The notes beneath the pieces are model-generated. The model was given only the letters and a program-made list of their open reading frames with translations. It had not been told where the DNA came from and did no database searches. Both the position numbers and the translations under genes were made by a program. A DNA stretch of 36,578 bases. Source: Candidatus Omnitrophota bacterium. GTDB lineage: Bacteria; Omnitrophota; Gorgyraeia; Zapsychrales; Fredricksoniimonadaceae. The stretch spans positions 1-36,578 of the forward strand of contig JAKFXC010000014.1 in NCBI GenBank assembly GCA_021731625.1, given 5' to 3'. Below, one piece after another: positions 1 through 36,578 of this stretch. Positions within the stretch are counted from its first letter, which is position 1. Each line of letters begins with the position of its first letter.

Positions 1-75
1 CTCAAGCATGGTTTCCAGCTGATCGGGGGTTAACCTCATGTTCTGGGGATTCATTTTAGGGCCTTTCTTTTTCAT
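1..75 (-). CDS. Partial CDS (5' end only), hypothetical protein; continues beyond window start
   Basis: Reverse complement from ATG at 75 reads MKKKGPKMNPQNMRLTPDQLETMLE, open to the window edge; divergent from the next ORF. Confidence 0.5.
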   Translation of the reverse strand, partial: MKKKGPKMNPQNMRLTPDQLETMLE

Positions 76-93
76 GCATTAAGTTTATCACGA

Positions 94-492
94 GTGTCTC
101 CCCAGACACAATGTTTAGGATACTCCCATCATTTTGAGTCAGAGCTTACTAAGGAAGTAAACGCTGACAAAGAGGCAGTTAAAAAGTTGAATATAACAAC
201 GATTAGCTCCATTACGGTAAAAACGAAGATCGAAGAAGGTCCAATTGTCATCATCGGTGATAAGGCTATGGAAGTATCGAACACCGGGGGCATCGACTTA
301 ACTCCGGCTAATATAGATGTACAGACCCGAAGTAGCAAAGGCAAAATGCAGTTTCGCCCAGACCCCGCCATGCTGGAGCAACTCCAAAACGCCCCAGGCT
401 TTGAGCCGGTCATTATCAACATCCAACCTTTGACTGACCTCCGGGGCTTCCTGGGTTTGAACGTAAGTCCAATCCTACGAGATTTTTATTAA
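94..492 (+). CDS. Hypothetical protein (GTG start)
   Basis: 132 aa ORF with protein-like composition, longer than the antisense ORF; no recognised domain. Confidence 0.5.
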   Translation: MSPQTQCLGYSHHFESELTKEVNADKEAVKKLNITTISSITVKTKIEEGPIVIIGDKAMEVSNTGGIDLTPANIDVQTRSSKGKMQFRPDPAMLEQLQNAPGFEPVIINIQPLTDLRGFLGLNVSPILRDFY

Positions 493-624
493 AGCGCACG
501 CCGGCTCGAAAAATGCTTTCCACATTCCGCATTGTTGTGTATAATACCGGGTCTTAAAAGGCTAACATCAGATTTTCTGTAAGCGGTTCTAGAATATATA
601 TTTATGGGTGTTCGTTTAACTTTA

Positions 625-699
625 CGGGACGTAGCGCAGTTGGATTAGCGCACTTGAATGGGGTTCAAGAGGTCGTGAGTTCAAATCTCACCGTCCCGA
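625..699 (+). tRNA. tRNA-Pro(GGG), 3' CCA not encoded
   Basis: Acceptor CGGGACG/CGTCCCG, D-arm GCGC..GCGC, anticodon arm CTTGA-ATGGGGT-TCAAG (anticodon GGG), T-arm GTGAG-TTCAAAT-CTCAC, discriminator A; C1-G72 typical of bacterial tRNA-Pro. Confidence 0.95.
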
Positions 700-727
700 C
701 TTTAGTAAACCAAGTAAAGGACTAACT

Positions 728-1084
728 ATGAACGCACCGTTTAAAGACCGTAGGAAGAACGTTCGGATTTATCGCAATTTTATGCTTTCTTGCCGTATGC
801 AGGGATCGTCAGACGTGTCATATGAGATGTGCCAGGTGCACAATATCGGCCGCGGAGGGGTTAGTTTTAGCTCCACCACGTCCTTTCCCAAGGGGAGCAC
901 CATCAGCATTGAGTTAAAAACTCCTTTTCTTAATGATAAAATAGATCTAGGCGGGGTGGTGGTAGAATGCCGTGAAAAAATCCGCAATTTGATCTACAGC
1001 GTGCATGTTCAGTTTGGCAAAATATCCACCCAGGCGCTCGACGTCTTGGCTAAAATCGAACAATATTCGGCTCAACAGGGATAA
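728..1084 (+). CDS. PilZ domain protein
   Basis: DRRKNVRI near the N-terminus followed by NIGRGGVSFSS, PilZ-type RxxxR and (D/N)xSxxG-like motifs. Confidence 0.75.
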   Translation: MNAPFKDRRKNVRIYRNFMLSCRMQGSSDVSYEMCQVHNIGRGGVSFSSTTSFPKGSTISIELKTPFLNDKIDLGGVVVECREKIRNLIYSVHVQFGKISTQALDVLAKIEQYSAQQG

Positions 1085-1088
1085 GGTG

Positions 1089-2384
1089 ATGGAAACCGTT
1101 AATATAGGACTTATCGGCTACGGGATTGTGGGGCAGGGGGTGGTTAAAATCCTCAAGAATCGCCGCAAATTCTTTCGCGATAAGTATAAAAAAGATTTTT
1201 TTATCAAGACCATTGCGGACCGCAGCATTGGAAAGAAGCCGTCGCCTGGGCTGGAACAAACCTTGCTGACGTCTGACTTTCACGATGTCATTCATGATAA
1301 AGACATCCATATCGTCATTGAACTTATTGGCGGCCTCAACCCGGCCAAGGAAATCCTCCTCTCGGCGGTGCGCAGCGGCAAACATGTGGTCACGGCTAAC
1401 AAAGAACTTTTGGCCACCTGCGGCCAGGAATTGTTTCAGGAAGCCAATGCCAATAACCGCATGATTTATTTTGAATCGGCGGTGGGAGCGGGCATTCCCA
1501 TTATCCGCACCATTACCGAAGGTGTGGCGGGCAATAAATTTAACGGGGTCTACGGGATCATCAACGGCACCTGCAATTTTATCTTAAGCGAAATGTCCCG
1601 GCGAGGATTGACGTTTCAGGAGGCTTTGAAAGAGGCCCAGGAAAAAGGGTACGCGGAGAGCAATCCCACTTTGGATATTAACGGCATCGATGCCGCGCAC
1701 AAGCTGGCCATCCTGGTGTTTTTGACCCAGGGGAAGTTCGTGTCCATCAAAGATTTTCATGTGGAGGGGATCAACCATATTTCGCATGATGACATTGAGT
1801 TTGCTAATCATTTGAATTTAACCATCCGTTTGCTGGCTATTGCCAAGAAAATCGGCAACGCGCTCGATGTACGGGTGCATCCGACTCTGGTGCCCAAAGA
1901 CCATGGTTTAGCCACGGTGGATGGAGTGGACAATGCCATTTTTCTGGATATGGATCCTATGGGCGATGTGTTTATCGAGGGCCAAGGGGCCGGGCAAATG
2001 ACAGCCGCCGCTGGGGTGGTCAGCGACACGATCAATTTAGGCATACGTAAAGACGTGCAAATGCCGGCCTGGATTTTTAACCCCACTGAGGAACAAGAAG
2101 GGGTGAAACTGCGCAAAATCGACGAGGTGGAGACGCGATTCTATATCCGGTTCATGGTGGTGGATAAGCCCGGGGTTCTGTCGATTATCACCGGTGTGCT
2201 GGGCCAGCATAATATCAGCATTGCCTCGGTCAACCAAAAGCAAGAAAATAAGGGATCGACGGTGCCGGTGGTCATGTTGACCCACGTGGCCAATGAGCGC
2301 TCGGTGCGCGATGCCCTGGAACAAATCACCCACCTTGCCGTTGTCCGTAGCAAGCCCGTCGCTATTCGGATGGAGAAATTATAA
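1089..2384 (+). CDS. hom: Homoserine dehydrogenase with C-terminal ACT domain
   Basis: [22 protein letters not shown] Rossmann start; [20 protein letters not shown] and [23 protein letters not shown] motifs; ATG at 1089 preferred over the ORF-track start. Confidence 0.96.
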
Positions 2385-3436
2385 TGCGTTGGACTGGCTT
2401 GATTGAGCATTACCGCGAATATTTGCCGGTAAGCGCCAAGACTCCGGTGGTCACCTTATATGAGGGGAACACCCCATTGATTCCCGCGCCGGTGCTTAAT
2501 GCATTGACCGGCCTGCAGGTGTTTTTAAAATATGAGGGCCTAAACCCAACGGGATCCTTTAAAGACCGCGGCATGACCATGGCGATCTCTAAAGCCAAGG
2601 AAAAGGGCGGCCGGGTGGTCATGTGCGCTTCGACGGGCAACACCTCGGCGTCAGCCGCGGCCTATGCTGCTCAGGCGGGCATGAAATGCGTGGTACTCAT
2701 TCCCAATGGGAATATTGCCTTGGGCAAATTAGCCCAAGCCATGGTGCACCAGGCCCAGGTGATTGCTATCGATGGGAATTTTGATGCGGCTTTAGATTTG
2801 GTCAAGGAAATCACGGCCAAGTACCCGGTGGAACTAGTCAATTCCATTAATCCCTTCCGCATTGAAGGGCAGAAGACAGCGGCTTTTGAAATTTGCGACT
2901 TTTTAGGCGATGCGCCCGATTACCACGCGATACCCGTCGGCAATGCCGGCAATATCACCGCGTATTGGAAAGGGTATCAGGAATATAATAAGGCGGGGAA
3001 ATCAGCAACGTTGCCAGTCATGCTGGGGTTCCAGGCGGCGGGCGCGGCCCCGATTGTTTTAGGGAAGGTTGTGCCGAATCCAGAAACAGTGGCTACCGCC
3101 ATTCGCATTGGAAATCCTGCCAGTTGGAAAATGGCGGAAGCGGCCAGGGATCAGTCCAAGGGATTGATTGATGCGGTGACGGACCAGGAAATCCTGGCGG
3201 CGTATGCGTTGCTGTCGTCGTTTGGCATTTTTGCGGAGCCGGCATCAGCGGCTTCGGTGGCCGGCGTAATCAAGCTCTCAAAAGCCGGATATTTTAAAGC
3301 TAAAAAAGGCAAACGATTGGTCTGCACCTTGACCGGTCATGGTTTAAAGGATCCGAAGACAGCCATGCAGGATTTGCCGCAGCCCAAAATTTTGCCGGCC
3401 GAACGTAAGGTGATTTTAAAAGAGATTGGGTTGTAG
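2384..3436 (+). CDS. thrC: Threonine synthase
   Basis: PLP fold with [18 protein letters not shown] and [15 protein letters not shown]; overlaps the hom stop. Confidence 0.95.
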
Positions 3437-3438
3437 CC

Positions 3439-4065
3439 ATGAAGGTGCTCATTACCTGCGGCCCAACCTGGGTGGCGATTGACAGCGTGCGGGTCTTAAG
3501 TAACCGATCCAGCGGACAGCTGGGACATTTAATGGCGTTAGAATTTCACAAAGTCGGGGCACAGGTGACTTTACTAGAAGGACCGGTTAGCGATGCCTTC
3601 AAAGCCAAAGGCATTAAGGTCATCAAATATCAATTTTTTGACGAGCTGGCACGCATTTTAAAGGCGGAATGTGCCAAAAAATATGATGTGATTGTGCATG
3701 CCGCGGCGGTTTCAGATTTTAAACCGGCAGGGATTGTGCAATCCAAAGTTCGCTCCGGAAAACGCTGGTCGCTGCATTTAGTGCCGACGGAAAAATTGAT
3801 TGAAAAAATTAAACCTCTTTCGCCAGAGAGTAGGCTGGTGGGTTTTAAGCTGGAGCCGAGTCTGACCCGACAGAATGCCAGCCGACTCACAAAAGAGCTA
3901 TTCTCGAAAGCCGGCTGCGATCTGGTGGTGGCCAATACGGTGCAGAAAAATTATCAAGGATATGTGCTTAACCCTCAAGGCCAAATCCTGGGGCAGGCAT
4001 CCAGCCGGAAACAGATGGCAAGATTAATTCGGGTTACCCTGGCTGGCACGGAATTATCATTATGA
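3439..4065 (+). CDS. coaB: Phosphopantothenate-cysteine ligase domain protein (stand-alone CoaB/DFP)
   Basis: MKVLITCGPTWVAIDSVRVLSNRSSGQLG, HAAAVSDFKP, GFKLE and DLVVANTVQ motifs; no CoaC flavodoxin-like domain upstream. Confidence 0.85.
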   Translation: MKVLITCGPTWVAIDSVRVLSNRSSGQLGHLMALEFHKVGAQVTLLEGPVSDAFKAKGIKVIKYQFFDELARILKAECAKKYDVIVHAAAVSDFKPAGIVQSKVRSGKRWSLHLVPTEKLIEKIKPLSPESRLVGFKLEPSLTRQNASRLTKELFSKAGCDLVVANTVQKNYQGYVLNPQGQILGQASSRKQMARLIRVTLAGTELSL

Positions 4066-5258
4066 AATTCGCTATTTTAGTCCCGGATGGCATGGCGGAT
4101 GAGCCGGTCAAGCAATTAGGGGACAAGACGCCGCTGGAAGCGGCCAAAACAGACAATATGGATTACCTGGCCCAGCACGGCTTAAGCGGCCTGGTGCAGA
4201 CCATTCCCGATGGCATGGCATCCGGTTCTGATGTGGGCAATTTGGCATTGTTAGGATATGACCCTACCAAGAATTTTTCCGGACGGGCCCCGCTGGAGGC
4301 GGCCAATTTAGGGATCATGCTGGCAGACGATGAAGTGGCGCTTCGCTGCAATCTGGTGAACATCCGCGATGGAAAAATGTTTGATTACAGCGCTGGACAC
4401 ATCACCACCGAAGAGGCAAAGACCCTCATTGAAGATTTGCAGCGTGGGATTGCCGCACCCGAGGTGCGTTTCTATGCGGGGAAAAGCTACCGGCATTTGA
4501 TTGTGATCAAAACCTTAAGCGTCGAATCACTCTTAAGAGTTAAGACCACGCCGCCTCACGATATTGTGAATCAATCGATTTCAAAATATTTTCCCAGCGG
4601 TGGGCAAAACCAAATCCTGCTCAATTTAATGCAGAGGTCGCAAGCAATACTCAAAGATCATCCGGTCAACAAAATGCGGTTGGATGCGGGCTTAAATCCT
4701 GCCGACATGATCTGGATCTGGGGGCAGGGTGGTCGGCCGCACCTGCCGGCGTTTAAAAGCCGTTACGGGTTAAGTGGATCGGTCATTTCCGCCGTGGATC
4801 TGGTCAACGGCATCGGACGTTTGGTGGGATTACAGGTGTTGTCTGTTCCCGGGGCCAACGGCTATTACGACACGAATTATAAAGGCAAGGCCGACTACGC
4901 CGTCCAATCGCTAAAGACAAATGATTTTGTGTATGTGCACGTGGAGGCCCCGGATGAGGCCGGTCATAACGGCGACTGGAAAGCCAAAAAGGAATGCATT
5001 GAGCGTTTTGATAAGGATGTGGTTGGCACCTTGCTTGACTATGCGCGCAAAGTAAAGACTGCCCGCATTCTAGTCGCTCCCGACCATCCCACGCCGGTCG
5101 GCAAACGCGTCCACACTAAGGACCCAGTGCCTTTTGTGATGTATGGACAGGGAATTACGCCCAACGCGGCAAAATCATATTCCGAGTCGGCCGCCGCCAA
5201 GACCAAGGTCAAGTTTAGCAGCGGAGAAGAACTCATCCGTTCTTTTTTAAAAACGTAG
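4062..5258 (+). CDS. Archaeal-type cofactor-independent phosphoglycerate mutase family protein, proposed homoserine kinase
   Basis: MKFAILVPDGMADEP, SGSDVGNLALLGYDP, VHVEAPDEAGHNGD and LVAPDHPTPV motifs; position between thrC and lysC. Confidence 0.9.
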   Translation: MKFAILVPDGMADEPVKQLGDKTPLEAAKTDNMDYLAQHGLSGLVQTIPDGMASGSDVGNLALLGYDPTKNFSGRAPLEAANLGIMLADDEVALRCNLVNIRDGKMFDYSAGHITTEEAKTLIEDLQRGIAAPEVRFYAGKSYRHLIVIKTLSVESLLRVKTTPPHDIVNQSISKYFPSGGQNQILLNLMQRSQAILKDHPVNKMRLDAGLNPADMIWIWGQGGRPHLPAFKSRYGLSGSVISAVDLVNGIGRLVGLQVLSVPGANGYYDTNYKGKADYAVQSLKTNDFVYVHVEAPDEAGHNGDWKAKKECIERFDKDVVGTLLDYARKVKTARILVAPDHPTPVGKRVHTKDPVPFVMYGQGITPNAAKSYSESAAAKTKVKFSSGEELIRSFLKT

Positions 5259-5267
5259 GAAAAACAC

Positions 5268-6491
5268 ATGGACAAAGACATCATCGTGCAGAAATTTGGC
5301 GGTTCCTCGGTGGCCAACATTGAGCGCATTAAAAATGTGGCCCAGCGGGTGGTGGCCAATAAAAACAAACATAATGACATTGCGGTGGTGGTTTCCGCCC
5401 TGGGGGACACCACCGACGAGTTGGAAGCCCTGGCGTTGCAGCTGTCGACCTCGCCGCCGGAGCGGGAAATGGACATGCTGCTTTCCACCGGGGAGCAAAT
5501 TTCCTGCGCCTTGCTCGCCATTGCCATTAAAGCCTTAGGGTTCGACGCGATTTCGTTCACCGGCCGGCAAGTGGGGATCAAAACCGACAAGACCCACACC
5601 AAAGCCCGGATCATGACCATTGACGGCAAACGCATCAACAAGGCATTTAAGGAAAATAAAATTGTCATCGTGGCGGGATATCAAGGGGTGACCTCCAATG
5701 ATGACATCACCACCCTTGGCCGCGGGGGCTCGGACTTGACTGCGGTGGCGCTGGCCCAGGCCTTAAAGGCCCGGGTCTGTGAAATTTACACGGACGTCGA
5801 CGGGATTTATACCACTGACCCGCGTATTGTCCCGGAAGCCCGCAAAATCAAGACCATCACCTTTGATGAAATGCTGGAAATGGCTTCGCTGGGGGCGCAA
5901 ATCATGCAAGCGCGTTCCATCGAAGTGGCCAAACGTTTTAATATTCCTTTGCATGTGCGTTCCAGTTTTTCCAAGGAGGAAGGGACTATGATCGTCAAAG
6001 AAACCGAGAAAATGGAAGAAATTGCGGTGCGCGGGGTGACCTGCAACAAGAGTGAAGCCAAAATCACCATCTGTTCGGTGCCGGACAAGCCAGGCATTGC
6101 CGCCAAGATTTTCGGCGAAATTTCCCGGCAGGGCATCAACGTGGACACCATTGTGCAAAACGTGCCGCATGACAAATTGTCCGACATTTCATTTACCGTG
6201 CCCAAAGCCGATCTGAATAAGGCCATCAAGGCCACCTCGGCAATCGGCGAGCGCATCAGCGCCGGAGAGATTTTGGAAGACCGCAACATTGCCCGAGTCT
6301 CGCTCATCGGATCCGGCATGCGGTCGCACAGCGGCATCGCCGCTAAAATGTTTAAGACCTTGGCCGATGAGGCCATCAACATTGAAATGATCTCCACGTC
6401 GGAGATCAGCGTTTCGTGTATTATCCAACAGGATTTGGCGGACAAAGCCGTTAAGGCCCTGCATAAAGCCTTTAAACTGGAGCAAATTTAA
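5268..6491 (+). CDS. lysC: Aspartate kinase
   Basis: IVQKFGGSSVANIERIKNVA, GRGGSDLTAVALA and two C-terminal ACT domains. Confidence 0.96.
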   Translation: MDKDIIVQKFGGSSVANIERIKNVAQRVVANKNKHNDIAVVVSALGDTTDELEALALQLSTSPPEREMDMLLSTGEQISCALLAIAIKALGFDAISFTGRQVGIKTDKTHTKARIMTIDGKRINKAFKENKIVIVAGYQGVTSNDDITTLGRGGSDLTAVALAQALKARVCEIYTDVDGIYTTDPRIVPEARKIKTITFDEMLEMASLGAQIMQARSIEVAKRFNIPLHVRSSFSKEEGTMIVKETEKMEEIAVRGVTCNKSEAKITICSVPDKPGIAAKIFGEISRQGINVDTIVQNVPHDKLSDISFTVPKADLNKAIKATSAIGERISAGEILEDRNIARVSLIGSGMRSHSGIAAKMFKTLADEAINIEMISTSEISVSCIIQQDLADKAVKALHKAFKLEQI

Positions 6492-6505
6492 AAAACTCGT
6501 GACGT

Positions 6506-8071
6506 ATGCCTAAGCTCATCATTTATGACACGACCTTGCGCGACGGCTCTCAAACCGAGGGAGTGTCCTACACGGTCAACGATAAAATCAAAATCACCGA
6601 CAAACTCGATGAGCTGGGGGTTCATTACATCGAAGGCGGGTGGCCGGGCTCTAACCCCAAGGACAAAGAATTTTTTGAAGTCATGAAGGGCCATAAGCTT
6701 AAGAACAGCAAACTGGCGGCTTTTGGTTCCACCCGACGGGCCAACATTAAAGCCGCCGACGATGCGAATTTGAATGAGTTGTTGGCCTCGGCCACGCCCA
6801 CGGTCACCATCTTCGGCAAAAGCTGGGACTTGCACGTCAAAGATGTCATTAAAACGACGCTTGATGAAAATTTAAAAATGATCGAAGAGTCAGTGGCCTT
6901 TTTGAAAAAGTCCGGCCGCGAAGTCTTTTATGATGCGGAACATTTTTTTGACGGCTACAAGAAAAATCCTGCCTATGCGCTCAAGACCATCCTGGCGGCG
7001 CAGAAGGCTAGGGCGGATTGCATTATTTTATGTGATACCAACGGAGGGACCCTGCCGGAGGAAATCACCGCCATCCTGAAGGTGGTTAAGAAGAAAATCA
7101 AGACCCCCTTGGGCATCCATACGCACAATGACCAAGATTTAGCCGTTGCCAATTCTTTGGCTGCCATCAACGCCGGGTGCGTTCAGGTGCAGGGCACCTT
7201 TAACGGTATGGGGGAGCGTTGTGGCAACGCGGATTTATGCACCATCATGTCCATTGCCCACACCAAACTCAGCCGAAAATCCATCTCCGATCAGAAAATC
7301 AAATTGCTGATGGATGCTGCCTACTACATCAGCGAGGTGAGCAATTACAATTTGGCCAGTAATCATCCGTTTATCGGCCATTCCGCATTTGCCCATAAAG
7401 GCGGGGTGCACATCGACGCGATTTTAAAGAACCCCCTGGCCTACGAACATATCAATCCCGAATTGGTGGGCAATCATCGCCGGTTGTTGACGTCAGAATT
7501 GGCCGGTAAAATGCCCATTGTGCTCAAGGCCCAGAAGATGAACATCCAGCTGGATAAGAATTCTCCCGAAGCTAAACAAATCATGCAGGAGCTCCAGGAA
7601 AAAGAATACCAGGGTTATCAGTTTGAAGGGGCGGACGCGTCTTTTGAATTGTTCATGAAGCGGCGCTTGCATTTGTATCAGCCTTTTTTCCATTTGCATG
7701 AGTTTAAAGTTTTGACCGAAAAAAAGCCCGACGGCACAGTCAGCGCCCACGCTTCCGTGCGTTTGAAGGTGAGCGGCCATGAAGAAATGGCCAACATCGA
7801 AGGCCGCGGCCCGGTGGAGGTTTTGGACCGGGCCCTGCGCACGGCTTTGCGCAAATTCTACCCCCGCGTCGAGAACATGCATTTGTCCGACTATAAGGTG
7901 CGGGTCTTAGACACCAAAGCAGGGACCGGGGCCAGGGTGCGGGTCTTGATCGAATCGCAGGACGAACATGACTCCTGGACCACCGTCGGCGTGCATGAGA
8001 ATGTCATCGAAGCCAGCTGGGAAGCCTTGGTTGATGGCATCGAATACAAACTGCTTAAAGACAAGAAGTAA
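6506..8071 (+). CDS. cimA: (R)-citramalate synthase
   Basis: IYDTTLRDGSQTEGVSYTVNDKIKI, GGWPGSNPKD, HTHNDQDLAVANS and a C-terminal LeuA allosteric-type domain. Confidence 0.93.
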   Translation: MPKLIIYDTTLRDGSQTEGVSYTVNDKIKITDKLDELGVHYIEGGWPGSNPKDKEFFEVMKGHKLKNSKLAAFGSTRRANIKAADDANLNELLASATPTVTIFGKSWDLHVKDVIKTTLDENLKMIEESVAFLKKSGREVFYDAEHFFDGYKKNPAYALKTILAAQKARADCIILCDTNGGTLPEEITAILKVVKKKIKTPLGIHTHNDQDLAVANSLAAINAGCVQVQGTFNGMGERCGNADLCTIMSIAHTKLSRKSISDQKIKLLMDAAYYISEVSNYNLASNHPFIGHSAFAHKGGVHIDAILKNPLAYEHINPELVGNHRRLLTSELAGKMPIVLKAQKMNIQLDKNSPEAKQIMQELQEKEYQGYQFEGADASFELFMKRRLHLYQPFFHLHEFKVLTEKKPDGTVSAHASVRLKVSGHEEMANIEGRGPVEVLDRALRTALRKFYPRVENMHLSDYKVRVLDTKAGTGARVRVLIESQDEHDSWTTVGVHENVIEASWEALVDGIEYKLLKDKK

Positions 8072-10488
8072 TGTCCGAACTGTCCCCCCGTTACAATTTC
8101 CAGGAAACCGAAAGTAAATGGCTGAAGGTATGGAAAGCCGGCCATGTGTCCCATGCCGTCGTACACCCAGAGCGCACGCCATTTACGGTCGTCATCCCAC
8201 CGCCCAATATCACCGGCATTTTGCACATGGGCCATGCCTTAAATAACACCCTGCAGGATATTTTGGTGCGCTACCAGCGGATGCGAGGTTTTGAGGCTTT
8301 ATGGATGCCCGGCACCGACCATGCCGGCATTGCCACCCAAAATGTGGTGGAAAAAGATTTGGCTAAAGAAGGCAAACGCCGCCAGGATGTAGGCCGGGAA
8401 GAATTCCTCAAAAAACTCTGGGCCTGGAAACAGGAATACGGCAACACCATCATCCATCAGCTGGAAAAATTGGGGTCTTCCTGCGACTGGGACCGGGCCC
8501 GCTTCACGATGGATGAGGAATACAGTGACGCCGTCAAAGAAGTGTTCATCCGCCTCTATAATAAAAATTTGATTTACCAGGGCCAATACATCATTAATTG
8601 GTGTCCCCGCTGCCAGACCGCGCTCTCCGATGAAGAAGCCGAACATAAAGAGAAAAACGGCAAATTGTATTTTATTCGCTACCCTTTTAAAAATGCCCCT
8701 CAAAAGGGATTAGTGGTTGCAACCACCCGGCCGGAGACCATGCTGGGGGACACGGCAGTCGCCGTTAACCCTAAGGACGAGCGGTATGCCGCCTTGATCG
8801 GCCAGACATTGGTCCTGCCGCTCATTGGCCGCGAAATTACCATCATCGCCGATGATTTTGTGGATCCGGCTTTTGGAACTGGTGCGGTCAAGGTCACACC
8901 GGCGCACGACCCCAATGACTTTGGCATGGGCAAGCGGCATCATTTAGAGTTTGTCAATATCTTGCACCCCGACGGAAAGTTAAATGACCGGGCGGGAAAA
9001 TACAGCGGCCTGGACCGCTTTGCCGGTCGCCGCGCCGTGGTGGCCGACTTGGAAGCGCAGAATGTACTGGTTAAAATTGAAGAACACAAACATGCGGTCG
9101 GACATTGCTATAGGTGCGACACGGTGGTAGAACCGTATTTATCCAAACAGTGGTTTGTAAAGATGGCCCCGCTGGCCCGTCCGGCCTTGGAGGCGGTTAA
9201 ATCTGGAGAGATCCATTTTTATCCGGACCATTGGGAAAAAGTGTACACCAATTGGATGGAAAACATCCGCGACTGGTGCATTTCCCGTCAAATCTGGTGG
9301 GGGCACCGCATTCCGGTTTGGTACGATGAACAGGGCAATGCATTTGTGGGCCGCAACGAAGCTGAGGCCCAAGCCCAAGCCAAGGCCAAGCATGGGCGGA
9401 CGACTGCTCTTAAACAGGATGAGGATGTTTTGGACACCTGGTTCTCGTCCTGGCTATGGCCTTTTGCGACTCTGGGCTGGCCCAAAGATAATCCTGACCT
9501 TAAGTATTTTTATCCCACCCAGGCGCTATTTACCGCCTCGGAAATCATTTTTTTCTGGGTGGCGCGCATGATCATGGCGGGCTACGAATTTATGGGTCAA
9601 AGGCCATTTAGCGACGTGTTTATCCACGGCACCGTGCGCGACGCTAAGGGCCGTAAAATGTCCAAATCGCTGGGCAATGCCATTGATCCTCTGGAAATCA
9701 TCCAGGAATACGGGGCTGACGCCCTGCGGTTTAGTTTGATCATCAACTGCGGCCAGGACATTTTTATCTCCAAGGAAAAATTTGAAATCGGCCGCAATTT
9801 TGCCAACAAAATCTGGAACGCGGCCCGGCTGGTTTTCATGAATAGTTCCGCTACCTTAAGCGCGGGGGACTATGAAGAGTTGGACACCACACACCTGGAT
9901 TTGCCGTCCCGCTGGATCCTGCAGCGCTTTGCGGAAACCTTAGACAAGGTGGGAAAGGCCATTGAATCGTATCGCTTTTCTGAGGCTGAAGTCTTGGTGC
10001 AGGAATTTTTTTGGGGCAGTTTCTGCGATTGGTATCTGGAACTCATTAAACCCAAATTGGACCAACCGCAGGTCCAGCGCTGCGCCTTGTATATCTTGAA
10101 AAATTCTTTGAAAATGATGCATCCTTTTATGCCTTTTGTGACCGAGGAGATTTATAGCCGCATGGACCCAAAAGAACAATGTTTATCCCTGGCCGCGTGG
10201 CCCAAACCGGTCAGAGTGGACGGCGACTCACAGGCGCACATCCCGTTACTCATCGAGGTCATTGTGGCTATCCGCAATGTCCGCAGCTTGCGCAAAATCA
10301 GACCCCAGGAGATGATCAAAGGGCGCATTGTGGCCGGCAACGCGCAGCAGCACGCACAATTGACCTTAGTGTATGATGACATTAAGCGCTTGGCCAAGTT
10401 TTCTGAATTGGGCATTGAAGCGCCGCAAAATAATTTGCCTGCCGCCGATGCCGTGGTCCAATCCATACAGATTTTTATCCCATCATGA
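8071..10488 (+). CDS. valS: Valyl-tRNA synthetase (C-terminal coiled-coil arm appears absent)
   Basis: PPPNITGILHMGHALNNTLQD (HIGH region), GRKMSKSLGNAIDPLE (KMSKS), TTRPETMLGDTAVAVNP editing domain. Confidence 0.96.
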   Translation: MSELSPRYNFQETESKWLKVWKAGHVSHAVVHPERTPFTVVIPPPNITGILHMGHALNNTLQDILVRYQRMRGFEALWMPGTDHAGIATQNVVEKDLAKEGKRRQDVGREEFLKKLWAWKQEYGNTIIHQLEKLGSSCDWDRARFTMDEEYSDAVKEVFIRLYNKNLIYQGQYIINWCPRCQTALSDEEAEHKEKNGKLYFIRYPFKNAPQKGLVVATTRPETMLGDTAVAVNPKDERYAALIGQTLVLPLIGREITIIADDFVDPAFGTGAVKVTPAHDPNDFGMGKRHHLEFVNILHPDGKLNDRAGKYSGLDRFAGRRAVVADLEAQNVLVKIEEHKHAVGHCYRCDTVVEPYLSKQWFVKMAPLARPALEAVKSGEIHFYPDHWEKVYTNWMENIRDWCISRQIWWGHRIPVWYDEQGNAFVGRNEAEAQAQAKAKHGRTTALKQDEDVLDTWFSSWLWPFATLGWPKDNPDLKYFYPTQALFTASEIIFFWVARMIMAGYEFMGQRPFSDVFIHGTVRDAKGRKMSKSLGNAIDPLEIIQEYGADALRFSLIINCGQDIFISKEKFEIGRNFANKIWNAARLVFMNSSATLSAGDYEELDTTHLDLPSRWILQRFAETLDKVGKAIESYRFSEAEVLVQEFFWGSFCDWYLELIKPKLDQPQVQRCALYILKNSLKMMHPFMPFVTEEIYSRMDPKEQCLSLAAWPKPVRVDGDSQAHIPLLIEVIVAIRNVRSLRKIRPQEMIKGRIVAGNAQQHAQLTLVYDDIKRLAKFSELGIEAPQNNLPAADAVVQSIQIFIPS

Positions 10489-11330
10489 ATCCTGCCTTCA
10501 TAAAAAAAATAGTGGCCGCAGCCCTGGTGGAAGACTTAGGCAAAGGCGACATCACCACCAATTCGCTGGTGCCGACCCATTACCGGTCCTCTGCCGACCT
10601 GATCGCGAAGTCCGGCGGGGTGGTCTGCGGGCTGGTTTTTGCCGCCCAGGCGTTCCGGCAACTGGATGGGGGCATCACCTTTAAAACGTTGGTCCGCGAG
10701 GGGCAAAAAATCAAGCCCGGTACTAAAATTGTTTTGGTGCATGGCTCGACCAGGGCATTGCTGAGCGGCGAACGGGTCGCGGTGAATTTTTTAAGTTATT
10801 TATCGGGGGTGGCCAGCCAAACGCGGGCGTTTGTGGCAGCCGTCAAACCCTATAAAGTCATCATTATGGACACGCGCAAAACCACGCCGTTGTTTCGGTT
10901 GCTGGAACGTTATGCGGTAAAAGTCGGGGGGGGAGTCAATCATCGCTTTGATTTGTCCACGATGCCCATGATTAAGGACAATCATATCGCCTCGGCGGCC
11001 GGAAAAATGAATTTACAGGAACTGGTGACGCTGGTCAGAAGCAAGACCAAAAAAAAGGTTGAGCTTGAGGTGGAGAGCCTTAGGCAATTCAAAGAAGGCC
11101 TCTTAAGCGGGGCTGACATTCTCCTGTTGGATAACATGACGCCCGCGGCGATCCGGCAGGCAGTGCATCTACGCAACCAGGCCAAATCCAAAATTTTACT
11201 CGAGGCATCCGGCGGGATACGGCTGCACAATGTGCGTGCTTATGCTAAAACCGGCGTGGAGCGGATTTCCGTCGGCGGCCTGACCCACACCCGGCAACCG
11301 TTCGATATTTCCATGGAATTTGCGTCATGA
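10485..11330 (+). CDS. nadC: Nicotinate-nucleotide diphosphorylase (carboxylating)
   Basis: DLGKGDITTNSL, DTRKTTPLFRLLERYAVKVGGGVNHRFDLS, IKDNHI and LEASGGI motifs. Confidence 0.95.
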   Translation: MNPAFIKKIVAAALVEDLGKGDITTNSLVPTHYRSSADLIAKSGGVVCGLVFAAQAFRQLDGGITFKTLVREGQKIKPGTKIVLVHGSTRALLSGERVAVNFLSYLSGVASQTRAFVAAVKPYKVIIMDTRKTTPLFRLLERYAVKVGGGVNHRFDLSTMPMIKDNHIASAAGKMNLQELVTLVRSKTKKKVELEVESLRQFKEGLLSGADILLLDNMTPAAIRQAVHLRNQAKSKILLEASGGIRLHNVRAYAKTGVERISVGGLTHTRQPFDISMEFAS

Positions 11331-12007
11331 CCTTTCACCGCGTGTTCTTAACCCTGCTTGTTCTGTTCTGTGCCGGCACCCTGCACGCGGCCGAACAAGA
11401 TCCCTTGGAAGGGGCTGATTTAGGGGGAGAGGCTATTTTTGATGACCGGGCTTTGATCAATGGCTACACCGAGAAATATGCCAATGAGAGTAAGGAAATC
11501 CTCCTGGCCATGATTGGCGACGACTCCTTGGGTGCGTATAAAATGGCCGCAGCCATCCGCATATTCAAACAAAGATTCGCGGAGGAAGTATTTAAAGCAG
11601 ATAAACCGCCCATCCTTAAGACGTTGATTCGCCGCTTGCGGAGCACCGACTCGGCATTTGTGCAGGTGGAAATCATGCACACCCTGGTGGTGGTCGACCG
11701 TTACCAATATTTTGACTCCATGGTGCCAGCCCTTATTCAAAAAATGGACCACTACAACAAAGTGGTGAGTGCTTTGGCTTTTGAAAATTTGCAGGACATT
11801 CTCAAAGGCAGCTACCGCACCCGGCAGGCCCGCATTGTCTTTAATACTTTGCGTAAAGTATTTTTCTTGTCGCGCAAACGCCTGAGCCAGGTGGATGTGC
11901 CGGACCAACAGCTTAAGCAAAAACTGACCATCCTGCGTTGGTCGGTAAAAGTCTTAGGCACTCAGGCATTAAAAAATTTACCTAAAGAAGTATTGGGTTT
12001 GTTATAA
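11327..12007 (+). CDS. Hypothetical secreted protein, HEAT-like helices
   Basis: N-terminal signal peptide MTFHRVFLTLLVLFCAGTLHAAEQ; alpha-helical repeats; ATGA overlap with nadC. Confidence 0.7.
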   Translation: MTFHRVFLTLLVLFCAGTLHAAEQDPLEGADLGGEAIFDDRALINGYTEKYANESKEILLAMIGDDSLGAYKMAAAIRIFKQRFAEEVFKADKPPILKTLIRRLRSTDSAFVQVEIMHTLVVVDRYQYFDSMVPALIQKMDHYNKVVSALAFENLQDILKGSYRTRQARIVFNTLRKVFFLSRKRLSQVDVPDQQLKQKLTILRWSVKVLGTQALKNLPKEVLGLL

Positions 12008-12016
12008 TTAACCAAT

Positions 12017-12871
12017 ATGCTGCTGAACCGCCTCACCCTGCATTTGCCTGAGTCTGCCAAAGAAGCGGCCCGGCTGTTTACAGAGCTGGAGGACGCCAAA
12101 GTGTTGGCCGGAGGGACGTTTTTACTTAACAGCTTGAAATTGCTTAAAACGAAGGGGACCAAGACAGCTAAAAATATTTTAAGTCTGGCTAAAGCGCAGG
12201 ACCTGAAGGGCATTGAGTTAAACCAAGGTGTTTTGTCGATCGGGGCCATGACCACCATCACTGAACTTTTCGAATGCCCGTTGCTAAGGGATAATTTGAG
12301 TTTGCTGCATAAAGTCTGCCGTAATATATCTACCAACCCCATCCGCAATATGGCGACCGTGGGAGGAAATTTGACCTGCCGCTACACCTGGACGGAAATG
12401 GGTGCGGCCATGATTGCCTTGGATGCCACCATGCATTTTTTGTCCGCGGATGGGCAAGAGAACGCCATGCCGGCGGAAGATTTTTTTAAAAATGCTGCCC
12501 GCAGTGAAAAACTATTTACGCACGTTACCATCAAGCACGATCCCAGCGGCCACTTGGCCTACCGACGGGTGAAAAAAACCATGCACGTGGACGTGCCGCT
12601 GTTGGCTGTGTGTGTGAAAACCCATCTCAAAGGCAAACAATGGACCAACACGCGGGTGAGCATCAACAACGGCACCGCTTTTGCGCAGCGGGATTATGCT
12701 TTGGAGGGTTTTCTAAATCAGTCAGTTTCCTCCGCGGACTTAGGTGTCAAAGCCCTCGAACATTTGACCAAAGAAATTTACGACACCCGTTCCAGCGACT
12801 ATAAGCAGCATATGTTCCGGGTCAGTTTAAAATCAGCAATTGAAGAAATTGGGGCCAGGCCCCTATTATGA
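12017..12871 (+). CDS. Molybdenum hydroxylase FAD-binding subunit (CoxM/XdhB-like)
   Basis: KVLAGGTFLLNSLK and PIRNMATVGGNLTCRYTWTEM FAD motifs; followed by 2Fe-2S and Mo subunits. Confidence 0.88.
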   Translation: MLLNRLTLHLPESAKEAARLFTELEDAKVLAGGTFLLNSLKLLKTKGTKTAKNILSLAKAQDLKGIELNQGVLSIGAMTTITELFECPLLRDNLSLLHKVCRNISTNPIRNMATVGGNLTCRYTWTEMGAAMIALDATMHFLSADGQENAMPAEDFFKNAARSEKLFTHVTIKHDPSGHLAYRRVKKTMHVDVPLLAVCVKTHLKGKQWTNTRVSINNGTAFAQRDYALEGFLNQSVSSADLGVKALEHLTKEIYDTRSSDYKQHMFRVSLKSAIEEIGARPLL

Positions 12872-13338
12872 ACCTCTCCTTACGCATCAACAATAATGAT
12901 TATCCGCTCGAACTTCAGGGGCATGAAACGCTGTTGGAAGTTTTGCGGGACCGTTTGCAGTTGACCGGTACCAAGACAGCGTGCCAGGAAAGCGAATGCG
13001 GCACTTGTACAGTCATTAAGAATGGCAAAGCCGTGCTGTCCTGCATCACCCTGGCGGCCAATTGCCAGGGGGACCAAATCCGCACCATCGAAGGTTTGGC
13101 GGAGGGGGATCGCCTGCATCCGGTCCAGGAAGCTTACGTGCAGCACGGGGCTGCCCAGTGCGGGTTTTGCATTCCAGGACTGATCATGTCTTCGACCGCT
13201 TTGCTGGAAAAAAATTCCAAACCAACACAAGAAGACATTGAATATGCCCTGGACGGCAATATCTGCCGCTGCGGCGGATATCCCAAAATTTTTGAGGCCG
13301 TGCGTCAGGCTGCAGAATCGATGGGAAGGGGCGAATAA
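12868..13338 (+). CDS. Molybdenum hydroxylase [2Fe-2S] subunit (CoxS/XdhC-type iron-sulfur)
   Basis: CQESECGTCTVIKNGKAVLSC and CGFCIPG...NICRCGGYPKI two-cluster signature. Confidence 0.95.
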   Translation: MNLSLRINNNDYPLELQGHETLLEVLRDRLQLTGTKTACQESECGTCTVIKNGKAVLSCITLAANCQGDQIRTIEGLAEGDRLHPVQEAYVQHGAAQCGFCIPGLIMSSTALLEKNSKPTQEDIEYALDGNICRCGGYPKIFEAVRQAAESMGRGE

Positions 13339-15671
13339 TGGCGTTGACCACCACCAAATCCAAATACCTTGACAATTATGTGGATCCCGTCGGCAAAAGT
13401 GTGCCGCGGCTGGAAGGCCGGGGTGTGGTGACCGGCCAGCTCAAATATGCCTTTGACATCAGCTTCCCCAATATGCTGGTTGGAAAGATGCTGCGTTCGC
13501 CGCATCCCCATGCCAAAATTGTCAGCATTGACACGACGAAAGCCCTGGCCCTTCCCGGTGTTAAAGCCATTGTCACCAGCAGAGACACGTATCAAATTAA
13601 ATTTGGTTCCAATGAATATTTTTTCCCCCACACCGTCGATCAAATGGCTTTGGAGTCCGACAAGGTGCGTTACATCGGCGACGAAGTGGCGGCTGTGGCC
13701 GCGGTGGATGAAGAGACCGCTAACTTGGCCCTAAGACTCATTGATGTCAAATATGAAATCCTTCCCGGGGTCTTTGAGATCGAAGAGGCCATCAAGCCCG
13801 GCGCCCCTCAAATCCATGAGTCGCTCAATAACATCGCGGTCATTTTACCGGTCAACTTCGGCAACCCCGAGCGGGTCATGAAGGAAGCCGATTACGTGCG
13901 CGAAGACAAATTTTGGTGTCCGGTGGCTCATCCGGCGCCCATGGAACCGCACGTGTGCGTGGGGCAGTGGGAGACCTTCACGAACAAAATCACCTTATGG
14001 TCCTCCAGCCAAGCTCCGTTTAAATGCCGCGAGGCCCTGGCGAAAACTTTAAAAATGGATTTAAACGATGTGCGGGTGATTAAAATGCCCACCGGAGGTG
14101 GCTTCGGCGGTAAGCTGGAAATGCTGCCGATGGATTTTGCCGCTTGCCTGCTTTCTAAAAAGGCCGGTGGGTTTCCGGTTAAAATTTTGCTCACCCGTGA
14201 AGAAGAATTTACCACCACCAGGCGTAAACACGGCATGATTTATAAAATTAAAACCGGGGTAAAAAAAGACGGCACCATTTTAGCCATCACCGGTGAAGTG
14301 CTCGCTGATGGCGGGGCGTATTGCAGTTACGGCCCCACCGTGCTCGCCGCGGCCATTATGCGCATCTTCATGGTGTATAAAATACAGCATTTTCGCATGA
14401 GCGGCTACCGCGTCTACACCAACAACCCGATCAGCGGCGCCATGCGCGGCTTCGGGGGGGTGCAGAGCGGCTTTGCGATCGAGTCCCACATGGACATGAT
14501 CGCCAATGACTTAGGTATGGACCCCGTCGAGTTTCGACTCAAAAATATTACCCACGCCAACATGGTGACGGTCAACAAAATGGTCTTGACCACCAATGGC
14601 TTGCGCGAATGCATTGAAAAGGCCTGCGCGGCCGCCGGGTGGACCAAAAAGCATGGCAAACAAAAACATATCAAACGTGGGATAGGAATCGGCATCGCCG
14701 CCGACGTCATGGGATCCAAAATGTATAAATCGCATGAGTCCGCTGGCGCCATTGTGAAAGTGGAAGAAGACGGGTCGGTGTATTTATTTACCGGCGCTGC
14801 TGACACTGGTCAAGGGTCCAATACGGCCTTGTCTCAAATCGCGGCCCAAGAACTCGGGGTCAGCTTTTCGCGCATCAAATGCAAAGCCGGCGACACTGAA
14901 ATTACGCCTTTTGACACCGGGTCTTTTGCCAGCCGGGTCACGTTTATTTCCGGCAACGCCGCTCTCCTGGGCGCCCGGGACGCCAAAATTCAGATCCTAG
15001 AAATCGTGGCCAAAGAACATAACCTTAATGTCGCCGATCTCGACATCAAAGCCGAACACGTGGTGTTTAGAAACGACGGAAAAAAATTCATCAACTTCGA
15101 TAAGGCCCTTGATCTGTGCTATTCTTTTAACTATGGCAAACAAATCATCGGCCGTGGCAGCTACAACCCCAAAACCACGCCCATTGATTTTCGCACCGGC
15201 GAAGGCAATGTGTCCGGTAGTTACGGGTTTGAGGCCCAAATCGCGGAAGTTGAAGTCAATACCGACACCGGTGAGGTCAAACTGCTGGAATTGTGGGACG
15301 CACACGACATCGGCAAGGCCATCAATCCTCAGTCGGTAGAAGCCCAAATCGAGGGTTCGCTGGCCATGGGCATTGGCTACACTTTTTATGAGGATTTACG
15401 GTTTAAAAACGGGCGGGTGCTGAATGCCAATTTTGCCGGCTACCGGGTGCCACGTTCCATCGGCATCCCAAAAATGAACTCCATTTTGGTAGAAACCAAC
15501 GACCCCGAAGGCCCCTTTGGCGCCAAGGGGATGGGGGAGGCCTCGCTGTTGCCGACTTCCGCCGCCATTGCCAATGCGGTTGAAGACGCCATCGGCGTGC
15601 GCATTAAGGAGCTGCCCATCACTCCGGATAAAATTATTCAGGGTTTACGGGCAGTGAAAGAGAAGAAATAA
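13338..15671 (+). CDS. Molybdenum hydroxylase large (molybdopterin-binding) subunit, xanthine dehydrogenase family
   Basis: KSVPRLEGRGVVTGQLKYAFD, GGGFGGKLE, AMRGFGGVQ, TGAADTGQGSNT and GAKGMGEAS motifs. Confidence 0.93.
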   Translation: MALTTTKSKYLDNYVDPVGKSVPRLEGRGVVTGQLKYAFDISFPNMLVGKMLRSPHPHAKIVSIDTTKALALPGVKAIVTSRDTYQIKFGSNEYFFPHTVDQMALESDKVRYIGDEVAAVAAVDEETANLALRLIDVKYEILPGVFEIEEAIKPGAPQIHESLNNIAVILPVNFGNPERVMKEADYVREDKFWCPVAHPAPMEPHVCVGQWETFTNKITLWSSSQAPFKCREALAKTLKMDLNDVRVIKMPTGGGFGGKLEMLPMDFAACLLSKKAGGFPVKILLTREEEFTTTRRKHGMIYKIKTGVKKDGTILAITGEVLADGGAYCSYGPTVLAAAIMRIFMVYKIQHFRMSGYRVYTNNPISGAMRGFGGVQSGFAIESHMDMIANDLGMDPVEFRLKNITHANMVTVNKMVLTTNGLRECIEKACAAAGWTKKHGKQKHIKRGIGIGIAADVMGSKMYKSHESAGAIVKVEEDGSVYLFTGAADTGQGSNTALSQIAAQELGVSFSRIKCKAGDTEITPFDTGSFASRVTFISGNAALLGARDAKIQILEIVAKEHNLNVADLDIKAEHVVFRNDGKKFINFDKALDLCYSFNYGKQIIGRGSYNPKTTPIDFRTGEGNVSGSYGFEAQIAEVEVNTDTGEVKLLELWDAHDIGKAINPQSVEAQIEGSLAMGIGYTFYEDLRFKNGRVLNANFAGYRVPRSIGIPKMNSILVETNDPEGPFGAKGMGEASLLPTSAAIANAVEDAIGVRIKELPITPDKIIQGLRAVKEKK

Positions 15672-15708
15672 GTTGTATTCACCCTTTTTGGTAATATAAT
15701 TTGAACAT

Positions 15709-16080
15709 ATGAAAACATTATTGCCCCTTTTGTTTTGGGGGCTCTTCTTGAGCGGTTGCACGATTTACCAAATCGATTCCAAGGACAGCACGGAGGAATT
15801 CTATCCGCCCAAAAGGTCCATTGCCGACGTGCAGTATTTGGAACAGATTGACCAACCCTATCAGGAAATTGGCGTGGTCACCGTCACGACCGAACGCCGT
15901 CAGACCCTGGAAGATGTGTTGCCTAAGCTTAAACAAGAGGCCGCGATCTTGGGGGGCGATGCCATCACCGACATCCAGTCTGATGCCACCGGGGCCTGGA
16001 AAAAGCTCAAACCGAAAAAACTCTTGGGTAATGCGTATATCCGCACATCGTATACCGCCAAAGTACTCGTTTTTAAATAA
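15709..16080 (+). CDS. Hypothetical lipoprotein
   Basis: MKTLLPLLFWGLFLSGCTIYQ lipobox (LSGC). Confidence 0.7.
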   Translation: MKTLLPLLFWGLFLSGCTIYQIDSKDSTEEFYPPKRSIADVQYLEQIDQPYQEIGVVTVTTERRQTLEDVLPKLKQEAAILGGDAITDIQSDATGAWKKLKPKKLLGNAYIRTSYTAKVLVFK

Positions 16081-16091
16081 CCCGTAAATTT

Positions 16092-16661
16092 TTATTTGTG
16101 TTTTAAGTCTGCCTGGGTATTAAATGTCTTTACCACGCCGGGGTCACTTATTTCCAGCAAGGCAGGCGGAAAGGCCGTAAATAGACTGTTAAGACCCTTG
16201 TCGACGGGAATGGACAATACCGCCGGAATGAGGGAGGCGTTAATGAGGAGTGGATGGCCCCGTTGGCCTTGGTAGGTGGCAATGAGTAGCGCAGGATTTT
16301 GGGCCTGAAATGTACCCACGAGTCGATCGACCGTCGAGGTTTGGATCCAAGGGCAATCCACAGGGACAATCATGATTCCATCGACGGCCGGGTCCACACT
16401 TGAAATTCCGGCTTGAACCGAAGTTGTTTGCCCTAATTTATAATCTTTGTTATAGACAATGCGGACTTTGTTGTGGTTAAATACATGCGGTGCAATGCTT
16501 GTGTGGTGGGCCCCCAAAATCACTTTGATTTCGTCTATATTGCTGGCCAACAGCATTGTCTGCAGGCGTTGAATGACAGTTTGCTGGTCGATTGGCGCCA
16601 GCGCCTTGGGGGCACCGAAACGCCGACTCTCGCCGGCGGAAAGCAAAAGGCACGAAATCAT
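16092..16661 (-). CDS. MocA-like molybdenum cofactor nucleotidyltransferase
   Basis: LLLSAGESRRFGAPKALAPI NTP-transferase signature, VPVDCPWI and GQRGHPLLI motifs; adjacent to molybdenum hydroxylase genes. Confidence 0.85.
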   Translation of the reverse strand: MISCLLLSAGESRRFGAPKALAPIDQQTVIQRLQTMLLASNIDEIKVILGAHHTSIAPHVFNHNKVRIVYNKDYKLGQTTSVQAGISSVDPAVDGIMIVPVDCPWIQTSTVDRLVGTFQAQNPALLIATYQGQRGHPLLINASLIPAVLSIPVDKGLNSLFTAFPPALLEISDPGVVKTFNTQADLKHK

Positions 16662-16688
16662 AACGGCATTATAACTTAATTTGACTGT

Positions 16689-17117
16689 ATGCTTATTGTT
16701 ATTTTTTTGTTGGTTCTGTGCGCGGGTATGTTTGTCGCCTATCGCCTCTTGAGCGCTGAAATGTACCTGAGCTTAAACCGCCCGGTTTATTTTTCCTGGG
16801 GGCGGTCGCATGTGCAGGAATCCTCGGTGGAGCCATCGGCCAAGGTTGAAGTCATCGATCATCTGCCGACGGCCTTTGACGTGCCCCTGCAACCCGAAGA
16901 AATGCCGGCGCCCATCACTGAGAAAATCCACAAGATGGATCTCTTGCTGCTGGAAAAAAATAAAATGATCCACCGTCTGCAGACGCAGCTGGAGGCCGAA
17001 CGTTCGAACCGGGAAAATTTTGAACGCGTCAAACTCCTGATGGACCAGGAAATCAACCATTTACGGCAACAAATCAAAGGGTTTAAACAATTCTACAAGG
17101 AGAAAGATCATGCTTAA
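16689..17117 (+). CDS. Hypothetical protein, N-terminal TM helix plus coiled coil
   Basis: [23 protein letters not shown] segment; C-terminal charged heptad-like region. Confidence 0.6.
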
Positions 17118-17664
17118 AATTTTGAGGTTACTGATGTTTGTTTTTGTTGCCACCGTCCCATTAACAAGTTGCGCAGAGGAGGATGCCTTGAGCTCACCAT
17201 CGACCGTCGTTTTAGAAACCAACCAGGGGAACATTGAAATCAAATTATTCCCCAATGAAGCGCCCAAGACCGTGGAAAACTTTGTCGGCCTGGCCAAAAA
17301 AGGATATTACGACGGCCTTATTTTTCACCGCGTGATCAAGAGTTTCATGATCCAGGGCGGTGACCCCACTGGCACCGGCCGGGGCGGAGAAAGTTTGTGG
17401 GGGGGGAAATTTGAGGACGAATTCAGCCCTGTCCTGCAGTTTGACCGTAAGGGCATTTTGGCCATGGCCAATGCCGGCCCCGGCACCAACGGCAGCCAAT
17501 TCTTCATCACCACGGCGACGACGCCCTGGCTGAACAATAAACACACCATTTTTGGGGAAGTGGTCAGCGGCTATGATGTGGTGGAAAAAATCGAAAACAC
17601 TGCCACCGGGGCAGGTGATCGTCCTGTAGAAGAACAGAAAATTATCAAAGCCACTGTTAAATAA
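17110..17664 (+). CDS. Cyclophilin-type peptidyl-prolyl cis-trans isomerase, putative lipoprotein
   Basis: Lipobox [54 protein letters not shown]. Confidence 0.95.
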
Positions 17665-18455
17665 TGGAGCAGATCTTTTATCAAGCCCTCCGGGCGGTGG
17701 AGGAGGGCAGGCAGTACGCCTTTGCTACCATTATCGAAGCCACGCCCAAGGGTACCCCGCGCAAGACCGGCGCTAAAATGATTGTTTTTGACGATGGTTC
17801 TTCCTGGGGCACCATCGGCGGGGGACGCAATGAAAAAGCCGCCATTGCCGAATGCCTGAAGGCCATTGCCGCTCAAAAGCCATCGACGGTAATGTACAAT
17901 TATTTTGGGCGTGAAGGGGAATCGGTCTGCGGCGGCCAGATGAAGGTATTTATCGAACCGTTTGCTTTGCCGCAGCATTTGGTAATTTGCGGGGCCGGAC
18001 ACATTGCGCTGCCATTGTCGGCCATGGCCCGGATGTTGGGATTTAAAATCACCATCATTGATAACCGCAAAAACTTTGCCAATAAAAAACGGTTTCCCCA
18101 TGCCGACCGCATCATCGTAGGTGGCCATGCCCGCGAATTAGCCAAGATCAAAATTAACCCCCATGTTTTTATCGCCATTGTCACGCAAGGCAATGAATTC
18201 GATTTTGAATGTTTGAAAGTCGCGCTGAAGTCTGATGCCGGTTACATCGGAGTCATTTCCAGCCGGCCCAAACGCAGCAAATTTTTTGGACGGTTAAAAA
18301 AAATGGGCACGGGCGACAAAACTTTAAAACGGGTGCATATCCCCATGGGCCTGGACTTAGGCAGCCAAACCCCAGAGGAAATCGCCGTGTCCATTTGCGC
18401 TCAAATGATCGCCATCAAAAACCGTGAGCTCATCGGCACTGATAAATTTAATTGA
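17664..18455 (+). CDS. XdhC family molybdenum hydroxylase maturation factor
   Basis: FATIIEATPKGTPRKTGAKM, GTIGGGRNEKAA, LVICGAGHIALPLSAMARMLGFKITIIDNR, GLDLGSQTPEEIAVSICAQ. Confidence 0.92.
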   Translation: MEQIFYQALRAVEEGRQYAFATIIEATPKGTPRKTGAKMIVFDDGSSWGTIGGGRNEKAAIAECLKAIAAQKPSTVMYNYFGREGESVCGGQMKVFIEPFALPQHLVICGAGHIALPLSAMARMLGFKITIIDNRKNFANKKRFPHADRIIVGGHARELAKIKINPHVFIAIVTQGNEFDFECLKVALKSDAGYIGVISSRPKRSKFFGRLKKMGTGDKTLKRVHIPMGLDLGSQTPEEIAVSICAQMIAIKNRELIGTDKFN

Positions 18456-18491
18456 GGGACACACACCGTATCCCAAATAGAAAGGAACCTC

Positions 18492-18899
18492 ATGACCAAA
18501 GACGAAGCCATAGATATCATTCGTGATGCCGGGTTTGGCTTCTTGGCAACTGCCGAAGGCGATCAGCCGCACGTGCGCCCCATGATGCCGTATTTGACCG
18601 ACGATGGGGAATTGCTGTTGGCGCTTTTGGGCAGATCCCGCACTATTTCGCAACTGAAATCTAACCAGCAAGTCGAAGTGTGCTATGTCGACCGCAAAAT
18701 GTGGTACTGCCGGGTGACCGGAACGGCCAAGATCAGCAGTGACTTGGCTAAAAAGCAAGTAGTTTTTGAAAATGTGCCTATGCTCCGCCAATATTTTGCT
18801 GGGGCGGAAGACCCGAATTATCATTTGGCTGTTATTACGATTAAATCGATTGAGGCCATGACACCTCACAGCCGTCTACCTGAGCAAATTGCCTTGTAA
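18492..18899 (+). CDS. Pyridoxamine 5'-phosphate oxidase family (FMN-binding split barrel) protein
   Basis: FGFLATAEGDQPHVRPMMPYLTDDGEL and VEVCYVDRKMWYCRVTGTAKI. Confidence 0.8.
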   Translation: MTKDEAIDIIRDAGFGFLATAEGDQPHVRPMMPYLTDDGELLLALLGRSRTISQLKSNQQVEVCYVDRKMWYCRVTGTAKISSDLAKKQVVFENVPMLRQYFAGAEDPNYHLAVITIKSIEAMTPHSRLPEQIAL

Positions 18900-19566
18900 A
18901 AATCTTCCCTCGTTTGAATTCATACGTTCTAGGCGACGTTCGATTGGCCTCACGATTATGCCGGATGGCCAACTCGTGGTGCGGGCGCCTATGCGCATGC
19001 CACTGCATCTCGTTGAACATTTCGTTCAAAAAAAGTCCGATTGGATCTTGCGCAAACAGGAGCTTAGCCGACGCCGCATTCCTGAGCCCAAAAAATTCAC
19101 GGATGGCGAGGAGTTTTTGTTCTTAGGGCGACTGTACCCGTTGCGCATTTATGAAGATATACCCGCTGCCGTGGTTTTAGAGCAAGATTTAAGGATTTCC
19201 CGCCAAGTTCTGGAAAATCCTGTTGCGCGCATCGAAGATTGGTACAAAACCCAAGCCCATACCTGGATTGCCGAACGGGCGGGCTATTTTGCCGCAGTGA
19301 CGCGGCTGTACTTCAAATCGCTACGACTCAGTAATGCTCAGTCCCGGTGGGGCTCCTGTAGTCACCAGGGAGCACTCAACTTTTCCTGGCGCCTGATCAT
19401 GGCACCGCCTAGAGTGGTGGACTATGTGATTGTGCATGAACTCATGCATTTAAAGCACAAAAATCATTCAGCGAGGTTCTGGGAGGCTGTGCAAGCGGTG
19501 CTGCCGGAGTATAAGGAAGACGAGCGTTGGCTTAAAGAGAATGGGTATCGCTTAGTAATCGCCTGA
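18889..19566 (+). CDS. YgjP-like metallopeptidase domain protein
   Basis: SRRRSIGLTIMPDGQLVVRAP, SRWGSCSHQGALNFSWRLIMAPP, VIVHELMHLKHKNHSARFW zinc motif. Confidence 0.92.
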   Translation: MPCKNLPSFEFIRSRRRSIGLTIMPDGQLVVRAPMRMPLHLVEHFVQKKSDWILRKQELSRRRIPEPKKFTDGEEFLFLGRLYPLRIYEDIPAAVVLEQDLRISRQVLENPVARIEDWYKTQAHTWIAERAGYFAAVTRLYFKSLRLSNAQSRWGSCSHQGALNFSWRLIMAPPRVVDYVIVHELMHLKHKNHSARFWEAVQAVLPEYKEDERWLKENGYRLVIA

Positions 19567-19633
19567 ACGGTCGTTTCCTATATAAAAACTTAACATAACA
19601 TATCTTATAGGAAGTTAAATATTTAAGAAGAAA

Positions 19634-19649
19634 TGGGCTCATCGGCCCA
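19634..19649. terminator. Candidate terminator hairpin between convergent genes
   Basis: TGGGC-TCATCG-GCCCA followed on the minus strand by ATTTCTTCTT; lies between ygjP-like (+) and DUF1653 (-). Confidence 0.4.
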
Positions 19650-19655
19650 ATAAAT

Positions 19656-19892
19656 TTACCCTCCGATCTCCAGAAAACGAAACCGCGGAACCATCGTTCC
19701 ATTTATCGCCACAATCTCACTAAACATGGTCAACGGCCTTACCCAAATCGTTCCTGAAGGAAAATCCCCGTTATAAAGCGCCCTATAAATCACCATCGGC
19801 TCCAACGTTTCGCTATGCATGGCCATATCCAGCACTTCGTAGCGTTTGCCTTTGTAATGTTCATACAGGCCTTTCTGGATCGTCTTATTCAT
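19656..19892 (-). CDS. DUF1653 family protein
   Basis: GLYEHYKGKRYEVLDMAMHSETLEPMVIYRALYN...IWVRPLTMFSE. Confidence 0.85.
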   Translation of the reverse strand: MNKTIQKGLYEHYKGKRYEVLDMAMHSETLEPMVIYRALYNGDFPSGTIWVRPLTMFSEIVAINGTMVPRFRFLEIGG

Positions 19893-20194
19893 CTTAAGGT
19901 CTTTACCTTCCGCCCCTAATCGGCGTTGCCATCTTCTAATATTTTCCTCTATTGGTAAGTCTGCCGGCTTAATGCCGTTCTTTCTAAAAGTAAGCTAACA
20001 TTCATAGCGGGTAAGCATCCTGTCCTGACTATCTTTACTGGCCCGTTTGGCCCTTTGTATCGTTTTGTTGACGTCAACAAAATAATCGGAAATGTTCTGT
20101 TTTGGCTTTCTCGATCACCGAACAAAAATTACGCCATTCGGTGTAGTGTAAAAGCCCCTGTAAGTCGCGCGCCATCCAATATTCGACTTTTAGC
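19893..20194 (-). pseudogene. Decayed dinD-like (DNA-damage-inducible protein D / BRO-N type) remnant
   Basis: Reverse-strand fragments in two frames: KVEYWMARDLQGLLHYTEWRNFCSVIEKAK, then ISDYFVDVNKTIQRAKRASKDSQDRMLTRYEC*, then FRKNGIKPADLPIEENIRRWQRRLG; order matches DinD N-terminus and C-terminus with the middle missing. Confidence 0.7.
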
Positions 20195-20197
20195 AAC

Positions 20198-20875
20198 TTA
20201 TCTCAACAATTTTACGACATCATTCTTATAAATCTCTGACTCCTGAACCACCCAGCGCTCTTTAACGCTGGCCGCTTCCCATTCCTGAAACGCCGGGAGC
20301 TCCCGCATGGTTTGAGCATATTCCGCTGAGGCATTGATGATTTTGACACCATAGGTCTTAAATCGAGTGACCACCGGCGCAAACATGGCATCGGCTATGG
20401 TGAAAGGCCCAAACAAAAATGGCCCGTCGTTTTTACATTGCCGGCGGCATCCTTCCCAAATTTGCAGCACCCGCACGATATCAAACCCCACTTCCGCAGT
20501 CCGCCCTTTGCCGGGATACCATCCTCGAATATTCATAGGCATATGGGTGCGTAAAGGAACGAAGCCGGAATGCATTTCTTGGGCCACGGCTCTGGCCCAG
20601 GCCCGGCGCTCAATCTGGCGCGGCCACATGTTTTTTTCCGGATATAGCTCGGCAATGTATTCGCAAATGGCCAGCGATTCCCAGACTTTGATCGCTCCGT
20701 TAACTAAAACCGGAACTTTGCCGGCGGGAGAATATTTATCAATTTCGGATTGATAACTGCCCTCAGACAGGGGAATAAGGACTTCTTCGAAAGGGATTTG
20801 AAAATACTTTACAAGCAGCCATGGCTGCAAAGACCAGGACGAATAATTTTTATTTCCGATGATCAGCTTAAGCAT
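20198..20875 (-). CDS. Glutathione S-transferase family protein
   Basis: KLIIGNKNYSSWSLQPWLLVKYFQIPFEEVLIPL, SPAGKVPVLVNGAIKVWESLAICEYIAE. Confidence 0.9.
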   Translation of the reverse strand: MLKLIIGNKNYSSWSLQPWLLVKYFQIPFEEVLIPLSEGSYQSEIDKYSPAGKVPVLVNGAIKVWESLAICEYIAELYPEKNMWPRQIERRAWARAVAQEMHSGFVPLRTHMPMNIRGWYPGKGRTAEVGFDIVRVLQIWEGCRRQCKNDGPFLFGPFTIADAMFAPVVTRFKTYGVKIINASAEYAQTMRELPAFQEWEAASVKERWVVQESEIYKNDVVKLLR

Positions 20876-21070
20876 TGCCTGCCCCCTCCGTTTCGATGAC
20901 AGCTGTCAAGCCCCAGACAGCTATTTCTAGTGTATTTGTCTTTCCTAATATGCTTTAAAACCATCTGATTCAACGGGTTAGAGGAACGTCGGGAACCGCT
21001 TACGCGTACCCGCCTCCGAAGGCCGTCTTTCTCGAATTTGCATTATATACTCTACCCAAAGGTGGCGTAT

Positions 21071-21841
21071 ATGAGAATTGCAAATTTAACCAGAACCCTC
21101 CTGATCCTGCTCCTAGGCACAGCCCTGTGGGCCCTTGACAGCGCCCCTGGCGTGGCTGGGACTCTGTCCGTAGGAGATACGGCTAATTCCGGTATCCTGG
21201 TCTCGCCAGCCGGCTCCGGCAGCGCTAAATCCAGCCAAAATGTATTAACCTCCCTGGTGGATATCAAAGCTCTAGATAGGGCCGTTCCTCAAAAACACGA
21301 TGGCATGATTTCCATGGGCGCCCCCCAACGCAGCGGACAAGGCATCATCATCGACTCTTCTGGCATCATCGCCACCAACAAACATATCATTGGGGAAGCC
21401 CCCCAACATGTTTATGTGCGCCTGGCCGGAGGTGAAACATTTGAAGCCAAAGTCGTCCACATCAGCCGCACCGATGATTTGGCCTTGGTCAAAATCGCGG
21501 CGCCTCTGCCCTTGCGGGCCATGGCTTTGGGCGATTCGTCGCAATTACGGATCGGCAATCGCGTGCTTGCGTTTGCCAATCCAACGCTTAATAAGGAAAG
21601 GCAACGGACCGGAGAAATTATCCAGGTGTATACGGAAGTGTCGACCAATACGGTGGCGATTATGGAAGTAAACATTCAACTTAAACCTGGCGACAGCGGT
21701 GGCCCCATTGTCAATGAACAGGGTTTATTACTCGGACTGATCATGGCTAATCAAATAAGCGATCGCAGCAGAAGCTATGCCATTGCATCCAATAAAATCC
21801 AGCAGGAATATTTCCGCTACCGAAATTCCATTTTGAATTAA
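21071..21841 (+). CDS. Secreted trypsin-like (S1C/HtrA-type) serine protease without PDZ domain
   Basis: Signal peptide; GQGIIIDSSGIIATNKHII (His), DDLALVKI (Asp), LKPGDSGGPIVN (Ser); ATG at 21071 chosen within the ORF. Confidence 0.85.
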   Translation: MRIANLTRTLLILLLGTALWALDSAPGVAGTLSVGDTANSGILVSPAGSGSAKSSQNVLTSLVDIKALDRAVPQKHDGMISMGAPQRSGQGIIIDSSGIIATNKHIIGEAPQHVYVRLAGGETFEAKVVHISRTDDLALVKIAAPLPLRAMALGDSSQLRIGNRVLAFANPTLNKERQRTGEIIQVYTEVSTNTVAIMEVNIQLKPGDSGGPIVNEQGLLLGLIMANQISDRSRSYAIASNKIQQEYFRYRNSILN

Positions 21842-21860
21842 TAGGGGGCTGGCCCCTATT
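21841..21860. terminator. Bidirectional terminator-like hairpin shared by convergent genes
   Basis: ATAGGGG-GCTGG-CCCCTAT perfect 7-bp stem overlapping the 3' ends of the protease (+) and the GAF protein (-). Confidence 0.5.
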
Positions 21861-22680
21861 TTGTGCCGAATGCTTCGGTGGTGAGTTTGGACAGCCGGAC
21901 CAGAACTTCTTCCGTGTGTGTCGCCAGACGGCTCTCATCTTGATAGGTCCCAACATTAAGAACCCCCACGACTTCCTCTTCATTCTGGTGGTCAAAAATG
22001 GGCAGACTTAAAGAGCATTTCAGCTCGCGGTTATTCATCAAATGCCGAATGCGGTTATTGGTCTGGGTTTCGTGGATAATGAGTGGCACTTTTTGCTGGG
22101 CGACCAGGCCAGCGATGCCTTCGCCGACTTTGCGGGTCACATTGAGGATTTGCTTGTCGCTGATGTCTTTATAAACGGAGACGGTGAGCTCCTGCGTGGT
22201 CTTATTGACCAGCATGATCGAACCCGACTCGGCCTGCGCCACCGACAGGGTCAAATGCAGCAAAGAGTTTAAAAACTCATTGTCCATAAAAATCATTGTC
22301 TGCCGCGCCACTTCCCTGAGCAGATCCAATATATGTTTAATCCCATTATAGTTAAGAACACGTACCTCATCCATATCTAAATTGCCTAAATCGCCTTGTG
22401 GCTTTTTGTTTAGAAATACTGGTCCGAGCATTAAATATTTTTGGCCTGTGGGTATAGCGTAGACCGCACAGCCCAAAGGCCCGGTGTATTTCAGATAGTC
22501 TCCGTCGGGAACAAAATCCTTAAGAACATCCTCTTTAACCAGCTCAGCAGCGATCGCATTCCAGCCATACTCCGCACTGGGCACCAGCACCGGTTTGCCA
22601 GCCGCATCGCTCATAAAAATATTGATGCGCAGCACATCGATGAATTTCTGCAGGATGCTTTCGATTTTGGAATTACTCAT
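21856..22680 (-). CDS. PocR-like/GAF domain sensory protein
   Basis: C-terminal GAF domain (AESGSIMLVNKTTQELTVSVYKDI...GEGIAGLVAQQKVPLII...SLSLPIF...VVGVLNVG). Confidence 0.75.
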   Translation of the reverse strand: MSNSKIESILQKFIDVLRINIFMSDAAGKPVLVPSAEYGWNAIAAELVKEDVLKDFVPDGDYLKYTGPLGCAVYAIPTGQKYLMLGPVFLNKKPQGDLGNLDMDEVRVLNYNGIKHILDLLREVARQTMIFMDNEFLNSLLHLTLSVAQAESGSIMLVNKTTQELTVSVYKDISDKQILNVTRKVGEGIAGLVAQQKVPLIIHETQTNNRIRHLMNNRELKCSLSLPIFDHQNEEEVVGVLNVGTYQDESRLATHTEEVLVRLSKLTTEAFGTK

Positions 22681-24052
22681 GAAGTTTGATGCCGTATTTT
22701 TTTATTTTATTATAGAGCGTAGCGCGGTTGATCCCCAGACGCTCGGCGGCTCGGCTGCGATTGTACTGGCAATCTTTAAGCGTTGCCAAAATCAAATCTT
22801 TGGTGGGCTCAGCCAAACCTTCTTTTAAGGATTGCCCAGCGGATTTTTTGAGCACACCCCGCTCCAGGTTGCGAGGCATATCTTCAGGAGCCAACACCGG
22901 CTTCTTGCTCATAATGACAGCCCCTTCAATGACATGCTCCAACTGCCGCACGTTTCCCGGCCACGGATGCTCCATAAAGATGTCCCGTAATTCGTCGGAA
23001 ATGCCTTTCACCTGTTTCTTATTTTGTTTGTTCGAAATGGCAATGAAATGTTCGACCAACAGATCAATATCTTCTCGTCGTTCGCGCAGCGGCGGCAATA
23101 CGATGGGGATGACATGGATGCGGTAATACAAATCCTCACGGAATGCCCCCTCCTCCACCATGGTTTCCAGGTCTTGGTTAGTGGCCACGATGATGCGGGC
23201 GTCGGTTTTTTTGGTTTCCGTGTCCCCCACCCGCTCGTACCCTCCGTCTTGCAAAATTCTTAGCAGCTTGACCTGCAGGCCGGCAGAACAGGTGTCGATT
23301 TCATCTAAAAAAATCGTCCCCTCGTGTGCTGCCTCAAATCGCCCGATTTTATCTTTGATCGCCCCTGTAAAGGAGCCTTTGGCGTGCCCAAAAAGTTCGC
23401 TTTCCAAGAGGGTTTCAGACAAAGCCCCGCAGCTGATTTCCACGAATGGTTTATTTTTGCGGGCCTGATCGTTTTGGTAAATCGCCCTGGCAGCAATGCC
23501 TTTGCCGGTACCGCTTTCCCCTAAAATCATAATGGTGGCATTGGTATTGGCCACCGATTCGATCATTTGGTAAACGCTTTGCATGGCAAGGCTGTTGCCG
23601 ACCAGCCCAAAAAAACCAGAACGAGCTTGTTTGGGATGGCTCTGTTTGAGATTCAAATTTTCTTGAAGGATATGTTTCTTCTCGATGATTTTTTTAATCA
23701 ACATCTTGACTTCGTCGTCTGCAATTGGTTTGGTGATGTAATCAAAGGCTTTCTTCTTCATGGCCTGGACCGCGGACTCGATGCTGCCGAAACCGGTGAT
23801 CAAAATAACTTCTGTGGTGGGAGAGTGCCTTTTGATATGGTCCAAAAGTTCAAGGCCGTTCATTTTAGGCAGCTGCAAATCGGTGATGGCCACATCAAAG
23901 GTGTTCTGTTCGACCAAGCGGCAGGCCTCCTCTCCGCTGGAGGCCATGTGGCAGTCATACCCGTCCATTTTTAGAATTTCATACAATGATTTACGGATGA
24001 GCGGTTCGTCATCCACAATCAAAATGCGGTGTTTGGTTTCCTTGCCTGTCAT
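22673..24052 (-). CDS. NtrC-family sigma-54-dependent response regulator (REC-AAA+-Fis HTH)
   Basis: ILIVDDEPLIRKSL...DLQLPKMNG, GESGTGKG Walker A, ELFGHAKGSFTGA, GTIFLDEID, C-terminal NRSRAAERLGINRATLYNKIKKYGI. Confidence 0.95.
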   Translation of the reverse strand: MTGKETKHRILIVDDEPLIRKSLYEILKMDGYDCHMASSGEEACRLVEQNTFDVAITDLQLPKMNGLELLDHIKRHSPTTEVILITGFGSIESAVQAMKKKAFDYITKPIADDEVKMLIKKIIEKKHILQENLNLKQSHPKQARSGFFGLVGNSLAMQSVYQMIESVANTNATIMILGESGTGKGIAARAIYQNDQARKNKPFVEISCGALSETLLESELFGHAKGSFTGAIKDKIGRFEAAHEGTIFLDEIDTCSAGLQVKLLRILQDGGYERVGDTETKKTDARIIVATNQDLETMVEEGAFREDLYYRIHVIPIVLPPLRERREDIDLLVEHFIAISNKQNKKQVKGISDELRDIFMEHPWPGNVRQLEHVIEGAVIMSKKPVLAPEDMPRNLERGVLKKSAGQSLKEGLAEPTKDLILATLKDCQYNRSRAAERLGINRATLYNKIKKYGIKLHE

Positions 24053-24061
24053 GGCTACCCC

Positions 24062-25282
24062 TTAAGTAGGTAAGACCACCGTAAAGATGGTGCCTTGGTG
24101 TGACGTGCTTTGAACATCGATTTTGCCGTTATAGTTTTTGACAATTTCACTCACAATGGTCAGACCCAAGCCGCAACCTTGCTCGATTTGCTTCGTGGTG
24201 AAAAAGGGCTCAAAAATTTTCTCCAGATTTTCCTGCGGAATCCCTTTGCCATTGTCTTTCACGGCAATTGTGACATGACCCTGGCCAGAGGCGGTGCGGA
24301 TGTCAATGGTCCCTCCGCGCTCTAGCGCGTCTAGGGCATTGCGCACCAGGTTATGCACAATACGCTCAAGCCCCCAGTCCGCAATGGGGGGAAGATGTGG
24401 GGCAAGCGCTTTAGTCACCACGGCATTCTTCTGGATGAGCTGCGGGGCCAGGTCTTTGATCACCGCCTCAACTGCCGCGTTCACATCAACCTTGTCCTTG
24501 ACCGGCCGGGTGTTGCGCGCGCAGGCCAACAGATTTTGCACAATATTGGACATGCGCTTTAAACCCATTTTGACTTCCAACAAATACTCTCGCACCACCG
24601 GTTGTTCTTCCCCTAAGAGCTGCAGGGCTAAATTGGTATACCGCATGACCCCATCTAGAGGGTTGTTAAACTCATGCGCAATGCCACCGACAAGCTTACC
24701 TAAGGACGCAAGTCGTTCCTGCTGAACCACTTTATGCTGTAATTTCTTTGTTTCTTGGGATGCTTGCTCCACAAATTGCTTAAAATGCGACTGCAGCTGC
24801 ACCCGCTGCACATTCAAGGCAATTTGGCTGGAGACAAAATCCAACAGCTCCATATCGTAATTTGAAAATGATTTGCCCGACAATTTATCTGAGATATTAA
24901 TGATACCAATGACCTTGTCTTTAAGCATTAATGGGGCACAGACAAAAGAAGACGTTTTATATCCTTCCCGGGGCTGGTAATTCTTAAACCGCCTGTCCTT
25001 GGCAATATTATCAACATACATGGGTTTTTTAAGCTTGACGACCTTCCCCATCACACCTTGTCCCAGCCGCTTGGACATGATGATTTTTTCGGCCTGTTTC
25101 ATCCCCACGCAAGCCTGCAGGCAGAGGTCTTTACTCGCAAAAATATAAATAGATCCTCGCCGGGCCTCAAATAGGTCAACAGCCAATTGCAAAGATACTT
25201 GAAAGAGTTTACGGGCGCTGCCCGCCTGCTTGCCGGCGGTGCAGACGTCGTTGACTCGAGAAAGGAAATCCACGCTTTTCAT
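24062..25282 (-). CDS. GAF-domain sensor histidine kinase (no obvious TM segment)
   Basis: GAF region, then GGIAHEFNNPLDGV H-box, VHNLVRNALDAL N-box, DNGKGIPQENLEKIFEPFFTTK, GCGLGLTIV. Confidence 0.95.
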   Translation of the reverse strand: MKSVDFLSRVNDVCTAGKQAGSARKLFQVSLQLAVDLFEARRGSIYIFASKDLCLQACVGMKQAEKIIMSKRLGQGVMGKVVKLKKPMYVDNIAKDRRFKNYQPREGYKTSSFVCAPLMLKDKVIGIINISDKLSGKSFSNYDMELLDFVSSQIALNVQRVQLQSHFKQFVEQASQETKKLQHKVVQQERLASLGKLVGGIAHEFNNPLDGVMRYTNLALQLLGEEQPVVREYLLEVKMGLKRMSNIVQNLLACARNTRPVKDKVDVNAAVEAVIKDLAPQLIQKNAVVTKALAPHLPPIADWGLERIVHNLVRNALDALERGGTIDIRTASGQGHVTIAVKDNGKGIPQENLEKIFEPFFTTKQIEQGCGLGLTIVSEIVKNYNGKIDVQSTSHQGTIFTVVLPT

Positions 25283-26166
25283 GGTTTCTTGGGCCGGATG
25301 GTCACCCCTTTGCGTTGCAATAATTCCAGCTGGGTGATCATGTTTTTTAAGATCGGAACCACGCCATGCTTTGGATAACGCTGGATAAATCGCTGGTATA
25401 TCTTGATGGCCATGGCGTAGTCGTGCAATTGGGTAACACAGAGGGTATTAATGGTTCGAATGGCTTCTTTGAGGGAGTATCCGCGGGGGTAGGTCATGAT
25501 CCACTCCTCCATCCCCTGCACCGCCTCGGCATAGCGGCCTTGAGACAATCGGGACAGGGACATTAAATTCATGGATTCATAGGCCAACGATGATTTGGGG
25601 TATTGGGTGAGAATATTTTTATAAAACTGATACGCCTCCTCATAGGCAGAGTTGGCTTGCGCTTTCATGCCCTTAGACTCGTAATAACGCCCGACATACA
25701 TCGGCACAAAAAATCCGGTCTTAGTCAAGGGATAGCGTTGGTTGACTGCTTTATACTGGGCCAGGGCCTGGTCCCAATCTCCCTCATATTGGTAAGATTG
25801 CGCAATGTCGGCCTCTACTTTGGCCATCAGTTCCTGATTACCATTGCTAAGCGGTAAGGCCTTAACAAATTCCGTCCTTGCTGCTGGAAAATCTTTTCTG
25901 TAAATATATAAGTTGCCCAGCATGATCTGACCTTCCACCGACAAAGGCGACTTGTGATAACGCCGCACATAATTTTCATATTGACCTTTCAATTGCCCGA
26001 ACTCGTAATCCGTCACCGGCGCGCGGTTTTTGACCAAGCTGCCGAATTTTTTATTGATTTTCCACAACGCCCGTTCCGTTTTATACTCACCGCTGTCCAA
26101 AACGGTCAGTAAGGCGTACACCCCGGTTAGGAGCACTAAAGAGATTATGACAAACCGTTTCATCAT
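25279..26166 (-). CDS. TPR-repeat protein, N-terminally membrane anchored
   Basis: N-terminal hydrophobic anchor; repeated YxxAxxxYxxxxxxYP helices; overlaps neighbouring CDSs. Confidence 0.8.
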   Translation of the reverse strand: MMKRFVIISLVLLTGVYALLTVLDSGEYKTERALWKINKKFGSLVKNRAPVTDYEFGQLKGQYENYVRRYHKSPLSVEGQIMLGNLYIYRKDFPAARTEFVKALPLSNGNQELMAKVEADIAQSYQYEGDWDQALAQYKAVNQRYPLTKTGFFVPMYVGRYYESKGMKAQANSAYEEAYQFYKNILTQYPKSSLAYESMNLMSLSRLSQGRYAEAVQGMEEWIMTYPRGYSLKEAIRTINTLCVTQLHDYAMAIKIYQRFIQRYPKHGVVPILKNMITQLELLQRKGVTIRPKKP

Positions 26167-27023
26167 GATTCTTTTTTATACAGATAAAAAATGGTGGCAG
26201 CGGCCATGATGAAGGCATTGACCGCAATGGTTATAATGGCGCTTAATACAATCACCAGGATTTGAATTTCCGGGCCGCTTAAAGAGGCTAAGAAACCGAC
26301 GTGATTACGCAAGATCAAAATCGGGATGTAGAAGAGGCTTGGGATGAGCACGATCACCAGGCTAAGCCACATTGAGCTGCCCAATACCTTGAAATTTTCT
26401 ATCAAGGCGGAAGCAATCTTTTTCTGATGCACCATGATGATCGGGACCACGTACACAAACAAGGTGGTCACTAGAATGCTGGCGATAAATTGCACGTAAG
26501 GCGCGCCTTGAATGACCAGTTGCTTGATCCAGAAGAAGATGCCTGCGGTGGAACGGATTTCAAAGGCCCGTTGTATGATCATCCCGTATGCCATGCTCAG
26601 TAAATGGAAAATGCCAAATGTCAGGAACGTCGCTAATAAAACATGGACGTATAGGGGCCAGCATGAGCGCAAAGCTTTGCGAACATCCACCTTTCCCTCA
26701 TTATTATACGTCACGACCAGACGGCTCAGCACCGCCAAGAGGAAACTCCCCACGAATAAGTAAATCACCAGTTGGGCGTAATAAAACAGCTTGGGGAGTA
26801 AGACCAAATTGAGGGGATAATGCAGGTATTTCTCCCCCCAGATGTTTCGGATAATCGGCCCAAAAAATGCCGCCAAAGGAAAACGAGGCGAAAAATACAG
26901 AAGCTCCAGGCAAAGCAATTGGATAAAGGCCAGGACGACCAGCGGATAATACAGTTTTTTATAGGAGACCATGGTATTGAATGTGGAGCGCAATACCATG
27001 AACGGGGAACTTAACTTCGGCAT
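26163..27023 (-). CDS. Polytopic membrane protein, unknown function
   Basis: Multiple hydrophobic helices; start moved to MPKLSSPF (27023) because the annotated start lies in a terminator hairpin. Confidence 0.75.
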   Translation of the reverse strand: MPKLSSPFMVLRSTFNTMVSYKKLYYPLVVLAFIQLLCLELLYFSPRFPLAAFFGPIIRNIWGEKYLHYPLNLVLLPKLFYYAQLVIYLFVGSFLLAVLSRLVVTYNNEGKVDVRKALRSCWPLYVHVLLATFLTFGIFHLLSMAYGMIIQRAFEIRSTAGIFFWIKQLVIQGAPYVQFIASILVTTLFVYVVPIIMVHQKKIASALIENFKVLGSSMWLSLVIVLIPSLFYIPILILRNHVGFLASLSGPEIQILVIVLSAIITIAVNAFIMAAATIFYLYKKES

Positions 27024-27041
27024 AGGGAAATATTGTACCAG

Positions 27042-27078
27042 AAAAAAAAGCAGACCCAATAAAAAACTTGGGCCTGCT
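27042..27078 (-). terminator. Rho-independent terminator downstream of PEP-CTERM gene
   Basis: Minus strand AGCAGGCCCAA-GTTTTTTA-TTGGGTCTGCT (11-bp stem with one G.U) followed by T8. Confidence 0.85.
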
Positions 27079-27098
27079 GGAAGGACGTCTGAAAAAAA

Positions 27099-27926
27099 TT
27101 AAGCTCTGCGGCGACGGAGCGAAAAGGCGCCTAATAAACCGCTGCCCAAGAGAGCCATGGACATTGGTTCCGGCACCGGAACCACGCGGTCCACTAAGTA
27201 AATCGTATCATTGAAATCTTCATCCCCCAATTTTCCGTTCGTCAACGCCAGATCTTCCCAGGCAATCAAATAAGGATCTTGCAAGGTGTATTGCTCTGGA
27301 GGCAATCCCAAATACTCAATGTAAAGTGTTTTGCCCCGCAAATCGGTCAGATGGTAGGTCAACATATGGTCGAACCCGTCTGCATTATTCAGAGGATCGG
27401 AATCCCATTCGACGCCGGGGGTTATCCCGTCCGTGCTAAGAAAATTAAATTTGAACTCGGTGCCTGAAGCCAAGGGTGAATTGACCGCGGGAAATGGAAA
27501 CGCGGCAGTGCCGTCTCCCACAATATCAACCCCGTGAAAAGACCCGCCAAAAACATCGATCTTGTTGGTCGGGTCTGTTACATCATAAAGCCGCAGCGTA
27601 TTAAAATTACCAGCGCCGACCCCAATGACCAGAAATGGGGCATTTTCACCCGGGCCGGTTACCTGTTTCCAGGTTTCATCCGGACCAGTGTGCTGAAAAG
27701 GGTCCAAGTCAGAATTGTTCGTGTAAAAACTTCCGAGCAATGCATTAACGGCATTATGGATGTCCACGTTAGGGACATCAAGGCCTTGATTGGGTGTGGG
27801 GGTACTATCGGGGGTAGCATCGTACACATCGGACGTCAATGATGCCGTGTAGGGTCCTGCAGCCCAGCTTATGCTGATGGCTGTAAGGAATATTGTTGTA
27901 GATAAAACCAAGATTTTTTTCATCAT
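27099..27926 (-). CDS. PEP-CTERM sorting-domain protein (DUF4114-like body)
   Basis: Signal peptide MMKKILVLSTTIFLTAISISWAA; GDEDFNDTIYLV; C-terminal VPEPMSMALLGSGLLGAFSLRRRRA. Confidence 0.93.
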   Translation of the reverse strand: MMKKILVLSTTIFLTAISISWAAGPYTASLTSDVYDATPDSTPTPNQGLDVPNVDIHNAVNALLGSFYTNNSDLDPFQHTGPDETWKQVTGPGENAPFLVIGVGAGNFNTLRLYDVTDPTNKIDVFGGSFHGVDIVGDGTAAFPFPAVNSPLASGTEFKFNFLSTDGITPGVEWDSDPLNNADGFDHMLTYHLTDLRGKTLYIEYLGLPPEQYTLQDPYLIAWEDLALTNGKLGDEDFNDTIYLVDRVVPVPEPMSMALLGSGLLGAFSLRRRRA

Positions 27927-27943
27927 GTCTCCCCCAGTTAGTG

Positions 27944-28783
27944 TTATTTTGCCCCCGTCCCGGTCAAGACCACGCGTACAGTCCGTAATATTACCAGAGC
28001 ATCGGTCCATAAGCAAATGTTTTTAATATACAGCCGGTCGTAGCGGATTTTTTTGCGCACATCGGCCAACGTCTCATCATATCGGTGACGGACCTGGGCC
28101 AAACCAGTGATACCAGGCTTGACCTCCAAACGCGCCGTATAGCCAGGAATTTGGCGGGTGAATTGCTCAACAAACATCGGGCGTTCTGGGCGAGGACCAA
28201 TAATGCTCATGTCGCCCCTTAGCACATTGATAAATTGAGGAATTTCATCTATGCGGCTCTTACGCATAAAGTTGCCTATCATGGGAATCAGACGGGTATC
28301 ATTTTTTACGGCCCAGATCGGACCGGTTTCTTTTTCAGCATCTACCTTCATGGTACGGAATTTATAGATTTCAAATAGTTTCCCATCCTTGCCCACTCTA
28401 ACCTGGGAGAAAAATACTGGGCCCGGAGAAATGCATTTGATTAAAATGGCCGTGATCACTATGATTGGCCAGCATAAAACCAAACCAATCACAGAGCCAA
28501 TGATGTCGACTGCCCGTTTGGCGATGTGGTAGGTCCGGCGCATGAAGCTTACCAACATACTTAAAAATCCGCTGCCAATCAGGGCTAACGTGCTAGGCTC
28601 CGGGGCGTGAGACTTGGACGAAGACTGCCCTTTTGAATAGGTTGGCAATTGAGCGATTTGCTCTGCGCTGTCGTTGGGTTTAATAAATTCAACGGCAGCC
28701 CATGCCTGTGGACTAGCCACCAACAAAAGACCTATAGCCAATAGAATTTTAAGTGTTCTGGTTTTCAATTTGCTATTCATCAT
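27944..28783 (-). CDS. Bacterial sugar transferase (phosphoglycosyl transferase) with N-terminal signal peptide and PEP-CTERM-like segment
   Basis: Signal peptide LKILLAIGLLLVASPQAWAA, then APEPSTLALIGSGFLSMLVSFMRR, then KRAVDIIGSVIGLVLCWPII, KFRTMKVDAE, SRIDEIPQFINVLRGDMSIIGPRPERP, KPGITGLAQV. Confidence 0.93.
   Translation of the reverse strand: MMNSKLKTRTLKILLAIGLLLVASPQAWAAVEFIKPNDSAEQIAQLPTYSKGQSSSKSHAPEPSTLALIGSGFLSMLVSFMRRTYHIAKRAVDIIGSVIGLVLCWPIIVITAILIKCISPGPVFFSQVRVGKDGKLFEIYKFRTMKVDAEKETGPIWAVKNDTRLIPMIGNFMRKSRIDEIPQFINVLRGDMSIIGPRPERPMFVEQFTRQIPGYTARLEVKPGITGLAQVRHRYDETLADVRKKIRYDRLYIKNICLWTDALVILRTVRVVLTGTGAK
28535..28603 (-). other. PEP-CTERM-like sorting segment embedded near the N-terminus of the sugar transferase
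   Basis: PEPSTLALIGSGFLSMLVSFMRR; closely resembles PEPMSMALLGSGLLGAFSLRRRR of the adjacent PEP-CTERM protein. Confidence 0.8.
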
Positions 28784-28835
28784 TTTACTCGCTCTTTAAT
28801 TGATTTATCTTGGGGTTGACTACAAGATAAACAGA

Positions 28836-28850
28836 GCAAAAAACGTGCCA
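28836..28850 (-). promoter_or_regulatory. Sigma-54 (-24/-12) promoter upstream of sugar transferase
   Basis: Minus strand TGGCACGTTTTTTGC: GG-N10-GC spacing and consensus TGGCAC-N5-TTGC; about 50 nt upstream of the start codon. Confidence 0.8.
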
Positions 28851-28932
28851 AGTTAACGGTGTAGGTGCTCCTTTTATAACCACAATCATTTCAAATACTT
28901 AAAACAACAGCTCAAATGAAGAAAAAAGTCAC

Positions 28933-28948
28933 AGAGCAATATTGCTCT
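28933..28948. promoter_or_regulatory. Perfect 16-bp palindrome, candidate activator (UAS) site or hairpin
   Basis: AGAGCAATATTGCTCT, about 115 bp upstream of the predicted sigma-54 start site. Confidence 0.45.
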
Positions 28949-29046
28949 AAATTACCGACATACTGTCGATTATTTAGACAACTTCAATTCAACGATTCGG
29001 TTTTGGGTTGGCCCTTTAGTGCTCTAACTGCAGAATTTGCAATAAT

Positions 29047-29688
29047 TTATGGAAAATAGGCAAATATCTCTGGAGCTACTAGATTGATAAAGGCTTTAAT
29101 TTGTCTTTGTGTCTTCTGTATATCCTTTTGACTAATATCGGCCGAAACACGAATTAAAGCGCTGCTGGAATTCTTCCCTAAAATTGTATTTAAAGCGATC
29201 AGTGCCTGTTGCTTCCAATAATTGGAGGTAAACTGGTCTCCAATCTTAAACCAATAATACGATAAGTGGTCAAAATCACCCTTCGTTAGGTGCAAACGAT
29301 TGGTGTCAATGGTCAAATTTTTATAGTCAATTCTTACAGGATCATGCACCTTCTCATTGACCGTCATCCCATTGCCCGTGTAGCAGATTTCCGGCGGATG
29401 CGATACTTTTCGATTGTGCCTGGAGTATACAATATATAGAAAAACCTGACTTTTGTCAACGGAATTCGTGTAGCGCCGAACAAAAACATTGTTAGTCTCC
29501 AAAATCGCCAAATCATCCTTGGAAATGGGCAAATCCACTCCCTCCCAGGTCCCGATGACCTTTGGAAATTGCGTCACATCGATCGAATCCTCCTGGCCCG
29601 CTTCTTTAAAGAACAAATACCAGGAAATGACCGCAGCAATCATCAAGGTCACGCAGACGGTTACAAAATGACCTGCTTGTTGTCCCAT
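29047..29688 (-). CDS. EpsI family exosortase-associated protein
   Basis: FPKVIGTWEGVDLPISKDDLAILETNNVFVRRYTN...VSHPPEICYTGNGMTV; adjacent to exosortase. Confidence 0.9.
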   Translation of the reverse strand: MGQQAGHFVTVCVTLMIAAVISWYLFFKEAGQEDSIDVTQFPKVIGTWEGVDLPISKDDLAILETNNVFVRRYTNSVDKSQVFLYIVYSRHNRKVSHPPEICYTGNGMTVNEKVHDPVRIDYKNLTIDTNRLHLTKGDFDHLSYYWFKIGDQFTSNYWKQQALIALNTILGKNSSSALIRVSADISQKDIQKTQRQIKAFINLVAPEIFAYFP

Positions 29689-29694
29689 AGCCCT

Positions 29695-30519
29695 TTACTC
29701 CAGTATTTTAACCATCATATGCAGCAACAAATACGCCACGATAAAGACCACAAAGCCGGAGGCATCATGCACAAACCCGGCCGCATACTGCGATCCCCAA
29801 ATTTCGGTCACAAACGACAGCATAAAAATGCGCACCACATTTGTGATCACCGCAATCGGAATGGCTGATAAAAACAAGATCACCTTTTTATAAAATCGAC
29901 CTTTTAACCAATACGCAAACAGACTGCCTAAGGCCATCAACGCGATCAAAGAACGCAGACCGCTGCACAAATCATCCACCACCACCTGCGCGTTGGACAT
30001 CACAATCAAACTGCCCTCTTGGGTGTTCGCAATTCGCACAGAATTTAGTAAAAAAGACGCAATGGTGGCGGCAAACATTTTTAATTGGAAACTGATGTTG
30101 ACCACGGCCACCAATGGTAAAGGCACCATAAACACTAAAAACAGCACCGGAAATAGCAACACCCGCAATGCCGCTGTGCCCAAAAAATGCAGGACCAAGC
30201 CAAGGGCCACAATGATCAGGGAAAAACCGGATGTAAAATAGACTCTGAACACTGCGCTCAGGAGATGACATGCAATGCCCACGTAAAAAAGCCGCAATCC
30301 CCAAGCCGATGCCTTCGGGGGAATGGATTTTAAAACGTCTCTCTGTTGCCAAATAAGATATGCGGACACCAGCGGGATTAAAATGCCGTGGCTGTAGTAA
30401 GAATCCCGGGCAAACCACCGCTCCCACATCCACAATAGCGACGGGATGTACGTGAGAAAAATGAGGAGACCGAAAATTAAAAACTGGTTTTTGTTTAGAC
30501 GTGTCGGGCTTTTTGCCAT
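29695..30519 (-). CDS. Exosortase (EpsH/Xrt family)
   Basis: Polytopic; DDLCSGLRSLIALMALG (Cys), NVVRI (Arg), FVHDASG (His); start at MAKSPTRLNK (30519). Confidence 0.95.
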   Translation of the reverse strand: MAKSPTRLNKNQFLIFGLLIFLTYIPSLLWMWERWFARDSYYSHGILIPLVSAYLIWQQRDVLKSIPPKASAWGLRLFYVGIACHLLSAVFRVYFTSGFSLIIVALGLVLHFLGTAALRVLLFPVLFLVFMVPLPLVAVVNISFQLKMFAATIASFLLNSVRIANTQEGSLIVMSNAQVVVDDLCSGLRSLIALMALGSLFAYWLKGRFYKKVILFLSAIPIAVITNVVRIFMLSFVTEIWGSQYAAGFVHDASGFVVFIVAYLLLHMMVKILE

Positions 30520-31646
30520 GTGATTTCCTGACGAGCATTTAAAAATCGAAAGAAACCGGCCAGTGCCGCCCAATTGAGTAAACAAAACACATAGGGCACG
30601 TAACCGATTCTGGCAACAGCCCCGAGGATACCATATTTTCGCTCTCTTGCCAAGAACCCTAGGACCGCCGTCCCGTAAAAAATGATTTGCGCGTTGAACA
30701 CCATATGATACGGCGCGTGGTGTATGAGCGCAAGGTTTACCAGGAGAAGCGCAATCATCCCAAACGGCGCCCACAGGCGTAAAAATTTATGCGAGAACAA
30801 TTGCACAGCGACGGGGCTGGTAAACGGGTTAAAAAGACCAGGCAACAGACTAAAAATTTGGTAATTGCCAAACAGGGTTCGGGCCTTGCGGCTATATTCC
30901 TCTTTTGGGTTCTGGGCGGCCACGTCGTACGCATGCGCCTGACCATCAAAGACGGCCCGGAACCCTCGCTGGACTATTTTTAAAGGGATAAACATGTCAT
31001 CCAGGACGACCTGCGGCGGCCCGGGTATAAATAGGTGCCGGCGGATGGCGTATATGGCACCGGTGGCACCCAGCATCGAATGTAGCTGGCTTTCCTGATC
31101 TCGAATAAATTTTTCATATTTCCAATACAGATCCACTCCCCTGGCGGTCTGGCTGCTGGGGCTGGAAAAAATCAACTCCCCGCTGGCACATCCCACCTTG
31201 GGATCGGCAAAATTGGCCACCAATTGCCGCAAAGCATCGGCAGCCAGCAATTGACGCGCATCGTTAAAAAAAATGATCTCCCCTTTGGCTTCTGTGACTA
31301 ACTCGCTCACCGTGGCCATTTTTCCTCTCCTGCCGGCATGAACGAATAAACGCAGGCGCGGATGATGCAAAGCTTGGATCAGGGTATTAGTGTGGTCGGT
31401 GGACCCATCGGAACCGATCAAAATCTCTATTTTCTCCGACGGGTAATCTAATGCGGCCAAATTCTCTATTTTGCGAACAATGACGTCTTCTTCATTATAA
31501 ACCGAAATAACAATCGAGACGGAAGGCACAATGTCGCGCTTGGCGACGGGCTGTGCGAACAGGCGGGCCCATACGGTGACCAGGCACGGATATCCAAAAT
31601 AACAATAGATGAGGAGGGCCAAAAGCAGCCAAAAAAGTATGGTCAT
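30495..31646 (-). CDS. Glycosyltransferase family 2, membrane-associated
   Basis: VSIVISVYNEEDVIVRKIENL, GSDGSTDHT, QVVLDDMFIPLK; ATG at 31646 overlaps the upstream stop (ATGA). Confidence 0.93.
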   Translation of the reverse strand: MTILFWLLLALLIYCYFGYPCLVTVWARLFAQPVAKRDIVPSVSIVISVYNEEDVIVRKIENLAALDYPSEKIEILIGSDGSTDHTNTLIQALHHPRLRLFVHAGRRGKMATVSELVTEAKGEIIFFNDARQLLAADALRQLVANFADPKVGCASGELIFSSPSSQTARGVDLYWKYEKFIRDQESQLHSMLGATGAIYAIRRHLFIPGPPQVVLDDMFIPLKIVQRGFRAVFDGQAHAYDVAAQNPKEEYSRKARTLFGNYQIFSLLPGLFNPFTSPVAVQLFSHKFLRLWAPFGMIALLLVNLALIHHAPYHMVFNAQIIFYGTAVLGFLARERKYGILGAVARIGYVPYVFCLLNWAALAGFFRFLNARQEITWQKARHV

Positions 31647-32377
31647 TGAGATATACGGATCAAAATCTTTCGGATCCAATTGTAGCCGTTTTCACGAAAA
31701 ATAGTCTTGGCTGCTTTTTTAAAAAATTCTGCCCAGGTTTCCATGACCGGAGTTTTGCCATGCATGGCCATGGCGAAACGCTTAATGTTCCAGCTGCCTT
31801 TGACCGCGATGCGGGGCTGGCACTCCGTGTGGATGTGGAAGGGTTTATCAGAAATAAAAACATTCTTATATCCCTGCTGCTTGGCTGTGCGCAGGACCTT
31901 GTCGTTGCAAAAACCCCGGGGAACGGACAAATCCTCCACCGTCCCGCCCAAATTAGCCTCGATGGTGCGTTTGGACGCCCGCAGCTCTTCCTCGATTAAG
32001 GAATCCGGCAGATTGGTCAAGATGGCGTGGCTTAAGCCATGCGACCCAATGCGCATGCCGGCCTCTTGCAACTCCTTGATGTGGGTCCAGCCCATATAGC
32101 CGGGCTTGCCCACCCGCTTGACGATGATAAAAAAATACGCGGTGCGGCCAAATTCCTTTAACGCCGGAAACGCCACGCTATAATTGTTGATTTCTCCGTC
32201 GTCAAATGTGATAAGCGGATCAAGGCCAGTTTTTTTCAGCCAAGCGAGCTGTTGCCGAAAACGGTCTTCCGACACGTCATAGAGTTCGGCCCCCACCTCA
32301 CGGTCCGGGGGTATAGGAGACTTCGCCGACAAGATGCCGTGGTACATCAATACGTTCAAGGGGAAATCTCCTTCCAT
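31643..32377 (-). CDS. Polysaccharide deacetylase (NodB-like)
   Basis: LITFDDGEINNYSVAFPALKEFGRTAYFFI, MRIGSHGLSHAILTNL, FSVP-like LSVPRGF. Confidence 0.92.
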   Translation of the reverse strand: MEGDFPLNVLMYHGILSAKSPIPPDREVGAELYDVSEDRFRQQLAWLKKTGLDPLITFDDGEINNYSVAFPALKEFGRTAYFFIIVKRVGKPGYMGWTHIKELQEAGMRIGSHGLSHAILTNLPDSLIEEELRASKRTIEANLGGTVEDLSVPRGFCNDKVLRTAKQQGYKNVFISDKPFHIHTECQPRIAVKGSWNIKRFAMAMHGKTPVMETWAEFFKKAAKTIFRENGYNWIRKILIRISQ

Positions 32378-33495
32378 GAATTTGGTTTTGCGGCAATGCC
32401 TGTGGTGCTGCCGCCCCCTAAGCGTTCAAACCCCGGAGGGTATTGCCCTTGGGCAGCCATGTTGGCATAGTTAAAAACTTTGGTTGACCAAACATCGCCC
32501 AAGACTATCCCTCCATCGGCCACCACCCCTCCATTGGTCACCGAGGTGTCCAGGATTTTATCAAAAGTGGCGACCCCGTGGGTGTAAACCAATCCGCGGT
32601 GCGAACTGGGGGCCGAAACACTTTCACGATATCCTCCCCAGGCAATAATGTTAAACTGTGAACCCGCAGCCTGAAACCCGGACTGGTTAAATGTCACTGT
32701 TCCGGTGGTAATGACCGTGACGCTTTGGTTGGGACCCACCAACCCGTTGGAATTGATAACCACATCTGTGCTGCCCTCATTTCCCTCGATGTAGATGATC
32801 TTCTTACCAGCCAGGGCCTGGGCTGTCACAGGGTACGTGTCCTGGCTTTGGACATGCACAATTTCATTTTCGCTGTATCCTGCCAGCAGGGCCCGATTAT
32901 TGGCGACAAAATTAGAAAAAGAATTTGCCCCTGCTTTTGGCACATAATTTAAAGAGGTGAGGTTCGGGTCCACCCCCTCCTGGGTATCTTCAAAAAATAC
33001 GTCGGCATTCTTCGACGTGCCATTGATTTCCCCGCTCACCCGGGTTTGGCCGTTAAAGATGGCAGACACTTTATTGCCGTTGATGGAAATATTTCCTTTG
33101 CTAGAGACAGCATTTTTATACACCTCGGGAACCAACGCCGGATAGGTGATCTGGATTTTTTTCTGCACCCCGGCAAACGTACCAACGGAGGTGATGAAGC
33201 GATACATGGGTTGGGTGTCGTCCCTGGAGACATCAATGGTGCCTCCCCCGTAAGCCAGTTGTTTATGCAGGGACTGCTCCAGCATGGCTGGATCGTGCAT
33301 AAACATATTGATCCCGGCTTCCGCCAGCCAAAACGCGGCAATGGAATAATAATACCGACGAGAATAGTTGATTTCATTCACATTGGCCAGCATAAAACTC
33401 GCACCCACCGCAATGAGCATATACAGAATCAAAGCGGCGATGAGCAAAATCGAACCCCGCTGATTATTGAATTTGTTCATTGTTACTTTGAGCAA
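32356..33495 (-). CDS. PilX-like pilus assembly/prepilin-associated protein
   Basis: NNQRGSILLIAALILYMLIAVGASFMLANVNEINYSRRYYYSIAAFWLAEAGIN, PilX_N-type N-terminus; in cluster with two prepilins. Confidence 0.7.
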   Translation of the reverse strand: MLKVTMNKFNNQRGSILLIAALILYMLIAVGASFMLANVNEINYSRRYYYSIAAFWLAEAGINMFMHDPAMLEQSLHKQLAYGGGTIDVSRDDTQPMYRFITSVGTFAGVQKKIQITYPALVPEVYKNAVSSKGNISINGNKVSAIFNGQTRVSGEINGTSKNADVFFEDTQEGVDPNLTSLNYVPKAGANSFSNFVANNRALLAGYSENEIVHVQSQDTYPVTAQALAGKKIIYIEGNEGSTDVVINSNGLVGPNQSVTVITTGTVTFNQSGFQAAGSQFNIIAWGGYRESVSAPSSHRGLVYTHGVATFDKILDTSVTNGGVVADGGIVLGDVWSTKVFNYANMAAQGQYPPGFERLGGGSTTGIAAKPNSWKEISP

Positions 33496-33964
33496 ACAGC
33501 CCGGTTTTGGCCCTTAAAGCGATTTTTTCCTTTAATTGAAATTCCTGCCCTCCTTTGGTCGATAAGGCCACAATGACTTCGTGGTCTTGCGGCGCGGAAA
33601 AGGAAACGGAAGAAATATTATACGCCATGACGCGTTGGTTGGCATAATTTGTGCGGATAATTTTGCGGGCATCCGCTCCCTGGTCGGTCCAGGTGTAGGC
33701 GATCTCTCCCCATTTGGGACGGACAAAAGTCATTTTGACCTGCTGCTCGCTCGTTACGATAAATATATTGCGGGACTCGCGCAATTCATGTGCCATGGCT
33801 GCCAAGAGGCTCCGCAGCTCCTGCTTGGGCACTATGTCCGCAGCATATCGATCCCAGGACCGCTGGCTGATCAATAAAACGCTGTACATGGAACCCGCCA
33901 TCACCGTAAAGATGGCCAGCACAATCAAGACTTCGATTAACGTAAAGGCTAAAGAAGTTTTCAT
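33464..33964 (-). CDS. Type IV prepilin-like protein (PilW/GspJ-like)
   Basis: AFTLIEVLIVLAIFTVMAGSMYSVL prepilin N-methylation motif; ATG at 33964. Confidence 0.85.
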   Translation of the reverse strand: MKTSLAFTLIEVLIVLAIFTVMAGSMYSVLLISQRSWDRYAADIVPKQELRSLLAAMAHELRESRNIFIVTSEQQVKMTFVRPKWGEIAYTWTDQGADARKIIRTNYANQRVMAYNISSVSFSAPQDHEVIVALSTKGGQEFQLKEKIALRAKTGLFAQSNNEQIQ

Positions 33965-34341
33965 CGCGTCAATTTTGTGTAGATAGAAATATTTTTTGTC
34001 CCGCCCTTGCGTTGCCATTGCACAAAGACTTGGATGTCCAAAGGATTAGCGGTGATCTGCGGGAAAATAACCTGCACCTCTTCTTGAGGCAACTGTCGAA
34101 TGTCTTGGGACTCGATCCATTTTTTCCAGTCGGTGCGGACAATCTCGGAGAGGGTGGCCTTGTTTTGTATTTCCTCTAAGACATGCTGGGCATGGGTGCT
34201 GGCAACGGTGATGTCCCAGGACGATTGCGTGGAGGTCATGGAATTTATAAACAGCAGGAGTGTGCCGCACATGCCAATCAAGAGGACATAGGCGGCGATT
34301 AAAAGTTCAAATAAAGTAAAGCCTTGTCTACGGTTATGCAT
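33961..34341 (-). CDS. Type IV prepilin-like protein (PilV/GspI-like)
   Basis: MHNRRQGFTLFELLIAAYVLLIGMCGTLLLF prepilin motif; ATG at 34341. Confidence 0.85.
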   Translation of the reverse strand: MHNRRQGFTLFELLIAAYVLLIGMCGTLLLFINSMTSTQSSWDITVASTHAQHVLEEIQNKATLSEIVRTDWKKWIESQDIRQLPQEEVQVIFPQITANPLDIQVFVQWQRKGGTKNISIYTKLTR

Positions 34342-34470
34342 AGTGAGGCACACCTAGTGCGACACCTAAGTTGCTGCTAGGCCGTAGCCAATTGGGTGTC
34401 AATTCGATCTGCTCCTCAGGACGCCTGCCATTAATTCTTTTTCAAAACAGGCTCCACACGTCAGGCTCTC

Positions 34471-34510
34471 TTTTAAATAAAAAGAAGGGGTGGGACATCC
34501 ACCCCTTCTT
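34471..34510 (-). terminator. Rho-independent terminator for the beta-helix protein gene
   Basis: Minus strand AAGAAGGGGTGG-ATGTC-CCACCCCTTCTT (12-bp perfect stem) followed by TTTATTT. Confidence 0.9.
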
Positions 34511-34536
34511 GATCAATTGAAAACTTATTTTATTTG

Positions 34537-36578
34537 TTAATTTTTCCTCCACCAATACCAACCTCTTTTTGCTGGTTGAGCCGATGCAGGTTTATTAACG
34601 GTCGTTGACTGACGCGGTGTCACCGATTTAGAGGTCACGCTGACACTTTGGGTGACCGTACCCCCTTTGCCGGTACAAAACAGTCCGTAAGTGGTTGTTC
34701 CGGTCGCTGGAGTTACTGTCTGCGCCCCGTTTAATGCCTTGCTGCCTCCCCATGCTTGTGTGGCCGTGCACACCGTGGCATTGGTCGACTTCCAGCTTAA
34801 GGAAATCGATGTGCCGGATTGGATCGACGTAGAGCTGGCGGACAGCACCAAGGATGGCTCTGGGAATACCTCAGGAACTGGTACCGGTTCCGGAACTGGC
34901 GGAGTCGGAGGCGGTGGCGGGGGTTCAGGCGCTGCCGGCGGTGTCGGAACTGAAACCAACGGCGGTGTCGCATCGACCACGGGCGGTGGCGTCGGAGTTG
35001 GAGCCGGCGTTGGTACTGGTGTTGGTTCAGGCGCAGGTGGTGTCGGTTCAGGCGCTGGAGCTGGTGTCGGTGCTGGCGTTGGTTCCGGAGCGGGCGATGT
35101 CGGTGGCACCGAAATCAGCGGAGGTGTCGGATCAACCACCGGTGGTGGTGGCGTCGGTAGCGGAGGTTCCGGAGCCGGTGTCGGAGCTGGAGCCGGCGTT
35201 GGTACTGGTGGCGTTGGCGTCGGTGCCGGAGGCGTAGGTTCAGGGGCCGCAGGTGGTACAGTCGGCTCGGGCACAGGAATTGATGGAACGATCCCCCCAA
35301 CCGTCGGCACAGACCCAAACTGCAAAGCCCCTATATCCCAAGCCGTGGTCCCCCGATCAAAATAATTGAAATCGAGGCTGGAGGCGCCCGGAATCACTAA
35401 TCCGGCCTTGATGGCCGGGCTAGTCGCCTGCAAATTCACGTTATAGGCATTGCCTTTATAGTACGGCACAAGGGGATCAACGAATTTGGGGTCCACACAT
35501 TTGGAATTTGGTTTTCCTGTGCAATCCGAACTGATGGTTTTAGTTCCATAGACAATGGAATAATTGTCATTAAATTTAAGGTTGCCGCAAGGGCCATCCC
35601 CGTTACCCGTAGCACCCGAGGCATAATACAGGCCAGCCGTGTCTCCGCCGTTAAAATCTGGGCCACCGAGAAAAATATTATTAAGCGACTGAATGCTTTC
35701 CGTTCCATCGCAGGATGTTCCTGAGGAAAGGATCAGAGTATCTCCATTGGAGGTAATTGTGGAATTTATAATAGACATTGAGGTTCCGAAGTTCGCATAA
35801 GTAAGTGTAATGGAACCCCCGAAAGCTCGGCAATGATCGAAATTGCCGGAATTCCAAGTGATGGGGTTATTATTAAAATAGGCACAATTGCCGATAATGA
35901 TCGAATTCTCAATATTTGTGGTGCCGGACACTTTAATTTGATTACCCGCATTGCCTTCAGCCCGAGTCCGTTTGATCGTAATGGTCCCGCCGCCATTGTG
36001 GTAGAGCAAGTCGATTCCGTCTGAGGCATTATGACTGATGTTGCTGTTTGTAAATATCCAATTCGCCCCCGTAAAATGGGTGCCTATGCCGTCTCCATAA
36101 CCCCCCTGGCTTTGGCTGTAACAATTATAAGGAAGCTTACCCGGGTAAGTTTCTCCGCAGCCGTTGTATTCAATGCGCACATTGTCAAAATTCATGGTAC
36201 CAGAATTGGAGGAACTCCCCGCTCCCATGTCCCCATCCCAGCCAACAAATGAGTTAGCAACGATTTGACTGTTTTGGAGCGTCCAATCTTTTAGTCGGGC
36301 AGCATATATCCCTGAATGGGCCAAACCATGGATATTGACATTTTTAAATAAAACATTCGAACTATCTGAAGCTACAATCCCACGTGTTGCCCAGGCCCCA
36401 TAAGGTGCTGAACTGCGGTTACAGGGATTCGGACCAAATTCCTGGCAAGCTGAATGGTCGGTAATTGCCAAACATTGAATTTCAACGTTACTGCTACCGA
36501 TTAAATTTAGTACTTTACTGACGCGCTCATTACCCCACAATTCCGGAGGGTCCTGGCAACCTGAATCCCACCCCTTGC
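34537..36578 (-). CDS. Right-handed beta-helix surface protein with long Pro-rich linker and C-terminal Ig-like domain (partial; 5' end outside window)
   Basis: Frame open to the window edge (KGWDSGCQDPPELWGNE...); right-handed beta-helix style repeats; PAPTPAPEP linker; SLVLSASSTSIQSGTSISLSWKSTNATVCTATQ...TYGLFCTGKGG Ig-like domain. Confidence 0.85.
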   Translation of the reverse strand, partial: KGWDSGCQDPPELWGNERVSKVLNLIGSSNVEIQCLAITDHSACQEFGPNPCNRSSAPYGAWATRGIVASDSSNVLFKNVNIHGLAHSGIYAARLKDWTLQNSQIVANSFVGWDGDMGAGSSSNSGTMNFDNVRIEYNGCGETYPGKLPYNCYSQSQGGYGDGIGTHFTGANWIFTNSNISHNASDGIDLLYHNGGGTITIKRTRAEGNAGNQIKVSGTTNIENSIIIGNCAYFNNNPITWNSGNFDHCRAFGGSITLTYANFGTSMSIINSTITSNGDTLILSSGTSCDGTESIQSLNNIFLGGPDFNGGDTAGLYYASGATGNGDGPCGNLKFNDNYSIVYGTKTISSDCTGKPNSKCVDPKFVDPLVPYYKGNAYNVNLQATSPAIKAGLVIPGASSLDFNYFDRGTTAWDIGALQFGSVPTVGGIVPSIPVPEPTVPPAAPEPTPPAPTPTPPVPTPAPAPTPAPEPPLPTPPPPVVDPTPPLISVPPTSPAPEPTPAPTPAPAPEPTPPAPEPTPVPTPAPTPTPPPVVDATPPLVSVPTPPAAPEPPPPPPTPPVPEPVPVPEVFPEPSLVLSASSTSIQSGTSISLSWKSTNATVCTATQAWGGSKALNGAQTVTPATGTTTYGLFCTGKGGTVTQSVSVTSKSVTPRQSTTVNKPASAQPAKRGWYWWRKN
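34991..35209. repeat. In-frame duplication within the Pro-rich linker (offset 189 bp)
   Basis: GTCGGAG(T/C)TGGAGCCGGCGTTGGTACTGGT at 34991-35020 and 35180-35209 (29/30 identical); protein unit VVD(P/A)TPPL(I/V)SVP appears twice. Confidence 0.7.

Follow-up and report, generated by a model that had tools for sequence, protein, structure and literature searches.

The window analysed here, a stretch of 36,578 nucleotides from a Candidatus Omnitrophota bacterium, carries on its reverse strand a gene (27944..28783; ATG start, 279 amino acids), hereafter PEP-PGT, whose single reading frame joins a signal peptide, a linker, a PEP-CTERM-like anchor and a complete monotopic phosphoglycosyl transferase (PGT), an arrangement first pointed out in a preliminary description of this DNA and borne out by Pfam and NCBIfam matches and by ortholog conservation. 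The signal peptide (MMNSKLKTRTLKILLAIGLLLVASPQAWA, residues 1–29; 28697..28783, reverse strand) is recognisable from sequence and hydropathy in the window's protein, as in most Omnitrophota relatives, with probable cleavage after AWA, a tripeptide conserved in most close orthologs. It is followed by an extracytoplasmic linker of ∼31 residues (AVEFIKPNDSAEQIAQLPTYSKGQSSSKSHA, residues 30–60; 28604..28696, reverse strand). Right behind the signal peptide, positions 28667–28696 (residues 30–39) encode a motif resembling (V/L)SF(V/I)xPxD, which by eye is common to approximately half of the same-order members; the remaining linker is not conserved.

The PEP-CTERM-like segment (PEPSTLALIGSGFLSMLVSFMRR, residues 60–83; 28535..28606, reverse strand) is tripartite, comprising the PEP motif (residues 61–63; 28595–28603, reverse strand), a hydrophobic helix (64–81) and a basic pair of arginines (82–83), all of which are conserved in the relatives. 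It scores 20.6 bits against PF07589, slightly below the cut-off of 20.7, and 16.8 bits against TIGR02595, above the cut-off of 16; taken alone such a score would be marginal, and it is conservation across orthologs that settles the identity of the segment. PEP-CTERM segments have been described as C-terminal virtually without exception (Haft 2006, PMC1569441), whereas here the entire PGT domain follows (residues 89–273; 27965..28519, reverse strand; PF02397, E 7e-66), with a re-entrant helix broken near P106 and a catalytic Asp–Glu pair, D179–E180, that is invariant in 85 homologs.

An AlphaFold2 model of PEP-PGT built on these 85 homologs reached a mean pLDDT of 88.5 (an earlier 18-sequence input gave 57 and was unusable), with a helix at residues 4–23 within the signal peptide, a low-confidence linker at 31–60, and a helix that begins at residue 63 and continues into the first half of the re-entrant helix. 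The unbroken helix of the model (63–103) is not to be read at face value: where a transmembrane helix leads into a re-entrant one, the chain has to turn at the inner face. Foldseek matches the PGT fold to PglC (8e37, E 8e-15) and WbaP (8t53, E 1e-11), a small and a large monotopic PGT, respectively, with which PEP-PGT shares the catalytic fold, re-entrant helix and Asp–Glu pair; PglC, unlike PEP-PGT, lacks an extra transmembrane anchor, and WbaP-type enzymes carry a helix bundle and a nucleotide-sensing domain (PMC10942596) where PEP-PGT has the exosortase signal. The signal peptide and the positive-inside rule together predict an outside N-terminus, with the basic residues and catalytic domain inside, a layout that is topologically coherent, as had been suggested.

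The neighbouring genes, all on the reverse strand, make up an exosortase locus. An exosortase gene (29695..30519, start inferred at MAKSPTRLNK; PF09721 7e-65; TIGR02602 181.8 bits, cut-off 105.55) lies ∼0.9 kb upstream of PEP-PGT, together with the gene for the exosortase-associated protein EpsI (29047..29688; PF11984 2e-35; TIGR02914 96 bits, cut-off 42.8), a syntenic family 2 glycosyltransferase (GT2; 30495..31679; PF00535 5e-20) and a polysaccharide deacetylase (31643..32377; PF01522 5e-22). Directly downstream, a protein with an ordinary C-terminal PEP-CTERM segment (VPEPMSMALLGSGLLGAFSLRRRRA; 27099..27926, start inferred; PF07589 24.8 bits, TIGR02595 24.4 bits) is a probable exosortase substrate, followed by a membrane protein matching no Pfam family (26163..27059), a TPR protein with a weak PrsT-like match (25279..26166), a sensor histidine kinase assigned by profile match and synteny (24062..25282; 96.5 bits against the PrsK model, cut-off 300), and a PrsR-like sigma-54-dependent response regulator (22673..24052; TIGR02915 394.6 bits, below the cut-off of 502.6). 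The order GT2, exosortase, EpsI, gap, PEP-PGT, PEP-CTERM protein(s), membrane protein, TPR protein, histidine kinase and response regulator is conserved in most Omnitrophota loci long enough to display it, and the membrane protein, retained beside the TPR gene in most Omnitrophota exosortase loci examined, is likely an unnamed component of the system. In two loci, 92-residue open reading frames near the fusion (L038:6885-7163 and L076:10740-11018) carry a PEP-CTERM-like segment similar to the fusion's N-terminal portion, and are possible stand-alone mini PEP-CTERM proteins.

A sigma-54 −24/−12 promoter (TTGGCACGTTTTTTGCT; 28835..28851, reverse strand) precedes the PEP-PGT ATG by 51 nt; it has no mismatches to the sigma-54 pattern and is the sole match in the window even when up to one mismatch is allowed. 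Most PEP-PGT loci have a strict sigma-54 promoter ahead of the gene. One is found 15–74 nt before the ATG in 15/18 PEP-PGT orthologs, and across 1.49 Mb of locus sequence, searched on both strands, 26 of the 34 strict sites stand directly before a PEP-PGT gene, where ∼0.3 would be expected by span (relatedness uncorrected). A sigma-54 element upstream of proteobacterial PEP-CTERM genes provides a parallel (PMC1569441), as does pepA of Aquincola, which is RpoN-dependent with a mapped −24/−12 promoter (TGGCAC ... CTGCTT) and is accompanied by genome-encoded PrsK/PrsR-like regulators, although PepA itself, unlike PEP-PGT, is secreted and tagged at its C-terminus in the ordinary way (PMC9850573).

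Genome-wide occurrence points in the same direction as gene order. By sequence, the nearest relatives of the window are Omnitrophota MAGs, in line with its assignment to that phylum. The fusion is carried by 12/37 relatives, with further orthologs found on genome contigs, and an exosortase is present in 12/12 genomes of this set with PEP-PGT vs 5/25 without. In a wider sample of 384 Omnitrophota genomes, which extends PEP-PGT to many families, an exosortase accompanies an exact-PEP PGT in 46/48 genomes vs 79/336 others (Fisher p 3e-23, uncorrected for phylogeny); in both exosortase-less genomes the PEP-PGT gene lies on a contig of 3–4 kb. The coupling to exosortase that had been anticipated is thus strong, combining synteny, the co-occurrence for which a check had been proposed, and the sigma-54 promoter.

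All 18 nearest orthologs combine a signal peptide, variable linker, PEP motif, helix, basic residues and PGT in a single frame, and P61, E62, P63, L68, G72 and M76 are invariant in the 18 aligned full-length sequences, so the PEP-CTERM-type segment proposed at this unusual position is real. An assembly artefact, frameshift or recent fusion is vanishingly improbable, and was ruled out as an explanation because about 50 independent genomes share the uninterrupted frame. An internal start at MRRTYHIAKR was likewise rejected: the methionine of FMRRTYHIAKR is not conserved, the stretch usually reading FVRRTY, FLRKTY or FFRRTY, and the upstream region, whose possible lack of conservation the preliminary description had itself raised, includes the conserved PEP and helix.

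In a tree inferred from the PGT domain alone, the proteins with signal peptide, PEP and PGT form a 58-row Omnitrophota clade (97/87). Column-by-column comparison identifies an exact PEP in 50/58 members; few columns of the N-terminal region are as well conserved as P, E and P, and the linker is free to vary. The other eight carry SEP, PEF, PEA (twice), PEV or none. The expectation that PEP is retained only beside an exosortase was not cleanly borne out, as 6/8 PEP-less members still adjoin an exosortase and have neighbouring substrates that retain PEP; the motif is therefore not indispensable. Repeated loss of exact PEP beside an intact exosortase indicates that some lineages can do without an interaction, and leaves room for the reading that the segment is a mere membrane anchor derived from an old PEP-CTERM gene fusion, with PEP serving as a helix cap or relic and making no exosortase contact. 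In keeping with such an anchor, PGTs of other exosortase loci outside the clade (L138–L142, L144, L145) have two N-terminal helices and no PEP, the homologous helix working without the motif, and the eight losses within the clade are scattered. We nevertheless consider a mere anchor unlikely, given the retention of PEP in 50 divergent Omnitrophota members and in the other-phylum forms described below while flanking residues have changed, the tight exosortase association, and the two PGT copies of genome G365, where the copy adjoining the exosortase has PEP and the distant copy has lost it.

The PEP-less second copy of G365 (L136, G365:C7), far from the exosortase, is followed by a PEP-CTERM gene. 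A similar pattern occurs in G217, where the second copy (L149) is too divergent for placement. Elsewhere outside the clade, PGTs of other exosortase loci (L143, L147, L150–L153) have a cytosolic N-terminus, and some sister PGTs of such loci are without any N-terminal helix. Five of the loci with a two-helix, PEP-less PGT (L138–L141, L144) show a rearranged order of PGT, membrane protein, TPR protein, exosortase, EpsI and kinase.

The homolog search that had been proposed for signal peptide, PEP-CTERM segment and PGT finds the full combination in Omnitrophota, and PEP with PGT in Planctomycetota. Among 199 Planctomycetota genomes searched with the junction profile A2, eight contain a protein in which the match spans both PEP and PGT, and all eight proteins begin with a methionine directly ahead of PEP (e.g. 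MPEPITMAVMGGGLTGLTLRFARRGFREIKRALDL), retaining PEP and helix with neither signal peptide nor cargo. A ribosome-binding-like sequence stands ahead of most of these ATGs, and in loci L182 and L183 a sigma-54 promoter lies 50–52 nt upstream, too close for a signal peptide to fit in between. One Omnitrophota locus (L125) is also of the MPEP form, and its small contig carries EpsI as well; the PGT-only tree places the signal-peptide and MPEP forms of Omnitrophota and Planctomycetota in one clade (97/86). An exosortase occurs in 7/8 Planctomycetota genomes with an MPEP form vs 16/46 others (Fisher p 0.008, relatedness uncorrected), and is directly adjacent to the MPEP-PGT in L178 and L180; in a paralogue from G782 (L181), MSEQ replaces MPEP. 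No fusion was found among the best matches listed for Verrucomicrobiota (241 genomes), nor in two further phyla reached from Gammaproteobacteria and Deltaproteobacteria loci (299 and 198 genomes), a search run without a positive control.

These cargo-free forms bear on the purpose originally proposed for the fusion, the release of a short peptide tag by exosortase, which finds no support in the data: the would-be tag varies from ∼8 to 66 residues across Omnitrophota PEP-PGTs with little sequence conservation, and the Planctomycetota relatives and the one Omnitrophota locus, starting at MPEP, have nothing to release. More generally, the PGT could be a true exosortase substrate, its N-terminal peptide being cut at PEP and either released or joined to an acceptor while helix and PGT stay in the membrane. 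The canonical order of signal peptide, PEP, helix and basic residues is as such a substrate would have it, and the (V/L)SF(V/I)xPxD motif hints that the peptide may matter in about half of the same-order members; this possibility is nonetheless unlikely, as the cargo is overall free to vary in length and sequence, the MPEP forms have no cargo, and position-specific PEP losses leave a presumably working PGT.

Since the segment persists without cargo to sort, recognition or docking is the most economical function, and cutting, which the cargo-free forms could do without while keeping the element, would be secondary. From the anatomy, conservation, gene order, promoter, co-occurrence and cargo-free forms observed, we infer, with a probability of roughly 0.55, that the N-terminal segment is an exosortase-recognition anchor by which the enzyme priming the co-encoded polysaccharide is docked at the exosortase. 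PEP-PGT would then be the priming phosphoglycosyl transferase for an exosortase-linked polysaccharide, and its membrane anchor a functional exosortase-recognition element placed N-terminally instead of C-terminally. In the form present in the window, the signal peptide would carry the N-terminus across the membrane, leaving PEP at the outer face, the anchor helix would re-enter, and the basic residues and catalytic domain would remain cytoplasmic; exosortase may read PEP and helix as in ordinary substrates, and docking would put the maker of the first lipid-linked sugar beside exosortase/EpsI. The sigma-54 promoter would bring about joint production of PEP-PGT and the PEP-CTERM substrates whose genes lie downstream, and exosortase may also cut the signal-peptide forms, although this is probably not the point. 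Judged from sequence, selection acts on the signal segment, and its position, regulon and neighbourhood are those expected if exosortase reads it. A further step, by which PEP-PGT would hand its polyprenyl-diphosphate sugar directly to exosortase, to serve as the acceptor for PEP-CTERM proteins or as a precursor of that acceptor, with the PEP element holding maker and user together, is distinctly speculative and improbable on present evidence.

The link between exosortase and exopolysaccharide production dates back to the discovery of the enzyme and rests chiefly on gene neighbourhood and phylogenetic profile. A priming sugar transferase bearing an exosortase signal, conserved in two phyla, offers a physical lead on this link, the persistence of the arrangement beside an exosortase gene suggesting a physical connection between sugar synthesis and protein sorting; in one phylum PEP-PGT is reduced to the signal and catalytic domain, making MPEP–helix–PGT a minimal natural construct for separating recognition from cleavage. 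With known exosortase substrates (PF07589, TIGR02595) PEP-PGT has in common the tripartite segment, signal peptide, exosortase/EpsI neighbourhood and upstream sigma-54 promoter, but its segment sits N-terminal to a cytoplasmic enzyme, and the Planctomycetota forms dispense with signal peptide and cargo. It also resembles EpsB_2, the XrtA/PEP-CTERM system glycosyltransferase (TIGR03013), a priming sugar transferase whose gene accompanies those of an exosortase and a PEP-CTERM regulator; PEP-PGT scores 269.6 bits against this model, below the cut-off of 393.35, aligning to profile positions 250–443 only, and has the PEP-CTERM anchor instead of the N-terminal domains of the long EpsB_2 model. No published description of a PGT with an N-terminal PEP-CTERM segment was found in the accessible literature, a scope outside which key subscription papers fall.

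Elsewhere in the window, the forward strand (1005–15671) encodes ordinary housekeeping functions, including homoserine dehydrogenase, a PALP-family enzyme, an amino-acid kinase with ACT domains, a LeuA-type enzyme, a leucyl-tRNA synthetase-like protein, quinolinate phosphoribosyltransferase and a molybdopterin oxidoreductase. On the reverse strand, beside pseudopilin-like genes (32356–34353), a large open reading frame matching no Pfam family (34537–36540) has counterparts with ∼56–62% identity over ∼430 residues in the syntenic loci L073, L082 and L083.
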